Shown here piece after piece: positions 1-64,000 of a stretch of 64,000 nt of DNA. The stretch lies in assembly GCF_004366715.1 (NCBI RefSeq), contig NZ_SOQZ01000003.1, positions 315,001 through 379,000 on the forward strand, in the 5' to 3' direction. The notes under the pieces were generated by a model. It saw only the letters and a program-made list of their open reading frames with translations. It was not told where the DNA came from and did not search any database. Numbering within the stretch: position 1 is the first letter of the stretch; each line of letters opens with the position of its first letter. Source of the stretch: Meridianimaribacter flavus. Its GTDB lineage: Bacteria; Bacteroidota; Bacteroidia; Flavobacteriales; Flavobacteriaceae. The translations under genes were made by a program, and so were the position numbers.

Positions 1-1691
1 TAGGTCGTTCATTCCAAGAAGCACTTCATAAAGCAACACAATCATTAGAAATAAAACGAAATGGTCTTGGTGCAGATGGTAAAGGGTATAAAGATTATGA
101 CCAAATAATCGAGAAACTTACTTATGCAAGTTGGGATCGTGTATTTGTGATTTATGATGCTATTCAAATGGGAATTCCATTAAGCAGAATTCATGAAATC
201 ACAAAAATTGATATGTGGTTCTTAAAGCAATACGAAGAATTGTATATGTTGGAAAAAGAAATTTCAACATTCACGATAGATACTATAGACAGAGACTTGT
301 TGCTAGAAGCTAAACAAAAAGGGTATGGAGATCGTCAAATTGCGCACATGCTAAACTGTTTAGAAAGTGAAGTCTATAACAAGCGTGATGAGTTAAAAAT
401 TAATCGTGTTTATAAACTTGTAGATACATGTGCTGCTGAGTTTAAAGCACAAACACCATATTACTATTCTACATTTGAAAACGAATTAGAAACAGCTGAT
501 GGTAAACTATATTCAGATAACGAAAGTGTAGTTTCAGATAAGAAAAAAATAATTGTTTTAGGTTCTGGACCAAACAGAATTGGGCAAGGAATTGAATTTG
601 ATTATTGCTGTGTGCATGGAGTATTGGCGAGTGCTGAATGTGGTTACGAAACAATTATGATTAATTGTAATCCTGAAACCGTTTCAACCGATTTTGACAT
701 CGCTGATAAACTGTACTTTGAACCAGTATTCTGGGAACATATTTACGACATCATTCGTCATGAAAAACCAGAAGGTGTTATCGTTCAACTTGGCGGTCAA
801 ACAGCACTTAAACTTGCTGAAAAATTAGACCGTTACGGAATAAAAATTATCGGAACTACATACCAATCTTTAGATTTAGCTGAAGATAGAGGAAGCTTCT
901 CTACCTTACTTAAAGAGAATAACATTCCTTATCCAGAGTTTGATACTGCCGAAACTGCTGATGAAGCCTTAGCTGTAGCTGATAAGTTAGATTTCCCAAT
1001 CTTGGTAAGACCATCTTATGTATTAGGAGGTCAAGGCATGAAAATTGTAATTAACAAGAAGGAACTAGAAGAGCATGTCGTTGACTTACTTCGTAAAATA
1101 CCAAATAACAAACTCTTATTAGACCATTATTTAGATGGTGCTATTGAAGCAGAAGCTGATGCTATTTGCGATGGTGAAAACGTTTACATTATTGGTATAA
1201 TGGAGCATATTGAACCTTGCGGAATTCACTCAGGTGATAGTAATGCAACATTACCTCCTTTTAACCTTGGAGATTTAGTATTAGAACAAATAAAAGATCA
1301 CACCAAAAAGATTGCATTAGCTTTAAATACTGTTGGGTTAATCAATATCCAGTTTGCTATTAAAGATGATAAAGTTTACATAATAGAAGCTAATCCTAGA
1401 GCGTCTCGTACTGTGCCTTTCATAGCAAAAGCGTATGGCGAACCTTATGTAAACTATGCTACTAAAATCATGTTAGGCGATAAAAAAGTAACCGATTTTG
1501 ACTTTAATCCTAAGCTTGAAGGTTATGCAATAAAGCAACCAGTGTTCTCATTTAATAAGTTTCCAAACGTAAATAAAAAGTTAGGACCAGAAATGAAGAG
1601 TACAGGAGAAAGTATCTTGTTTATTGATAGTCTAAAAGATGATGAATTTTACAACTTGTACTCAAGACGTAAAATGTATTTGAGCAAATAG
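1..1691 (+). CDS. carB: Carbamoyl-phosphate synthase large subunit, 3' part
   Basis: Makes carbamoyl phosphate for pyrimidine and arginine synthesis. The gene is cut by the window edge: the frame is open from base 3 (residues GRSFQEALHKATQSLE, matching the end of the first half of CarB), so the ATG at 147 is internal. The oligomerisation region and the whole second ATP-grasp half are visible (GGQGMKI glycine loop; EANPRASRTVPF near the active site). It ends at FYNLYSRRKMYLSK, about 130 residues short of the enterobacterial form. The C-terminal MGS-like allosteric domain is therefore absent, which I recall as usual for flavobacterial CarB. The identification is firm; the missing domain is inferred from length. 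Confidence 0.95.
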   Translation, partial: GRSFQEALHKATQSLEIKRNGLGADGKGYKDYDQIIEKLTYASWDRVFVIYDAIQMGIPLSRIHEITKIDMWFLKQYEELYMLEKEISTFTIDTIDRDLLLEAKQKGYGDRQIAHMLNCLESEVYNKRDELKINRVYKLVDTCAAEFKAQTPYYYSTFENELETADGKLYSDNESVVSDKKKIIVLGSGPNRIGQGIEFDYCCVHGVLASAECGYETIMINCNPETVSTDFDIADKLYFEPVFWEHIYDIIRHEKPEGVIVQLGGQTALKLAEKLDRYGIKIIGTTYQSLDLAEDRGSFSTLLKENNIPYPEFDTAETADEALAVADKLDFPILVRPSYVLGGQGMKIVINKKELEEHVVDLLRKIPNNKLLLDHYLDGAIEAEADAICDGENVYIIGIMEHIEPCGIHSGDSNATLPPFNLGDLVLEQIKDHTKKIALALNTVGLINIQFAIKDDKVYIIEANPRASRTVPFIAKAYGEPYVNYATKIMLGDKKVTDFDFNPKLEGYAIKQPVFSFNKFPNVNKKLGPEMKSTGESILFIDSLKDDEFYNLYSRRKMYLSK

Positions 1692-1768
1692 CAGTAAAAA
1701 TCGATAAACGGTTAATACAATCTCCTAAAAATTACTACTTTAGCCTTGTGTAACTCAAGTAGTATAGA

Positions 1769-2290
1769 ATGAAGCTAAAAGGCTTTTTGTTAATAGTGAG
1801 TGTATTAGTATCAGGTTTTGCTTTTTCCCAGCAAAATATTTTTGATGCAGCACGTTTTGGTACAATTGATGATGTAAAAGAATTAATTGCTAAAAACCCA
1901 GATACTATTAATGTGGTCGATGCTTCAGGATATTCTCCATTAACATTGGCATGCTACAGAGGAAATGATAAGGTCGCTATATTTTTAGCATCAAAAGTTG
2001 AGGATATTGATGGCGAAAGTAAATACGGAACACCATTAATGGCTGCAGTTTATAAAAACAGAGAAGCAGTTGTTAAAGTACTTTTAGAACATGGTGCAGA
2101 CCCAAATTTAGCAGATGCTAATGGAACCTCTCCTTTACATTATGCTATTATTATGAGAAACAAAACCATAATTAAACAATTGGTTGAGGCGAATGCAGAC
2201 ACGAGTACTAAAGATAATAGAGGAAATACAGCAATAGATTACGCGAATATGACTCAAGATGAGGAAATTATTAATCTTATTGTAAAATAA
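1769..2290 (+). CDS. Secreted ankyrin-repeat protein
   Basis: 173 residues. An N-terminal signal peptide (hydrophobic LLIVSVLVSGFAFSQ) is followed by about four ankyrin repeats, with motifs such as GYSPLTLACYRGN, YGTPLMAAVYKN and GTSPLHYAIIMRN, ending with GNTAIDYA. Ankyrin repeats bind other proteins, and the signal peptide puts it in the periplasm. The partner is unknown. It lies 77 b after carB and only 7 b before the next gene, so it may be co-transcribed with the DOMON protein. In other bacteria small periplasmic ankyrin proteins often accompany secreted redox or lipase proteins; that link is only suggestive here. Confidence 0.85.
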   Translation: MKLKGFLLIVSVLVSGFAFSQQNIFDAARFGTIDDVKELIAKNPDTINVVDASGYSPLTLACYRGNDKVAIFLASKVEDIDGESKYGTPLMAAVYKNREAVVKVLLEHGADPNLADANGTSPLHYAIIMRNKTIIKQLVEANADTSTKDNRGNTAIDYANMTQDEEIINLIVK

Positions 2291-2297
2291 TATAAAT

Positions 2298-3095
2298 ATG
2301 AAAAAAACTACTTTGGCTTTAATAGCTTTTTTAAGTTTAACAACATACACTTTTAGTCAAACCTATTCCACTGGTATGATAGAATTATCTACAACACCAG
2401 GATTAGAATACTCAGCGCAGATTGATGTTACAACAGATGAAGTAACATTAACGCTAATTGGACCAAGTGATAGATGGTTAGGTTTAGGCTTTGATGCAGT
2501 AAGTATGACTTCTGGTAGAGATGTTGTTATTTTTGATGGTACAGACCTTACTGACAGGCATTTTGGGTATCCTGGTCAGCCTAATGATGAACCTGCAATA
2601 GGTTTTACGCCAACTTTAGATGAAAGACAAGATTGGACAATTATGTCTAATAATGTTACTTCAGGAGTAAGAACATTAGTTGCAACAAGAGATAGAGATA
2701 CCGGAAATGTTAATGATTATGTGTTTACAACATCTGCGTCATCTATAAATTTGGTTTGGGCAAGAGGGTTTGAATCAAGTTTTGTTTTAGACTATCATGG
2801 ATTTTCTAATAGAGGAATCACAATGCAATCTTTTACTTTAAGTAATGAAGAGGTTGTTGCAACAGAGTTTTCAATAGCTCCAAATCCAGCTAAATCAAGA
2901 TTTAATATATCTGTGCCTAGAATGGATGGTGTTGTAAAAATGGAAGTGTTTGATGTATTAGGTAAAAAAATATACACTAAAGAGCTTAATCAATTATCGA
3001 CTACTATTGATATTTCAAAATGGAATAGTGGTGTGTATTTAGTGAGGTTAGCTACAAAAAATAATATCTCTACTAAGCGCTTTGTGAAGCAGTAG
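2298..3095 (+). CDS. DOMON-like secreted protein with T9SS type A sorting domain (copy 1)
   Basis: 265 residues. Signal peptide (1-21, ending FSQ), then one domain (about 22-180) resembling DOMON, a beta-sandwich that binds haem or sugar, with the typical WLGLGF, GRDVVIF and MQSFTL strands. Met70 and His167 occupy positions suggestive of the Met/His haem ligands of DOMON cytochromes. The last about 80 residues are a T9SS type A sorting domain (SIAPNPAKSRFNISV, VYLVRL, ending KRFVKQ), so the protein should cross the outer membrane and be surface-anchored or released. The next gene is a close paralogue, with a terminator between the two. Haem binding is inference. Confidence 0.85.
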   Translation: MKKTTLALIAFLSLTTYTFSQTYSTGMIELSTTPGLEYSAQIDVTTDEVTLTLIGPSDRWLGLGFDAVSMTSGRDVVIFDGTDLTDRHFGYPGQPNDEPAIGFTPTLDERQDWTIMSNNVTSGVRTLVATRDRDTGNVNDYVFTTSASSINLVWARGFESSFVLDYHGFSNRGITMQSFTLSNEEVVATEFSIAPNPAKSRFNISVPRMDGVVKMEVFDVLGKKIYTKELNQLSTTIDISKWNSGVYLVRLATKNNISTKRFVKQ

Positions 3096-3120
3096 GTTGA
3101 TAGTCAGTTAAATAAATTTA

Positions 3121-3150
3121 AGCCATTGATTTTAGTCAATGGCTTTTTTT
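3121..3150 (+). terminator. Rho-independent terminator after DOMON copy 1
   Basis: A 9-bp perfect stem (AGCCATTGA / TCAATGGCT) with a short T/A loop is followed by a run of T. It separates the two tandem DOMON genes, so copy 2 likely has its own promoter. Confidence 0.85.
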
Positions 3151-3214
3151 GATTAAATAAAAACTTATCTATCAATCACATAATTTATTATATTAGCTGT
3201 AAATAAACCTATTT

Positions 3215-4006
3215 ATGAAAAAAATTACGCTTTTTTTAGTTGCATTTTTAATGACATCATTCGCTTTCTGTCAAACTTATTCTACAGGAGAGATTGTATT
3301 ATTAGATGATGGAGAGTTGTATTACTCTGCGCAAATTGATGTCACTTCAACCTTAGTAACTTTAACCTTAGATGGTCCAGATAATCGGTTTTTAGGTTTA
3401 GGATTTGGAACATCAAGCATGATTGCTGGTGATGATGTTGTTATATATGACGGAGCCTCTATTTCTGATAGATATTTTGGTTTGCCAGGGCAACCAGATG
3501 GTTCTGATGCTATTGGAATTGAACCTTCTGTTGATGCCAATCAAAATTGGACAATAACGTCCAACACATTAGATGGAGAGCAAAGAACAATAGTAGCTAC
3601 TAGAGCTTTGGATACAGGAGAAACAAATGATTATGTGTTTTCTACATCTGATACTTCAATTGAATTAGTTTGGTCTTTTGGGTTTAGTTATACTATAGGC
3701 TATCATGGAGAAAATAAAGGTGTTACTATGCAATCGTTCACATTAGGGGATGAAGAGGTTTCTCAAGCAAGTCAAGAATTCACAATCTCACCTAATCCAG
3801 CTACGACTAAGTTAAATATTCGTTTGCCACAAGGACAACAAAATGCTGTTGTAAATGTGTATGATGTACTAGGAAAAAGGGTGTATTCTAAGGAACTTAA
3901 CTCACTAACAGCTTCAATTGATGTTTCTAAATGGAATACAGGTGTTTATTTAGTAAAAGTATCTGCTAATAACTTTACACAAACCAGACGATTTGTAAAG
4001 CAATAA
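3215..4006 (+). CDS. DOMON-like secreted protein with T9SS type A sorting domain (copy 2)
   Basis: 263 residues, with the same architecture as the preceding gene: signal peptide ending FCQ, DOMON-like domain, then the type A sorting domain (TISPNPATTKLNIRL, ending TRRFVKQ). The copies align end to end (QTYSTG, SAQIDVT, GPDNRFLGLGF, DYVFSTS, MQSFTLGDEEV), so this is a tandem duplication that has since diverged. The Met after LGLGFGTSS and the His in GYHGENKG match the candidate haem ligands of copy 1. The gene stops 5 b before the convergent thioesterase stop. Confidence 0.85.
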   Translation: MKKITLFLVAFLMTSFAFCQTYSTGEIVLLDDGELYYSAQIDVTSTLVTLTLDGPDNRFLGLGFGTSSMIAGDDVVIYDGASISDRYFGLPGQPDGSDAIGIEPSVDANQNWTITSNTLDGEQRTIVATRALDTGETNDYVFSTSDTSIELVWSFGFSYTIGYHGENKGVTMQSFTLGDEEVSQASQEFTISPNPATTKLNIRLPQGQQNAVVNVYDVLGKRVYSKELNSLTASIDVSKWNTGVYLVKVSANNFTQTRRFVKQ

Positions 4007-4011
4007 TACTA

Positions 4012-4575
4012 TTAGTTTTCAGGCAACTCTATTTTAATTTTGTAGCCTTTTAAGTCTTCAATATAATTGTCAAGTGCAAAGGAATCACTACTAAACTCTT
4101 GTTGACGATGTATTTTAGTGTCTTTACGTTTTATGGCTTTTAAAAACCGTTTTACTTCGGTTTTATCGTTTAAAATTAAACCAGGAACATCAACAGTTTT
4201 TCCATTATCATCTTTAGCAACCATAGTAAAGTAAGATGAATTACAATGCTTTACAGTTCCGGTTTGAATGTTTTCAGATTCCACACGAATACCAACAACC
4301 ATGGATGTGCGACCAACATAATTTACCGAGGCTTTCATGGTAACTAACTCACCAATTTCAATAGGGTTTAAAAAATCAACCGTATCAACCGATGCTGTTA
4401 CACAATAGGCTTCAGAATGCTTTGAGGCGCAAGCAAAAGCAATTTGATCCATTAAACTTAAAATATAACCACCATGAATTTTTCCACCAAAATTAGAGTG
4501 CGAAGGTTGCATGAGTTGTGAGATAGAAACTCTAGAAGAATCAACGGGTTTGAAATTGTGTTTACTCATCGTCAT
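4012..4575 (-). CDS. Acyl-CoA thioesterase, hotdog fold
   Basis: 187 residues. It hydrolyses acyl-CoA thioesters in the cytoplasm. The hotdog helix region HSNFGGKIHGGYILSLMDQIAFACASKH and the following strand VDFLNPIEIGELV are typical of the YciA/BFIT-like thioesterases. It starts inside the end of rmuC (14-b overlap), so the two are probably translated from one message. The C-terminal tail of about 40 charged residues is longer than in YciA. The substrate chain length cannot be told from the sequence. Confidence 0.85.
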   Translation of the reverse strand: MTMSKHNFKPVDSSRVSISQLMQPSHSNFGGKIHGGYILSLMDQIAFACASKHSEAYCVTASVDTVDFLNPIEIGELVTMKASVNYVGRTSMVVGIRVESENIQTGTVKHCNSSYFTMVAKDDNGKTVDVPGLILNDKTEVKRFLKAIKRKDTKIHRQQEFSSDSFALDNYIEDLKGYKIKIELPEN

Positions 4576-5953
4576 CGTTTATAGCGCGTTTTAAAATTGG
4601 TTCTGGTAGTGATTTTTTGGCTTTGGCACCCATTTTTTTAAGTTTTTCTACACGACCAATAATGTTTCCTTTGCCTTCAACCAGTTTATTCATCGCTGCT
4701 GAATAGTCACTTTTTGCTGCATCTATTTTTTTGCCAACACCTGTTAAATCAGAAACTAAACCTTCAAATTTATCATAAAGTGCACCTGCTTGTTTGGCAA
4801 TTTCTAACGCATTGCGTTGTTGCTTTTCGTTGCTCCACATCGTGTCAACAGTTCGCAATGTTGCTAAAAGGGTAGAAGGTGTAACGATTACAATATTCTT
4901 CTCAAAAGCTTTGTTATAAAGCGTATTATCTTCGTTTATAGCAATGGCAAAAGCAGGTTCAATAGGAATAAACATCAATACAAAATCTGGAGATTCCATA
5001 TCGTATAAATCCTCGTATTTCTTTTCTGAAAGCTGATTAACGTGTTTGTTTATGGAGTTAACGTGCGCTTTTAAATGCATTGCTTTTTCGTCATCTTCAG
5101 CATTAGCAAAACGTTCGTAATCGGTAAGTGATACTTTACTATCTATAATCATGCGCTTGCCATCTGGTAAATGTAGGACAACATCAGGCATAACACGCGA
5201 ACCATCTTCACGATTAAAGTTTTGTTGAACAAAATATTCGCGGTCTTTTTCTAGTCCAGATTTTTCTAAAACACGCTCTAAAACCAATTCACCCCAATTA
5301 CCTTGCATTTTGCTGTCGCCTTTTAAAGCTTTGGTTAGGTTATTGGCTTCTATGGTCATTTTTTGATTAAGATCTTTAAGTCCTAAAAGTTGTTCTTTTA
5401 AAGCCGAATGCATGCTGATGCTTTCCTTTTGAGAATCTTCAACTTTCTTTTCAAACGTTTGGATTTTTTCTTGAAGCGGATTCAGAATTTGTTTAATGTT
5501 TTCTTTATTCTGAATGGTGAATTTTTCACTTTTTTCATCAAGAATTTTACTTGCCATTAACTCAAAATCTTTACGCAGTTGCTCTTGTTGTTTAGCAAGC
5601 TCTTCGTCGCGTTTAAGGTTTTGTTCTTGAAGGTTTTCAAGCTCTGTATTTCTTCTAGAAAGTTCGGTGTTTAAAAGGTCTTTTTCTTTTCTAATGGTTT
5701 CGCGTTCTGTTTCAATTTTAGAAATAGTTTCTTTTAAATCTTGTAATTGCTGATTAAAAAGTGCGTTTTGTTTTTGGTTTTCAGATTCGGTATTTAATTT
5801 TAAATCTTCAAGCTGTTTGCTTAAGTTGGTATTGCGTTCTTCAAGCGTGCTCGTATTCCCTTTGCTTTTTAATTGAGCAAATTTTAAGCCCAAAAAAGCA
5901 CCAATTCCAGCAGAAAAAATAATAGCGACAAATAAAATGAGTGTTTCGGTCAT
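4562..5953 (-). CDS. rmuC: RmuC-family DNA recombination protein
   Basis: 463 residues. RmuC proteins limit recombination at inverted repeats and carry a nuclease-like domain. An N-terminal membrane helix (LILFVAIIFSAGIGAFLGL) leads into a long coiled coil (about 30-200) and then the RmuC domain (about 205-420, with GNWGELVLERVLEKSGL, MPDVVLHLPDGKRMIIDSKVSL and VLMFIPIEPAF). This order and length are usual. A TATCTTTG box lies about 20 b upstream of the ATG, and the 3' end overlaps the thioesterase gene. Confidence 0.93.
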   Translation of the reverse strand: MTETLILFVAIIFSAGIGAFLGLKFAQLKSKGNTSTLEERNTNLSKQLEDLKLNTESENQKQNALFNQQLQDLKETISKIETERETIRKEKDLLNTELSRRNTELENLQEQNLKRDEELAKQQEQLRKDFELMASKILDEKSEKFTIQNKENIKQILNPLQEKIQTFEKKVEDSQKESISMHSALKEQLLGLKDLNQKMTIEANNLTKALKGDSKMQGNWGELVLERVLEKSGLEKDREYFVQQNFNREDGSRVMPDVVLHLPDGKRMIIDSKVSLTDYERFANAEDDEKAMHLKAHVNSINKHVNQLSEKKYEDLYDMESPDFVLMFIPIEPAFAIAINEDNTLYNKAFEKNIVIVTPSTLLATLRTVDTMWSNEKQQRNALEIAKQAGALYDKFEGLVSDLTGVGKKIDAAKSDYSAAMNKLVEGKGNIIGRVEKLKKMGAKAKKSLPEPILKRAINDDDE

Positions 5954-5972
5954 ACAGTGAAAAGAATTTCAT

Positions 5973-5980
5973 CAAAGATA
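5973..5980 (-). promoter_or_regulatory. Candidate sigma-A -7 box for rmuC
   Basis: TATCTTTG on the minus strand matches the Bacteroidota -7 consensus TAnnTTTG exactly and sits 19 b upstream of the rmuC ATG. No clear -33 TTTG was seen. Confidence 0.55.
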
Positions 5981-6060
5981 AATGATTTAGTCTGAAATTG
6001 AAATCGAATTTGAAACAGAAACCTAAATTACGGTTTTAAATTTGTTTCATTTTCAAAGCA

Positions 6061-6855
6061 TTACTTTTTCACTCTAAAGCTTCCAGTTTTCTCATCAAAA
6101 GTGATCATGTCTTCTGGAAACAATTCATTAAAAACACCTTTTGAAATTAAGTTACAAGGCGTGTCAGAAATTACTTGTGAATGTGTCATCACTATCATTT
6201 TATCACACAGTTGAATGGTTAAATCAATTTCGTGAGAAGAAAACAAAATGGTTTTGTTGGTATCTTTTGCCAAGGTTTTTAAAAGCTTTAAAATGTAGGC
6301 TTTGTGGTACATGTCTAGATGGGTTGTGGGCTCATCTAGAATAATTAAATGTGTGTCTTGAGCTAATGCTCGTGCAATCATGACTTTTTGTAGTTGGCCA
6401 TCACTTAACTCAAAACACTTTTTGTCTTTTAATTGTTGAATATTGGTTTGTAATAACGCCTTTTCAATAATAGAGATATCGTTTTCTGAAAGATTACCAA
6501 CCCAATTGGTGTAAGGTTGCCTGCCTAAAGCAACAAGTTCAAAAACGGTTAAGTTTTTTGAAGCAGGTTGTTCGGTGAGTACCACGCTCAAGCTTTTGGA
6601 AAGCTCTAAATATGAGGAATTTTCAAGTAATTTATCATTAATAAAAACAGAGCCATCAATTGGTGGTTGTACTTTAGTAAGTGTTCGTAATAAGGTAGAT
6701 TTTCCAATGCCATTAGCACCAACCAAACCAACCAATTCACCTTGTTGTAGCGCAATGTTTACATCATCAGCAACAACGGTTTGATGTTTTTTCTGCTTGT
6801 AACCTATGGTTAGACTTTCTGTTTTTAGTATAGTATGTGGTTGTGTTTTTGTCAC
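6061..6855 (-). CDS. btuD: ABC importer ATPase, cobalamin/iron-complex type
   Basis: 264 residues. The ATPase of a FecE/BtuD-class importer. Walker A is GANGIGKSTLLRTL, the signature is LSDGQ instead of LSGGQ, Walker B is HLIILDEPTTHLD, and the switch His follows in LFSSHEIDLT. The start is GTG; no ATG fits. It is the third gene of a minus-strand set after the binding protein and permease, but is separated from the permease by about 110 b holding a repeat-like palindrome. Cobalamin as substrate is inferred from the divergent riboswitch-controlled receptor gene; an iron-siderophore substrate cannot be excluded from the protein alone. Confidence 0.85.
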   Translation of the reverse strand: MTKTQPHTILKTESLTIGYKQKKHQTVVADDVNIALQQGELVGLVGANGIGKSTLLRTLTKVQPPIDGSVFINDKLLENSSYLELSKSLSVVLTEQPASKNLTVFELVALGRQPYTNWVGNLSENDISIIEKALLQTNIQQLKDKKCFELSDGQLQKVMIARALAQDTHLIILDEPTTHLDMYHKAYILKLLKTLAKDTNKTILFSSHEIDLTIQLCDKMIVMTHSQVISDTPCNLISKGVFNELFPEDMITFDEKTGSFRVKK

Positions 6856-6869
6856 AAATATTTTGTTTT

Positions 6870-6931
6870 GTCATTCTGCGTTACGACGCAGAATCTATTT
6901 TTTTTGGATTCCGCATCAAGTGTGTAATGAC
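6870..6931. repeat. REP-like palindromic intergenic element
   Basis: Begins GTCATTCTGCG and ends AATGAC, so the ends are inverted. It contains a perfect 9-bp hairpin ATTCTGCGT-TACG-ACGCAGAAT. Elements with GTCATTCTG...AATGAC ends are common between genes in flavobacterial genomes. It lies between the permease and ATPase genes of the importer and could reduce or stabilise the downstream part of the message. Confidence 0.55.
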
Positions 6932-6967
6932 AGTCTTGGTTCTTTTATCTTGATTCTTATTTCTCAT

Positions 6968-7996
6968 TCAAAACAACATTTTACGTTTGCGTACCAATAA
7001 CCAAATCACTACAGGCGCACCAATTAATGAAGTTATGGCATTAATAGGTAAAGTGTAATCGCTTGTAGGCAATTGCGCAATACTATCACAAATAAGCATG
7101 ACTATGGCACCAAACAAAAACACAGCAGGTAATAACACTTTGTGGTTGGCTGTTGTAAAAACTTGACGAACCATATGCGGAATTGCTAATCCTATAAAAG
7201 CAATTGGTCCAGCAAAAGCTGTAATAGTTCCTGCTAATAAACTTGTTGCAATTATAATGATAAACCGACTTTGATTAATGTTCAATCCAAGACTTTTAGC
7301 GTAATTTTCACCCAATAAAAGTGTATTTAAGGCTTTGATTGAGATGATACTCATAAATAATCCTAGGAGATAAATGCAGAAGAAAATAAACAACTCGTTC
7401 CAAGATAGGTTTCCTAAACTACCAAATCCCCAAAAAATGTATTGCTGTAGTTGTTCGGCAGAACTAAAGTAGGAGAGTACACTGACAACCGCAGAAGTAA
7501 TGCTACCAAACATTAACCCAATGATTAAAATAGCCATGGTATCTCTTACTTTTAAAGACATAGCTAAAACAGATAGTAACACTAAAAAACTACCTAAACT
7601 AGCCGCAATAACCACACTCCATTTTGAAAGTAAAAGTGTAGCAAGATTTCCACCAAAAATTCCTGCACCAAGAATCACGATCGCTACTCCTAAACTAGCT
7701 CCAGAACTAATACCTAATACAAACGGACCAGCCAATGGATTTCTAAACAAGGTTTGCATTAACAAGCCTGAAATTCCCAATCCAGAACCAACTAAAACCG
7801 CTGTAAACGCTTTTGGTAATCTGTAGTTGTGAATAATGTAATGCCAAGAGTCGTTGTCAATAGTTGCAAATAAACTTTTAAATACAGATGTTATAGGAAT
7901 AGATACCGACCCTAAACTAATGTTGCCTAAAAAGCATACTAATAACGTTACAATTAAAATTGTAAACGGCACTTTGTATGTAGTTTGATTAGTCAA
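6968..7996 (-). CDS. btuC: ABC importer permease, BtuC/FecCD family
   Basis: 342 residues, with about ten hydrophobic segments and the BtuC-family signatures LPKAFTAVLVGSGLGISGLLMQTLFRNPLAGPFVLGIS and GPIAFIGLAIPHMVR. It forms the inner-membrane channel. The reading frame opens with TTG directly after the TAA of the binding-protein gene, so the two are translationally coupled; a GTG eight codons later is the alternative start. Substrate assignment (B12) comes from the neighbouring riboswitch, not from the protein. Confidence 0.88.
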   Translation of the reverse strand: MTNQTTYKVPFTILIVTLLVCFLGNISLGSVSIPITSVFKSLFATIDNDSWHYIIHNYRLPKAFTAVLVGSGLGISGLLMQTLFRNPLAGPFVLGISSGASLGVAIVILGAGIFGGNLATLLLSKWSVVIAASLGSFLVLLSVLAMSLKVRDTMAILIIGLMFGSITSAVVSVLSYFSSAEQLQQYIFWGFGSLGNLSWNELFIFFCIYLLGLFMSIISIKALNTLLLGENYAKSLGLNINQSRFIIIIATSLLAGTITAFAGPIAFIGLAIPHMVRQVFTTANHKVLLPAVFLFGAIVMLICDSIAQLPTSDYTLPINAITSLIGAPVVIWLLVRKRKMLF

Positions 7997-9145
7997 TTAT
8001 TCTAATGGTTTAAAAAAATGAGTTTCGTATTCTGGTAATAATTCTGGGTGACACACTTTTATAATGTCTTTTAAAACCAAGTCAGGTCTTGCAGTGCCTT
8101 CTTCATAGTAGGTAACACCACCAGTTGCTCCTGTAACATTTACAAATGAATATATTGTTTTGTTTTTAAAGGCGTCAAATTCGGTGTAGTGTTCGTTAGC
8201 ATTTTTTAAAGTTTCCAATGAATTATAATATGACGGACTTAACCAAATATTAGCCGATTTTCCTTTTGTGAAAACAGCTTCAAAACTTAATGCTAAACTG
8301 CCTTCACCAGCAACGTCTTGCCAAAGGTAATTTACGTTGGCGTCTTTTAAAAGTTGTGCTTCAGGGCTTGTGCCACTAGGTAAATACCAAACATCTTTAT
8401 GAAGCGCACCACTTAAAACAGTTGGTGTGTTTTTAACCTTTGAAGCCAATGTTTTTGCATCGTTATACGCTTTTTCAATACTGTTGAAAATAGAATCGGC
8501 TTCAGCAGTTTTGTTGTAAAGTGCACCAAAAAATTTAATCCATTCGGCTTTTGCAAGTGGTGATTTTTCTACCCAATCACCATTGTACATGACTGGAATA
8601 CCAGACTTTTTAATAGTTTCAAAAGTTTTATTATTACCATCAATACCAAAACCTACAACAACTTCAGGTTGTAATTCTAGCAAAACTTCGGTATTGATAC
8701 CTTCATTTTTTCCTAATTCTCTAATGCTTTCAGCGTTTATTAAAGCTCTGGTTTTTTCAGATGAAATATAATCGGTTCCAGGAAAACCAACCAAGGTTTC
8801 TTCAACACCCAACAATTCTAAAGCAGGAATATGTGTTGTAGATGTCACGACTATTTTTTCAATAGGTGTTGCAATAATGCCATCGTATTCATCACTATTT
8901 AAAGTAATTGTTGCAAGATTTTCTCTTGGGATTAAAGCATATTTAAACGATTTTTCAGCTTTCGGCCATGGACTTTTTATAGTTAAAACTTTGTAGTGGC
9001 CATGATTTATAATACTAAAGCCTTCAGCATGCAAACGTATAATTTCTGAATAGTCTTTTGCAGGTAATCGGTCTGTGATACTGTTTTTATTGTCTTTACA
9101 CGCAAAACAGATAATTAAAAGTAGAATTGGAAATAGTTTTCTCAC
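7997..9145 (-). CDS. btuF: ABC importer substrate-binding lipoprotein
   Basis: About 382 residues, PF01497-type (periplasmic vitamin B12/iron-complex binding). Signal: RKLFPILLLIICFAC, with Cys as the likely lipid-anchored residue. The core has ALELLGVEETLVGFPG, LQPEVVVGFG and a long linking helix. I place the start at the GTG at 9145. A longer frame begins with TTG at 9166, but that codon lies inside a TACTTTTG promoter box, and the extra residues would precede the signal peptide. First gene of the set, followed directly by the permease. Confidence 0.85.
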   Translation of the reverse strand: MRKLFPILLLIICFACKDNKNSITDRLPAKDYSEIIRLHAEGFSIINHGHYKVLTIKSPWPKAEKSFKYALIPRENLATITLNSDEYDGIIATPIEKIVVTSTTHIPALELLGVEETLVGFPGTDYISSEKTRALINAESIRELGKNEGINTEVLLELQPEVVVGFGIDGNNKTFETIKKSGIPVMYNGDWVEKSPLAKAEWIKFFGALYNKTAEADSIFNSIEKAYNDAKTLASKVKNTPTVLSGALHKDVWYLPSGTSPEAQLLKDANVNYLWQDVAGEGSLALSFEAVFTKGKSANIWLSPSYYNSLETLKNANEHYTEFDAFKNKTIYSFVNVTGATGGVTYYEEGTARPDLVLKDIIKVCHPELLPEYETHFFKPLE

Positions 9146-9163
9146 TGTGTATTTATTTTCATT

Positions 9164-9171
9164 CAAAAGTA
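9164..9171 (-). promoter_or_regulatory. Candidate -7 box for the B12 importer genes
   Basis: TACTTTTG on the minus strand fits TAnnTTTG. It would start transcription near 9159, upstream of the GTG at 9145 but downstream of the TTG at 9166, and this decides the start chosen for the binding protein. Confidence 0.5.
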
Positions 9172-9197
9172 ATATTATTTAACCTTATAGGTAAAAC

Positions 9198-9216
9198 ATT
9201 AAACAAAATGTTTAAT
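9198..9216. promoter_or_regulatory. 19-bp inverted repeat between the divergent B12 transport genes
   Basis: ATTAAACA-AAA-TGTTTAAT is a perfect 8-bp inverted repeat. Its right arm overlaps the candidate -7 box (TAATTTTG, 9213-9220) of the btuB message, so a protein bound here could block that promoter. No regulator gene lies nearby. Confidence 0.4.
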
Positions 9217-9225
9217 TTTGCGGCG

Positions 9226-9440
9226 AATTTTGGTTCGAGATTGTTGTTTTAATCTCGATTAAAAGGGAATCTGGTGAGAGTATTATTTTCAAGTCCAGAA
9301 CTGTTCCCGCAACTGTAAGCATATTGCTCAATTTAATTGGGCATCTCTTTAGCGAAGAGTTGTTGTACACTTCAATAAACCACTGGTGAAAACTGGGAAG
9401 GTAACACAACAAAATGTAAGTCAGGAGACCTGCCAATTTC
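9226..9440 (+). ncRNA. Cobalamin (B12) riboswitch upstream of btuB
   Basis: A class I-type cobalamin aptamer. Seen in order: the TTTTGG opening, a hairpin CGAGATT/AATCTCG (9236-9257), AAAAGGGAATCTGGTG, AAGTCCAGAACTGTTCCCGC, AACTGTAAGC, CACTGGTGAAAACTGGGAAG, and the diagnostic B12 box AGTCAGGAGACCTGCC at 9419-9434. It lies on the plus strand and reads into the TonB receptor gene 85 b later. Binding of adenosylcobalamin normally shuts off expression, here most likely by hiding the start region, since no terminator with a T run follows. This element is the main reason to call the receptor and the importer B12-specific. Confidence 0.95.
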
Positions 9441-9518
9441 AAAAAAATAATAAGTCGAACTTTCGGGATAAAGGTTTGAGTATGCATTACCATACTTTCT
9501 CGAACAATTAATTTTAAA

Positions 9519-11447
9519 ATGAACAAAAAAACATTGTTTTTTGGTGTGTTTTGTGCTACTTCATTTTTTGGATTTGCACAACAGCAAACTGATTCTACTC
9601 AAGTAGAACAACTAGATGAAGTCGTTATTACCGACTCAAAATTCAACTTAAAACGTGAAAATTCTGGTAAGGTAATTACCAAAATCACCCAAGAAGAGCT
9701 TAAGCATTTACAAGGAAAAACCATAGCTGAAATTATCAATGCTACAGCAGGAATTGAAATTAACGGAACAAAAAGTAACGCTGGACAAAATTTAGCATAT
9801 TACGTTCGAGGTGGGAGAAACCGTCAGGTTTTGGTATTGATAGATGGTATTGCATTAACCGATCCTTCGCAAATAGCTAACGATTACGATTTACGTTTGT
9901 TAAATCCAGATCAAGTAGAAAGTATTGAGATTTTAAAAGGCGCGTCTAGTACATTATATGGTACTGGAGCAGCAACCGCAGTAATCAATATTAAACTGAA
10001 AAAAGCTTCAAAAGATGCTGTTTCAGCTAACTTTAGAAGTGTTTTTGGAACTAACCAATCACATGATGATAGTAATTATGCTATCAAAGATTTTAGAAAT
10101 AGCGTGTCAGTAAATGGAACCATTGGTGAGTTTAATTACTTAGCCAGTTTTGGTAATCAGTTTACTGATGGTTTATCTGCAATGGAGGCTGGAACCGAAT
10201 CTGATGCTTACAATGCTATAAATGGTAATGTGAAATTAGGATACACATTTTCCAAGCAATTTAAACTGAATGCTTATGCAAGTTTTGATAAGTTTAAAGC
10301 CGATTTTGATGACGCTTCAACGTTTTCTGATGCAAACAACCATTCTACAAGTAAGCAGTATCGTGTTGGGATTGCGCCAGAGTTTAGCTATAACAAAGGA
10401 AGTATTACTTTAAACGCTGCATATAATGATGTTGAGCGTATTGTGGAGTCGAGTTATCCTGCTGAATACTATGCTACAAGTTTGGTGGCAGACCTTTTTA
10501 ATAGATATAATTTTAATGATAAATTCTATACTATTTTAGGTGTGAATTTTCAGGAGAATGATATGGAAAGTTTTGCAATTCCATTTGGATCAACCAATTT
10601 AGAACAAAGCATTGATCCAGAAACAGCAACATTCAACATTGTTGATCCTTATGCTAATGTGGTGTATGTTTCTGATTTTGGTTTAAATGTCAATGCTGGA
10701 GCACGTTTAAACAATCATAGCGAATATGGAAGTCATTTGGTTTACAGTTTAAATCCATCCTATAGAAAAAGCTTCAATTTTGGATATTTAAAAGGAATGG
10801 CTAGTTACAGTACAGCATATATTACACCTTCATTGTATCAATTATTTGAACCTGCTTATGGAAATGCTGATTTAAAACCTGAAGAAAATGAAACTATAGA
10901 AGTTGGTATTGAAGCAGGAATTAAAGACAAAGCTACGTTCAGTTTAGTGTATTTTACTAGAAACGAAATTAATTTTATCGATTTTGTGGACATGGGTAAT
11001 TTTGTGTACCAATACGATAATGTAGATAAGGATTTTACAGCAAGCGGTTTAGAATTTACAGCTAATTATAGTATTACAAACGCGCTAAAATTAAACGCTA
11101 ATGTTACCTATACAAAGGTAGAAGATGATTTGAATTTAAGAATTCCTGAATTGAAAGGAAATGCACGATTGGATTATAAACTATCTGATGCTACATTTTT
11201 AAGTTTAGCGTACCAATATAATGATGATAGAAATGATGCCTATTTTAACAATACTACTTTTGCAACAGAAGACGTTACTTTAAAAAGTTATAGCTTATTA
11301 GATTTTTACGTAAGCCATACTATTTTGGAGAGCAAGCTGAAGTTGTTTGCTAACGTAAACAATATCTTTAATGAAGATTACCAAGAATTATTTGGGTATT
11401 CAACACGAGGAAGAAATGTTAATATAGGTTTTAACCTAAGTCTATAA
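9519..11447 (+). CDS. btuB: TonB-dependent vitamin B12 outer-membrane receptor
   Basis: 642 residues, the usual size for BtuB-like receptors. Signal peptide ending FGFAQ; TonB-box-like LDEVVITDSK near residue 35; plug domain (about 50-160, with YYVRGGRNRQVLVLIDGIALTDPS and VESIEILKGASSTLYGTGAATAVINI); then a 22-strand-type barrel ending in the hydrophobic FNLSL with terminal Leu. It imports cobalamin across the outer membrane using TonB energy. It is preceded by a B12 riboswitch, faces the ABC importer genes divergently, and is closed by a bidirectional terminator. Confidence 0.93.
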   Translation: MNKKTLFFGVFCATSFFGFAQQQTDSTQVEQLDEVVITDSKFNLKRENSGKVITKITQEELKHLQGKTIAEIINATAGIEINGTKSNAGQNLAYYVRGGRNRQVLVLIDGIALTDPSQIANDYDLRLLNPDQVESIEILKGASSTLYGTGAATAVINIKLKKASKDAVSANFRSVFGTNQSHDDSNYAIKDFRNSVSVNGTIGEFNYLASFGNQFTDGLSAMEAGTESDAYNAINGNVKLGYTFSKQFKLNAYASFDKFKADFDDASTFSDANNHSTSKQYRVGIAPEFSYNKGSITLNAAYNDVERIVESSYPAEYYATSLVADLFNRYNFNDKFYTILGVNFQENDMESFAIPFGSTNLEQSIDPETATFNIVDPYANVVYVSDFGLNVNAGARLNNHSEYGSHLVYSLNPSYRKSFNFGYLKGMASYSTAYITPSLYQLFEPAYGNADLKPEENETIEVGIEAGIKDKATFSLVYFTRNEINFIDFVDMGNFVYQYDNVDKDFTASGLEFTANYSITNALKLNANVTYTKVEDDLNLRIPELKGNARLDYKLSDATFLSLAYQYNDDRNDAYFNNTTFATEDVTLKSYSLLDFYVSHTILESKLKLFANVNNIFNEDYQELFGYSTRGRNVNIGFNLSL

Positions 11448-11450
11448 AAC

Positions 11451-11484
11451 AAAAAAATCCGCTCATTTCGAGCGGATTTTTTTA
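11451..11484. terminator. Bidirectional terminator between btuB and the S41 peptidase gene
   Basis: Stem AATCCGCTC / GAGCGGATT (9 bp) with loop ATTTC, flanked by A runs on one side and T runs on the other, so it can end both convergent genes. Confidence 0.9.
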
Positions 11485-12954
11485 TTGATTAAATTCTTTT
11501 TTTGTGATGGATATAAACTCATTATCTATATACATTTCATCTTCAAAAGGTTTTAGATTTATATCTTTTTTTACAGGAGTTAATTGAGGTGTATTTCTTA
11601 TACTTTGGTCAATGCTATATCTTCCTAAGCTACTTTCAATATCAGCTAAAGCAGCAGCAAGTAAAGGCTCGTTTTCATCACCTAAAATTCCGAAATTTAA
11701 TACGCTTTCGTTGATTTCAAAACCAACATCAGGAACTAAACCACTAGAAGGGACCACACCATCATTAGCATTTACCGAAATAGCTACCAAAGGTTGCATA
11801 GCATAAGTGTGGTTTGGGTTAACATCGTTAGGTCCTAGGTCAGGAGAATCGTAAATAGTTACTGAAGCTTGTGATTTTCCTGTTGTATTGTCTCCAATAT
11901 GAACAACATCAATATACTCGCCTAAACTGTTTATAATCATTTCGCTGGCAGAAGCAGATCTATTGGTAGTAAGAACATAAACTTTATCAAGGTTTAAGCT
12001 ATTAATAGAATTGCCATTAAAGCTGTTTGTAAAATTAAAAGTTGAATTTAGTTCTTGTAAATCATCGTTATAATTCAATTTTGAAAACACAGAACCGTTA
12101 AATTGACCAGTAATCATACTTCCTAATAACCTTGCAGTGTCTACAGATCCTCCACCATTATACCTTAGGTCTAAAACTAAATGTTGTACGTTGCTAGCTT
12201 GAAAATCTGCAAAGGCATTATTTAATTGGTTATTAAAATCGGCAGTAAAACCATTGTATAGTAAATACCCAACGTTTTCACCTCCAACATTAATAATTTC
12301 AGTAGTATGAACAGGGTTTTCGGTATATTCAACTTTAGTTAAACTACTTGTAGAGCCATTAGAAACAATGGAGTCGTCATCAGTCTCAGTAGTTCCATTG
12401 TCGTTATAATCAGCAAAATGAAGTGTGTAAGTGTCTTGACCAAAAAGTGAGCTTAAATTACTTTCAGTAAGTTCAACACCATCAACAGCATGTATAATTT
12501 GTCCACGTTGTAAACCAAGATTCGAAGCTTCACTATTGTTAAGTACTAACCTTATAATTCCAAATACATCAGTAGTACTTCCTGGTTCGTAATAAAAATT
12601 GAACTCAAGTCCGTTGCTTTTACTCACACCACTTAGCGCTTGTTGTAAAGCAATATAATCATCAACTATAATACTAAACCTATCAACTGTTTGTCTTTGA
12701 TAAATTAAACTTTCAAAGAGTTCTTCGGGTGAAGAAAAGCTATTTAGGTAATTGCCATACTCTTCATTACTTGTAAATCTGTCATTTGCCAAATCAGGTA
12801 TTTCAGCTTTGTATAAATACACAGCATTCATACCTTTCCATACAAAATCATGTATACTGCTTGATAAAATAACATTGTCATCTCTATCTTCAAAGCAACT
12901 TGTGGTTAGGCTACCAAAGATGATGGCAATTAGTAGGGTTCTCATAATTTTCAT
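11482..12954 (-). CDS. S41-family (C-terminal processing-like) peptidase lipoprotein
   Basis: 490 residues. The lipoprotein signal ends IFGSLTTSC. A PDZ-like region (NLGLQRGQIIHAVDGVEL, about 155-180) is followed by the S41 tail-specific protease domain (about 225-440): LVLDLRYNGGGSVDTARLL, then the catalytic Ser in NRSASASEM and Lys in GKSQAS. Periplasmic or surface proteolysis is expected; the substrate is unknown. Two starts are possible, three codons apart (MKIM). It is divergent from the ECF sigma operon across about 155 b that contains a perfect 14-bp palindrome. Confidence 0.88.
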   Translation of the reverse strand: MKIMRTLLIAIIFGSLTTSCFEDRDDNVILSSSIHDFVWKGMNAVYLYKAEIPDLANDRFTSNEEYGNYLNSFSSPEELFESLIYQRQTVDRFSIIVDDYIALQQALSGVSKSNGLEFNFYYEPGSTTDVFGIIRLVLNNSEASNLGLQRGQIIHAVDGVELTESNLSSLFGQDTYTLHFADYNDNGTTETDDDSIVSNGSTSSLTKVEYTENPVHTTEIINVGGENVGYLLYNGFTADFNNQLNNAFADFQASNVQHLVLDLRYNGGGSVDTARLLGSMITGQFNGSVFSKLNYNDDLQELNSTFNFTNSFNGNSINSLNLDKVYVLTTNRSASASEMIINSLGEYIDVVHIGDNTTGKSQASVTIYDSPDLGPNDVNPNHTYAMQPLVAISVNANDGVVPSSGLVPDVGFEINESVLNFGILGDENEPLLAAALADIESSLGRYSIDQSIRNTPQLTPVKKDINLKPFEDEMYIDNEFISITKKEFNQ

Positions 12955-13011
12955 AATAATTCTTTTTTCAAAACATACATACTATATATGTCTATTAAAC
13001 TCTAAATTTAC

Positions 13012-13025
13012 TTACAATATTGTAA
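13012..13025. promoter_or_regulatory. Perfect 14-bp palindrome between divergent genes
   Basis: TTACAATATTGTAA lies between the S41 peptidase start and the ECF promoter, 14 b upstream of the -35 motif. A dimeric regulator could bind here; none is identified. Confidence 0.35.
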
Positions 13026-13038
13026 ATTAAAAATTAAT

Positions 13039-13064
13039 TGTAACAAAATTGAAAGTGTATCGTC
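13039..13064 (+). promoter_or_regulatory. ECF-type promoter of the sigma operon (autoregulation)
   Basis: TGTAAC (13039-13044), a 16-b spacer, then CGTC (13061-13064): the classic AAC / CGTC layout of ECF sigma promoters. Transcription would start near 13071, 38 b before the sigma ATG. An identical TGTAAC-N16-CGTC lies at 31033-31058. Recognition by the adjacent sigma factor is inferred. Confidence 0.7.
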
Positions 13065-13108
13065 GTAATGATAGAACGGGATAAAAACCGTCTAACTAAC
13101 CAAACAAA

Positions 13109-13618
13109 ATGACACAAACTGATTTTATAAAATTAGTAATGCCTTTTAAGGATAAGGTTTACAGGCTAGCAAAACGCTTGTTGGTATCTAGTGAGGAAGC
13201 TGAAGACGCTACTCAAGAGATCTTACTGAAGTTATGGAAAAACAAAGTAAAAATTTCTGAGTATAAAAATGTAGAAGCTTTTTCCATGACCATGACAAAG
13301 AATTTTTGCCTTGACCGATTAAAATCCAAACAGGCACAAAATTTAAAGATAGTACACAGTAACTATCAAGATAATAATGTGTCGTTGCAAAAACAGGTAG
13401 AGCTTAATGATAGTGTAGACTGGGTGTCTAAAATAATGGAAGAGCTACCAGAACAACAAAAAATAATTTTGCAACTGAGAGATATAGAAGAGTATGAGTT
13501 TGAAGAAATAGCAAAAGTGTTGGATATGAATGAAACAGCCATACGAGTAGCACTCTCAAGAGCAAGAAAAACAATAAGAGAAAAATTAACTAATACACAT
13601 AGTTATGGTATTAAATAA
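13109..13618 (+). CDS. ECF-type RNA polymerase sigma factor
   Basis: 169 residues, with only the two ECF domains: region 2 (about 10-75, KVYRLAKRLLVSSEEAEDATQEILLKLWK) and region 4 (about 110-160, LPEQQKIILQLRDIEEYEFEEIA and ALSRARKTIREKL helix-turn-helix). It directs RNA polymerase to a special promoter set. First gene of a four-gene operon with a membrane protein and two DUF4252 proteins, an arrangement common in Flavobacteriaceae. The next gene starts inside its last codons. A TGTAAC-N16-CGTC promoter upstream suggests it activates itself. Confidence 0.92.
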   Translation: MTQTDFIKLVMPFKDKVYRLAKRLLVSSEEAEDATQEILLKLWKNKVKISEYKNVEAFSMTMTKNFCLDRLKSKQAQNLKIVHSNYQDNNVSLQKQVELNDSVDWVSKIMEELPEQQKIILQLRDIEEYEFEEIAKVLDMNETAIRVALSRARKTIREKLTNTHSYGIK

Positions 13619-14093
13619 CATAGAAAAATTACTTGAAAAGTACGAAAACGGAGAAACTACTTTAAAAGAAGAGCAACACTTAAAACACTATTTTGCACAA
13701 GAGGAAGTCGCTCCACATTTAGAGTCTTACAAAGCCATGTTTAACTACTTTCAGGTAACAAAACAAGAGCAGTTTACCAAAGACGTTCCATTAAAATCTA
13801 GAAACAAAAATTTGTATAAATGGATTTCTGTCGCAGCAGTAGCAGTTCTTATGGTGTCGGTTTTTACCTTCACCAATAAAGAGGAAGGATTGGGAAGCCT
13901 TAATGAAGAACAATTGTTGGCTTACAATCAAACCAAAGAAGCGCTAAGTCTTTTATCATCTAAGTTTAATGATGGAGCAAGTAGCTTAAATGCTTTAACA
14001 CTTGCGTCTCAAAATTTAGAAAAAGGCGTAGACCACATGAGCTTAATTAATGAGTTCAACACATCGACAAACAAAATTTTTAAAACAAACTAG
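13605..14093 (+). CDS. Single-pass membrane protein, candidate anti-sigma factor
   Basis: 162 residues. N-terminal cytoplasmic segment of about 65 residues (IEKLLEKYENGETTLKEEQHLKHYF), one membrane helix (WISVAAVAVLMVSVFTF, about 72-88) and an extracytoplasmic tail of about 70 residues. This topology, and the 14-b overlap with the sigma gene, are those expected for an anti-sigma factor, but no FecR or zinc-finger anti-sigma motif is visible. The role is therefore inferred from context. The N-terminal YENGETTLKEE helix resembles that seen in flavobacterial anti-sigma-like proteins. Confidence 0.7.
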   Translation: MVLNNIEKLLEKYENGETTLKEEQHLKHYFAQEEVAPHLESYKAMFNYFQVTKQEQFTKDVPLKSRNKNLYKWISVAAVAVLMVSVFTFTNKEEGLGSLNEEQLLAYNQTKEALSLLSSKFNDGASSLNALTLASQNLEKGVDHMSLINEFNTSTNKIFKTN

Positions 14094-14107
14094 AAAAACA
14101 GAAAAAA

Positions 14108-14674
14108 ATGAAAAAATTAGTTGTAATTGCAGTTTTGGCTTTGATGCCAATAGTATCTTTCGGACAAAGCATTTTTGATAAATACGAAGATCAAGAAGGA
14201 GTCACTTCGGTTATAGTAAACCAAAAAATGTTTAGCATGCTTGCTGGTATTAACATAGATTTAGATGACCCAGAAGCACAACAATTTTTAGAAATGGCTA
14301 AAAAGATAACAGGATTAAAAGTATTTACTACAGGAGATGAAGCCGTTTCAAAAGATATGAATGCAACAGTAACATCTTACCTAAAAGGTTCTAGCTTACA
14401 AGAGTTAATGAGAATAAAAGATGGAGACCAAACAGTAAAATTCTATGTAAAAGAAGGTAAAGATGAAAACCATGTTAAGGAGCTATTAATGTTCATTAAT
14501 GGGTTAAAAGAAGTAACTAAAGGTGCTGACATTGAAATAAACGGAAAGAAAAGAGAAATTGAAACTGTTTTATTATCATTAACAGGAGATATAGATTTAC
14601 GTCAAATATCTAAGTTAACAAGCAATATGAATGTACCTGGTGGAGAGCACTTAAAGAAAGCTAACAAAAACTAA
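14108..14674 (+). CDS. DUF4252 protein, secreted
   Basis: 188 residues. Signal peptide ending VSFGQ, then a single DUF4252-type domain (IFDKYEDQEGVTSVIVNQKMFSMLAG; LKVFTTGDEAVSKDMNATVTSYL). Function unknown. DUF4252 proteins repeatedly sit beside ECF sigma factors in Bacteroidota, as here, so a role in the envelope stress or signal sensed by the sigma/anti-sigma pair is plausible. It lies 14 b after the membrane protein and 7 b before a second DUF4252-like gene. Confidence 0.85.
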   Translation: MKKLVVIAVLALMPIVSFGQSIFDKYEDQEGVTSVIVNQKMFSMLAGINIDLDDPEAQQFLEMAKKITGLKVFTTGDEAVSKDMNATVTSYLKGSSLQELMRIKDGDQTVKFYVKEGKDENHVKELLMFINGLKEVTKGADIEINGKKREIETVLLSLTGDIDLRQISKLTSNMNVPGGEHLKKANKN

Positions 14675-14681
14675 TCAACCA

Positions 14682-15233
14682 ATGATAACATCAATCAAAA
14701 AATCAATTATGTTGATGGCTTTGGTTACAACTTTAGTAAGTTGTAACCAAGGTCCAACATTACAAACCTATTTTGTAGACAATGAGTTAAGTCCAGGATT
14801 TATCTCGGGAGATGTGCCTGCAAGTATTATTAATATTGAAGAAATTGAGAATCTTACTGACGATCAAAAAGAAGCTTACGAATCTATTGATAAGCTAAAT
14901 ATTTTAGCATATCAAATTAATGAGACTAATAAAGAGGATTATGAGGTGGAGCTTAAAAAAGTAAAAGAGATTCTTAAAAATGAGAAGTATGAAGAATTAA
15001 TGAGAGGCGGAAATACTTCAGACGGAAAGTTTGTAATAAAATTTATTGGTGAATCTGAAACAAGTATTGATGAGCTTATTTTATTTGGTGATGCTAAAGA
15101 TAAAGGATTTGTTGTTGCCAGAGTTTTAGGTGATGATATGAATGCTGGTAAACTAATGAAACTATCTGGTGTTTTGGAACAAGCAGATTTAGACAATGAC
15201 CAATTAGAAAGTTTTAAAAACTTTTTTAAATAA
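14682..15233 (+). CDS. DUF4252-like lipoprotein
   Basis: 183 residues. Lipoprotein signal (MLMALVTTLVSC, Cys anchor), then a domain resembling the preceding gene's product (SPGFISGDVPASIINIEEI; DELILFGDAKDKGFVVARVLGDDMNAGKLM). Last gene of the sigma operon; a hairpin terminator follows. The pair may be a duplicated periplasmic/outer-membrane sensor or effector. No function is known. Confidence 0.8.
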   Translation: MITSIKKSIMLMALVTTLVSCNQGPTLQTYFVDNELSPGFISGDVPASIINIEEIENLTDDQKEAYESIDKLNILAYQINETNKEDYEVELKKVKEILKNEKYEELMRGGNTSDGKFVIKFIGESETSIDELILFGDAKDKGFVVARVLGDDMNAGKLMKLSGVLEQADLDNDQLESFKNFFK

Positions 15234-15260
15234 ACTGATAGTTATTTAAAATGTTAATAG

Positions 15261-15297
15261 AAAATCACCTTGTATTATTCAGGGTGATTTTTGTTTT
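15261..15297. terminator. Terminator after the ECF sigma operon
   Basis: AAAATCACC / GGTGATTTT (9-bp stem) with a loop of about 13 b, then T-rich sequence. It overlaps the 3' end of the convergent small membrane protein gene, so it may serve both. Confidence 0.75.
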
Positions 15298-15463
15298 CTA
15301 TATCTTTTAAAAAGTGAATCACCAAATACACTGCAAAAAGCGCAAACCCTACAAATAATAAGGTTTTAATCATAAAATTATCTAGTACATTAAAAATGCC
15401 AGCCACAAAAAAACATAAAGTTAATACTGAGGCATATATTAAAGCTAGTGTATCTTTACTCAT
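15275..15463 (-). CDS. Small two-helix membrane protein
   Basis: 62 residues with two hydrophobic helices (LALIYASVLTLCFFVAGIF and IKTLLFVGFALFAVYLVIHFL) and a charged end. I do not recognise a family. It sits 29 b after the purB stop on the same strand and may be read through from purB. Size and composition argue for a real small inner-membrane protein and not a chance frame. Confidence 0.65.
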   Translation of the reverse strand: MSKDTLALIYASVLTLCFFVAGIFNVLDNFMIKTLLFVGFALFAVYLVIHFLKDIENKNHPE

Positions 15464-15492
15464 ACGATAAGTTCAGTAACTTACTTGCTAAA

Positions 15493-16836
15493 TTAAATTC
15501 CAGTATAGTTACTTGGTGTAATTTGTTTTAGTTCTTCTTTTATAGAATTAGGAACCTCTAAGGTATCAATAAAATTTGAAATAGAGTCTTGGGTTATTTT
15601 TTCGTTAGTTCTTGTCAATCCTTTTAAAGCTTCATAAGGATTAGGATAAGCTTCTCTTCTTAAAATAGTTTGAATTGCCTCAGCTACAACAGCCCAATTG
15701 TTTTCTAGGTCTTCAGCAAATTTGGCTTCATTCAATAACAATTTGTTTAACCCTTTCAACGTGCTTTTAAGACCAATTATTGTATGCGAAAAAGGAACAC
15801 CAACATTACGTAAAACAGTACTATCGGTTAAATCTCTTTGTAGTCTAGATAGAGGCAGTTTTGCAGCTAAGTGTTCAAAAACTGCATTAGCAATACCAAG
15901 GTTACCTTCACTGTTTTCAAAATCTATTGGGTTTACCTTATGAGGCATTGCACTACTTCCAACTTCACCCTTTTTGATTTTTTGTTTAAAATAGTCCATC
16001 GAAACGTAGGTCCAAATATCTCTGTCTAAATCAATGATAATCGTGTTTATACGCTTTAAACAATCAAACAAAGCAGCCATGTGGTCATAATGTTCAATTT
16101 GAGTAGTAGGGAAAGAGTGTTGTAACCCTAACTTTTCTTGCACAAACTTACTTCCAAAAGCTTTCCAGTCAATAGCTGGATAAGCAACTTTATGAGCGTT
16201 GAAATTTCCTGTTGCTCCACCAAACTTTGCAGCACTTGGTATATCGTTCAATAAATTAAATTGCTCTTCTAATCTTACAACAAACACTTCAATTTCTTTG
16301 CCTAAACGCGTAGGTGAAGCAGGTTGACCATGAGTTCTTGCTAGCATTGATACCGCTTTCCACTCATTAGAAAGTGATTTTAATTCATTAAGTACTTTAA
16401 AGTATTCAGGCACATAAACATCGTTCATTGCCTCTTTAATACTCAACGGAATTGCAGTGTTGTTTATGTCTTGAGAGGTTAATCCAAAGTGGATAAACTC
16501 TTTGTATTCCGAAATATTTAAAGCATCAAATTGTTCTTTAATGAAATATTCAACCGCTTTTACATCATGGTTTGTAACACTTTCAATAGTTTTTATTTTA
16601 AGTGCATCATCAGCAGTAAAGTTTTTATAAATAGCTCTTAAATCATCAAATAAATTAGCGTCAAAACGTTCTAATTGTGGTAAAGGAATTTCGCATAAAG
16701 CGATAAAATATTCAATCTCAACTAGTACGCGATACTTTATTAAAGCTTCTTCTGAAAAATAGTTTGATAAGGCTTCAACTTTACTTCTGTAACGACCATC
16801 AATTGGAGAGATGGCATTTAATGATGATAACTGCAT
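15493..16836 (-). CDS. purB: Adenylosuccinate lyase
   Basis: 447 residues, full length. It catalyses two steps of purine synthesis (SAICAR to AICAR, and adenylosuccinate to AMP) in the cytoplasm. The fumarase/aspartase superfamily signature GSSAMPHKVNPIDFENSEGN, with the catalytic Ser loop, is intact. So are ARTHGQPASPTRLGKE, carrying the conserved His, and TSQDINNTAIPL. A TATCTTTG promoter box lies 24 b before the ATG. The next gene upstream on the same strand is a HEAT-like protein. Confidence 0.96.
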   Translation of the reverse strand: MQLSSLNAISPIDGRYRSKVEALSNYFSEEALIKYRVLVEIEYFIALCEIPLPQLERFDANLFDDLRAIYKNFTADDALKIKTIESVTNHDVKAVEYFIKEQFDALNISEYKEFIHFGLTSQDINNTAIPLSIKEAMNDVYVPEYFKVLNELKSLSNEWKAVSMLARTHGQPASPTRLGKEIEVFVVRLEEQFNLLNDIPSAAKFGGATGNFNAHKVAYPAIDWKAFGSKFVQEKLGLQHSFPTTQIEHYDHMAALFDCLKRINTIIIDLDRDIWTYVSMDYFKQKIKKGEVGSSAMPHKVNPIDFENSEGNLGIANAVFEHLAAKLPLSRLQRDLTDSTVLRNVGVPFSHTIIGLKSTLKGLNKLLLNEAKFAEDLENNWAVVAEAIQTILRREAYPNPYEALKGLTRTNEKITQDSISNFIDTLEVPNSIKEELKQITPSNYTGI

Positions 16837-16859
16837 GAGTGTGTTGTTTTTTGAAGTTG

Positions 16860-16867
16860 CAAAGATA
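16860..16867 (-). promoter_or_regulatory. Candidate -7 box for purB
   Basis: TATCTTTG on the minus strand, an exact TAnnTTTG match, 23 b upstream of the purB ATG. Confidence 0.55.
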
Positions 16868-16913
16868 CTTTTTTTCGTTGGAAGACCGAAGCCTGAAGCT
16901 CTAGTTTTTCTAC

Positions 16914-17477
16914 CTAGTTTTTTATCTTTTTTAAAATATGTCTAGCTCTTGCTTTAAAACCAGAACTCTGCATTTGAAAATCACGTTCTAAAATAAGCGC
17001 CAACTCAGGATGTATCCAATCATAATCAGTTCCTAATAAAAATAAGGTATTCATAGCATAGGCTTTTGGTGCAATTTTTTCGTCATTTATCATATAATCA
17101 AAGCACACTTCAATAATTCGTTCTTTATATTCGGGAGTTAAGGCAGTTTTAATTTTAGTTTCATGCTTAGAATAGTAAGCTTTAGTTAAGTATTCGCAAA
17201 TTTTAGCTACAGGTCTTACTGCTGGGTCAAGATGTACTTTGTGCATATTTTTGGTAAACGCATCAAGATGAGGTATTATGGCTTCTAGTTGCTCGCCACA
17301 CATAAATTCTAAAACCCAAGCTGCACGACAGGAAACTTTATCGTCTACCATAAATAAAATATCCAATAACTTAGGAATCAAATCAGGGTTGTCAATCACC
17401 AAATTAGCATACTTCAAACGCTTTTCGCGAGAGTGATTAACATAATTTAACTCGTTGTATAGGTGTTCTGTAGTCAA
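16914..17477 (-). CDS. HEAT-like alpha-helical protein next to purB
   Basis: 187 residues, entirely helical and without a signal peptide. Pairs of helices such as LIPKLLDILFMVDDKVSCRAAWVLEFMCG and IAPKAYAMNTLFLLGTDYDWI resemble HEAT-type repeats. I recall homologues being labelled adenylosuccinate lyase in flavobacterial genomes, but none of the lyase signatures is present, so that label would come only from the neighbour. A scaffold or binding role is possible; function unknown. Confidence 0.75.
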   Translation of the reverse strand: MTTEHLYNELNYVNHSREKRLKYANLVIDNPDLIPKLLDILFMVDDKVSCRAAWVLEFMCGEQLEAIIPHLDAFTKNMHKVHLDPAVRPVAKICEYLTKAYYSKHETKIKTALTPEYKERIIEVCFDYMINDEKIAPKAYAMNTLFLLGTDYDWIHPELALILERDFQMQSSGFKARARHILKKIKN

Positions 17478-17514
17478 GTTTTTGTTATTTTTAAGTTTCT
17501 AAATTAAACTAAAA

Positions 17515-17982
17515 ATGAAAATACTTAAAAAACTTCTGTTAGTTTTATTGCTGATTTTTGTTGTAGCACAATTTTTTGGTCCAGAAAAAAATGAAGGCGA
17601 TTTAGTATCCTTAAATGCTTTTTATGAAGAAACTAACCCTTCTGATAATGTGAAGTTGATATTAAAAGAAGCGTGTTTGGATTGCCACAGTAATGTAACT
17701 CGTTATCCTTGGTATAGTAAAATTACACCTGTTAATTATTGGATGGCAGAGCATGTTAACAATGGTAAAAGACACTTTAATGTTTCAAATTGGGATACCC
17801 TTTCCGTTAAACGAAAAGACCATAAATTTGAAGAGCTTATTGAAATGGTTGAGGACAAAGAAATGCCTTTAGAATCTTATACTTGGGGACATCCTGAAGC
17901 TAAATTAACCGACACGCAAATTAAAGACTTAATAGATTGGGCTAAACAAGTAAGACAAAGTTATGCCGTTGAATCTCATTAA
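17515..17982 (+). CDS. Haem-binding-domain protein with one CxxCH motif
   Basis: 155 residues. An N-terminal membrane anchor (LLLVLLLIFVVAQFFG) is followed by a periplasmic domain with CLDCHS, the CxxCH motif for covalent haem c, near residue 63, then the conserved RYPWYSKITPVNYWMAEHVNNGKRHFNVSNW of the haem_bd (PF14376-like) family. The late conserved Met (DKEMPL) is a candidate sixth ligand. It is probably a monohaem periplasmic protein. It lies 17 b before the glycosyltransferase gene, with no evident functional link. Confidence 0.85.
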   Translation: MKILKKLLLVLLLIFVVAQFFGPEKNEGDLVSLNAFYEETNPSDNVKLILKEACLDCHSNVTRYPWYSKITPVNYWMAEHVNNGKRHFNVSNWDTLSVKRKDHKFEELIEMVEDKEMPLESYTWGHPEAKLTDTQIKDLIDWAKQVRQSYAVESH

Positions 17983-17999
17983 AAATGATTTGAGATAGT

Positions 18000-19232
18000 A
18001 TGAAAGTATTAATAATTGGGTTTGTATGGCCTGAACCCAAAAGTTCTGCAGCTGGAAGCAGAATGATGCAACTTATTCAATTTTTCTTAGCTGAAAATTA
18101 TACAGTCACTTTTGCGACATCAACATCAAAAACTGAAAATGCAATCAATTTAAAAAGCTTAGGAATACAAGAGCACACTATTGAATTGAATAGCTCAACG
18201 TTTGATGATTTTATTTCTCAGTTACAGCCTGGTATAGTGTTGTTTGATAGGTTTTTAACCGAAGAACAGTTTGGTTGGCGAGTAGCACAGCAATGCCCAA
18301 AAGCAATACGAATTTTAGATACCGAAGATGTACACGGTTTGCGTAAAGGACGTGAATTAGCTTTAAAAGACAATACACCATTTAATGTTGAATATTTACA
18401 TAACGATACCTCAAAACGTGAAATAGCAAGTATTTATCGTTGTGATGTAAGTTTGATAATTTCTGAAGCTGAAAAGGAACTTTTAACCCAAGAGTTTGGT
18501 GTTCCTACTGAGTTGTTACATTACATACCTTTTTTGATAGAACCTATTGCTGAGGAAAGCAAAAGGAAATTACCAGCGTTTGAAGACCGAAATCACTTTA
18601 TAACCATTGGTAATTTTTTACATCCACCAAATTTAGATTCGGTAAAGTTTTTATACCAATCTATTTGGTCGAAAATTAGAACTAAACTTCCAAAAGCTGA
18701 AATGCACATTTATGGAGCCTATCAAAATAACAAAGTGCAACAGTTTAAAACCAATGATAAGGGATTTGTAATTAAAGGCTTTGCCGAAGATGTAAATGAT
18801 GTTATGCAACAAGCAAAAGTGTGTTTGTCACCTTTGCGGTTTGGAGCAGGATTGAAAGGCAAGTTTTTTGATGCTATGCGTAACGGTACACCTTTTGTAA
18901 CCACATCAATAGGAGCTGAAGGTATTTTAGAATCTAGTTATATGAATACCCTTAATTCAGAAGATGTAGATGCTATAGTAGAGTATGCAATTAGGATGTA
19001 TAGTGATAAAGCAATTTGGCAAGAGCAGCAAAATTTAGGTTTTAATGTACTCAAAAAGCGGTTCGATAAGCAATATCATATTGAAACATTTAAGAAGAAA
19101 CTTCAGTATGTAATTGAACACTTAAAAGAGTGTCGTCAAAATAATTTCACTGGTCAAATACTCATGCACCATACTTTACAAAGCACAAAATATATGAGTA
19201 AATGGATTGAAGAAAAAAACAAAAAAGACTAA
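18000..19232 (+). CDS. Glycosyltransferase, GT-B fold (GT4-like)
   Basis: 410 residues. N-terminal Rossmann half (MKVLIIGFVWPEPKSSAAGSR, with the typical glycine/serine loop) and C-terminal half (ITIGNFLHPPNLDSVKFLYQ; AEMHIYGAY; GFAEDVNDVMQQAKVCLSPLRFGAGLKGKFFDAMRNGTPFVTTSIGAEGI). The last part is the nucleotide-sugar binding region of GT4-like enzymes. The acceptor is unknown; it stands alone, not within a polysaccharide cluster. The C-terminal about 40 residues are basic and may touch the membrane. Confidence 0.85.
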   Translation: MKVLIIGFVWPEPKSSAAGSRMMQLIQFFLAENYTVTFATSTSKTENAINLKSLGIQEHTIELNSSTFDDFISQLQPGIVLFDRFLTEEQFGWRVAQQCPKAIRILDTEDVHGLRKGRELALKDNTPFNVEYLHNDTSKREIASIYRCDVSLIISEAEKELLTQEFGVPTELLHYIPFLIEPIAEESKRKLPAFEDRNHFITIGNFLHPPNLDSVKFLYQSIWSKIRTKLPKAEMHIYGAYQNNKVQQFKTNDKGFVIKGFAEDVNDVMQQAKVCLSPLRFGAGLKGKFFDAMRNGTPFVTTSIGAEGILESSYMNTLNSEDVDAIVEYAIRMYSDKAIWQEQQNLGFNVLKKRFDKQYHIETFKKKLQYVIEHLKECRQNNFTGQILMHHTLQSTKYMSKWIEEKNKKD

Positions 19233-19337
19233 AACTAATTGAATTTAGAGGAGTTTTTCAGATTATTATACTAAAATATCACTAAAAGAGATATGTTTTC
19301 CTACATTTACAAATCACAAACTTTCCATTGCTAACTA

Positions 19338-21824
19338 ATGTCTAAAAAAATTTCAGTTCTAATCATTTTTTGTGTTCAAGCTATTTTAACATATGGTCAA
19401 GCCAATGTTCCACCAACAATTGTAGCTGATGGTAACCAAATGTATTGTCCGTTGAGCCAAATAAATGTGGTTACAAATTTTGACATTATCGATCCTGATG
19501 ATACCGAAATAGAAGCTGTTTACATACAGATATCTACAGGCTATGACATGGGAAACGATTTATTGTCTTTAACAGGGGCACATCCAAACATTGTAACCAA
19601 TTGGGATGCTAATCAAGGTAAATTGACATTAAGTGGAGTAGGAGGAGTAAATGTAAGTTATACTGATCTTATTGCGGCCGTATTAGATGTGGTTTATGAA
19701 AGTACATCTGATACTGTGTCAGGTGAAAAGTACTTTTCGTTCACCATTGGTGATGCCAATTATTTACCCTCTACAGGTCACTATTACCAATATGTAGCCG
19801 ATTTAGGAATTACTTGGACTGATGCAAGACAAGCTGCTGAAAATAGCACCTATTTTGGTTTGCAAGGATATTTGGCTACAATCACATCTACAGAAGAAGC
19901 TCAATTAACTGGTGAACAGGCTGCTGGAGCAGGATGGATAGGAGGAACAGATTTTGAAACCGAAGGTGTTTGGAAATGGGCAACAGGACCAGAAGAAGGA
20001 ACCGTATTTTGGAATGGAGGAATAAATGGTTCAACACCAAATTTTGCTTTTTGGAATACGAACGAACCAAATAATCAAGGAAATGAAGATTATGCACATA
20101 TTACAGCTCCTGATGTGGGTATTACTGGTTCGTGGAATGATTTACCAAACGGAGGAAGTATTGACGATTATGAGCCCAAAGGTTATATCGTAGAATATGG
20201 AGGAATGCCTGGAGATCCAATACTTGATATTTCAGCAAGTACAATGATTACTATTCCTGAAATTGTAAGTGTTACTGATAACTCTAATTGTGGCTCAGGA
20301 ACAGTTATGTTAGAAGCTACAGCATCATCAGGGACAGTAATTTGGTTTGATGCTGATACAGGAGTTCAGCTATCAGTTGGAGATACTTTTGTGACTCCAG
20401 TTTTAAATGAAACAACAACTTATTTAGCAATGGCTTCTGTAGATGGATGTTTAGAAGGGAATAAAGTGCCTGTTGTAGCAACTATTTATAGTTTGCCTAC
20501 TGTACAAAGTCCAGTAACATTAAAAAATTGTGATGAAGATGGTGTTGCTGATGGGTTTACAGATTTTAACTTAAACGAACTTGATGACTTAGTGACCAAC
20601 AATAATAGCTCAGGATTTGATATTACGTATCACTTGTCGCAAAACGATGCTGAGTTTAACATCAATCAACAAGCTGCTTTTCCGTTTAATAATGCACAAT
20701 CTGCAACAGTCTACGTTCGTATTGAAGGTGATAATGGTTGTTATGAAGTCGCAACTGCCAATTTAGAAGTATCTACAACATCTTTTCAAGATGGGTTTTT
20801 GCATACAATAGAGCAATGTGATGATGATGTAGCTGATGGGTTTAACTCGTTTAATTTATCTGAAGCGTCTCAAGTTTTTCTAGATCAATTTCCTTCAGGA
20901 CAAAATTTAAGTGTGCATTACTACAGTAGTTTAAACGACGCTCAACTAGAGCAAAATGAAATACTTCCACAAACTAATTATACAAATCAAACAGCATTTT
21001 TAGAAACTATTTACGTTAGGGTTGAAAGTGATGATAATGGAGATTGTTTTGGTATTGGACCACATTTAAGATTGATTGTACATCCTATTCCTGAGTTTGA
21101 AATTGAAGGAGAAACAGTGTATTGTTCTAATGGAGATCCAGTAGTATTAGAAATTGTGAATCCAAATGGGAATTATCAATATGAATGGACTGACCAAAGT
21201 GGAACAGTAATAAGCAACTTAACTTCAGTTGAGGTGACTTCAGGAGGAGTGTATTCTGCAACAGCTAGTTCAGGATTTAACTGTAGCTCACCTCCTGTTA
21301 CATTTTTGGTTTTAGAATCTTCAGTGGCTGATTTAGATATGGATGATATTACAATTACTGATTTTACAAGTAACAATACAATTACTATCGATCCTTCAGG
21401 ATTAGGTGTTGGAGATTATGAATATGGGTTAAACACTAGTGTATATTATCAAGATGAACCTTATTTCGACCAAGTTGCTCCAGGAGAACATATTTTATTT
21501 GTTAGAGATAAAAATGGCTGTGGAGTAGCCGCTTTAGAAATTTATGTTTTAGGGTTTCCTAAGTTTTTTAGTCCTAACGACGATTTATATAACCAAACCT
21601 GGAATATAAAAGGGTTTAGTGAAAGTTACAGCTCACGTTCTTTAGTACATATTTTTGACCGTTACGGAAAACATATTACAAGCATAAAACCTAGTGGAAT
21701 AGGTTGGGATGGAACTTTTAAAGGCAAACAATTACCAAAAACCGATTATTGGTTTATCGCAGAAATGATAAAACTTAATGGTGAGGTTAGAACCTTGAAG
21801 GGGCATTTTAGCTTACTTCGATAA
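19338..21824 (+). CDS. Secreted C-type-lectin-domain protein with T9SS type B (gliding-associated) C-terminus
   Basis: 828 residues. Signal peptide ending LTYGQ; cadherin-like beta region (about 25-140); C-type lectin domain (about 145-290) with the sugar-binding signature EPNNQGNEDYAH (EPN, mannose type) and WND in GSWNDLP, but without the usual disulfide cysteines; Ig-like segments (about 310-720); and a terminal T9SS type B/gliding-motility C-terminal domain (FPKFFSPNDDLYNQTWNIKG, ending GHFSLLR). It should be exported to the cell surface and bind glycans, perhaps in adhesion or gliding. Its 3' end overlaps the convergent sirtuin gene by 12 b. Confidence 0.88.
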   Translation: MSKKISVLIIFCVQAILTYGQANVPPTIVADGNQMYCPLSQINVVTNFDIIDPDDTEIEAVYIQISTGYDMGNDLLSLTGAHPNIVTNWDANQGKLTLSGVGGVNVSYTDLIAAVLDVVYESTSDTVSGEKYFSFTIGDANYLPSTGHYYQYVADLGITWTDARQAAENSTYFGLQGYLATITSTEEAQLTGEQAAGAGWIGGTDFETEGVWKWATGPEEGTVFWNGGINGSTPNFAFWNTNEPNNQGNEDYAHITAPDVGITGSWNDLPNGGSIDDYEPKGYIVEYGGMPGDPILDISASTMITIPEIVSVTDNSNCGSGTVMLEATASSGTVIWFDADTGVQLSVGDTFVTPVLNETTTYLAMASVDGCLEGNKVPVVATIYSLPTVQSPVTLKNCDEDGVADGFTDFNLNELDDLVTNNNSSGFDITYHLSQNDAEFNINQQAAFPFNNAQSATVYVRIEGDNGCYEVATANLEVSTTSFQDGFLHTIEQCDDDVADGFNSFNLSEASQVFLDQFPSGQNLSVHYYSSLNDAQLEQNEILPQTNYTNQTAFLETIYVRVESDDNGDCFGIGPHLRLIVHPIPEFEIEGETVYCSNGDPVVLEIVNPNGNYQYEWTDQSGTVISNLTSVEVTSGGVYSATASSGFNCSSPPVTFLVLESSVADLDMDDITITDFTSNNTITIDPSGLGVGDYEYGLNTSVYYQDEPYFDQVAPGEHILFVRDKNGCGVAALEIYVLGFPKFFSPNDDLYNQTWNIKGFSESYSSRSLVHIFDRYGKHITSIKPSGIGWDGTFKGKQLPKTDYWFIAEMIKLNGEVRTLKGHFSLLR

Positions 21825-22490
21825 TAATTCAATCCATTTTTTAATACCTGTTGTAGCTGGTTCTGCAATGACAGTAACGTTTTTTGATGAATCTAAATTT
21901 GGTTTTGGATCAATATAGTATGTAGGTGTATTAGGTGTTACGTAATGCATTAAGCTTGCAGCAGGATATACTTGCATTGAAGTGCCAATAATTAATAAAA
22001 TATCAGCAGTTTCACAAATAGCAATTGCTTTTTCAATCATAGGAACTGCTTCGCCAAACCACACAATGTGAGGTCGCATTTGGTGCCCTTTGTTGCACAA
22101 ATCTCCAAGAACAAGGTCTGTTTTCCACTCAACAACATCATTTTCATCAAAAGTGCTACGTGCTTTTAACAGTTCACCATGTAAATGAACTATGGTTGAA
22201 CTTCCTGCACGTTCATGTAAATCGTCCACATTTTGTGTTATAATAGTCACTTTGTATTCAGATTCTAAATCTGCCAAAGCTTTATGAGCAGCATTGGGTT
22301 TTACTTCAAACAATTGTCTGCGTCTTTGGTTGTAGAACTCTAAAACCAGTTCCGGATTTGCCTCAAAGCCTTGTGGTGACGCAACTTCCATTACATCGTG
22401 TCCTTCCCATAAACCGTCGGCATCTCTAAAAGTTTTAATACCACTTTCGGCACTCATGCCTGCTCCTGTAAGTACAACTATATGCTTCAT
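21813..22490 (-). CDS. cobB: Sirtuin (class III Sir2) NAD-dependent lysine deacylase
   Basis: 225 residues. It removes acyl groups from lysine using NAD. NAD-binding GAGMSAESGIKTFRDADGLW, QNVDDLHERAG, the catalytic His in HLHGEL, and GTSMQVYPAA are all present. FYNQRRRQL carries the Tyr and Arg typical of desuccinylases/demalonylases (class III). Odd feature: three of the four zinc-binding Cys of the E. coli enzyme are missing here (KARS and LCNKG in place of the Cys pairs), so the small domain probably folds without zinc. Confidence 0.92.
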   Translation of the reverse strand: MKHIVVLTGAGMSAESGIKTFRDADGLWEGHDVMEVASPQGFEANPELVLEFYNQRRRQLFEVKPNAAHKALADLESEYKVTIITQNVDDLHERAGSSTIVHLHGELLKARSTFDENDVVEWKTDLVLGDLCNKGHQMRPHIVWFGEAVPMIEKAIAICETADILLIIGTSMQVYPAASLMHYVTPNTPTYYIDPKPNLDSSKNVTVIAEPATTGIKKWIELLSK

Positions 22491-22527
22491 AGCTGCAAAT
22501 TACTATTTTAAAATTATATTTGAACTT

Positions 22528-23184
22528 ATGATTGATATTAAACTTTTAGACTATTTAGAGTCCTACTTAACCGAAAACCGAAGAACGCGTTTTAATAAAG
22601 TACTGTCCCAACGAACAAAACATTTTACGGTTGCAACTGAAGATGTGTATCAACTTCACAACACAAGTGCAGTTATACGAAGTTGCGATGTGTTTGGGAT
22701 ACAAGAGGTAAACATTGTTGAGGAAATTAACTCCAAACGAATAGATAGAGAAATTGCAATGGGAGCCCAAAAATGGGTAGATTTAAACCGATTTCATACA
22801 GTGAAAGATTGTATTAAAGATTTGAAATCCAAAGGCTATCAAATTGTGGCGACCACACCACATACTAACGATTGCCTACTGCATGAGTTTGATGTTACTA
22901 AAAAATCATGCTTTTTCTTCGGAAGGGAAACCGAAGGGTTATCGCAAGAAGTTCTAGACAATGCAGACTGCTACTTAAAAATTCCAATGAGTGGTTTTAC
23001 TGAAAGCTTGAACATTTCAGTGTCAGCAGCAATTATCCTTCAGCATGTTACTACAAAGTTAAAACAGACAGGAATTAATTGGCAATTGACAGAAACTGAA
23101 AGGCTCGAAAAACGTATGGATTGGATTAAGAAAACCATAAAAAGCTACGATAAGATTGTAGAAAGGTATTACTCAAAGCAATAA
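22528..23184 (+). CDS. trmH: TrmH-family RNA 2'-O-methyltransferase
   Basis: 218 residues. SPOUT fold with the three SpoU motifs: HNTSAVIRSCDVFGIQEV, CFFFGRETEGLSQEV, and IPMSGFTESLNISVSAAIIL. It is probably the tRNA Gm18 methyltransferase, judged by the TrmH-like C-terminal extension. I start it at the ATG at 22528. The longer frame from 22456 would overlap the divergent sirtuin gene and adds residues unlike the family. The two genes share a 37-b divergent promoter gap. Confidence 0.88.
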   Translation: MIDIKLLDYLESYLTENRRTRFNKVLSQRTKHFTVATEDVYQLHNTSAVIRSCDVFGIQEVNIVEEINSKRIDREIAMGAQKWVDLNRFHTVKDCIKDLKSKGYQIVATTPHTNDCLLHEFDVTKKSCFFFGRETEGLSQEVLDNADCYLKIPMSGFTESLNISVSAAIILQHVTTKLKQTGINWQLTETERLEKRMDWIKKTIKSYDKIVERYYSKQ

Positions 23185-23222
23185 TTTTTGTAACTTTAAA
23201 AGAACTAACTAAACTAAAAAAG

Positions 23223-23756
23223 ATGATAATAGCACTTTACGTTATTCTAGGTATAATTGCCTTGATAATTATTTTAGCATTAATTGCACCAAAAGCTTAT
23301 GATGTTAACCGAAGCATTGTTATAAATGCGCCAAAAGACGAAGTTTTTAAGTATTTGACCTTTATAAAAAATCAAAACGATTGGTCGCCTTGGAAAAAGA
23401 AGGACCCAAACATGAAACAAGAATTTATAGGAACTGATGGTGAGGTTGGTTTTATTTCTAAATGGGAAGGTAATAAAGATGTTGGAACAGGTGAGCAGGA
23501 GCTTATCAGTATTCAAAAGGAAAATGACAAAATAGAGGTTCAGTTACGATTTTTTAAACCATGGAAATCACAATCTGTAGGCTATTACACAGTTGAAGAA
23601 CTTAATACTAATGAAACCAAAGTGGTTTGGGGATTTCAAGGGAAAAACCCAATTCCGTTTAATGTGTTTATGCTGTTTTTCAATTTTGAAAAGGCAGTAG
23701 GAAAGGATTTTGATGAAGGCTTAACAAGTCTAAAACACATATTAGAAGGTAAATAA
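23223..23756 (+). CDS. SRPBCC-family (START-like) protein, membrane anchored
   Basis: 177 residues. An N-terminal helix (IALYVILGIIALIIILALIAP) is followed by a polyketide-cyclase/START-like fold (VNRSIVINAPKDEVFKYLTFIKNQNDWSPWKKKD; KVVWGFQGKNPIPFNVFMLFF). Such domains hold hydrophobic ligands. The ligand is unknown. It lies 7 b before a VOC protein gene, probably in the same message. Confidence 0.82.
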   Translation: MIIALYVILGIIALIIILALIAPKAYDVNRSIVINAPKDEVFKYLTFIKNQNDWSPWKKKDPNMKQEFIGTDGEVGFISKWEGNKDVGTGEQELISIQKENDKIEVQLRFFKPWKSQSVGYYTVEELNTNETKVVWGFQGKNPIPFNVFMLFFNFEKAVGKDFDEGLTSLKHILEGK

Positions 23757-23763
23757 TTTTGGT

Positions 23764-24138
23764 ATGAAACATAATATGGTAGGTTGGTTCGAAATTCCAG
23801 TAAATGATATGGATAGAGCTAAAGCGTTTTATGAAGCTGTTTTCAAGGTTGATATTCAAATTGTTGATTTTGGAGGCATGTTGATGGGTTGGTTTCCTTA
23901 TGAAGAAGGAAAAGAAGGAGCAGCAGGTACTTTAATAAAACAAGACACTTACATTCCAAGTCAAGAGGGAACGTTGGTTTATTTTATTTGTGAGGATGTA
24001 CAAAACGAACTTAACAGAATTGAAGCTGCTGGTGGAAAACTATATCAACCAAAAACCCAAATTTCTCCTGAACATGGTTTTATGGCAGCGTTTATTGATA
24101 CTGAAGGCAACAGAGTTGCGCTACATTCAAGAAAATAA
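23764..24138 (+). CDS. VOC-family (glyoxalase-fold) protein
   Basis: 124 residues, one vicinal-oxygen-chelate domain (MVGWFEIPVNDMDRAKAFYEAVF; GTLVYFICEDVQNELNRIEAAGGKLYQPKTQI; AFIDTEGNRVALHS). The family includes glyoxalases and dioxygenases with a metal held by His/Glu. Which reaction it catalyses cannot be told. It is downstream of, and likely co-transcribed with, the SRPBCC gene. Confidence 0.85.
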   Translation: MKHNMVGWFEIPVNDMDRAKAFYEAVFKVDIQIVDFGGMLMGWFPYEEGKEGAAGTLIKQDTYIPSQEGTLVYFICEDVQNELNRIEAAGGKLYQPKTQISPEHGFMAAFIDTEGNRVALHSRK

Positions 24139-24147
24139 AAAGAGGAA

Positions 24148-24936
24148 TTAAAACCTGCTAGGTCTGTTTCTATTTAAGACCTTGTATTCTTCATAGCATT
24201 CGCTAATAGCATCCAAGATTTGAAGGTCGTTTGCAGTTTCAATAAAATCTTTGGAATAATTACAATGACTAACAATTTCGTCAAGGTCGTGTTTGTCAAC
24301 CTGTAGCAATACGGTTAGCATTTCTCTATCAAAACGACTAGCTAAGTTATTTCTAATTTCGTCATCTTCTTTCATTTGCCTTAACTTTCTAAGTTCTTTA
24401 GGCTTTTTTCCAAAGATATTATATAAAAAATCAGCAGGATTAAAAATAGCACCTAACACTTTGTTTACAGCGTTAGGTGAATTATTTCCTGCTTCATAAC
24501 CTTTATTTGGTAAACCTGAAATGCTATATCTATAATTGGTTTTTATAGGCATTTGTTTTATGTCAACTTCTAGATAGCCTGTAAGTTGTAATTGGTTAAC
24601 TACAACCTCTTCAAGCGCTAATGCCAATTCGGTTAACTCAATTTGAGTGTCTCCAAATTTTATCCAGTCGTTAGTAACAAGTACTTTAATAGACTTGTAA
24701 CCTAAGTATGAAAGGTGCAGTGTGTCATTGGCTTCGGCCTTAATTTCAAAACGACCTTTGTCATCGGTTGAGGTACCCACAACTTGGTTGAGGTTAACAA
24801 TATTTACACTTTCTAAAATACCACCAGTACTAGAACTTACAACAGTTCCTTTAACTGTAGTATGGTCTTGCGAAAATCCTAGAGTTGTAAATAAAAAGAG
24901 TAAAATAGTGATATAATAATACCTCATAGCAATCAT
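24148..24936 (-). CDS. Carboxypeptidase-regulatory-like (CarboxypepD_reg) envelope protein
   Basis: 262 residues. Signal peptide ending LGFSQ, then the beta-sandwich of the N-terminal extension found in SusC-type receptors (HTTVKGTVVSSSTGGILESVNIVNLNQVVGTSTDDKGRFEIKAEANDTLHLSYLGYKSIKVLV, about 25-95). The rest is an unassigned helical region. There is no barrel, so it is not a receptor. Such proteins are common in Flavobacteriaceae and of unknown role. A start three codons later (MRYYYI) is equally possible. Confidence 0.8.
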   Translation of the reverse strand: MIAMRYYYITILLFLFTTLGFSQDHTTVKGTVVSSSTGGILESVNIVNLNQVVGTSTDDKGRFEIKAEANDTLHLSYLGYKSIKVLVTNDWIKFGDTQIELTELALALEEVVVNQLQLTGYLEVDIKQMPIKTNYRYSISGLPNKGYEAGNNSPNAVNKVLGAIFNPADFLYNIFGKKPKELRKLRQMKEDDEIRNNLASRFDREMLTVLLQVDKHDLDEIVSHCNYSKDFIETANDLQILDAISECYEEYKVLNRNRPSRF

Positions 24937-25023
24937 TTATGATATAAAAGTACTAAACAAAAAACATTTATAAGATTATACTTAAAAATTTTGACTAAAA
25001 ATTAACAAGAAGGTTTAAAACCA

Positions 25024-26829
25024 TTAACGTCTTGATCGTCTTGGACGTGATGACATTTTGCCGCTTCCTGAACTCTCTGAACGTCTCGACTTTCCTTCAG
25101 ATTTTCTTCTGCTACTTCTGTTTCCAGAATCGTTATTAAAACCTGAGCGTCTTTCTGATCTTGGTTTGTCGCTACGTCTGTTTTTTCCACCACCATCACG
25201 ACGTCTTTTGCGTCTGCTAGTACCTCGTCCTTTGTCTTCAGATACTTCAACGTTTACAAAACGTCCGTTGTATTTAAAGTCGGTAAAAAACGATAATACT
25301 TTCTCTTGTAATGCTTTTTCAGTATTAAAAAATGAAAAACTGTCTTTTACATCTACTTTAAAGACATCGTCTCTACCAAGTTCTAAAATTTCTTTTAAGA
25401 AATCTTTTAAACTCATCCAGTCATAGCCATCCTTTTTACCTACGTTTATAAAGTAACGTGTGGAGTTGCCATCGTTACTGCTATCGCGTTCGCTACTATG
25501 TTGAGCAGAAACATTAAGGTCGCTGGCTTTTTGATAGTAATTAAAGAAACGTGTAAACTCTACTGAAAAGAATTTTTTAATCAGTTCGTCTTTGGTAGTG
25601 TCTTCAAACAATTGATTGATGTTTTCAAGGTATTCATCAATTTCATGATTGATTTCAGTATTGTGAACTTTATTGGCTAGCGACATTAATTGTACTTCGC
25701 AAATTTCCATTCCGCTAGGAATTTCTTTTTGCTCAAAGTTCTTTTTAATGATGCGTTCAATACTTTTTATTTTTCTTAATTCACTCTTAGAAACAATTAC
25801 CATTGATACTCCAGTTTTTCCTGCACGACCTGTACGACCACTTCTGTGTGTGTAGGTTTCAATTTCGTCAGGTAATTGGTAGTTGATAACGTGTGTAATG
25901 TCGTCAACGTCAATACCACGAGCAGCTACATCAGTAGCGACAAGCATTTGTATTTGGTTGTTTCTAAACGATTTCATAACCAAATCACGTTGGTTTTGGC
26001 TTAAATCACCATGAAGTGCTCCAGCATTATAACCATCTTCAATAAGTTTTTCAGCAACTTTTTGAGTGTCGCGCTTTGTTCTACAAAATACTACAGAGAA
26101 AATGTCAGGATTAGCATCAGCTAGTCTTTTTAAGGCAGCGTATCTATCTCTTGAATTCACTAAATAGTATTCGTGAGATACTTGGTCACTACCAACGTTT
26201 TTGCTTCCTACGGTAATTTCTATAGGACTATGCATAAACTTTTTAGCAATAGTAGCTACTTCTTTTGGCATTGTAGCCGAAAACAACCAAGTGCTTTTAT
26301 CTTTTGGTGTGTGCGATAAAATGTCAGTGATATCTTCATAGAATCCCATATTTAACATCTCATCAGCTTCATCTAAAACTGAATATTCAATTTTAGAAAT
26401 ATCAACCATATTTCTGCTAATCATGTCTTTCATACGACCAGGAGTTGCTACAATAATTTGTGCTCCTTTTTTTACCGATTTAGCTTGGTCAGTAATGCTT
26501 GCTCCTCCATAAATGGCAACAACATTTAATCCTTTACAGTATTTACCATATAGGTTTAATTCGTTTGCAATTTGTAAACAAAGTTCGCGAGTAGGAGAAA
26601 GTATTAACCCTTGAGTGGTTCTACTTTCAATATCAATTTTTTGTAACATAGGAAAACCAAATGCTGCGGTTTTACCTGTTCCTGTTTGTGCTAGTGCTAC
26701 TAAATCACGTTCTTCTTGTAATAAAATAGGGATTGCTTGTGCTTGTACATCGCTAGGGTTTTTAAAACCCATATCAGTAATAGCTTGTAATAGGTCGTCA
26801 TTAAGACCTAAATCTTGGAATGTGCTCAT
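25024..26829 (-). CDS. DEAD-box ATP-dependent RNA helicase with DbpA-type RNA-binding domain
   Basis: 601 residues. Helicase core about 1-370: Q motif, motif I AQTGTGKTAAFGF, motif II DEAD in VLDEADEMLNMGF, SAT, and motif VI HRSGRTGRAGKTG. A DbpA-like RNA-binding domain lies at about 460-540 (FINVGKKDGYDWMSLKDFLKEI), followed by a disordered tail of about 55 residues rich in Arg, Ser, Gly and Lys. It is probably involved in ribosome assembly and cold adaptation (DeaD/CsdA-like). A leader of about 128 b with two hairpins precedes it. Confidence 0.93.
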   Translation of the reverse strand: MSTFQDLGLNDDLLQAITDMGFKNPSDVQAQAIPILLQEERDLVALAQTGTGKTAAFGFPMLQKIDIESRTTQGLILSPTRELCLQIANELNLYGKYCKGLNVVAIYGGASITDQAKSVKKGAQIIVATPGRMKDMISRNMVDISKIEYSVLDEADEMLNMGFYEDITDILSHTPKDKSTWLFSATMPKEVATIAKKFMHSPIEITVGSKNVGSDQVSHEYYLVNSRDRYAALKRLADANPDIFSVVFCRTKRDTQKVAEKLIEDGYNAGALHGDLSQNQRDLVMKSFRNNQIQMLVATDVAARGIDVDDITHVINYQLPDEIETYTHRSGRTGRAGKTGVSMVIVSKSELRKIKSIERIIKKNFEQKEIPSGMEICEVQLMSLANKVHNTEINHEIDEYLENINQLFEDTTKDELIKKFFSVEFTRFFNYYQKASDLNVSAQHSSERDSSNDGNSTRYFINVGKKDGYDWMSLKDFLKEILELGRDDVFKVDVKDSFSFFNTEKALQEKVLSFFTDFKYNGRFVNVEVSEDKGRGTSRRKRRRDGGGKNRRSDKPRSERRSGFNNDSGNRSSRRKSEGKSRRSESSGSGKMSSRPRRSRR

Positions 26830-26957
26830 TCGTTTTTTGTAAGTATTCGATTATGTTATGTAGTGTTACAACAGAAGCGAATCGACATACTTAACCTGAA
26901 ACTTCTTGGTAACACATCCTCACCTTGAGGAATTTACAACGCATCTTTTTGCGTTTC
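26830..26957 (-). promoter_or_regulatory. Structured 5' leader of the DEAD-box helicase gene
   Basis: Between the predicted transcription start (about 26957) and the ATG lie two perfect hairpins: AACGCA-6 b-TGCGTT (26938-26955, right at the 5' end) and CCTCA-3 b-TGAGG (26918-26930). Long structured leaders are known on cold-induced helicase messages in other bacteria; a regulatory role here is inference. No T run makes these terminators. Confidence 0.45.
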
Positions 26958-26963
26958 AAGCGG

Positions 26964-26971
26964 CAAAGATA
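26964..26971 (-). promoter_or_regulatory. Sigma-A promoter -7 box for the DEAD-box helicase
   Basis: TATCTTTG on the minus strand (exact TAnnTTTG), with a TTG 18 b further upstream as -33 element. Confidence 0.65.
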
Positions 26972-27097
26972 CACTAATATTCCAATAAACAATATAACCT
27001 AAGTTAATGTGTTGTTGAACATTAAGTTTAAAAAATAAATCATTAACGTCTTTTATGACTATTGGTTTTGTTATATTCGGTTCTTTAAACTATAACT

Positions 27098-27592
27098 ATG
27101 AAGAAATTATGTATTGTATTTGCCATGTTATTTATGGCATTTAATGTTCAAGCTCAAGAAACAACGATGTCTGATGCAGACCAAGAGAAGATGGCTCGAA
27201 TGATGGAGTTAATGAGTCAAACTATTGAAATGGATGTGAATACCGAATTATTTAGTAAGGTAAGCACAAATGCCTATGTCTCTGAAGACCCAAAAGCTGT
27301 TATCATGGCTATGCTAACACCTGAAGATTATGAGACTTCAAAAGAAAAAATGAAAAATGATGTAGGTGACAAAATGGATATTAAAGATAAAGGTGAAACT
27401 GAAATTAATGGTGTAAAGGTTTTATACATGAAAGGAACTACTGAAGCAGAAGGCTCTGATCTTAATGTTGAAATGTACTGTATAGGAATTGATGATGAAA
27501 CCTCTTTAATGTTTATTGGAATGGTTGATAAAACTGCAGATGCAAAATATGCTGAAGCTGTAGAGAAAGCAAAAAATTCAGTAATTAAATAA
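27098..27592 (+). CDS. Small secreted protein of unknown function
   Basis: 164 residues. Signal peptide (IVFAMLFMAFNVQAQ), then a charged alpha/beta domain (GETEINGVKVLYMKGTTEAEGSDLNVEMYCIGIDDETSLMFIGMVD). No catalytic motif is recognised. The strand pattern resembles small lipid- or stress-related periplasmic domains, but no family can be named. A monocistronic unit: its own leader upstream and a terminator directly after. Confidence 0.7.
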   Translation: MKKLCIVFAMLFMAFNVQAQETTMSDADQEKMARMMELMSQTIEMDVNTELFSKVSTNAYVSEDPKAVIMAMLTPEDYETSKEKMKNDVGDKMDIKDKGETEINGVKVLYMKGTTEAEGSDLNVEMYCIGIDDETSLMFIGMVDKTADAKYAEAVEKAKNSVIK

Positions 27593-27612
27593 TCAAACCG
27601 AATTATAAGTAT

Positions 27613-27641
27613 AAAAAAATCCAGCGTTGGCTGGATTTTTT
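27613..27641 (+). terminator. Rho-independent terminator
   Basis: ATCCAGC / GCTGGAT stem (7 bp), loop GTTG, followed by TTTTT; preceded by an A run, so it may also act on the convergent Cys-rich lipoprotein gene. Confidence 0.85.
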
Positions 27642-27670
27642 AGTATATAGACGTTTAAAACGGTTGTGTT

Positions 27671-28156
27671 TTATTGGTGATAAGCAGTATTGTGAGCTAA
27701 AGCATTACCACAGTTGCTACAGCTTCCGGCAGCACCAGCACCTCCAGCACAACCATTATTGCAAGTGTAATGCCATACACCATTTGCATTTTGGCTTGGT
27801 TCGGTTTTTTGTGTTGTTGTAGGTGTGGTTATAGGTAAAGTTGTAGCAGGAGTATTGGTGTTAGGAGTGTTATGTGTTGTTGAATTATTCGTGTTATTGT
27901 GATAAGCTTGATTATGCTCTAACACGCTTCCGCAGTTACTGCAATTTCCAGCAACAGCAGCTCCATTAATACAACCACTACTACAGATGTAGTGGAAAAA
28001 ATTAGCAGCAGTAATTTTCTTTTTTTCAGGTGCTTCTGATGTTTTTGTGGTTGCTTCAGTGTCTTGAGAAGTGGTAGGTTTAGCTTTGTCTTTACAAGAA
28101 CTCAAAGTAATCATTGAGATACATAATATTGAAGCGATAATTTTAAAATAGTTCAT
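27671..28156 (-). CDS. Lipoprotein with two Cys/His-rich metal-site-like repeats
   Basis: 161 residues. Lipoprotein signal with Cys21 (ITLSSC). Two repeats follow (about 55-87 and 129-160), each with CxxxC, nine residues, CxxC, then two His (Cys58, 62, 72, 75, His81, His86; Cys132, 136, 146, 149, His155, His160), in identical spacing. A Thr/Asn/Pro-rich linker of about 40 residues joins them. The layout suggests two zinc-ribbon-like or other metal sites, with no known family named. A surface or periplasmic metal-binding or redox-sensing role is possible. A repeat inside one protein points to domain duplication. Confidence 0.75.
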   Translation of the reverse strand: MNYFKIIASILCISMITLSSCKDKAKPTTSQDTEATTKTSEAPEKKKITAANFFHYICSSGCINGAAVAGNCSNCGSVLEHNQAYHNNTNNSTTHNTPNTNTPATTLPITTPTTTQKTEPSQNANGVWHYTCNNGCAGGAGAAGSCSNCGNALAHNTAYHQ

Positions 28157-28257
28157 AATCTTATTTTTTTGGCTTGGACTAGTATACGCATTTTTTCTAT
28201 TCTTTTCTAAAGAAGTCTAAATTTTATGATTTTTAAAAACTAGTACTAGAGAGTGTT

Positions 28258-28833
28258 TTAGTGTTTGTTTAAGAAAGAAATCAATTGGGAAACAGCTTTA
28301 CCTCTATGTCCAATACTGTTTTTTTCTTCCAGAGTTATTTCAGCAAAAGTTTTGTCATAACCACTAGCTTTAAAAATTGGGTCGTAGCCAAAACCAGAAT
28401 CGCCATATTTAGTTTCGGTAATGCAACCTTCACAAATACCAGTAAAGGTGTTTAGAGTCCCATTCAATACTAATGCAATAACGGTTTTAAAATGAGCGTT
28501 TCTGTTAGGCTTGTCTTTTAAGTTCAGTAGTAACTTATCCATGTTGTCGTTTGCATCACGTTGTGGTCCTGCATAACGAGCCGAAAATACTCCAGGAGCA
28601 CCTTGTAGAGCTTCAACTTCTAAACCAGTATCGTCAGCAAAACAATCGTAGCCATAATGTTGCTTAACGTATTCGGCTTTTTGTATCGCATTGCCTTCAA
28701 TGGTATCTTGAGTTTCAGGAATGTCTTCAAAACAACCTATATCTTTTAAACTTAATAATTGTATGGTGTCAGGAATAAGCTTTTGTACTTCGTTGAGTTT
28801 ATTAAGGTTGTTGGTGGCAAATACAAGTTGCAT
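28258..28833 (-). CDS. rdgB: Non-canonical purine NTP pyrophosphatase (HAM1/RdgB)
   Basis: 191 residues, standard length. It hydrolyses dITP/XTP/ITP to the monophosphate, keeping deaminated purines out of DNA. The N-terminal TNNLNKLNEVQKL, the metal-binding DDTGLEVEALQGAPGVFSARYAGP, the FGYDPIF substrate loop and SHRGKA-like SIGHRGKAVSQL are all present. A TACTTTTG promoter box lies 22 b upstream. Divergent from the M3 peptidase gene. Confidence 0.95.
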   Translation of the reverse strand: MQLVFATNNLNKLNEVQKLIPDTIQLLSLKDIGCFEDIPETQDTIEGNAIQKAEYVKQHYGYDCFADDTGLEVEALQGAPGVFSARYAGPQRDANDNMDKLLLNLKDKPNRNAHFKTVIALVLNGTLNTFTGICEGCITETKYGDSGFGYDPIFKASGYDKTFAEITLEEKNSIGHRGKAVSQLISFLNKH

Positions 28834-28854
28834 TTCTTAGTGTTTAATTTCAAC

Positions 28855-28862
28855 CAAAAGTA
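28855..28862 (-). promoter_or_regulatory. Candidate -7 box for rdgB
   Basis: TACTTTTG on the minus strand fits TAnnTTTG, 21 b upstream of the ATG. Confidence 0.5.
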
Positions 28863-28934
28863 CAATTATATACGTTGAAACAAAAACAGAATACCTGTAT
28901 GAATTTTTAACAGTAAATAATAGTTTTTGAATGT

Positions 28935-28942
28935 TATCTTTG
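28935..28942 (+). promoter_or_regulatory. Candidate -7 box for the M3 peptidase gene
   Basis: TATCTTTG, exact TAnnTTTG match, 22 b upstream of the ATG at 28965. Confidence 0.5.
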
Positions 28943-28964
28943 TTGAAACAATAACACATTTTTT

Positions 28965-31028
28965 ATGAAAAAACTAGTTTACTCATTTTCACTAATATTA
29001 CTTATGAGTTGTTCCGATAAAGAAGAAAAACCACAAAAAGAACTTTCAGCCGATAATCCATTTAATGTAGAATTAAATCAACCGTTTGATTTTGCAAATG
29101 TAACAGGAGCTGCTATTGAAGAGTATGTAGATGTTACTATTGACAACTCTGTACAAGTTATTGAAGAGATTAAAAAAGGAAGCACTCCTACATTAGCTAA
29201 TACATTTGAAGCTTATGATGGTGTTAGTAATGAATTGTCCAAAGCGTATAGTAATGCGTTTTTGATGTACTGGACTTCAACCGATTCAATAACAAGAGCA
29301 AAAGGTTTAGCATCTTCACAAAAGATAGACTCATTAATGACTGTGTTAGGAGCAGATAAAGCGTTATTTGCACAGTTCAAAAAGTTTAAGGATTCTGATG
29401 CTTACACTCAATTAGAAAATCGTAAAAAGCGATTTGTTGATGGTGTGATTGAAAATTTTGAGCAATCTGGTGTTAATCTTGACGAAGCAAAACTTGAAAG
29501 ATATAAAGCTTTACGATCTGAAATTACTGATTTGACATCTCAGTATTCTACAAACATGAATACTGCAGATTTGGTATTAAAGCTAGATGAAAAAGGAGCT
29601 AAAGGTTTACCTGAAAGTTTTAAAGCAACTTATAAAACCGAAGCAGGTTACGAAATTCCAGTAATGTCTTCAACTAGAGGTCCTGTTATGGATAATGCAG
29701 TTGAAGAATCTATTAGAAAAGAGTTTGATAAACTTTATGCAAATAGAGGAGCAGATAAAAACCTTGATGTGTTAGAGCAGTTGGTTAAAAAGCGTTATGA
29801 ATTAGGACAGCTTATGGGTTATAACTCATTTGCCGAATATAACTTAGTAAATAAAATGGCTAAAAACCCTGAAACTGTTTGGGAATTTGTAAACGGTTTA
29901 GTAGCAGAATCTAAAGAGAAAGCAATTAACGATATAGAGGTTTTAAAAGCACAACGAGCTAAAGCTTTTGGAATTGATGAGAGCTTGCCTATTAATTCTT
30001 GGGATTTAAGTTTTTATAAAAACGAAATATTAAAAAACAACTATAAAGTAGACAACGAAAAAATACGCGAATATTTACCAATGGATGCGTGTTTAGGTGG
30101 ATTGTTTGATATTTATCAAGAGCTATTAGGTCTTGAGTTTAAAAAAGATGAAACTGCTACAGTATGGCATGAAGACGTTGAAGCTTATGAAGTGTATGAA
30201 GGCGATAAATTGAAAGGACGCTTTTATTTAGATTTATATCCAAGACCAAATAAAGAGTCCTGGTTTTACTGTGTACCTCTTTCATCAGGAAAACAAACAG
30301 CTGAAGGTTATGAAGTTCCTGTAGCGATGTTATTAGGAAACTTTACAAAACCAACCGAAACAATGCCTTCATTGTTAAGTCATAATGAATTAAATACTTT
30401 GTTTCACGAGTTTGGACATATAATGGATTCTATGTCTTACGAAGGTGAGTATAGCTTACAAGAAGGTACAAAATCTGATTTTGTTGAAGCTATGTCTCAA
30501 ATTTTTGAAAACTGGACTTGGGATTACGACATCTTAAGTTCGTTTGCAAAACATTATAAAACTGGAGAGGTTTTTCCTAAAGAGTTGTTTGATAATATGG
30601 TAAACGCAAAAAATGTATCTTCAGGTCTTTCAGCACAAGGATCATTAAGACGTTGTATTTATGATATGAATTTATACGATAAATATGATCCAAATCAACC
30701 ATTAGATACAGACCAGTTATGGAAAGATATTGATGCTGAAATGAATGTAATGGATTGGTATGTTGAAGGAACACACCCTCAAGCAAGCTGGATTCATATT
30801 AATACACACCCAACTTACTATTATGGTTACTTGTGGTCTGAAGTGTATGCACAAGATATGTTTACAGTTTTTGAGGAAAACGGATTGAGAGATCAAGAAA
30901 CAGGAGTTAAATACAGAAAATTAATACTTAGCAACGGAAGTCAAAGACCTGTTAATGAGGTTGTAGAAGAGTTTTTAGGTAGACCATCAAACAATAAAGC
31001 ATACATTAAAAGCTTGGGCTTAGAGTAG
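28965..31028 (+). CDS. M3-family zinc metallopeptidase (Dcp/OpdA-like), lipoprotein
   Basis: 687 residues. Lipoprotein signal (LILLMSC). The M3 catalytic motif HEFGH lies near residue 482, with the third zinc ligand in DFVEAMSQIFENW about 25 residues later; the substrate-shaping HPTYYYGYLWSEVYAQDMF region is intact. It degrades short peptides or acts as a dipeptidyl carboxypeptidase, here lipid-anchored to the envelope and not cytoplasmic as in E. coli Dcp. Monocistronic; a small ECF-promoter gene follows 38 b later. Confidence 0.93.
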   Translation: MKKLVYSFSLILLMSCSDKEEKPQKELSADNPFNVELNQPFDFANVTGAAIEEYVDVTIDNSVQVIEEIKKGSTPTLANTFEAYDGVSNELSKAYSNAFLMYWTSTDSITRAKGLASSQKIDSLMTVLGADKALFAQFKKFKDSDAYTQLENRKKRFVDGVIENFEQSGVNLDEAKLERYKALRSEITDLTSQYSTNMNTADLVLKLDEKGAKGLPESFKATYKTEAGYEIPVMSSTRGPVMDNAVEESIRKEFDKLYANRGADKNLDVLEQLVKKRYELGQLMGYNSFAEYNLVNKMAKNPETVWEFVNGLVAESKEKAINDIEVLKAQRAKAFGIDESLPINSWDLSFYKNEILKNNYKVDNEKIREYLPMDACLGGLFDIYQELLGLEFKKDETATVWHEDVEAYEVYEGDKLKGRFYLDLYPRPNKESWFYCVPLSSGKQTAEGYEVPVAMLLGNFTKPTETMPSLLSHNELNTLFHEFGHIMDSMSYEGEYSLQEGTKSDFVEAMSQIFENWTWDYDILSSFAKHYKTGEVFPKELFDNMVNAKNVSSGLSAQGSLRRCIYDMNLYDKYDPNQPLDTDQLWKDIDAEMNVMDWYVEGTHPQASWIHINTHPTYYYGYLWSEVYAQDMFTVFEENGLRDQETGVKYRKLILSNGSQRPVNEVVEEFLGRPSNNKAYIKSLGLE

Positions 31029-31032
31029 TCTT

Positions 31033-31058
31033 TGTAACATTTTGTTGTTTTTGACGTC
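31033..31058 (+). promoter_or_regulatory. ECF-type promoter upstream of the 58-residue membrane protein
   Basis: TGTAAC (31033-31038), 16 b, CGTC (31055-31058): identical elements and spacing to the promoter at 13039-13064 in front of the ECF sigma gene. The predicted start (about 31065) is only a few bases before the ATG. Confidence 0.65.
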
Positions 31059-31066
31059 CTATAAGT

Positions 31067-31243
31067 ATGAGAAAAATAATACTTATAAACGCAATTGTTT
31101 GGGCAGCTTTAATACTTGTTAATTCATTTTTGTTTAAAGATCATGATAATTGGAAATATATGTTTTTGTTCCTTATATCAGGTTTTACAATAGTAAACTC
31201 TCTATTATTAACTAAGCATAAAAGAAAAACAACTTGTAAATAA
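31067..31243 (+). CDS. Small two-helix membrane protein, predicted ECF sigma target
   Basis: 58 residues: two hydrophobic helices (IILINAIVWAALILVNSFLF and YMFLFLISGFTIVNSLLL) joined by KDHDNWK, with a basic tail (TKHKRKTTCK). ATG at 31067, stop TAA at 31241. No family recognised. It has its own ECF-type promoter and is followed by a strong bidirectional terminator, so it is a one-gene unit. That arrangement makes it likely to be a real gene despite its size, and ties it to the sigma factor at 13109. Confidence 0.7.
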   Translation: MRKIILINAIVWAALILVNSFLFKDHDNWKYMFLFLISGFTIVNSLLLTKHKRKTTCK

Positions 31244-31259
31244 AGCAAGAACAGATAAA

Positions 31260-31287
31260 AAAAAGATGCCATTTGGCATCTTTTTTT
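31260..31287. terminator. Bidirectional terminator
   Basis: AAAGATGCC / GGCATCTTT stem with loop ATTT, A run before and T run after; it serves both the small membrane protein gene and the convergent rlmH gene. Confidence 0.88.
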
Positions 31288-31759
31288 ATCTATGATGGTA
31301 AGGTTCGTTTCTTAAAATAGTAAAGCCTCTGTAGAGTTGTTCAACCATAAATAATCGCACCATTTGATGCGAAAAAGTCATTTTAGATAAAGACAGTTTG
31401 CCTGCTGCTTTGCTGTAAACTTCTTCTGAAAACCCATAAGGTCCACCAATTACAAATACAAGCTGCTTAATGCCTGAGTTCATGTGTTTTTGTAAGTAAT
31501 TGGCAAAAGCAACAGAATTTAGTTGTTTTCCTTTTTCGTCAAGTAAAATTAATACATCTGTTGGGTTAAGTTTGTTTAAAATAAGTTCGCCTTCTTTTTG
31601 CTTTTGCTGTGTTTCGCTTAGGTTTTTTGAGTTTTTGATATCTGGTATAATTTCAAGCTCAAACTTAATATAGAACCCAAGACGCTTTGTGTACTCGTCA
31701 ATTAATGATTGAAGCGCTTTGCTATCTGTTTTGCCTATGGCTAAGAGTTTTATGGTCAT
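31286..31759 (-). CDS. rlmH: 23S rRNA (pseudouridine1915-N3)-methyltransferase
   Basis: 157 residues, the standard RlmH length. SPOUT fold; methylates pseudouridine 1915 in helix 69 of 23S rRNA. Diagnostic parts: LLDEKGKQLNSVAFA, FVIGGPYGFSEEV (SAM-binding knot) and the C-terminal TFSHQMVRLFMVEQLYRGFTILRNEPYHHR. Its ATG overlaps the stop of the upstream unknown gene (TAATG), so it is translationally coupled to a pair of secreted proteins unrelated to rRNA. Confidence 0.96.
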   Translation of the reverse strand: MTIKLLAIGKTDSKALQSLIDEYTKRLGFYIKFELEIIPDIKNSKNLSETQQKQKEGELILNKLNPTDVLILLDEKGKQLNSVAFANYLQKHMNSGIKQLVFVIGGPYGFSEEVYSKAAGKLSLSKMTFSHQMVRLFMVEQLYRGFTILRNEPYHHR

Positions 31760-32577
31760 TAGAAACAGTGGTCTTTGTGGTAATAAACGTTATGTTTTTC
31801 AAATATTCCAAACCCATTAATAATATACTTATCTATGGTTGTTTGCAAATCGTTTTTGTAAATACTCCAATCATCATTAGTAATTAACTCCTTTATACTT
31901 TTATCACTAAGATGACCACCACTTAAAAGATATTCTCCATTTGGTTTTAATATTAGTAAGTTAAACTGTGAGACGTTAGTGAAGAATTTAAGTTTTAAGA
32001 TGCCTTTGTTTTGTATTAAATCTATATCCTTATACTTTTCAGCAAGATTTTGGTCAAGATTATACATGTAATTGATGCTTACTGGGTGTTTCTTTTCAAA
32101 TTTCTTTTTACATTTTTTAGACTTTTTTATTCTTTTTTTTATAGTCTTATTATGAGATGTTTCAGTTAGCTTGAATTGGCTTGTTCGATAACGATTTTTC
32201 AATAAATCTTGCACAGAGTCGGGCAGTCTTACGTGACTGTCATACAATTTTTTTTGGGCTTCATAACTATAAAGATTGTCAATGTATTTTACAATGATAA
32301 TTTGGTTACTTTTTGTAGTGCCTTTTGTTAATAGTTTATAAACTTGTTCATACTCTTCAGGTTCTATTTTACCAAAGTCATATTTAAGAGTAACTTTATA
32401 TATATCTAGAGTATCTGTTGATTGTCTTAGACATTTATAGGCTAGTCTATTGCATTTTTTGTAAAACTCTAAGGATTCAATTTCTTTAGAATTTTCATCA
32501 TAGAATTTACTCTCTTGCGAGAAACATAAGCTAATGTTAAGTGTAAAGAATAGACAAATAAATAAATTGAACTTCAT
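31759..32577 (-). CDS. Secreted protein of unknown function (paralogue B)
   Basis: 272 residues. Signal peptide (FICLFFTLNISLCFSQ). Lys-rich; conserved parts shared with the next gene upstream are KYDFGKIEPEEYEQVYKLL, IIVKYIDNL, and LLILKPNGEYLLSGGH...TNDDW. I do not recognise a family. The shared LILKPNG block near the C-terminus is the best-conserved part. The stop overlaps the rlmH start. Codon use is as AT-rich as the neighbours. Confidence 0.7.
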   Translation of the reverse strand: MKFNLFICLFFTLNISLCFSQESKFYDENSKEIESLEFYKKCNRLAYKCLRQSTDTLDIYKVTLKYDFGKIEPEEYEQVYKLLTKGTTKSNQIIIVKYIDNLYSYEAQKKLYDSHVRLPDSVQDLLKNRYRTSQFKLTETSHNKTIKKRIKKSKKCKKKFEKKHPVSINYMYNLDQNLAEKYKDIDLIQNKGILKLKFFTNVSQFNLLILKPNGEYLLSGGHLSDKSIKELITNDDWSIYKNDLQTTIDKYIINGFGIFEKHNVYYHKDHCF

Positions 32578-32592
32578 TTTGAGATTTATTGA

Positions 32593-33390
32593 TTAAATAT
32601 TACCATAAAAATAGCATTTATATTTGTTGTTTTTTTTAGAACTGTTCAATGAGTTTATTCTTAAATTTTTTAAAAACCCTTTAGGTGTTTTGGTGTTTTT
32701 AGTTTTAGCATTTTCAAGTGCTTCAATATAGGGAGTCCAATCATTAGTGTCAAGAAGTTCTAAAATAAATTTCTGATTGATTTCAGTAAAATAAAAATAA
32801 TGACCATTTGGTTTTAATATAAGCATACTGTCTTGATTGTTGTAGAAGAAAAGCTTGTTAAGTAGCTGAGATATTTGCTTCCAATTAAAAGTTTCAGTGT
32901 CGTAAAAATAACCAGCAAAGCTTCTGTAAAAATAGAGTCGAACTCTGTTGTTTGACGTAGCTTTTTCTATACATTTTTTTTGATCAGAAATATATTCTTT
33001 TGCCTTTATGTGATAATTGTCTTTTGTAATTTGATGGTTTGGGTGCATTTGTCTATAGTGTAAATGATTCAGAAGGTTATCTCTGTAAGTGATAATTAGT
33101 GTTTTGTCATCTAATTCTAAAATTTCAGAATCACGTTTTAATACTCCTAAAACTTGTTGGTAATCTTTGGTATTAAGTTTTCCAAATTTATAATTTTCAA
33201 AAACTAAATATCCTGTCATGGAATCATTCTTAATGGTTTGGCAATTAAATAAGAATGAATCGCATTTTTTGTTGTAGGTTGCTTTATCAATTAACCCTAA
33301 ATTTTCATCTAAATAAATATTGGTTTGAGAAAATGAAGAAGGCAGACTAAAAAACGCGACAAAAATTATAACTATTTTTTTTAAAGACAT
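32593..33390 (-). CDS. Secreted protein of unknown function (paralogue A)
   Basis: 265 residues from the ATG at 33390, where the signal peptide (KKIVIIFVAFFSLPSSFSQ) begins. A longer frame to 33441 would leave only 4 b to the divergent nadC gene and adds residues before the signal, so I reject it. Paralogous to the following gene (YKFGKLNTKDYQQVLGVL; MLILKPNGHYFYF; TNDW), with the pair arising by tandem duplication and now strongly diverged. Function unknown. Confidence 0.7.
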   Translation of the reverse strand: MSLKKIVIIFVAFFSLPSSFSQTNIYLDENLGLIDKATYNKKCDSFLFNCQTIKNDSMTGYLVFENYKFGKLNTKDYQQVLGVLKRDSEILELDDKTLIITYRDNLLNHLHYRQMHPNHQITKDNYHIKAKEYISDQKKCIEKATSNNRVRLYFYRSFAGYFYDTETFNWKQISQLLNKLFFYNNQDSMLILKPNGHYFYFTEINQKFILELLDTNDWTPYIEALENAKTKNTKTPKGFLKNLRINSLNSSKKNNKYKCYFYGNI

Positions 33391-33445
33391 TCGAATATTT
33401 CTGTTAAAAATACTATATTTTCGTATAGTCCAAAATAACAAAAAA

Positions 33446-34306
33446 ATGATAAGCGAAGCTCAATTCCATAAAGAAATAGAAATAATTATTACCAATGCCA
33501 TAAGAGAAGATGTTGGTGATGGTGACCATAGCTCACTAGCATGTATTCCACTTACAGCTAAAGGAAAAGCTAAACTATTGGTTAAAGATAATGGGATAAT
33601 AGCTGGTGTAGAGTTTGCGAAACTTATATTTAAGCATGTAGATAAAAACTTAAAAGTGCAAACATTTATCAACGATGGACGTAATGTAAAAAAGGGAGAC
33701 ATTGTGTTTTATGTTGAAGGGTCTTCGCAATCTATTTTAAAGGCTGAGCGACTTGTGCTTAATTCTATGCAACGTATGAGTGCTATTGCAACCAAAACAA
33801 AACAGTTTGTAGACTTACTTGAAGGTACAGGAACCAAAATTTTAGATACTCGAAAAACTACACCAGGAATTAGAGCTCTTGAAAAATGGGCTGTAAAAAT
33901 TGGTGGAGGCGAAAACCATAGGTTTGCTCTTTATGACATGATTATGCTTAAGGATAACCATATTGATTTTGCAGGAGGAATTACTAAAGCTATAGAAAAA
34001 ACCAAGCAATATTTACAAGACACAGGAAGAGATTTAAAAATAATTGTTGAAGCTAGAAATCTTGATGAAATTAAAGAAATCTTGCAAAGTGATGGTGTTT
34101 ACCGAATTTTGATTGACAACTTTAATTTTGAAGACACTAAAAAAGCTGTAAAGCTAATAGGAGATAAATGTTTAACAGAATCTTCTGGTGGTATCAACGA
34201 GAAAACTGTTAGGCAATATGCACTTTGTGGTGTTAATTATATTTCATCAGGCGCATTGACGCACTCAGTTTATAACATGGATTTAAGTTTAAAAGTAGTA
34301 GAGTAA
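33446..34306 (+). CDS. nadC: Nicotinate-nucleotide pyrophosphorylase (quinolinate phosphoribosyltransferase)
   Basis: 286 residues. Converts quinolinate and PRPP to nicotinate mononucleotide in NAD synthesis. Type II PRTase signatures are intact: ILDTRKTTPGIRALEKWAVKIGGGENHRFALYDMIMLKDNHI, IVEARNLDEI, and SSGGINEKTVRQYALCGVNYISSGALTHS. It probably forms a two-gene unit with the YihY-type membrane protein gene 24 b downstream. Confidence 0.96.
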   Translation: MISEAQFHKEIEIIITNAIREDVGDGDHSSLACIPLTAKGKAKLLVKDNGIIAGVEFAKLIFKHVDKNLKVQTFINDGRNVKKGDIVFYVEGSSQSILKAERLVLNSMQRMSAIATKTKQFVDLLEGTGTKILDTRKTTPGIRALEKWAVKIGGGENHRFALYDMIMLKDNHIDFAGGITKAIEKTKQYLQDTGRDLKIIVEARNLDEIKEILQSDGVYRILIDNFNFEDTKKAVKLIGDKCLTESSGGINEKTVRQYALCGVNYISSGALTHSVYNMDLSLKVVE

Positions 34307-34330
34307 GATAATAATCTTAAATAGCAATAC

Positions 34331-35284
34331 GTGACCAAACCCATTGAAGATAAACTTGAAAAGTTGCCAGTAATCAACCTGCTTGTTAGGTTTTTTAAAC
34401 AGATAAAATTGCCAGGTCTTGAGGGCTTATCTGTTTATGATTTAATGGAGCTTTACTTTATGGGAATTGTAAAAGGCGCTCTAACAACAAGAGCAAGTGC
34501 AATTGCTTTTAGTTTTTTTACCGCTATTTTCCCGTTTTTACTGTTTGTCATTATTGTAATTCCATACATTCCTATTGACGATTTTCAAATTAAGTTTGAG
34601 CAGTTTCTAAATTCGTTTTTACCTCCTCAAACATCAGATTTTTTCTTCTCAAATATTTTTGAAAACATTAGCGGAAGTGGAGGAGCAGGTTTATTATCAT
34701 CGGTTTTTTTACTGTCTATGTTACTAATGGCAAATGGCGTAAATGCTGTGTTTTCTGGTTTTGAAAATTCTTATCATGAACAACTCACAAGAAATGCGTT
34801 TCAGCAATACCTCTACGCACTAGGGATTGCTTTAATTTTAGCATTTTTAGTGCTGCTAACTGTTGCGGTGTTTGGATACTTTCAAATTTATGTCATACAG
34901 CCCATATACCAAGGCATTACAGGTAAAGATGTCTTAGAGAGTGACTCAGGTTTGGGATGGATTGTGTTTGCAAAATACATGTTTTTTGTTTTAATGGTGT
35001 ATTTAGCAACAGCTACTTTGTACTATTTTGGAACTAAAGAAGGTAGAAAATCTCGTTTCTTCTCGATAGGCGCATTATTAACCACTTTATTAATAATATC
35101 AACGTCTTACCTTTTTGGTATTTACATAAATAACTTTTCGCAATACAATGAGCTCTATGGTTCTATTGGAGCTTTGTTAATACTGTTATTGTATTTATGG
35201 TTAAACTCCAATATTTTATTATTAGGTTATGAACTTAATGCATCTCTACATGTATTGAGAAAGTATAACATTAAAAATGATTAA
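34331..35284 (+). CDS. YihY/BrkB-family inner-membrane protein
   Basis: 317 residues, start GTG. Six hydrophobic segments with the family's TTRASAIAFSFFTAIFPFLLF and YGSIGALLILLLYLWLNSNILLLGYELNA. The function of this family is unsettled (once called ribonuclease BN, which is wrong). The 3' end overlaps the convergent LytTR regulator gene by 4 b. Confidence 0.9.
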   Translation: MTKPIEDKLEKLPVINLLVRFFKQIKLPGLEGLSVYDLMELYFMGIVKGALTTRASAIAFSFFTAIFPFLLFVIIVIPYIPIDDFQIKFEQFLNSFLPPQTSDFFFSNIFENISGSGGAGLLSSVFLLSMLLMANGVNAVFSGFENSYHEQLTRNAFQQYLYALGIALILAFLVLLTVAVFGYFQIYVIQPIYQGITGKDVLESDSGLGWIVFAKYMFFVLMVYLATATLYYFGTKEGRKSRFFSIGALLTTLLIISTSYLFGIYINNFSQYNELYGSIGALLILLLYLWLNSNILLLGYELNASLHVLRKYNIKND

Positions 35285-36015
35285 CTAAAGTGTTTTAAAA
35301 ATTCTTCTTTTCGTCTTACAGAAATGGGCACTTTTGAATTGTTAGACATTACAACATAACTTTGTTTGCCTTTGTAGTATTTTTTTACATGTTCTAGGTT
35401 AATTAAGTGAGATTTATGGGTTTTAAAAAATGAATTGTCTTCCAGTAAATCTTCGTAAAACTTAATTGGTTTAGAAACCATAGTTTTGCCTTCGCTAGTA
35501 AAAATATGTGTGTAGCTCGTGTCTGCTTCTAGATGTATAATGTCTTCTACTTTTAGAGTTTCAAAGCCTGATAGCGTTGGAATTGTTATAACTTTTTTTT
35601 GATCTTGTTTTAGGTTTTTAAATAAATTTTGAATTTGATGTTCAATATTACTTTCTTGTAAACTAGTTTTTAGTCTATTCACAGCATCGTTAAAATCATC
35701 AGCATCTATAGGTTTTAATAAATAATCAAATGCACTAAACTTAAATGCTTTAATAGCATAATTGTCAAAAGCAGTTGTAAAAATTACCTTGAAATTAATC
35801 TTACTCATACCTCTAAGAAAATCAAAGCCAGTTTTATCATGAATTTTAATGTCTAAAAACACCAAGTCTGGTTCCATTTTAGTAACAACTTCTAATGCTT
35901 CTTCAACAGTATTGCATGTTGTAAGTACATTAAAAGTATTTGGGTGTCTATTAATAAGGCTCAAAACCCTTTCAACGCAATGTGCTTCGTCGTCTATTAT
36001 TATTGTTTTTATCAT
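35281..36015 (-). CDS. LytTR response regulator (partner of TPR histidine kinase)
   Basis: 244 residues. Receiver domain about 1-120 (KTIIIDDEAHCVERV acidic pocket, phosphoacceptor Asp near 55 in LVFLDIKIHD, conserved Thr/Lys in FTTAFDNYAIKAFKFSAFDYLLKP), then a LytTR DNA-binding domain about 140-244 (LEADTSYTHIFTSEGK; FFKTHKSHLINLEHVKKY). It starts 3 b after the kinase stop, so it is the partner of that kinase. Target genes are not evident. Confidence 0.93.
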   Translation of the reverse strand: MIKTIIIDDEAHCVERVLSLINRHPNTFNVLTTCNTVEEALEVVTKMEPDLVFLDIKIHDKTGFDFLRGMSKINFKVIFTTAFDNYAIKAFKFSAFDYLLKPIDADDFNDAVNRLKTSLQESNIEHQIQNLFKNLKQDQKKVITIPTLSGFETLKVEDIIHLEADTSYTHIFTSEGKTMVSKPIKFYEDLLEDNSFFKTHKSHLINLEHVKKYYKGKQSYVVMSNNSKVPISVRRKEEFLKHFS

Positions 36016-36018
36016 CTT

Positions 36019-37797
36019 TTAGTAGGCAAGATGTATTGGTAAAGACACTTCTATTCTTGTGCCTTTTTCTTTGTCTATAATTTTTACATCTCCATTAGTG
36101 TTCTTTAGTTTATTGATGATTTCAATTCTACTTTTGGTAATAGTCATTCCTAACGATTTTTTTGTTGGTATATTACGTTCAATAGTTTGTCTACCAACAC
36201 CATTGTCATCAACACTGCAAATAAGCATATTGTTTTCTTTTTTAAAGCTGATGGTTATATTTCCAGGTTCTTCAATTTGTGATAAACCGTGTATAATACT
36301 GTTTTCAATAAATGGCTGAAGAATCATAGGAGGAACTAAAATTTCGTCAGTTTCTATGCTTTCGTCAACTTGTATTGTGTAATTAAATTTATTTTGAAAC
36401 CGCTTACGCTCAATATCCATATAAGTTTTTAAAAGAGAAATATCTTCACTTAATAAAATCTCTTTTTTTTCTGAGTTTTCTAAGGTCATACGCATTAGTT
36501 TAGCAAATTTACTCAGGTAATCACTAGCAGACTGTGTGTCGTTTTTTAAAATATAATCTCCAATAGAGTTTAGGGAATTGAAAATAAAATGCGGATTCAT
36601 CTGCGAGCGTAACGCCTTCAATTCAGTGTCTGAAACCTTAGCATTAAACTCAGCTTCTTTAGATTTTGAAACTGCTTCTTGCTTACGTTTATAAAGCATA
36701 AAACCGATAAGAGAAATTGCAACAAATGCACTACCACCAATTATTGATGCATTTTTTATTGACTTTTGACGTTCAATTTCAACTTGCGCAATTGCTCGGT
36801 CTTTGTCAGCTTCAAATTGAATTTCCTTTCGTGAAATTTCAAGTTTTCTATCGGCATTAATAAGACTGTCTCTTAAAATAATATGTTGTTTGTATGTTGT
36901 TAGTGCGTTTTTGTAATCGCCTTTTATTTCATAAACATTTGCAAGAGTGCCTAAAGCACTATTTTTTGTAGCTAAGCTATTTAAGGCTTCATTTAGCTTT
37001 AAGCTGTTTGTGGCATAATGTTCGGCTTTTTCTATAGCATTGTTTTTAAGGTATACTTCTGCAGCATTAGTATAAGCAGCTACTTTTAAAATCTCTAGAT
37101 TATGTTGCTCAATTATGTTTAAGCTTTCTATAGTGTTTTTTAAACCTTCTTCTAAGTATCCAGCATTAGTTTGTACTAAACCTAAATTGCTTTTGGTATT
37201 AGCTATCAATAGGCTGCTAGAGTTGCTTTTTTTGGCTTCTATGATAGCTTTTTTATAATTGTAAATGGACGAATCGAGCTCTTTTGTTTGGCCATAAATA
37301 TTGCCAATGTTAAAAAATGTATTGGCTTTGTTTTCAGGGAAATGGAGTAGCGTTTTAAAACTCTTCAATGCCTTGTCGTATTCTTGTTGTTCGTAATTAA
37401 TGAGGCCAATATTAGTTAGTACTCCTACGGCATATTTTTCAAGTTTAGGGTTGTTTTCAATTAATGCGTAAGCATTTTGATAGTAGTTTAAAGCGTTTAC
37501 TGGGTTTGATAAAAAATAATGCTGAATAATACCTATGTTGTTGTAAGATACAGCTATTCCTTTTGTATAGTTTTTTTGTTTTGAGATTTTTAAAGTTTTT
37601 AAATTGTACCCTAACCAACTAGTGTCTGATGGTGTTAAATACATTTTTCTTGCGGCAAATTTCAATCTTAAATTTACGTAAGTAGTATCTTCTTGTTTGT
37701 AGTTGTTGATAACAGTTTCTAACGAATCAAGCATTTTGTTTTGAGAAACACAAAATGATGAAAGCATTAAAAAGAATAAGAATAAACTATTTTTCAT
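36019..37797 (-). CDS. Membrane histidine kinase with periplasmic TPR region (LytS/YehU-like)
   Basis: 592 residues. Signal peptide; about six TPR repeats (about 60-330) in the periplasm; one membrane helix (IIGGSAFVAISLIGFMLY, about 350-368); a coiled linker; His_kinase domain with the phosphorylated His in MNPHFIFNSLNSIGDY (near 400); and an ATP-binding domain with LQPFIENSIIHGL and DDNGVGR. It senses an unknown signal by its TPR region and phosphorylates the LytTR regulator encoded directly after it. Confidence 0.93.
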   Translation of the reverse strand: MKNSLFLFFLMLSSFCVSQNKMLDSLETVINNYKQEDTTYVNLRLKFAARKMYLTPSDTSWLGYNLKTLKISKQKNYTKGIAVSYNNIGIIQHYFLSNPVNALNYYQNAYALIENNPKLEKYAVGVLTNIGLINYEQQEYDKALKSFKTLLHFPENKANTFFNIGNIYGQTKELDSSIYNYKKAIIEAKKSNSSSLLIANTKSNLGLVQTNAGYLEEGLKNTIESLNIIEQHNLEILKVAAYTNAAEVYLKNNAIEKAEHYATNSLKLNEALNSLATKNSALGTLANVYEIKGDYKNALTTYKQHIILRDSLINADRKLEISRKEIQFEADKDRAIAQVEIERQKSIKNASIIGGSAFVAISLIGFMLYKRKQEAVSKSKEAEFNAKVSDTELKALRSQMNPHFIFNSLNSIGDYILKNDTQSASDYLSKFAKLMRMTLENSEKKEILLSEDISLLKTYMDIERKRFQNKFNYTIQVDESIETDEILVPPMILQPFIENSIIHGLSQIEEPGNITISFKKENNMLICSVDDNGVGRQTIERNIPTKKSLGMTITKSRIEIINKLKNTNGDVKIIDKEKGTRIEVSLPIHLAY

Positions 37798-37960
37798 TTT
37801 AATAGTTAACTAATAGCTGGTTAAAAGTAGCAATTTCTTGTCAGAAAAACCGACTGTTTTTACGTTAATATACTCAAAGCTAACGATAATAAGTTGGTTA
37901 TGGGTTTTTGCCGAAATAAGTATTTGCTTTAGGTGTTAATTTATTTTTAAAGGCAATTTC

Positions 37961-39100
37961 ATGAAGTTAAAGTTATTTTTTACGCTACTTTTTTTAAGTA
38001 TCTATTCTAATGCGCAAGAGCAAATTTTCAATATTCCAGAAACTTGGGATATTGACATTTGGAATGGTGGTAGTTGGTTACATTTTTCAAATATAGAGTA
38101 CACTTTTAACGAAAATTGTATGCCAATATTAGTAGAGTCTCAGGTTCTAGATTTTGGTTCAGGTGTGTTTGTTGATAGTTCAAGATTAACAATAACCTAT
38201 AATGGAAACAATGAACCATTAGAAAATATAAATGAGCTTTGGAATGTTGAAAGCAATTCGTGGGAAAATGAATTGCGTACTACATATATATATAATTCTG
38301 AAAATTTAACCACAACACAAAACTACGAATGGCAAAATGAAGCATGGGTTTTAGTGGAGGTAATTATTGAAGAATATGATACCCAAGCGATGGCTTACGA
38401 AGTAATTTATCAAGATTATGTGAGTGCAACAGATACTTATGTTAATACAGGTAGAAATGTTATTCAGTATAATAATTTTGAGCGGATTGATAACATTCTA
38501 TATTACGATTGGGATATTGTTGAAGACGATTGGGTACATCGAAGCCGACAAACTTATGTTTATGACACAAATCAATTAGCAACTCAATCTATACTTGAAG
38601 ATTGGGAAGGCGAACAATGGGTAAATGATGTTTTAGAAGTATTTACTTATGACGTTAATCACTTTTTGATAGAAACTCTAAAATCAGACTGGAATACCGC
38701 TTCATCTAGTTATGAAACGAACAGTAGAGAGTTAATAACAAATGATGCAGAAGGAAACCCAATAGAAATGATAACTCAATCCTACTTGTTTGGGTCTTGG
38801 GTGAATTCAACAAGAGATAGAAGAACGTATCCAGATTGTCTTACGTTGAGTGATGAAGAAGTGGCTTTTGAAGAAATAAATATATATCCAATTCCTGCTA
38901 CAGATGAATTAACGATTGAAAATACAACTCAACAAGACTTTGCATTACAATTATTTGATATTAATGGAAAGCTTATCAAAGTTGAGCAATTATTAAACTA
39001 CAGGAATAATCTAGACGTATCAAGTTTTAATTCTGGTGTCTACATTTTAAAGCTATCAAACCAATCAGGAGTTTACACCAAACGCATTATAAAACAGTAA
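37961..39100 (+). CDS. Secreted Trp/Tyr-rich repeat protein with T9SS type A sorting domain
   Basis: 379 residues. Signal peptide ending SNAQ. About six repeats of about 45 residues (about 30-290), each with a W..W core and a YxYD/N end (ESNSWENELRTTYIYNS; VEDDWVHRSRQTYVYDT; EGEQWVNDVLEVFTYDV), an extended beta-repeat layout recalling YD-type repeats. A type A sorting domain closes it (NIYPIPATDELTIEN; VYILKL; ending KRIIKQ). Surface-exposed adhesin or structural protein is likely; the function is unknown. Confidence 0.82.
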   Translation: MKLKLFFTLLFLSIYSNAQEQIFNIPETWDIDIWNGGSWLHFSNIEYTFNENCMPILVESQVLDFGSGVFVDSSRLTITYNGNNEPLENINELWNVESNSWENELRTTYIYNSENLTTTQNYEWQNEAWVLVEVIIEEYDTQAMAYEVIYQDYVSATDTYVNTGRNVIQYNNFERIDNILYYDWDIVEDDWVHRSRQTYVYDTNQLATQSILEDWEGEQWVNDVLEVFTYDVNHFLIETLKSDWNTASSSYETNSRELITNDAEGNPIEMITQSYLFGSWVNSTRDRRTYPDCLTLSDEEVAFEEINIYPIPATDELTIENTTQQDFALQLFDINGKLIKVEQLLNYRNNLDVSSFNSGVYILKLSNQSGVYTKRIIKQ

Positions 39101-39112
39101 AAACAGTTTCTT

Positions 39113-39544
39113 ATGAAAAAAGTAAGTTTTAAAAATAGAATAGCCCTATGCCTTGTGTTTGTTTTTTTATTGCCAATGCTTAGTTGGTCTCAAAAACGAA
39201 TCAAACCACCAAAAAGAGCTTCTAAGGTAGAGAGTGTTGATGCGTTTGTAAACAATACATTTGAGCTGTATCATAAAGTTTTTGTTTATGACAGTTTGGT
39301 TAATGCAGGAGTTGAAATTCCTGCTGAGATTGAAGATGAACTTGTTGAACACGCAGAACAAGACGTGGATAGCCTTTTACAAATTGTACCTGATTTAATA
39401 GATGATATCAGTGATGCACCATTTATGCGACAAGCCAAAGCGACACTTAATTTAAACAAGGCAAAAAAAGCATTGAAGTATTGTGGAATTACCATCAAGA
39501 CTTACTTTGTTGGCACAAAAGAAGAGGAAGATGAAAAGGAGTAG
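39113..39544 (+). CDS. Secreted helical protein of unknown function
   Basis: 143 residues. Signal peptide ending MLSWSQ; then basic KRIKPPKRASK and helices rich in Asp, Val and Leu (EIEDELVEHAEQDVDSLLQIVPDLIDDISDAPF). No family recognised. It is in the same message as the T9SS protein 12 b upstream and overlaps the next gene by 14 b. Confidence 0.72.
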   Translation: MKKVSFKNRIALCLVFVFLLPMLSWSQKRIKPPKRASKVESVDAFVNNTFELYHKVFVYDSLVNAGVEIPAEIEDELVEHAEQDVDSLLQIVPDLIDDISDAPFMRQAKATLNLNKAKKALKYCGITIKTYFVGTKEEEDEKE

Positions 39545-40430
39545 ATTATACTTTACAATTCAACAATTTAGTTTGATGGTATGCTTTTTCTTATTAAGCG
39601 TTAATGGTATTTATGCACAATCTTACAAAGTAGCTTTTAAAGACGATATGTGTCATTGCATTGAGCAAGAAAATTTAAAACGAAGACTTACCGAAAATAC
39701 ATATAAAACATGTTTTAGAGAAACATTAACTAAGTATGCAGCTCAAATTGATGCACAAATAGTTGAAGAAGACCCTAATCAGAAATTTTACAAAGGTCAG
39801 TTAGCAAGAAAGGAATTAGTTTTAGCTTTAGAGTACGAATTAATTTATAGTTGCAATACTTATTTTGAGTTTTTAGAAAGCTTGCGTGTTAGTAAAATGT
39901 TGATCGCTAGAGAACATGCTAAAGAAACTGATTTAGAAGCCTACAATCAACAAGTTGCTTTAACTCCAAACTCTATATCTTATTTCATGCGTGCGCAATT
40001 ACAATTTAAATTAGGTAATTTACAAGAAGCCGCAGCAGATATTAATAGAAGTTTAGATGTAAATCCATATAAAGCGAATGTAAAATCTACAAGAAATGAG
40101 TTGTTACTATTGGCTTGGGTATATGAAGAACAAAACAAATTTACAGACGCAATTGCTATTTATGATCAATTATATTCAGGAGATTTTGATACTAAAATTG
40201 CAGTTTTAAGAGCCTTGGCACATAAAAAGTCTGGAGGCACTTCGGCTAGTGTTCCTAATGTTATAAAAACTAATGAGAGTACTAATGATAATAAAAATTC
40301 TGCAAGAGGAAGAAGAAGTGCAACAAGAACTGTAAAAACCAAAGTAACTTCAGATCAAGTAATAGAGAAAAAGAAAGACACCTCTTCGCTAAAAAAGTTA
40401 TTTAAAATCGATAATAAGAAGGGGAATTAA
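39531..40430 (+). CDS. Secreted TPR-like protein of unknown function
   Basis: 299 residues from the ATG at 39531, whose signal peptide (FSLMVCFFLLSVNGIYAQ) fits; a longer GTG start at 39483 would sit deep in the preceding gene. The middle has TPR-like helices (SISYFMRAQLQFKLGNLQEAAADINRSLDVNPYKANV; ELLLLAWVYEEQNKFTDAIAIYDQLY) and a basic, disordered end (ARGRRSATRTVKTK). TPRs mediate protein contact; the partner is unknown. Last of a three-gene set with two secreted proteins. Confidence 0.72.
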   Translation: MKRSRLYFTIQQFSLMVCFFLLSVNGIYAQSYKVAFKDDMCHCIEQENLKRRLTENTYKTCFRETLTKYAAQIDAQIVEEDPNQKFYKGQLARKELVLALEYELIYSCNTYFEFLESLRVSKMLIAREHAKETDLEAYNQQVALTPNSISYFMRAQLQFKLGNLQEAAADINRSLDVNPYKANVKSTRNELLLLAWVYEEQNKFTDAIAIYDQLYSGDFDTKIAVLRALAHKKSGGTSASVPNVIKTNESTNDNKNSARGRRSATRTVKTKVTSDQVIEKKKDTSSLKKLFKIDNKKGN

Positions 40431-40516
40431 GTCGCTTTTTTTTTAAATAAGATAATAAAGTTTGTGTGTGAAATTAGTTAAGGGACTAGTAAGTAAATGT
40501 CAATACTTTAGTAGAG

Positions 40517-40551
40517 TAAAAAAACCATTTCAATTTGAGATGGTTTTTTTG
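40517..40551 (+). terminator. Rho-independent terminator before priA
   Basis: AACCATTTC / GAGATGGTT stem (one G-U pair), loop AATTT, with A runs before and TTTTTTT after. Confidence 0.85.
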
Positions 40552-40562
40552 TGTAAACAGTT

Positions 40563-40570
40563 TACCTTTG
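40563..40570 (+). promoter_or_regulatory. Candidate -7 box for priA (near-leaderless)
   Basis: TACCTTTG fits TAnnTTTG and ends 4 b before the ATG at 40575, which would give an mRNA with little or no leader. No good -33 element is seen, so confidence is modest. Confidence 0.35.
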
Positions 40571-40574
40571 GCTT

Positions 40575-43028
40575 ATGCCAAATTTTATAGACGTCATACT
40601 TCCAATTCCTTTAGAAAAACTATTTACTTATAGTATTACTGAAGCCGAAGCCAATTTTTTAAAATCTGGTATGCGTGTGTCTGTGCCTTTTGGTAAATCT
40701 AAAATTTACACAGCTATAGTGCATAGTATTCACAATACTGCTCCAGTGGTTTATGAGGCGAAGGACATTCATCAAATACTCGATGAAACACCTGTGGTTA
40801 CGCAAACTCAATTACAACATTGGCATTGGATTTCTAGATATTACATGTGTTCGGTAGGTGAAGTTATGCGTGCAGCATTACCAAGTGCATTTTTGTTGGA
40901 AAGTGAAACTATAATCACAAAAAATAAAGATAGGATTGTTAATGATGAAGACTTAAAAGACGATGAGTTTTTGGTTTATGAGGCGTTACACCATCAGTCA
41001 TCATTAAAGATTCAGGATTTGATGTCTATTTTAGATAAAAAAAATGTACTTCCTGTTATAAAGCGTTTACTCGAAAAGAATGCAATTACTGTTGAAGAAG
41101 AAATTTATGAAAAGTACAAGCCTAAACTAGTTCGTTATGTAAAATTGCATTCTAGTTTTTCTTCAGAAAAAGCACTTCAAAACTTGCTAGAAGAATTAGG
41201 AAGAGCGCACAAACAAAAAGAAGTTGTGTTAGCATTGTTTTCAATTTCTGCACAAACCAAAAAGCCAGTTAAAGTTTCAGATTTAACCAATCAAAGTGGC
41301 GCGTCTTCAACTATTGTAAAAGCTTTAATAGATAAAGGTATTCTCGAAGAGTATTTTATTCAAACCGATAGAGTGCAATATGAAGGTGAAGAAAATGAAA
41401 GTTCAAAACAATTAAACGAACATCAGGAAAAAGCGTTAGAGCAAATAGAAGAGTCTTTTCAAAGCCAAAATATAACACTGTTGCATGGTGTAACTTCTTC
41501 AGGTAAAACTGAAATTTATGTCAAGCTCATTGAAGAGGTTTTAAAACAAAACAAACAAGTATTGTATTTGTTGCCAGAAATTGCTTTAACAACTCAGTTG
41601 GTTGATAGGCTGCAAAACTATTTTGGCGAACAAGTATCGGTATTTCACTCCAAGTATTCGGTTAACGAGCGTGTTGAGGTGTGGAATAATATGTTAGACA
41701 ATTCACCAAAAGCACAAGTAATTTTAGGAGCTCGGTCTTCGGTATTGCTACCGTTTCATAATCTAGGATTAATTATCGTAGATGAAGAACACGAGCAATC
41801 CTATAAACAATTTGATCCTGCGCCAAGGTATCATGCAAGAGATACAGCTATTGTTTTGGCAAACATGTTTAAAGCAAAAACACTTCTGGGTTCAGCAACA
41901 CCAAGTCTGGAGAGCTATTACAATGTAATGCAAAATAAGTATGGTTTTGTAGAGTTGAATCAGCGTTACAATAATGTGATGATGCCAGATGTTGAGCTAG
42001 TCGATATTAAAGATAAGCACAAAAGAAAGCGTATGAATGGTCATTTTAGTGATAGAATGATTGAAGAAATGACCGAAACGCTTGAAGAAGGTCATCAAAT
42101 TATATTGTTTCAAAACCGAAGAGGGTTTTCTCCAATTGTTGAGTGTAATACCTGTGGGCATTCACCACAATGTCCAAATTGTGATGTGAGTTTAACCTTT
42201 CACCAATATAAAAATGAATTACGTTGTCATTACTGTGGCTATCACATGGCAATGCAACAGCAATGTCAAGCTTGTGGAAGTGTAGAAATTGATAGTAAAG
42301 GATTTGGCACTGAGCAAGTAGAAGAGGAGGTGAAAGCGTTGTTTCCTAATCATAAAGTAGCTCGTATGGATTTGGATACAACCAGAGGAAAATATGGTTA
42401 TGAAAAAATAATTACAGCTTTAGAGCAACAGGAAATAGATATTTTGGTAGGAACACAAATGCTTACCAAAGGATTGGATTTTAGAAATGTAAAGCTTGTA
42501 GGAATCATGAATGCTGATAATATGCTCAATTTTCCTGATTTTAGAGCGCATGAGCGCAGTTTTCAATTAATGCTACAAGTTGCAGGTAGAGCAGGAAGAA
42601 CCGATAAGCGAGGAAAAGTACTCATTCAAACTTATAATCCTTATCATCGTATTTTACAGCAAGTCTCTACTAACAATTACGTGGAGATGTTTAATGAGCA
42701 AATGAATGATAGACATAATTATAAATATCCACCACTGTATAGGCTTATTAAAATTACACTGAAGCATAGAGATTTTAATAAAGTCAATTTTGCAGCAGAC
42801 TGGTATACAAAATCATTACGACAAGTTTTTAGAGATAATGTGTTAGGACCTGAGTTTCCTCCTGTGTCTAGGATTAGGAATTTATATCATAAAAATATTT
42901 TGGTGAAAATACCTCCAAAACAGTCACTATCAAAAACTAAAGAAGCTATTATTAAAATTAATAATAGCTTCCAAAGTGTTAAAGATTTTAGACCTGTAAG
43001 AGTAGTTTTAAATGTCGATAATTATTAA
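40575..43028 (+). CDS. priA: Primosomal protein N' (replication restart helicase)
   Basis: 817 residues, usual length. Restarts stalled replication forks by recognising branched DNA and loading the replicative helicase. N-terminal 3'-end-binding domain (FIDVILPIPLEKLFTYS), Walker A GVTSSGKTEIY near 306, Walker B DEEH near 401, zinc-binding insert of eight Cys (CNTCGHSPQCPNCDVSL ... CHYCGYHMAMQQQCQACGS, about 520-570), and late helicase motifs QVAGRAGR. Complete and intact. Confidence 0.96.
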   Translation: MPNFIDVILPIPLEKLFTYSITEAEANFLKSGMRVSVPFGKSKIYTAIVHSIHNTAPVVYEAKDIHQILDETPVVTQTQLQHWHWISRYYMCSVGEVMRAALPSAFLLESETIITKNKDRIVNDEDLKDDEFLVYEALHHQSSLKIQDLMSILDKKNVLPVIKRLLEKNAITVEEEIYEKYKPKLVRYVKLHSSFSSEKALQNLLEELGRAHKQKEVVLALFSISAQTKKPVKVSDLTNQSGASSTIVKALIDKGILEEYFIQTDRVQYEGEENESSKQLNEHQEKALEQIEESFQSQNITLLHGVTSSGKTEIYVKLIEEVLKQNKQVLYLLPEIALTTQLVDRLQNYFGEQVSVFHSKYSVNERVEVWNNMLDNSPKAQVILGARSSVLLPFHNLGLIIVDEEHEQSYKQFDPAPRYHARDTAIVLANMFKAKTLLGSATPSLESYYNVMQNKYGFVELNQRYNNVMMPDVELVDIKDKHKRKRMNGHFSDRMIEEMTETLEEGHQIILFQNRRGFSPIVECNTCGHSPQCPNCDVSLTFHQYKNELRCHYCGYHMAMQQQCQACGSVEIDSKGFGTEQVEEEVKALFPNHKVARMDLDTTRGKYGYEKIITALEQQEIDILVGTQMLTKGLDFRNVKLVGIMNADNMLNFPDFRAHERSFQLMLQVAGRAGRTDKRGKVLIQTYNPYHRILQQVSTNNYVEMFNEQMNDRHNYKYPPLYRLIKITLKHRDFNKVNFAADWYTKSLRQVFRDNVLGPEFPPVSRIRNLYHKNILVKIPPKQSLSKTKEAIIKINNSFQSVKDFRPVRVVLNVDNY

Positions 43029-43031
43029 AGT

Positions 43032-43727
43032 TTAAATGTTGTTTAACGCATCAACAAGTTGTGTCTTTTTATTTCTACTTAAAGGAATTTCATAAGCTCC
43101 AACTTCAACATTCTTACTGTTAAATCGGTCTACTTTGTCAAGATTTACGATATACGATTTATGAATTCTTAAAAACTTACCTTCAGGTAGTTCTTTTTCA
43201 AAAGCTTTCATTGTAGATAATACTACTAAGCTATTTTCTTCGGTTACTAATTTTACATAGTCACCAAGAGCTTCAATCCATTTTATATCTTTAATGTATA
43301 CCTTACGTTTTTTAAGGTTACTTTTAACAAAGATGTGCTCGCCATCAGTTTCATTAAAATCTAGCTTTAATTTATGCTGTTCTAATGCTTTTTCAACAGA
43401 AGTGTTAAAACGTTCTCTAGTGATTGGTTTTTGCAGATAATCGGTAGCATCATAATTGAAAGCCTTAAATGCGTATTCTGTTTTTCCTGTAACGAAAATA
43501 ATTTGGGGTTTGTTGTTAAGTACGTCTAAAAGTTCAAAACCATTTAAAACAGGCATTTCAATATCTAAAAAGATAAGGTCTACCTTATGAGTATTTAATC
43601 CGTTTTTTGTTTCTAAAGCACTACTGTATTCTGCAATAAGGTTAAGTGAGGAATGGTTCTCAATTAACTTTACAATAGATAATCGTTGGATTGCAGAATC
43701 ATCAACTACTACACAATTTAAAGTCAT
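43032..43727 (-). CDS. Orphan LytTR response regulator, candidate master of a T9SS regulon
   Basis: 231 residues from the ATG at 43727 (NCVVVDDSAIQRLSI); a longer frame to 43796 is rejected because it would run through the promoter. Receiver about 1-115, phosphoacceptor Asp near 54 in LIFLDIEMPVLNGFELL, FVTGKTEYAFKAFNYDATDYLQKP; LytTR DNA-binding domain about 130-231 (FVKSNLKKRKVYIKDIKWIEALGDYVKLVTEENSLVVLS; FLRIHKSYIVNLDKVDRF). No kinase gene adjoins it. Its own upstream region carries a direct repeat also found before three T9SS genes at 55-59 kb, suggesting autoregulation and a shared regulon. Confidence 0.92.
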   Translation of the reverse strand: MTLNCVVVDDSAIQRLSIVKLIENHSSLNLIAEYSSALETKNGLNTHKVDLIFLDIEMPVLNGFELLDVLNNKPQIIFVTGKTEYAFKAFNYDATDYLQKPITRERFNTSVEKALEQHKLKLDFNETDGEHIFVKSNLKKRKVYIKDIKWIEALGDYVKLVTEENSLVVLSTMKAFEKELPEGKFLRIHKSYIVNLDKVDRFNSKNVEVGAYEIPLSRNKKTQLVDALNNI

Positions 43728-43758
43728 AACATTATTATATTTTAGGTTAAGATATCGA

Positions 43759-43806
43759 CAATAGTACGAAAAATTCGGATAAAAACCAAAAAACATCGGT
43801 AAAGTG
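43759..43806 (-). promoter_or_regulatory. LytTR-type direct repeat D plus promoter of the orphan regulator
   Basis: Half-sites on the minus strand are CACTTTACCG (43797-43806) and GTTTTTATCC (43777-43786), separated by 10 b. A candidate -7 box TACTATTG (43759-43766) follows 10 b downstream; an alternative, TATCTTAA (43747-43754), would give a 22-b gap. Operator spacing matches sites A, B and C. Confidence 0.55.
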
Positions 43807-43864
43807 TTTCTTTTAACAAAATTTTAACACTATTGCGATAACTTCATTTTTCCTTTCAAAAATG

Positions 43865-43895
43865 TTGCCAGAATTAGAAATAATAGTTATTTTTG
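43865..43895 (+). promoter_or_regulatory. Sigma-A promoter of the rpsF operon
   Basis: TTG (43865-43867) and TATTTTTG (43888-43895), separated by 20 b, match the Bacteroidota -33/-7 consensus. Predicted start is about 27 b before the rpsF ATG. Confidence 0.65.
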
Positions 43896-43926
43896 CACCC
43901 ATTTTTAATTATAAAATTATATTTAT

Positions 43927-44265
43927 ATGAACCATTATGAAACTGTTTTCATCTTAAATCCCGTTTTATCTGAGACTCAGATAAAGGAAACAGTACAGAA
44001 ATACGAAGATTTTCTTGTTTCTAAAGGAGCGAAGATGATAGCCAAAGAAGATTGGGGCTTAAAAAAATTAGCTTACCCAATTCAAAACAAAAAAAGTGGA
44101 TTTTACCACTTATTTGAGTACACTGTAGATGGCGAAGTAATTTCTCCGTTAGAATTAGAATTTAGACGTGATGAGCGTTTTATGCGTTATTTAACAGTGA
44201 AATTAGACAAGCATGCTATTGCTTGGGCTGAAAAGAGAAGAACTAGAAACAAACAAAAAGCGTAA
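43927..44265 (+). CDS. rpsF: Ribosomal protein bS6
   Basis: 112 residues. Binds the central domain of 16S rRNA together with bS18. NHYETVFILNPVLSETQIKETV at the start and EFRRDERFMRYLTVKLDKHAIAWAEKRR are family-typical. First gene of rpsF-rpsR-rplI; unlike many bacteria no ssb or priB gene is inserted. Confidence 0.97.
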   Translation: MNHYETVFILNPVLSETQIKETVQKYEDFLVSKGAKMIAKEDWGLKKLAYPIQNKKSGFYHLFEYTVDGEVISPLELEFRRDERFMRYLTVKLDKHAIAWAEKRRTRNKQKA

Positions 44266-44268
44266 ATT

Positions 44269-44565
44269 ATGTCTTCAATTGAACAACAAGCAAAAGGAAA
44301 AAAAGATGGAGAAATTAGATATTTAACTCCATTAAATATAGATACCTCTAAAACGAAAAAATATTGTCGTTTTAAAAAGTCTGGAATTAAATACATCGAT
44401 TATAAAGATCCAGATTTCTTATTAAGTTTTGTAAACGAGCAAGGTAAGTTATTACCAAGACGTTTAACAGGAACTTCTTTAAAATACCAAAGAAAAGTAT
44501 CTGTAGCAGTAAAAAGAGCGCGTCACCTTGCGTTGATGCCTTATGTAGCAGATTTATTAAAATAA
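44269..44565 (+). CDS. rpsR: Ribosomal protein bS18
   Basis: 98 residues. Pairs with bS6 on the small subunit platform. [64 protein letters not shown] is diagnostic. Starts 3 b after rpsF. Confidence 0.97.
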
Positions 44566-44577
44566 AATAACATAACT

Positions 44578-45039
44578 ATGGAACTTATATTAAAACAAGA
44601 CGTTGAAAATTTAGGATTTAAAGACGATATTGTAACAGTTAAGAACGGTTATGGTAGAAACTTTTTGATTCCTCAAGGACATGCTGTTATGGCAACAGCT
44701 TCAGCTAAAAAAGTATTAGCTGAAACTTTAAAGCAAAGAGCTTTCAAAGAAAAGTCAATTATTGAAGAAGCTAACAAAACTGCAGAGTTACTTAAAGGAT
44801 TAGAAATTAAAATCGCTGCTAAAGCTGGTGCTGGTGCAACTGCTGGTGATAAATTATTTGGTTCTATTACTAATATAGACCTTGCTAATGCTTTAAATAA
44901 CCAAGGACATGCTATTGAAAAGAAATACATTTCTATCAATGGTGGTAACATCAAGCGTTTAGGTCAATACGAAGCTGTAATCAGACTTCACAGAGACGTA
45001 ACTGTAGATTTACCGTTTGAAGTTGTAGCAGAAGCTTAA
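44578..45039 (+). CDS. rplI: Ribosomal protein bL9
   Basis: 153 residues. N-terminal domain with ELILKQDVENLGFKDDIVTVKNGYGRNFLIPQG binds 23S rRNA; a long central helix leads to the C-terminal domain (LFGSITNIDLANAL). Last gene of the operon; a terminator follows. Confidence 0.97.
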   Translation: MELILKQDVENLGFKDDIVTVKNGYGRNFLIPQGHAVMATASAKKVLAETLKQRAFKEKSIIEEANKTAELLKGLEIKIAAKAGAGATAGDKLFGSITNIDLANALNNQGHAIEKKYISINGGNIKRLGQYEAVIRLHRDVTVDLPFEVVAEA

Positions 45040-45057
45040 TATTCAAAAATAATATCT

Positions 45058-45088
45058 TTAAAAGCCTCAACTATGTTGGGGCTTTTTA
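45058..45088 (+). terminator. Terminator after rplI
   Basis: AAGCCTCAAC / GTTGGGGCTT stem (one G-U pair), loop TAT, then a T run. Confidence 0.85.
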
Positions 45089-45107
45089 ATTACAAAAAAC
45101 ATTAGCA

Positions 45108-45581
45108 ATGAAATACGCTAGACTTACTAAAGAACAATTTGAAGAACTCCATAAAGAGTTTATAAACTTTTTAGCAACCCAATCTATCACTGCAGATGAA
45201 TGGGCAGACATAAAGGTTAATAAACCTGAAGTTGCCGAACAAGAGTTAGATGTGTTTAGTGATTTGGTTTGGGAAGGTGTGTTGACTAAAGTTAATTATC
45301 TAGAACATATATCGCCTCAACAAATGCATTTGTTTCATCTTAAAGAGAATGAAATGGAACTAATTGCTATTAAAATTAAAAATGAGACTACTGACTTAAC
45401 AACGAGCGAAGGTTTTGACTGGTTTAGAAACAACCTCTTGTCTGATGATGTTGAGTTACTCACTGCAAAAAAGACTTATACTGAAGACAAAGCCTTAGAT
45501 AAATTTAAATTAATACAACAAGGAGGCGTAATTACTAAAGGTGATTTATATAGGTATTTCGAGAACCTAATAAAGAAGTAA
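45108..45581 (+). CDS. Conserved small protein of unknown function (DUF6495-like)
   Basis: 157 residues, cytoplasmic, helical (KYARLTKEQFEELHKEFINFLATQSITADEWADI; EQELDVFSDLVWEGVLTKVNYLEHISPQQMHLFHL). I recall this as the DUF6495 family of flavobacteria, next to rplI in several genomes, but cannot check it. No catalytic motif is visible. Position after the ribosomal operon suggests housekeeping. Confidence 0.72.
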   Translation: MKYARLTKEQFEELHKEFINFLATQSITADEWADIKVNKPEVAEQELDVFSDLVWEGVLTKVNYLEHISPQQMHLFHLKENEMELIAIKIKNETTDLTTSEGFDWFRNNLLSDDVELLTAKKTYTEDKALDKFKLIQQGGVITKGDLYRYFENLIKK

Positions 45582-45616
45582 ATAGATTTCTTTATTTTTC
45601 AGCTAACAGTTAAGAA

Positions 45617-46858
45617 TTATTCATATCTCAACGACTCTACAGGATCTAGTTTTGCTGCTTTAACAGCAGGTAGTAATCCTGAAACTATAGCTACAACAAA
45701 TGCAATAGTGAATGCACTAAACATCGCTAACCAAGGTATAGCAAATTGAAATTTAGCTACTGTTGCTACTATCAACCCAATACACGTACCTAGGATAATA
45801 CCTAAAATACCACCTAGTTGTCCAATGATAATAGCTTCCATAAAAAATTGAAACGCTATTGTTTTTCGTTTAGCACCTAAAGCTTTTCTAACTCCAATTT
45901 CACGAGTACGCTCAGAAACCGAAACAAATAAAATATTCATTAGTGCTATTGATGACCCAAAAATGGTAACAATACTTATAATCCAAGCAGCCAAGTAAAG
46001 GTATTTGGTCATTTCACCAATACGATTTATAAGGTCATCGCTACGTTCTATTCCAAAGTTATTCTCTTCAATAGGATTAAGACCTCTAATGTTTCTAAAC
46101 AATAAGATGGCTTCGTCTTGTGCACCTTGCAAGAAATCTTTTTTGTCAACTTTAACGCTTAAACCGTAATTAATATTAGGGCTAGTAAATATACTTCTTG
46201 CTTTTTGTAATGGTATGAGCATTCGTAAGTCTTGGTTGTTTCCAAATGTAGACCCTTTAGATTTTAGCACACCTATCACTTTAAATTTTGCACCTCTAAC
46301 ACTTATGGTTTTGTTAATAGGGTTAACATCGCTTAATAGTGCTTTTTCTAAATCGCTACCAATAACACATACGTTGTTATTGTTGTGTACATCAAAATAA
46401 TTTAAAGCTCTTCCTTTTTCTATTTCAAGACCCGAATTTTGGATGTAATGCTCATTAACACCTAAAACCGCTACTTCAGGATCTGTTTTTAAGTTTTCGT
46501 GTTTTGCTTCTGCAGTTGAAGTGCCAAAAAATGAAATAGACGTTCTGGTGTAAGGAAAGTCATAAGCGTCTTCAAACGCTTTTACATCTCTATAACTAAT
46601 AATAGGGTTTATTTTTTGACGTTCGCCACCACTTTGTCGTTGTGCGTTAAACTCGTAACGCTGCAAGTTAAATGTGTTGGCTCCCATTGAAGAAAAATCA
46701 CTAGAAATAGTATTCTCTAAAGCCGATACACTACTTAAAATACCTACCAAAGCCATAATACCAATACCAATAATAAGTATAGTTAAAATAGTACGTAGTA
46801 ACTGGGTTCTTATAGAGTCAAAAGCAATTTTTATATTCTCTTTAGCGAGTGAAAACAT
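45617..46858 (-). CDS. MacB/FtsX-type ABC transporter permease
   Basis: 413 residues. An N-terminal membrane helix (TILTILIIGIGIMALVGILSSVSALE), a large periplasmic MacB_PCD-type domain (about 50-285) and three further helices near the end, with EIGVRKALGAKRKTIAFQF before the second-last pair, typical of MacB/LolE-like permeases. The ATPase partner is not in this window. Substrate unknown (lipoprotein, peptide or macrolide export are family options). Confidence 0.88.
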   Translation of the reverse strand: MFSLAKENIKIAFDSIRTQLLRTILTILIIGIGIMALVGILSSVSALENTISSDFSSMGANTFNLQRYEFNAQRQSGGERQKINPIISYRDVKAFEDAYDFPYTRTSISFFGTSTAEAKHENLKTDPEVAVLGVNEHYIQNSGLEIEKGRALNYFDVHNNNNVCVIGSDLEKALLSDVNPINKTISVRGAKFKVIGVLKSKGSTFGNNQDLRMLIPLQKARSIFTSPNINYGLSVKVDKKDFLQGAQDEAILLFRNIRGLNPIEENNFGIERSDDLINRIGEMTKYLYLAAWIISIVTIFGSSIALMNILFVSVSERTREIGVRKALGAKRKTIAFQFFMEAIIIGQLGGILGIILGTCIGLIVATVAKFQFAIPWLAMFSAFTIAFVVAIVSGLLPAVKAAKLDPVESLRYE

Positions 46859-46963
46859 AAATTAAGATATCATGTAAAAGGTTATGTTATAGTATAAGAC
46901 TACAAAAGCACAATAAAGTTACTATAAATTTGAAATAACTTGGCATTGCCTATAAAAATATAA

Positions 46964-46971
46964 TATTTTTG
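46964..46971 (+). promoter_or_regulatory. Candidate -7 box for hisS
   Basis: TATTTTTG with TTG about 21 b upstream (46940). It would give a leader of about 170 b before the hisS ATG at 47145, containing a repeat-like element. Confidence 0.4.
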
Positions 46972-47005
46972 TGCTGAATGAAATGAATTTACATGGATTT
47001 CATCT

Positions 47006-47090
47006 GTCACACTGAGCCTGTCGAAGAGTTTGTTTACGCAAGCAGATACTAAATTATAAGGTAGAATTAGATGATTGTGCTCTAAATGAC
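47006..47090. repeat. Intergenic repeat-like element upstream of hisS
   Basis: Starts GTCACACTGAGCCTGTCGAAG and ends AAATGAC. The opening matches a short dispersed sequence frequent between genes in flavobacterial genomes, and its ends resemble those of the element at 6870-6931. The rest of the 286-b gap shows nothing else certain. Confidence 0.45.
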
Positions 47091-47144
47091 AATAATAATT
47101 ATAAAGTTTCACTAAAAGAGATTCCCACTTTCGTAGGACATATT

Positions 47145-48515
47145 ATGGCACAAAAACCTAGTATACCAAAAGGCACAAGAGATTTTAACCCAATAGAGGT
47201 AGCAAAACGCAATTATATTTTTGACACTATAAAAGCACAGTTTCAGCACTTCGGGTTTCAACCTATTGAAACACCAAGTTTTGAAAACTCTGACACCTTA
47301 ATGGGTAAATATGGTGATGAAGGAGACCGATTGATTTTTAAGATTTTGAATTCTGGGGATTATTTGTCAAAGGTTGATAATAAATATTATTTAGATAAAG
47401 ATTCTAATAAACTTACACCTTATATCTCCGAAAAAGCCCTTCGTTATGACCTTACAGTGCCATTTGCACGTTATGTAGTACAGCACCAAAACGAAATTGA
47501 CTTTCCGTTTAAGCGCTACCAAATGCAACCAGTTTGGAGAGCAGATAGACCGCAAAAAGGACGTTTTAGAGAGTTTTACCAATGCGATGCTGATGTTGTT
47601 GGATCGCAATCTCTTTGGCAAGAAGTGGAGTTTGTACAATTATATGATGCAGTATTTTCGGCTTTAAAGCTAGAAGGAGTGACTATAAAAATCAATAACC
47701 GTAAAATACTTTCAGGTATTGCAGAGGTTATTGGTGCGCAAGATAAACTCATTGATTTTACGGTAGCTCTAGATAAACTCGATAAAATAGGAGAGGAGAA
47801 AGTAAAAGAAGAAATGCTTAGTAAAGGTATTTCTAAAGAAGGTATTGAAAAACTACAACCGCTTTTTGAATTGCAAGGTGATTTCTCAGAACAAATTGTA
47901 GCACTAAAAGCTATTCTTTCGGTTTCTGAAGAAGGTAAAAGAGGTATTGAAGAACTGGAGTTTATCAATACAGCAATTTCAGAATTAAAATTACAAACTG
48001 CCAACTTGCAATTAGACGTTACTTTAGCAAGAGGACTTAACTATTACACAGGAGCTATTTTTGAAGTGTCAGCTCCAGAAGGTGTAAAGATGGGTTCTAT
48101 TGGTGGAGGAGGAAGATACGACGACCTTACCGGAATATTTGGACTTAAAGATGTGAGTGGAGTAGGCATTAGTTTTGGTTTAGATAGAATTTATCTGGTA
48201 CTTGAAGAACTTAATTTATTTCCTGAAACTATATCAGAAAGTATAAAAGTGCTTTGTATTAATTTTGGAGAAGCTGAAGCGTTAACCTGTTTAAAAGCAA
48301 TAAAAGCATTAAGAGCTCATGGTATTAATGCAGAGTTGTATCCTGATGCTGCTAAAATGAAAAAGCAAATGAACTATGCCAACAAAAGAGCAGTACCTTA
48401 CGTTGTGCTTGTTGGTGAGTCTGAAATGAGTAGCAATACATTTACACTTAAAAATATGGCTAATGGCGAACAGCAGCAGCTATCGCTTGAAGATTTAATT
48501 ACTACTTTACAATAA
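47145..48515 (+). CDS. hisS: Histidine-tRNA ligase
   Basis: 456 residues, class II synthetase. Motif 1 ([11 protein letters not shown]), motif 2 ([27 protein letters not shown]), the histidine-specific [15 protein letters not shown], and motif 3 ([17 protein letters not shown]) are intact, with the C-terminal anticodon-binding domain ([17 protein letters not shown]). Complete. Confidence 0.97.
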
Positions 48516-48543
48516 AAAAAGCCCTGATTTCTCAGGGCTTTTT
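48516..48543. terminator. Bidirectional terminator between hisS and the giant T9SS gene
   Basis: AGCCCTGA / TCAGGGCT stem, loop TTTC, A run before and T run after; serves both convergent genes. Confidence 0.88.
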
Positions 48544-48575
48544 ATTTAGTTAAGATTTTAAAGATTTGGGAGAAA

Positions 48576-51500
48576 TTATTTAACTAAAACTTTCTTTGAT
48601 ACTGAACCGCTCACAGTATGAATTTTAATAATATAAGTTCCTGTACTTAAGTTCTTAACTTCATACTCAGAATTGTTGCTCTGAGGTATATTGTCAATTG
48701 TTGTAATAGATTGTCCTAAAATGTTTAGCATTTCCATTTGTTTAACTTCTAGTAATCCAGGGTTTAGTAAAACAATGGTTTTGGAAGTGTTATCATAATA
48801 AACATCTACTAGATTCAATTCATTGTCTTCAACACCCAATGCAGAGTCTTCTGCACTAAAGGTTATTTCATAAGTGTCTAGATATTCTCCAGCATCTAAA
48901 TAAAAATTAAAATCGCCTTCGCTTAAGTTATGATAAGCGTCTGTTATCTTGTTGTGAATGTAAACTGTTAAGTCTTCTGGAGCGTTTTGTAACGCATCAA
49001 TAGTAATGGTGTTCATACCATCAGTTTCAACCTTTATACCTAAAGGATATACTGTGTCTTCATTAGCTTCATTACTACCTTGGATAAGATATTTTTCGCC
49101 TTCAATCATCCAGAACATATCATCAATTTGGTTTTCATTTATCTTTCCATCGTAACCCCAATCAATATCTAAAGTTGCGTTTTCATCAATTGTAAGTAAC
49201 AGCTGTCTTCTAATGGTATTAACAGAGTTAAGCCCAAGTCTTAGTTTTAATCTGTCGTCAGAGCTGTCAACAGAATTAGTTGTTACATCATAGTCGCTAT
49301 CAGATGGACTTGATTGTCTCACAAATACTGATTGTGACCCACTTTCTCCATCGTAAGTTCCGTCTTCAATTCGGTAAATACGTTGGCCGTTATTGAAATT
49401 GATTTTACCACCAGCATCAGCTGATACGAAGAATCCTTGACTTACAGGAATATATCTTCCTGGACGTTTTACAGGAGTACCACCAGTACCAACATCAGGA
49501 TCGTTTGTTCCATAAGAAGAAGCTGGTAAGCCACCTGAAAGGTTTAAAGTAGCATAGCCACCTTGGTATTCAGATAACACGTGAGAGCCTCCTCCCCAAT
49601 GTTCCCAGAAGTATAATGTTCCTGTAATTGTTGAACCATTATCGTTAATAAACTGTAGTGCATCAATTGCAGAAGGGTATGGGTTACCAACTAGGTAATC
49701 ATTATTTACCGCTAGGTCTAGGTCGTTTGTGCCACTAAACCCAATATCTCCATTGTTAGGTTTTCCTAAGAACGTATAGTTTTGGTCTGTTAATATTGAA
49801 CCAGAACCAGGTCCTTTCATAGTAAATCCTTCACCAGCTAATAAGTTACCAGATTGACGAATGTGTTGCCATGATGAATAATCTCCTGAAGCTTGACTAG
49901 CAAATTTCCAAATCCAATAATCAGCAATTGTTACTGCAGGTGAGGTGTTTGATCCATTATATCCTGAAGAAGTAAAGACTATTGGGTTTGCGCCATTATC
50001 GTTGTACATAACATCTGATACAGTATAGCTATTATTGTTTGTAACTGAGCTTCCATTTCCAACAGGAGATGACCAATAGTTGTATGTAAAGGTATCTGCT
50101 GTTCCTTGTTGGTCGCGTTCTAAAGTACCTTCACTTTGTACATCAAGGTCACTATCTATAGTTTGTATTAATTGCGACTCACCTTCAAGGTCAATTTTGG
50201 CATTTGGTTGACCATTTCCTATAGATAAATAATGCGTTACAGTTACACCATTTCCTGTATGTGTTGCGTTGTTTCCTGTTACAGTCAGTTCATTGTTATC
50301 AACTAAAAGACCCAATAATAATCTGTTGTTGCTTTTTCCTGAAGGAAGAGAACTGTTATCCATAGTTATATTGTGAGAAGTTTCTACAATATTCCAATCG
50401 ATAGTTTGGGTATTATCCATTACAGAAACTGAACCAGGAGCATATTGTAATGATCCATTTAACCATGTGTTATTAGTGTCCCAGCTTCCATTGTTGTTAG
50501 ATATATAAGGAAGTGGAGCTGTTTGTCTATCTACAGTTCTTAGATGTCTTAATGCACCTTGATTACCATTACCAGATTCATCCTTAGTATTTGTGTACGT
50601 ATATCTAGTCATTGGGTAGTAGGCAGCTAAGCTAGACCATGGCACTGTACCAATGTCGTTTTTGGTAGGAGTAATTCCTCTGCTAATAAAGTAAGACCCT
50701 CCAACGAAACTAGAGTTGTTTTCTATTTCTTGATTCATTACAAATCGTAACTGGTCTTCTGTAAGTGCTACATCCCATATTCTAACTTCATCAATATTAC
50801 CTCTAAAGAAAGCTGTAGGAGTATTTTTGTTTGCAGCTCCAATATAGAATGATTGTGTTGTAGGTATTGGAGCAGTTCTACTAAAGGATGAATCCCTTAC
50901 TCCATCAATATATAGTGTTGCAGTACCAGATCCATAAATAATGGCAACATGATGCCATTCATCTTCTGGAATTGGTTGGGTGGATGAAAGTTGCTGTGTT
51001 GATCCTCCATTTTCCCATATAACATTTAACCTTCCAGAACTTGATATTTTAAAATCATAACCTTCAGTAAATGGTTCATTTCTTTTAGAAAGAATTGATG
51101 TATTGTTTGATCCAGACTCTCTGTTTATCCATGCAGATATTGTAAATTCAGAAGAATTAAGGTCTACAGCGTCTTCCATATCTATGTAGTCTGTACTTCC
51201 GTTAAAGTAAACTGATCTGGTGTAAACTCTTTCTGGAGCCCAACCAAAAGTAATGTATTTAGTGCCATCAAAATCATAATTAGCTTTTACAATTGGCTCG
51301 CCAATTTCGTTAACGTCTTCAGTCATTACTCTATAATCTGCTGTTGGGTCAAAATTAGGTGTGTCAGAAATAAACATTAAATAACGACCGTCTGGAGGAG
51401 TAGCTGTTCTAACAGCACTTCTTAGAATTGCGACTTCAACAGAAGGAATGTCTCCACCTCTTTCAACAACTTTCCAAGTTCTTGCTATTCCGTTAAATTG

Positions 51501-54500
51501 TACCCAAGTTGATAAACCTGGAGTTATGCTAGAGCTCATGTTAACATCAACAATTACAGCTGGATCATCTAAATCAACACCATCATTTCCCCAAATCAAG
51601 AATTGTTTGTCTTGTAATTGAGTGTCAGGGTTTAAGTTATTTGTGTCATATATGCTAGATATACCCATTGTAACAACACCTTGACCTCTGGTTCCTCCAT
51701 CTAAATCATTGTTAACACTTCTAGATTGTTTTTGTAATAAATCTGAAGCATCGTCACGCCCAATTCCTGCTATGTCATAATTAAACACGTCTTCACTAGG
51801 TGTTCCTGTATTGACATCCCAAATTACAGTTCCGTCACTGTCTACATAATCATGAGATGTACCATTAACTCCTAAAGTAATTCCATACTTAATCGCTAAA
51901 TAAGATTGAATACGGTTACGTTCTTGTGTTAAGTTTGCATCGTCTTTTCTAGATGAGAAAGTGATGATTTCACAAACTCTTGCATTCAATGTGGCTTCCC
52001 AACCTTCACTACGCCCAATCCAATATTTTGAGTCACTTACATTTAAAAATTCAACAACATCATTTTGTGCATATTCTATGTTGTTGGCATTGTAATAAAG
52101 CTCTTGTTGTGTTACAGCTGTATTGTTTCTTGCATTAATAATTCCTACATTATCATAAGATGTGTTTTGATCATATACTGCATATCCATCTCTATTAGGG
52201 CAACTTCCACCTGTGCTATACGTTCCAATGGCAAAAGCAATACTTTCATTACAAACACGACCAGTATAATCACCCATACCTATACCAGTTGCATCAGTTT
52301 CATTTGAGCTAGTATTAGCATCTCCACAAAAAGTATCCATAAACCCAAATGAATCATTTATAGCTGTATCATCAGGTATTAATACCACAAACATATCTTG
52401 GGTGTATAGACCACCATCACCTTCTAAAAATTGAGTGTTGGTATTGTCGTATGAAAAGTCAGAATCTAAATTAAAAGATGAAAATGTATTGTCAAACTCT
52501 ACTACTGGGTTGAAATTTACATTTCTGTAAGGATTATCATAATATGTTGGTTCTTGACCTGGCGTGTTTACTGTAGCATCGTTATCTTTACTTTGGTCAA
52601 TCCACAAACTAACGCTTTGTCCATCAGTATAGCCTAATCCGTCATTTCCTTTAAGCCATAACTCTAAATCGCTAGTAACACCTCCTGGAGCTGTAGAACC
52701 AGATCCTTCAATGTTGAAGGTGTAAGGATTTTCGTCACTATCATTGTTAGCTATGGTAACTGTAGCTGTACGTGTACCTACTGCACTTGGGTCAAAAGTA
52801 ATATCAAAAGTGGTACTGCTACTAGAACCAATTGTATTAGAAGGTATAGAGGTTACTGTAAAATCACTAGCATTGGTACCTCCGATTAATACATATGGAG
52901 AACTGCCTGTAAGGTTTAAGTCTAGTAAATTTCCATTGTTTTGTATAGTAAATGTTTTTATAATAGTTCCTCCTGTAACATTAGTATTACCAAAATTAGT
53001 ATTATCAGAAGGAGATGGAGTAGTGTCTCCACTCACTATTGTTGTTCCGTTTCCTTGTATGTTTATTTCTGGAGCAGTAGTGTACCCATTACCTTGAATA
53101 TTAAAAGTATATGGGTTTTCGTCGCTATCGTTATTTGCTATAGATACTATTGCTGTTCTTAAGCCTGCAGCACTAGGAGAAAATGTGATTGTAAATGTTG
53201 TGTTACCTCCTGCAGAAATTGAACCTGAAGGATTTGCAGTGAGCGCAAAGTCTCCAGGATGTAATCCGGAAATTGAAATATAAGGAGAAGGGTCTGTTAA
53301 ATTTAAAGTTGCTGATCCTGTGTTTTGAATGGTAAATGTATTTGCATTAGATCCTACAGATACAAATTCAGAACCAAAATCAGTGTCATCAGTAGCCGAT
53401 GGTGTTGTGTCATTGTTGTTTATGGTGTTACCATTTCCAACTAAGTTAATTTCAGGTTGTGGTGTGCCTGAAGTAATATTTATGGTGTAGTCTTCTACTT
53501 CACCATCAAAATTAGTTTCGCATGATGTAGGATCTGAATTATATTTAGCAGAAACACGCATTCTTGTGTTTCCTATTGTTGCTCCAATAGGAACAGTTAC
53601 ACTCAATGGAGAATTATTTGTAGCTCCATTTGTAACATTGTATGCGCTACCCATATCATATTCTTCACCAGAATCACCAAAGCTTCCGTTTTGGTTCCAA
53701 TCTATCCAAACTTTTGCATGTGCAGAGTAGCTTCCATCGGTATTAACATTGATCGTTAAGTTATATGAATTGCCTTGAGAAACTGAAGTTGAAATATGAG
53801 TGAAATCTTCGTAGCCTATATCTTTATTAGGGCCGTCACTGTTGTCTATAGTGTTAAATACAACTCTAGTAACTCCAGTTTCATATGAGGTGTTACCAGA
53901 TGATGCACAATACGTAATTGAAGGGCTGAAATTCACTACCTGAATCTCATGAGCCATAGTATTACCACTTCTATGAGCCCAATGTGCTGCTTGCGTGGTT
54001 GAGTTAAAGTAATAATTACGCCAGCCTCTACCATAGGCTGTACCACCGCCACTAGAGGTAGAGGTACCAATGATTAATGCTTCATTAGTACTGCCTAAAC
54101 CAGCAGATGAAATATTAATGCTTGTTTCACCAGAAGTATTACTCGTGTTAGTATATCTCGTAACTTGAATATTTGGGTTGTTTACTACGTGAACAAATTG
54201 GCGATTGCCATTGGTACGAGCATCATGCTCACTATGAAAAGCCCAAGAAACAGTTTGGTTATTTCCTCCAGGACTCATAACTGGCCAGTTATCTGCGATA
54301 GCATCGTCAGTACCATTATCACTCATGTTTCCTCTATGGTGCGTAAAAATCATAGCTTCACTCCAATCAGAAACACTAGCAGTTCCTCCAGAACTTCCAT
54401 TAGCATTCGTTCGTAAAGTGATGTTACCAGTATCTGTATTTACACTTCCAGAATCACCATGAAGTATGGTCCAGTTGCTACCAGTAAATTCTACCAAAGT

Positions 54501-55109
54501 GATATAAACAGTCACATTATCAGCATTTGAACCTTTTTGTACACGCATTGTGGATGAGTTTTCAAGATACGCAATTGCTGAACCAGAATCTGAACCAGCC
54601 GATGATGCGCTGTTTACAATACCAGTAATAAAAGGAATGCAATCGTTTGCGTTACTAATACCTGTTAAAGATTGAGTAACATTGTTAGTGCCTCCATTTA
54701 GTGTAATTGTATATCGACCTCTAACTATAAATTCATTAGCACCTCCTGGAGACCCTGTGTACTCCCAAACAGATGCGTTAAATTTAGTGTTATTGTTAGT
54801 TGAATTACCTTCTCTGTAATAAGTGACTGTATTGGTTGCTGTTAATCTAACAGCTCCAGATACATCTCTCCCAGGAGCAGTTGACGAATTTTCGTCAGAT
54901 CTACCAGCTTGAGCTAATCTGTTGTTATTATTTAATACAAAGGCATTATTTAGAGAAGAAACAGCTGTTATTGATGATGTAGCTCCTGTTCTTGGAACGT
55001 TTCTATCAAGATGTTGCACATTGAAATCTTGAGAAAAAGTAATAGTCGAAACTAAAAGTACACATAATATTATAAGGTACTTACATACTGTGAAAGTATA
55101 ATTTTTCAT
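48576..55109 (-). CDS. Giant modular surface protein with LamG domain and T9SS type A sorting domain
   Basis: 2177 residues. Signal peptide ending ITFSQ; an N-terminal beta region (about 30-400) that looks like an extracellular domain of unknown family; a GEVED domain (about 405-560, ending GEVEDYTINI); two choice-of-anchor-D-type repeats (about 565-810, each with PEIN, TFTIQN and NPYTFNI); a long region with many Asn/Thr/Ser; a LamG/concanavalin-like lectin domain (about 1310-1470: YFNGSTDYIDMED, ISAWINRESG, WHHVAIIYGSGTATLYIDGV); and a C-terminal module shared with two neighbours, then the type A sorting domain (ending SKKVLVK). Probable adhesin or polysaccharide-binding protein. Own promoter with direct repeat A. 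Confidence 0.88.
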   Translation of the reverse strand: MKNYTFTVCKYLIILCVLLVSTITFSQDFNVQHLDRNVPRTGATSSITAVSSLNNAFVLNNNNRLAQAGRSDENSSTAPGRDVSGAVRLTATNTVTYYREGNSTNNNTKFNASVWEYTGSPGGANEFIVRGRYTITLNGGTNNVTQSLTGISNANDCIPFITGIVNSASSAGSDSGSAIAYLENSSTMRVQKGSNADNVTVYITLVEFTGSNWTILHGDSGSVNTDTGNITLRTNANGSSGGTASVSDWSEAMIFTHHRGNMSDNGTDDAIADNWPVMSPGGNNQTVSWAFHSEHDARTNGNRQFVHVVNNPNIQVTRYTNTSNTSGETSINISSAGLGSTNEALIIGTSTSSGGGTAYGRGWRNYYFNSTTQAAHWAHRSGNTMAHEIQVVNFSPSITYCASSGNTSYETGVTRVVFNTIDNSDGPNKDIGYEDFTHISTSVSQGNSYNLTINVNTDGSYSAHAKVWIDWNQNGSFGDSGEEYDMGSAYNVTNGATNNSPLSVTVPIGATIGNTRMRVSAKYNSDPTSCETNFDGEVEDYTINITSGTPQPEINLVGNGNTINNNDTTPSATDDTDFGSEFVSVGSNANTFTIQNTGSATLNLTDPSPYISISGLHPGDFALTANPSGSISAGGNTTFTITFSPSAAGLRTAIVSIANNDSDENPYTFNIQGNGYTTAPEINIQGNGTTIVSGDTTPSPSDNTNFGNTNVTGGTIIKTFTIQNNGNLLDLNLTGSSPYVLIGGTNASDFTVTSIPSNTIGSSSSTTFDITFDPSAVGTRTATVTIANNDSDENPYTFNIEGSGSTAPGGVTSDLELWLKGNDGLGYTDGQSVSLWIDQSKDNDATVNTPGQEPTYYDNPYRNVNFNPVVEFDNTFSSFNLDSDFSYDNTNTQFLEGDGGLYTQDMFVVLIPDDTAINDSFGFMDTFCGDANTSSNETDATGIGMGDYTGRVCNESIAFAIGTYSTGGSCPNRDGYAVYDQNTSYDNVGIINARNNTAVTQQELYYNANNIEYAQNDVVEFLNVSDSKYWIGRSEGWEATLNARVCEIITFSSRKDDANLTQERNRIQSYLAIKYGITLGVNGTSHDYVDSDGTVIWDVNTGTPSEDVFNYDIAGIGRDDASDLLQKQSRSVNNDLDGGTRGQGVVTMGISSIYDTNNLNPDTQLQDKQFLIWGNDGVDLDDPAVIVDVNMSSSITPGLSTWVQFNGIARTWKVVERGGDIPSVEVAILRSAVRTATPPDGRYLMFISDTPNFDPTADYRVMTEDVNEIGEPIVKANYDFDGTKYITFGWAPERVYTRSVYFNGSTDYIDMEDAVDLNSSEFTISAWINRESGSNNTSILSKRNEPFTEGYDFKISSSGRLNVIWENGGSTQQLSSTQPIPEDEWHHVAIIYGSGTATLYIDGVRDSSFSRTAPIPTTQSFYIGAANKNTPTAFFRGNIDEVRIWDVALTEDQLRFVMNQEIENNSSFVGGSYFISRGITPTKNDIGTVPWSSLAAYYPMTRYTYTNTKDESGNGNQGALRHLRTVDRQTAPLPYISNNNGSWDTNNTWLNGSLQYAPGSVSVMDNTQTIDWNIVETSHNITMDNSSLPSGKSNNRLLLGLLVDNNELTVTGNNATHTGNGVTVTHYLSIGNGQPNAKIDLEGESQLIQTIDSDLDVQSEGTLERDQQGTADTFTYNYWSSPVGNGSSVTNNNSYTVSDVMYNDNGANPIVFTSSGYNGSNTSPAVTIADYWIWKFASQASGDYSSWQHIRQSGNLLAGEGFTMKGPGSGSILTDQNYTFLGKPNNGDIGFSGTNDLDLAVNNDYLVGNPYPSAIDALQFINDNGSTITGTLYFWEHWGGGSHVLSEYQGGYATLNLSGGLPASSYGTNDPDVGTGGTPVKRPGRYIPVSQGFFVSADAGGKINFNNGQRIYRIEDGTYDGESGSQSVFVRQSSPSDSDYDVTTNSVDSSDDRLKLRLGLNSVNTIRRQLLLTIDENATLDIDWGYDGKINENQIDDMFWMIEGEKYLIQGSNEANEDTVYPLGIKVETDGMNTITIDALQNAPEDLTVYIHNKITDAYHNLSEGDFNFYLDAGEYLDTYEITFSAEDSALGVEDNELNLVDVYYDNTSKTIVLLNPGLLEVKQMEMLNILGQSITTIDNIPQSNNSEYEVKNLSTGTYIIKIHTVSGSVSKKVLVK

Positions 55110-55157
55110 AAGCGGTTAAATTTTAGTTTGGGACTAACTAATTAATTAAAAGCGATA

Positions 55158-55205
55158 CAAATATATAAAAACACTCCATGAAATGCAAAAAAAACCGATA
55201 AAGTG
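55158..55205 (-). promoter_or_regulatory. LytTR-type direct repeat A plus promoter of the 2177-residue protein
   Basis: Half-sites on the minus strand: CACTTTATCG (55196-55205) and CATTTCATGG (55176-55185), 10-b spacer of mostly T. The -7 box TATATTTG (55158-55165) follows after 10 b. Start predicted about 44 b before the ATG. Confidence 0.6.
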
Positions 55206-55240
55206 TATTTGTTATTTGTAATTTATTGATATAAAGTTTT

Positions 55241-55276
55241 TTAAAAAGACTGCAAGCATAATTGTTTGCAGTCTTT
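55241..55276 (-). terminator. Terminator after the M14 peptidase gene
   Basis: AAAGACTGCAA / TTGCAGTCTTT stem (11 bp) with a 9-10 b loop, followed on the minus strand by TTTTT. Confidence 0.85.
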
Positions 55277-55294
55277 CTTTGAGGGCTTAATATA

Positions 55295-57817
55295 TTATTG
55301 CTTTACCAATCGCTTAACAAACGACGTATTTGTTTCACTGTCAGTTATTTTTAAAAAGTACGTTCCGCTAGATAATGAATTTAAATTGGTTAAATTTATT
55401 TCATTATTTGTAGGGGTTAAGTCTCTTAAATCTAATACTGAGCGTCCGCTAACATCATAAACATTAAGGTTTATATTTGTGTTTATGTTATTCAATTTTA
55501 TTGAAATATTGCTGTTGAATGGGTTTGGGTAAATCAACACATTGTTTTCATTAAATGTATCTGTGTTTAAAGTTGAATCTATAATATCAATAGTATAATC
55601 CTCAACTTCTCCGTAGCTAAATGTTTCACATGGGTCGTCAGCTGTATTTCCTGCACTATTATAATACTTCATTATAACACGCATTCTTGTTGTACCTAAT
55701 TTGGCATCAGGTGCATTAGGTACTGAAAAGGTTGTGCTTACTGGTGTCGTAGTGGAAGATGCACTTTCCATTATTTTTTCAGACGATTCAAAGGTGCCAT
55801 TATGGTTAAAGTCAATCCATACTGATACGGCTTCTCTGTATTGAGTACCTGTCCAATATTTGGTAACACTAATATTGTTTCCAGAAGAATTTAAATCTAA
55901 TGTAAAAACTGTGCTTGTTAAATCTGAATACCCTGAAGATGTAGTTGATTGAGTGTTATTACTGCTACTATTTAGGGTGACATTACTAATGTATTCATCT
56001 CCAATATCTCCACCTTCTGCATCACAATAGTTAACACCTGTTGTAGAGAATTGTTGAGAAGTAGAATAACTTGTATTATTAGATCCACAATAAGAGCGAA
56101 CTTGAAACTCATAAGTTGTTTCAGGGTCTAAACCACTTATTTGATATGGGTTTGTAACACTTGTAACTTCAATCCATGAAGAGGCACCAACTACTCTATA
56201 TCTAATGTCAAAATCATCAGCAGTAGAAGCTGTCCAAGATGCATTAGTTGAGCTTGAGTCTGTTCCTGTAGTTGTTAAACCAGTAGGAGCTGATGCTGTT
56301 AACGGAGTTAAAAGAATATCAGACAGTACTAAAGTTTGATAATCAGAAATTGTTTGATTTGTTAGTGTAAAAGATTGGTAACATGGAGCTTCAAACAAGA
56401 TGTCGTAAGTTCCAGATTTCACAGGTCTATAATAATCTCCAAAAGGAGCGCTACTTATTGTGTGCGAGCCTACAGCATCGTGACCAACTAGTGTAACTGT
56501 TGCTTCTACTGGGTTATTAGACACAGCGTCTTTTACAAATCCTTGAAAACCGTAAGTTCCTTGTATTAAATATTCAATTAAAGCTTCACGGTTATAATCC
56601 CAATGATCATCTAATTGTGATGCAGGTATCACTTTAGTATTTGAAAGCTCAATAGTTACTTCTTTACACTGTTTGTAAAAGTTCATGTAATCTTGACGAC
56701 CACCATATACTTGATACCAATCAGCACCTTCTGTAACTCCTGGCCATTGATAGTTACTATAAGTAGCGTCCATATATCCAGAAGGACTATTGTTTTGACA
56801 GTTTACAGCGTACTCTTTACTTACTAAGAAAAACCAATCGCTATCAGCATGATCTGTATGCGTATTATCAAAAGGATAGTTAACAACTTCGGTTCCACCA
56901 TGAAAATTAGCTGAAAGCACAAAATGATTATCTTCTGCTAAAGCTAAGAAATGTTGGGTTTCAATTTGATATTCTTCTCCATCAGGATGAGCTCCTGCAA
57001 CATTATCTGGATAGTTTCTATTTAAGTCCACATTATTAGCGTTTGCACGACGTGAGTTTGCTACAGATGTGTTAGAAGCACTATTGTAATAAGTTCCATC
57101 TGGATTTGCCATTGGGTTTATCCATATTTCAGAGTTATTGATAAGACTTGTAATTCTAGCATTATCTGGGTGAGATGGTGTTTTATAAGCAGTTATAAAA
57201 TAATCAATTAAATCTAACATTAAAGGATAACCAGTAATTTCGTCACCATGCATTGAGGAGGTGTACATTAATTTTGGCTCAGCTTCTTCAGTAGCGATGT
57301 TGTCAGATAGTTTAATAAATAGTAAGCGCTTGTCTCCACCGCCTACACCTTCAGTGGTTCCGCCAATATCAACTAATTCACAAATATCAGGATGCATTGT
57401 AGCAAATGCATACATTTGAGCTTCATAGTCTGCGTAAGTTGGGTAATAAGTTAAAGGAAAAGTTAATGGGTATGAACCTTCAGTCGAGTTTACAGTATTT
57501 ACCTGATTACTCATAACTATACCATAGGCTTCATTGTCTACTGCGTTTACATTGAAACTAAGGTTTCTTTCTAAAAATAAGTTGAATTGTTGTGTATTAG
57601 CCCAAGCATAAACTGTTTTAGTAGAAGGGTCATAATTAAGTATAGATAATTTATCTGTAAACTCTTGAAGTTCAGAAACATCTTCTATTTTAAAATCAAA
57701 ATAAACTTCTTTTTTCGAATCTAAATATTGTTCGGCTTTTTCTAAGCTAGTTTGCGCTTTGGCATTTATGCCTGCTAAACAAAGTAGCGTTACAAGTAGA
57801 AGGGTAGTTTTTTTCAT
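55295..57817 (-). CDS. M14-family zinc carboxypeptidase with fibronectin III and GEVED domains, T9SS type A
   Basis: 840 residues. Signal peptide ending NAKAQ. The M14 catalytic domain (about 115-420) has the zinc ligands His190 and Glu193 in SMHGDEITGY, then NPDG, DLNRNYP near 264, His in SANFHGGTEVVNYPF near 304, and the catalytic Glu in KEVTIELSNTK near 389. Next are a carboxypeptidase-regulatory-like segment (about 425-500), a fibronectin III domain (about 505-590), a GEVED domain (about 600-745, ending GEVEDYTIDI) and a type A sorting domain (ending VKRLVKQ). A secreted carboxypeptidase. Promoter with direct repeat B. Confidence 0.9.
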   Translation of the reverse strand: MKKTTLLLVTLLCLAGINAKAQTSLEKAEQYLDSKKEVYFDFKIEDVSELQEFTDKLSILNYDPSTKTVYAWANTQQFNLFLERNLSFNVNAVDNEAYGIVMSNQVNTVNSTEGSYPLTFPLTYYPTYADYEAQMYAFATMHPDICELVDIGGTTEGVGGGDKRLLFIKLSDNIATEEAEPKLMYTSSMHGDEITGYPLMLDLIDYFITAYKTPSHPDNARITSLINNSEIWINPMANPDGTYYNSASNTSVANSRRANANNVDLNRNYPDNVAGAHPDGEEYQIETQHFLALAEDNHFVLSANFHGGTEVVNYPFDNTHTDHADSDWFFLVSKEYAVNCQNNSPSGYMDATYSNYQWPGVTEGADWYQVYGGRQDYMNFYKQCKEVTIELSNTKVIPASQLDDHWDYNREALIEYLIQGTYGFQGFVKDAVSNNPVEATVTLVGHDAVGSHTISSAPFGDYYRPVKSGTYDILFEAPCYQSFTLTNQTISDYQTLVLSDILLTPLTASAPTGLTTTGTDSSSTNASWTASTADDFDIRYRVVGASSWIEVTSVTNPYQISGLDPETTYEFQVRSYCGSNNTSYSTSQQFSTTGVNYCDAEGGDIGDEYISNVTLNSSSNNTQSTTSSGYSDLTSTVFTLDLNSSGNNISVTKYWTGTQYREAVSVWIDFNHNGTFESSEKIMESASSTTTPVSTTFSVPNAPDAKLGTTRMRVIMKYYNSAGNTADDPCETFSYGEVEDYTIDIIDSTLNTDTFNENNVLIYPNPFNSNISIKLNNINTNINLNVYDVSGRSVLDLRDLTPTNNEINLTNLNSLSSGTYFLKITDSETNTSFVKRLVKQ

Positions 57818-57849
57818 CAGTTTTACGTGTTTAATGAATTATTATGGCG

Positions 57850-57908
57850 CTAATATATAATTAATTTTTAAAAAACATCCATAAAATGCAAAAAAATCCG
57901 ATAAAGTG
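57850..57908 (-). promoter_or_regulatory. LytTR-type direct repeat B plus promoter of the M14 peptidase gene
   Basis: Half-sites CACTTTATCG (57899-57908) and CATTTTATGG (57879-57888), the clearest pair, with a 10-b T-rich spacer. A -7 box TATATTAG lies 21 b downstream (57850-57857), i.e. one helical turn further than in sites A and D. Confidence 0.6.
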
Positions 57909-57945
57909 CAATTTTTTAATTAATTCGTAGTATTTCGATTACGTT

Positions 57946-58764
57946 TTAATGCACTAATAAAAGTTTGCTAAGAGAAGCTTTATTGTTGTTTTCAATCTGT
58001 ACAATTACTGTACTAGATTGTATATTGTTAATTGTAGTTTTAAAGCTAGAAGAGAAAATGTTTTGCTTTTCAAAAAGTAGTTGACCATTAATACTGTAAA
58101 CTTTTAACGAGTTAATTGTGGTTGAGTTTTGTGTGTCAATATTAATTTGAGAAGTGTTTTTTATGTATCTAATACTAGCAGATTCTAACCCAAACTCATC
58201 AATAGATAATTGTGCTGAGCTATTGGCAAAGTTTATTAAAGAAAGGTCGTTGGTAAAAGTTATATGATACCTGTTTAAGTATTCTCCACTGTAAAGTGAG
58301 TTTATATAGTTGCTATCATTAATTGAGGTAAAGGTATCTAAATATGAATCATATACATACACGTCTATTTCGGTTTCAAAATTTTCTAGTGAATTCAATG
58401 CAATTTGAATTTCGCCTGAGTTGCTCAAAAACATTCCTAAAGGATATTGTTTTGAAATATCAAACTCGCCTACACCTTGAATGATATAGTTTTGATCGTT
58501 AATTCTCCAACTTAAATCATCGGGAAGGTTTTCAATGTTTAAGGCATCATAACCGTAATCAACATCATCAGTAGCTGAATTATCAGAAGTAAAACCTAAT
58601 AAAAGGTGTCTGGTATAACCTAATGGAGTGACAAAGTCTACTCTAAGACGTTGTATAGTGCTAGATTGAGTTTCTTGGTTGCTAGTGTTTTGGCTATTGG
58701 TATTAGCAAATACAGCAATGCTTAGTAATAACACAAGCAGTGTTAAGTAGGTAGTTTTATTCAT
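57946..58764 (-). CDS. Stand-alone copy of the C-terminal module of the neighbouring giant protein
   Basis: 272 residues. Signal peptide (LTLLVLLLSIAVFA) and then a domain that aligns with the C-terminal about 250 residues of the next gene upstream (HLLLGFTSDN; VDYGYDA; YIIQGVGEFD; SLENFETEIDVYVYD; YHITFTND). The final sorting-like domain is weaker (ends SLSKLLLVH, not KxxVK). It has a signal peptide and promoter of its own, so it is probably a functional small secreted protein derived by partial duplication. Function unknown; direct repeat C lies upstream. Confidence 0.78.
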   Translation of the reverse strand: MNKTTYLTLLVLLLSIAVFANTNSQNTSNQETQSSTIQRLRVDFVTPLGYTRHLLLGFTSDNSATDDVDYGYDALNIENLPDDLSWRINDQNYIIQGVGEFDISKQYPLGMFLSNSGEIQIALNSLENFETEIDVYVYDSYLDTFTSINDSNYINSLYSGEYLNRYHITFTNDLSLINFANSSAQLSIDEFGLESASIRYIKNTSQINIDTQNSTTINSLKVYSINGQLLFEKQNIFSSSFKTTINNIQSSTVIVQIENNNKASLSKLLLVH

Positions 58765-58805
58765 TTGATTTGGGGTTAAATGAACATAATATGTTTAGTT
58801 GCAGG

Positions 58806-58863
58806 CTAATATATAAGAAATAATCAGTTTTATCTATTAAACGCACAAAAAATCGATGAAATA
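58806..58863 (-). promoter_or_regulatory. LytTR-type direct repeat C plus promoter of the 272-residue protein
   Basis: Half-sites TATTTCATCG (58854-58863) and CGTTTAATAG (58834-58843), 10-b spacer; -7 box TATATTAG (58806-58813) after 20 b. The weakest of the four sites by base match but with identical spacing. Confidence 0.5.
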
Positions 58864-58872
58864 CATAAAAAT

Positions 58873-58903
58873 AAAAAAAGAGCAAGATATCTTGCTCTTT
58901 TTG
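58873..58903. terminator. Perfect palindromic terminator between T9SS genes
   Basis: AAAGAGCAAGAT / ATCTTGCTCTTT, 12-14 bp arms with no loop bases at the centre, flanked by A and T runs. It ends the giant gene just upstream of site C. Confidence 0.85.
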
Positions 58904-58929
58904 AATAACTTAAAAATTTGGTGCTTTAA

Positions 58930-61900
58930 CTAGTACTTAACAATAACTTTTTTACTGTATGAACTAGTGTTTGTTTCAATTTTTACTACATAGTTTCCTT
59001 CAGAAATGTTCTTTACAGGAATTCTTAGTTCATCAGAAAGAGGAAGGTTGGTCATGTTCCATGATTTTACAACCTGTCCAGCAATATTTATCATATAAAT
59101 TTGCTTAGCATTGATTGATGAAGTTGTTTTAATGTATAACTCATTAGAGTTATGTAAATATTTTACAGTAATATCTTTAAGTTGAGTATCAATTACTGAT
59201 AGTGAATTGTCTTCGACAAATACAATATTAAACCTACTATTATAATCACCTGCTTCAAGATTAATGTTAAAGTTACTGTAGTTAATTTGAGTATAACTGT
59301 CTTCAGTACTGTCATATACAAAAACATCAATGTCTTCATCAAAATTTTCTAAATCAGTTAATGAGATGCTTACATTTCCTTGATCGCTTAGATGGATATT
59401 AAGAGGATATGTGTTTAGTTCATCAAACTCGCCAACACCTTGAATAATATAATTGTTATCTTCTATACTCCAAGAAGCATCATTGGTTAGTTGATCTCTA
59501 TTTTGCGCATCATATCCATAGTCAACACCATCAGTAGCTTCATTATTAGGAGTAAAACCTAACAATAAATGTCTACCAGCATTTTCAGAGGTTGTTACTT
59601 TTAATCTTAAGCGTTTAATACCATCATTGTATGCTTCACTTTCACTGTTTTCAGAGTTTAAATTAAGTCCGTTTGACCTCATAAATACAGAAGCTCCACT
59701 TGTTTCTTTAACAAAAGTACGCTGAGAGTTATTAAAAGTAATAGTACCACCATCAGCATCAGCTAGTACAAAGAAACCTTGACCAACTGGTACATATCTT
59801 TGTGGTATTTTTCCTGTATTACCTGAGCCATTAATTTCAGGAGGTGTTACAGAGGGTACACCACCTAATTTAGTGTAGTATGCGTAAACTCCTTCATATT
59901 CAGACAAGTAGTGCGAGTTGTTAGATGGAGCTTGCTCCCAAAATATAAGTGCGCCATCTAATAATGTACTGCTTCCAAGAGGTCCATTATCATCAATAAA
60001 AGTATTTGCATCAATTGCTGAAGGATAAGGGTTACCAACTAAAGCAAGATTCAATCCACTTATTGAATGAGTAATAGTACCATTATTTGGTTGTCCTCTA
60101 AAGGTGTAAGTTTGATTTGGTGTTGCAGCTCCACTACCTTTTAAGGTAAATCCAAGTCCTACATTTACATTTGATGTAGGGTTAATAGATATCCAAGAGC
60201 TGTAATCATTGATAGCACCATTTAGGAAATTATATAACCAATTGCTACTTAATGTAACAGGGTTGGTTGCTCCATTAGCATCATAGCCTGTAGTCCAACT
60301 CACAGGATTGTTGCCATCGTAAAGAATACTTCCAATATCATACGTTCTAGAGTTACTAGAGCCTAATGTACTTACAGGGCTTCCCCAATAATTATAATTG
60401 TATAGGTTACTTGTTCCTTCTTGATCACGTTCTAATCGTCCTGACCCTGTATAATCAACAATACTATTATTCGGTTGTAATAACTGAGACTCACCAACTA
60501 AATCCAGAACACCATCAATTTTTAAGTATTTACTAACGTTTAGCTGTTGGTCATTGGTAATGCTATATCGGTTAGCGTCAACAAGTAAACCTAAAACAGT
60601 AGTTGCTCTATTTCCTGACGTTACATCATGCTGAGTTCTTACAATGTTCCAGTTAACCGAAGTTCCATTAATACCATTGGCGTTAGGAACTTGTTGTACA
60701 GTACCATTTAACCATGTGTTTTGATTATTCCAAGTCCCGTTTTGATTACTTACATAAGGTAGAGGAGAAGTCTCTTGCTGCGTTGAGTTTATGTTTAATA
60801 GATTACCATTAATTCCACCAAGGTTTGCATTTAATAGTCCTCCACTAACATCAAAAGCTTGATTCATTTGATAATAAGCATCAAGATTTGCCCAGTTTAA
60901 TCCAGCAATATCTAAACCTAAAACAGAACCTCTAACATTTGCACCATTTTGCTCAATTTCTTGATTCATCATTTCACGAATTTGGGTAGCTGTAAGTGCT
61001 GTATTCCAAATACGCAATTCATCTAGCCAACCGTTAAAATGGTTAGTTGGTATGTTAGTGTTTCTGTCCATTGCGCCTAATAAAAATCTTCTGTTGTTTG
61101 CATTAGGAGCACCACCTGTGTTACTGTTTATTTCTACACCATCTACATAAAGCCTATATGTTGAACCATCAAATGTAACAGCTGTATGATACCATCTGTT
61201 AGTGGTTAATCCAGTTGCAGAAACTTGTCCGCCACCATTCCATCTAAACGATAGTGTATTATTTACTAATCTTAAATCAAAACCAGTACTTAAGTTAAGC
61301 GCATTCCTTTTAGAATAAATAGTCTTGATGGTTCCAAGTGCATTTGGTTTTACCCAAATTTCTATACTGAAAGGACCGTTAAGATCAAAATTATCATTGA
61401 ATGAAACTGTATCATCAATACCATCAAAATCAATATTATTACCACAGTTAGGGAAACTAATATTAGCCAAAGTGGCTTGTGAATTACCACAAGGAGAAGG
61501 ATTTGTAATAGTCCATATAATACTGTACGTGCCACCACTTTCACCTATAAATGTAGCATTAGGGTCATTTACGTTAGAAAAACTAAAACTATGTCCAGTA
61601 CTTGAAGTTGCTGACCATTGACCAGAACCATTTCCTGATAAAGTAATTTGAGCAGTACATCCAGTAGCAGGAACCGCAATAGATGCTGATGCTGTTGTAA
61701 ATGGAACTATAGTATAGGTAACAGAATCAGATGTGTTACTACAAGGAGCTATGGCTGAATTTGTTGTATAAGTCAATGTTACACTGCCATTAGTAATATC
61801 ATTAGCTCCTAACGTATAAATAGCATTAGGATTGTTGTTATTGAAAGTACCATCACCTGATGAAGACCAAGTAGCAGTTGTGCTTCCTCCTAAGGTTGCG

Positions 61901-64000
61901 TTAAGGTTAATGCTACCACTTGTTTCACAAATGGCTTGGTTAGTACCTGCATCAACTACAGGTAATGGGTTGATAGTAACAACTTTTGAATCTACTGCTA
62001 CACCACATGGTCCTGCAGGATTGTTTGTCGTATAAGTTAAAGTAACTGAGCCATTAGTTATATCAGCAGCACTTGGAGTGTAGATTCCAGATGAGAAGTT
62101 ACCAGTTCCTGATGTGCTCCAAGTAGCTGAAGTAGCACTTCCTCCATAGTTAGCAGAAGATAAGTTTACAACATCTCCTTCACAAATGGTTACATCGTTT
62201 CCAGCATTAACAGTAGCCGCTTGATTAATCGTTATAGTTACAGTGTCGCTTGCTGAACCACAAGGTCCACTAGGATTATTTGTTGTATAGGTAAGCACTA
62301 CACTTCCGTTTGTTATGTCAGAAGCTCCAGGAGTATATATGTTGCCGACAAAGCCACCATCACCTGCTGTACTCCATGAAGCAGAAGTGGCACTTCCTCC
62401 ATAAGAAGCTGAAGATAGCGTTACAGATTCTCCTTCGCATATCGTTTGATCAACACCAGCATACACTGTAGCTAAAGGATTTATTGTAACTACCATAGTA
62501 TCGCTATCGCTAGGACATATTCCATCACTAGGTGTGTTTATTGCTGTAAGTGTTACCGAACCATTAAAGATATCACCCGCACTTGGTGTATATGTGTTAC
62601 CAGAAAAGTTACCTGACCCAGAAGTCGTCCACGTTACTACAGCATTTGTTCCTGAATAAGTGATTGAAGAAAGGTTAACGGTTTCTCCTTCACAAATTGT
62701 AATATCGTTAGGAGCTGTAATAGTAGCAGGTTCATTAATATTTACAGTAACTGTTTCATTTAATGCTAAAGCACAATTATTTCCTCCTCCTGGATAAGTT
62801 GCAGGATTGTATCGTACTCTGTTTAAGCTATATGTTGTGGTAGTGGTAGGTGAAACAGTAATAGTTGTAGACCCACTTGGACCTAAAGGTAGCCATGTGT
62901 TTCCTGAACCATCATTATATCTAATTTCAGAATTAGGAGTACCTGTAAAAGTAATAGTAGTTGAATCTCCTTGACAAAGTGTAACATCTGAAGAAGATAT
63001 TGTAGCATCAGGGTTTTCTATTATATGAATTTGCATTGTACTTTCTAATGGGTCACACCAAAAAGTACTTTCAGCTAGTAAAGATATTGTAATAATGTCA
63101 CCTGGTTGAGCTGATGAAGGAATGGTGTAAGTACTTGTTTCCGTGTAATCATAAATATCACTACAGTCATAATACCCATCAACACACCACCATAAGAAAT
63201 AGTCGGTACATACCCAAACGCAATCATTTCCAACTAATTCTGTTGAGAAACTTCCGCCTGCACCATTATCATCCCAAGTCCATTCGTCATAGTTTAACCC
63301 TCCAGCATTACCATTCATAGTGACTTGAGTTGTACCTTCACAAACATAAATGTCTGGTCCAGCATCAATGTCAGTTCCAGAGAAGTTTAAGAATATTAGT
63401 TCACTAGCTGTTGAAGATGTTCCACAAGCATTTGTAGCCGAAACAGATACAGTTTCAAAAAAAGCAAAAGTGCCATTTACAGTAATTGTAACTTCATTAG
63501 TGCCTTGTCCTGACTCAATAGTAAGTCCTCCTGATACAGTCCAATTGTAAGTTTCAACATTAGGATCGTAAGGAACAGAGTATACTAATTCGGCAACAGG
63601 ACAAAATAAAGAAAAAGGACCATTTATATTATTAGGTGTGCTAGGAACACCATTATATACAGTAATGATTCCTGATATAGAGTCTCCAGCTCCACAACCA
63701 ATGGTTGAAACCGTGTAATTATAAATACCTGGTTGTGTAGTAGTTCCGCTTATTGTGTATATCCCTGTAGCAGCATTATAAGACCCAGTAATTCCAGCAG
63801 GTAAAGCAGGTGTACTTGTTAAAGTTGCTCCTGTAGCTCCAGAATTTAATTGAAATTGAAGATTTACAGAGTCACTATTGTCATTGCAAATACCTTGATT
63901 TTCTGAACTAGATAATAAAGTTATAGTAGCATCAGGACCAACAGTAATTGTTCCTGTAGCAGTATTTCCACCACAACCAATTGGGGTTACAGTATAGTTA
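58930..64000 (-). CDS. Giant modular surface protein with tandem Ig-like repeats, LamG domain and T9SS type A sorting (5' end beyond window)
   Basis: At least 1689 residues; the frame is open to the last base, so the 5' end lies outside and the Met at 63318 is internal. From the visible N-terminus: PKD/Ig-like segments (GDSISGIITVYNGVPSTPNNINGPF), four tandem 85-residue repeats (GGSATSATWSTSG and TICEG anchors), a LamG lectin domain (IDDTVSFNDNFDLNGPFSIEIWVKPN; YHTAVTFDGSTYRLYVDGV), then the C-terminal module shared with neighbours (HLLLGFTPNN; YIIQGVGEFD) and a type A sorting domain (ending SKKVIVKY). Probable adhesin or glycan-binding protein. Confidence 0.88.
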   Translation of the reverse strand, partial: NYTVTPIGCGGNTATGTITVGPDATITLLSSSENQGICNDNSDSVNLQFQLNSGATGATLTSTPALPAGITGSYNAATGIYTISGTTTQPGIYNYTVSTIGCGAGDSISGIITVYNGVPSTPNNINGPFSLFCPVAELVYSVPYDPNVETYNWTVSGGLTIESGQGTNEVTITVNGTFAFFETVSVSATNACGTSSTASELIFLNFSGTDIDAGPDIYVCEGTTQVTMNGNAGGLNYDEWTWDDNGAGGSFSTELVGNDCVWVCTDYFLWWCVDGYYDCSDIYDYTETSTYTIPSSAQPGDIITISLLAESTFWCDPLESTMQIHIIENPDATISSSDVTLCQGDSTTITFTGTPNSEIRYNDGSGNTWLPLGPSGSTTITVSPTTTTTYSLNRVRYNPATYPGGGNNCALALNETVTVNINEPATITAPNDITICEGETVNLSSITYSGTNAVVTWTTSGSGNFSGNTYTPSAGDIFNGSVTLTAINTPSDGICPSDSDTMVVTINPLATVYAGVDQTICEGESVTLSSASYGGSATSASWSTAGDGGFVGNIYTPGASDITNGSVVLTYTTNNPSGPCGSASDTVTITINQAATVNAGNDVTICEGDVVNLSSANYGGSATSATWSTSGTGNFSSGIYTPSAADITNGSVTLTYTTNNPAGPCGVAVDSKVVTINPLPVVDAGTNQAICETSGSINLNATLGGSTTATWSSSGDGTFNNNNPNAIYTLGANDITNGSVTLTYTTNSAIAPCSNTSDSVTYTIVPFTTASASIAVPATGCTAQITLSGNGSGQWSATSSTGHSFSFSNVNDPNATFIGESGGTYSIIWTITNPSPCGNSQATLANISFPNCGNNIDFDGIDDTVSFNDNFDLNGPFSIEIWVKPNALGTIKTIYSKRNALNLSTGFDLRLVNNTLSFRWNGGGQVSATGLTTNRWYHTAVTFDGSTYRLYVDGVEINSNTGGAPNANNRRFLLGAMDRNTNIPTNHFNGWLDELRIWNTALTATQIREMMNQEIEQNGANVRGSVLGLDIAGLNWANLDAYYQMNQAFDVSGGLLNANLGGINGNLLNINSTQQETSPLPYVSNQNGTWNNQNTWLNGTVQQVPNANGINGTSVNWNIVRTQHDVTSGNRATTVLGLLVDANRYSITNDQQLNVSKYLKIDGVLDLVGESQLLQPNNSIVDYTGSGRLERDQEGTSNLYNYNYWGSPVSTLGSSNSRTYDIGSILYDGNNPVSWTTGYDANGATNPVTLSSNWLYNFLNGAINDYSSWISINPTSNVNVGLGFTLKGSGAATPNQTYTFRGQPNNGTITHSISGLNLALVGNPYPSAIDANTFIDDNGPLGSSTLLDGALIFWEQAPSNNSHYLSEYEGVYAYYTKLGGVPSVTPPEINGSGNTGKIPQRYVPVGQGFFVLADADGGTITFNNSQRTFVKETSGASVFMRSNGLNLNSENSESEAYNDGIKRLRLKVTTSENAGRHLLLGFTPNNEATDGVDYGYDAQNRDQLTNDASWSIEDNNYIIQGVGEFDELNTYPLNIHLSDQGNVSISLTDLENFDEDIDVFVYDSTEDSYTQINYSNFNINLEAGDYNSRFNIVFVEDNSLSVIDTQLKDITVKYLHNSNELYIKTTSSINAKQIYMINIAGQVVKSWNMTNLPLSDELRIPVKNISEGNYVVKIETNTSSYSKKVIVKY
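61710..62735 (-). repeat. Four in-frame 255-bp tandem repeats coding for Ig-like domains
   Basis: The anchor coding for the Cys-Glu of TICEG recurs at exactly 255-b steps (62685, 62430, 62175, about 61920), i.e. 85 residues per unit; the fourth unit is the most diverged (AICETSGS). These are coding repeats of Ig-like domains, not a CRISPR or a mobile element. Confidence 0.85.

Follow-up and report, generated by a model that had tools for sequence, protein, structure and literature searches.

The window (the whole 64,000-nucleotide stretch of DNA that was analysed) carries on its minus strand the gene of an orphan response regulator and three genes for proteins with a strong or weak C-terminal sorting domain of the type IX secretion system (T9SS). 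Each of these four genes is preceded by a direct-repeat site. In the list below, E-values refer to R1, a sequence-only model of 26 sites from other genomes.

43032..43727, minus strand: orphan response regulator gene, 231 aa, receiver and LytTR DNA-binding domains (Pfam)
43777..43806, minus strand: direct-repeat site before the LytTR gene, a diverged form, proposed to be autoregulatory; fourth best in the window, 13th in the genome (E 0.026)
48576..55109, minus strand: 2177-aa T9SS type A cargo, GEVED, laminin-G-like (TIGR04183, 35.3 bits, cut-off 23)
55176..55205, minus strand: direct-repeat site before the 2177-aa cargo gene; top site of the genome with R1 (E 4.8e-9)
55295..57817, minus strand: 840-aa T9SS type A cargo, M14 zinc carboxypeptidase, fn3, GEVED (TIGR04183, 53.9 bits, cut-off 23)
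57879..57908, minus strand: direct-repeat site before the 840-aa cargo gene (E 7.1e-8)
57946..58764, minus strand: 272-aa protein whose C-terminal T9SS sorting domain is weak (sub-threshold matches)
58834..58863, minus strand: direct-repeat site before the gene of the 272-aa protein (E 1.0e-6)

Both domains of the regulator score over their cut-offs (PF00072, 2.1e-19, 70.1 bits; PF04397, 4.8e-19, 68.8 bits). Its gene is flanked by priA (40575-43028) and rpsF (43927-44265) and has no kinase neighbour. By eye, the receiver features the motifs VVDDS and LIFLDIEMP, including the phospho-acceptor Asp; VDDS and LIFLDIEMP are kept in a Flavobacterium orthologue. The regulator is strongly conserved: of 149 genomes of the family, 55 (the present one included, and each of a different genus) carry a copy of 90-100% identity, 55 further genomes one of 60-71%, and 39 have none at 1e-85. 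No role for this conserved protein was found in the literature searched. As for the other three genes, the original prediction counted all of them as T9SS cargo genes. Two of them are over the cut-off, but the C-terminus of the third (57946-58764) gives matches below the cut-offs only (NF038113, 1.8e-4; TIGR04183, 0.011, 15.6 bits versus a cut-off of 23).

LytTR proteins bind direct repeats about two helical turns apart before their target promoters and their own gene. A shared repeat had been described in the four promoters of the window, and this observation was confirmed: the four 30-base sequences and their half-sites are present on the minus strand at the positions listed above. A weight matrix built from the 26 other-genome sites and run on both strands ranks exactly these four sites first to fourth in the window (47.0, 44.0, 39.4 and, for the regulator promoter, 21.1), the next-best score being 5.3 and the best score of the reversed-column matrix 15.2. 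A 27-site foreign matrix, which includes a match lying inside a gene by eye (G012, C10:306795), agrees with it (46.6, 43.8, 39.7 and 20.8; next 5.2; reversed 14.4). The strict pattern TTTATCGNTTTTTTTNGCRTTTNATGG, derived from the cargo sites of the window, has three matches with up to three mismatches in the 3.2-Mb genome, namely the three cargo promoters, all in the window; the backwards control has no match in this genome at the same stringency. The LytTR-gene site played no part in the choice of the pattern and does not match it within three mismatches. It is the cleanest test because the foreign sites came from that pattern. It is also a diverged site, the weakest of the clear ones and 13th genome-wide, and the three strongest sites of the genome, by R1 and by the strict pattern, neighbour each other. 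Coincidence as the source of the four sites was rejected on the strict-pattern, reversed-model and foreign-matrix controls. Another T9SS gene lies upstream of this cluster (58930 and on beyond the window), and no clear site was found for it (best score 5.5 in a 12-kb stretch with 764 N).

Outside its own genome, the strict pattern was found 28 times: 12 of 36 further family members contain it, and none of 23 genomes from elsewhere in the order does. Reversed, it matched none of the 60 genomes. R1 was built from 26 of these 28 matches, the omitted ones being the G012 match mentioned above and one G028 match without a locus. In the own genome R1 identified 12 matches with E ≤ 0.0033, followed by the promoter of the regulator. 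Occurrence at random density had been set beforehand as the outcome refuting the original prediction; R1 gave 18 matches at E ≤ 0.1 in the genome and the reversed model gave 0. Across the 149 genomes the reversed model yielded at most four matches in any genome (best E 3.8e-4), and some of its best matches fall within the conserved LytTR gene. Ten R1 matches in the own genome are below 3.8e-4, under looser filters than in the reversed-model run. The R1 E-values are rough: the reversed model also yields one to four matches at E ≤ 0.1 in 100 of the 149 genomes, so any single site of the own genome with an E-value above about 3e-4 is uncertain.

The number of sites differs with the class of regulator. 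Among the 149 genomes the median number of R1 matches (E ≤ 0.1) is 12 where the regulator copy is 90-100% identical, 4 where it is 60-71% identical and 1 where there is none (in rank tests the first class, with the own genome omitted, differs from the other two at 1e-10 and 4e-15, uncorrected for phylogeny). G110, whose assembly is 87% complete, has ten matches and no close orthologue (best 36% identity); an assembly gap is a possible reason, as 13% is missing. In eight more distant genomes, 18 of the 26 sites were inspected and 14 of these have an ORF close behind, mostly with a signal-peptide-like start by eye.

The consensus of the half-site, taken from the 80 best other-genome sites, is TGCATTTYATCG. 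The half-sites had originally been described as 10 bases long. Those sequences are present as described, but they are a cut of a longer unit formed by two 12-bp direct half-sites 20 bp apart. The column profile of the 80 sites has a self-correlation of 0.64 at offset 20 and of at most 0.29 at the other offsets tried (8-26); the 20-bp spacing was built into the search model and, since the sites were picked by that model, it is not an independent result. A CG closing the first half and a TG opening the second one are found in 80 of 80 of these top-scoring sites, and the TGCA ahead of the first half was absent from the first pattern.

About one or two helical turns downstream of the site lies a TAnnTTWG box, which we take to be the Bacteroidota -7 promoter type. 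Its start is found 9-11 bp past the site 28 times, 20-22 bp past it 19 times and at other offsets five times among the 80 sites, whereas shuffling gives an expectation of 0.13 per position over all of them. The bases of the box are outside the model, so this phasing is independent of the site search. Both spacings occur in the window, 10 bp for the genes at 43032-43727 and 48576-55109 and 20 and 21 bp for the other two:

43759..43766, minus strand: -7 box TACTATTG, 10 bp after the LytTR-gene site
55158..55165, minus strand: -7 box TATATTTG, 10 bp after the site at 55176..55205
57850..57857, minus strand: -7-like box TATATTAG, 21 bp after the site at 57879..57908
58806..58813, minus strand: -7-like box TATATTAG, 20 bp after the site at 58834..58863

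An activator that sits on one face of the DNA and contacts RNA polymerase would be expected to show two distances about one helical turn apart. A further sequence, TGTTAAA, is conserved just 5′ of the regulator's site (L237-L272). It has two copies in the window (43812-43829) and is also present upstream of two other sites of the own genome (L150 and L152).

All 11 close orthologues of a first set, this one included, have the site before the gene. A set of 36 close named orthologues, which partly overlaps these 11 and includes those of Winogradskyella, Psychroserpens, Algibacter, Olleya and Bizionia, shows both half-sites in register before 35 of the genes with a score above 5 (above 10 for 32 of the 36); one (L257) is without the distal half. 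In keeping with the -7 box, ATTGTCG is found upstream of all 36. Column averages are 0.65-1.0 over the site and the -7 region versus 0.41-0.57 further upstream, and the reversed control gave no score above 10. None of 44 more distant orthologues has a site of the same orientation before it. An opposite-strand copy with a score of 8.3-29.6 is found in the LytTR-rpsF gap of 11 Flavobacterium-like loci and one of Nonlabens, and the remaining 32 of the 44 have no clear copy on that strand either. The 12 opposite-strand copies point away from the regulator; at the locus where this was read (L309) the motif faces rpsF, which hints at a link with the ribosomal-protein operon. Of the 34 close genomes represented among the 80 best sites, 21 have one of these sites within 40 kb of the regulator.

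For each of the 80 best foreign sites, a script favouring long ORFs and signal peptides chose the ORF behind it. These ORFs are complete in 63 cases, run off the end of the stretch in 12 and are missing in five, so the count of sorting domains spans 63 of the 80 sites. The original prediction had called for a scan of the genome and its relatives for matches lying before T9SS genes and orthologues of the regulator. Such matches precede both: with E ≤ 0.01, the 63 complete proteins comprise 32 of T9SS type A, six of type B and five of PID-CTERM, some of these sorting-domain matches lying under curated cut-offs, and the 35 of 36 orthologues have been given above. As a base rate, the own 3.2-Mb genome has 72 type A and 14 type B domains that pass the cut-off. 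Tiny PID-CTERM-like proteins recur behind the site (at four foreign loci and at C1:116025 of the own genome), and only one of them (L206) is over the curated cut-off. No paper on PID-CTERM was found in the literature searched. A CCCAAA at most 45 nt before the start codon was observed for 27 of the 63 genes behind a site that encode 150 aa or more, incomplete ones counted too, versus 5 of the 107 remaining ORFs on the same strand at these loci (L157-L236); it is a second shared element, perhaps acting on translation. An Rfam search of six target loci found the Flavo-1 RNA only (RF01705, 54.6 bits, L146:3785-3860, plus strand).

Genes of several kinds are found behind the other sites of the own genome. 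One site precedes a 434-aa protein with a signal-peptide-like start, behind which a T9SS type B protein and then a PorP/SprF protein are encoded; another precedes a 1607-aa choice-of-anchor-L T9SS type B protein. Short proteins are encoded behind others: one of 63 aa with a PID-CTERM-like end (by eye), two of 57 and 88 aa with signal-peptide-like starts, and one of 42 aa whose relative lies behind a site in another genome. The 41-42 aa ORFs of this kind, of the form M(K)NVAPNLPxPT...KKxFML, are directly 3′ of the site in the own genome (C1:252162) and at one other locus (L219). The 57-aa ORF (site at C1:503743) is followed by genes for a TPR histidine kinase and a response regulator. One more site falls within an ORF, at its 3′ end, and a large HYR-domain protein is encoded about 410 bp further on.

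Several own-genome sites have no T9SS gene downstream, namely one in the porX-tsaE gap (C2:178164-178195) and others in intergenic stretches without a long ORF. A site next to the 3′ end of porX and directed into it is also seen in three other genomes. No -7 box was found by eye at the usual distance from the porX-gap sites, which could serve an antisense transcript or an inverted control of tsaE. Behind the site at C1:959604 there is an ORF-less intergenic stretch of less than 200 nt that ends, by eye, in a hairpin and a T run, and this stretch is a candidate small RNA. The limit of the regulon to a local cluster, as first drawn, was too narrow. Genome comparison otherwise lends the prediction partial support, the motif being genome-wide and family-wide, phased to the -7 box, located mostly before exported proteins and present in numbers that track the regulator's conservation.

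We regard the family-wide cis element as real and the orphan LytTR protein as a strong candidate for its regulator, which would add a new regulon to a family of regulators that is already known. Judging from sequence, the repeats are probably the binding sites of the regulator encoded at 43032-43727, which would switch on both its own gene and a set of genes for exported surface proteins, T9SS cargo in the main. A phosphorylated dimer of the regulator would bind the two TGCATTTYATCG direct half-sites, two turns apart on one face of the DNA, and sit over or just upstream of the position where a -33 element would be. From there it would recruit RNA polymerase to the -7 box about 10 or 20-22 bp downstream. 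Binding by this regulator, its dimerisation and phosphorylation, and activation rather than repression are what we infer. The proposed regulon would exceed the cluster of the window: a T9SS-B / PorP-SprF operon would belong to it, as would small exported proteins, PID-CTERM-like ones among them, and some sites that have no evident gene; its range would be the Winogradskyella-Psychroserpens-Algibacter-Olleya group of Flavobacteriaceae.

The same sites could be real activator sites of an exported-protein regulon that are read by another factor, a LytTR paralogue or some other direct-repeat binder, with the LytTR regulator as one of its targets. The diverged sequence and 13th rank of the regulator's own site, the presence of further LytTR paralogues in these genomes and the G110 matches without a close orthologue all agree with such a factor. 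We nevertheless think it unlikely: the gap next to the regulator gene bears the motif in two clades and in differing orientations, the number of matches follows the conservation of the regulator (co-occurrence was scored for this regulator alone), and direct repeats two turns apart suit LytTR proteins as generally known. A part of the promoter that needs no protein, such as a UP-like A/T-rich element or one specific to a sigma factor, shared by surface genes with strong expression, would account for the T-rich core and for the phased distance to the -7 box. It would not be expected to have a CG and a TG invariant in the 80 top-scoring sites, a 20-bp repeat, two alternative distances about one helical turn apart, or a presence that tracks one regulator, and we consider it quite improbable.

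That the three cargo promoters became alike by local tandem duplication, the LytTR-gene site being there by chance, is hardly credible. The three strongest sites of the genome do adjoin, as such an origin would have it, but the motif is also found before other kinds of genes elsewhere in the genome, 12 of the 36 further family genomes contain the strict pattern, and a conserved footprint lies before the regulator gene. Tandem duplication as the whole cause was rejected on the strict matches in other genomes and on the genome-wide sites.

Control by the orphan LytTR regulator, if true, would amount to a master switch for the cell exterior in marine flavobacteria, in a group that is large and mostly marine. 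A cargo regulon defined by its sites, together with a named candidate regulator, would make it possible to predict the surface secretome from sequence data and to switch it experimentally. A broader version, which we find rather doubtful, extends this role to an outer-surface master switch in the Winogradskyella-Algibacter branch, the regulon having diverged in Flavobacterium and its relatives. The switch would govern giant T9SS adhesins and enzymes, the T9SS-B / PorP-SprF operon, PID-CTERM and tiny exported proteins and possibly a small RNA and a porX antisense transcript, and would couple surface output to ribosome synthesis via the rpsF gap.

The regulator shares the combination of receiver and LytTR domains with ComE and with AgrA, AlgR and VirR. 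ComE (4cbv) matches its residues 49-228 and is the only solved relative found that spans both the receiver and the DNA-binding domain. Known LytTR members follow the rule of two-turn direct repeats, and the putative sites described here are at an offset of 20, a spacing preset in the search. The TGCATTTYATCG half-site differs from the familiar consensuses of other LytTR members. The present system is also unlike these members in that the gene is an orphan between priA and rpsF, that the proposed targets are T9SS and other exported proteins and that the promoters are of the Bacteroidota -7 type. The best NCBIfam match of the regulator is BtsR (NF008677), a LytTR response regulator, with 121.8 bits; this is far under the curated cut-off of 246, and identity with BtsR was rejected. 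In the literature searched, mostly non-subscription and including passages of PMC10197871, PMC7440613 and PMC8515946, no description of T9SS cargo genes as a LytTR regulon was found.

The two-component control tied to type IX secretion is that of PorXY-SigP in Porphyromonas gingivalis (PMC4800418, PMC7712824, PMC5005315, in the portions available). These describe an action of PorXY-SigP on T9SS component genes (PMC4800418, PMC7712824); the title of PMC5005315 states that PorX does not directly regulate those genes. PorX of the present genome is a separate protein at another locus (NF052313, 856 bits), and a PorX-type identity of the LytTR regulator was rejected, as it matches NF052313 over residues 33-141 only, with 31.1 bits for a cut-off of 300. 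The transcriptional control of T9SS, as described in the same partial sources, is that of PorXY-SigP on machine components in one oral pathogen, whereas here it is the cargo genes that bear the site.
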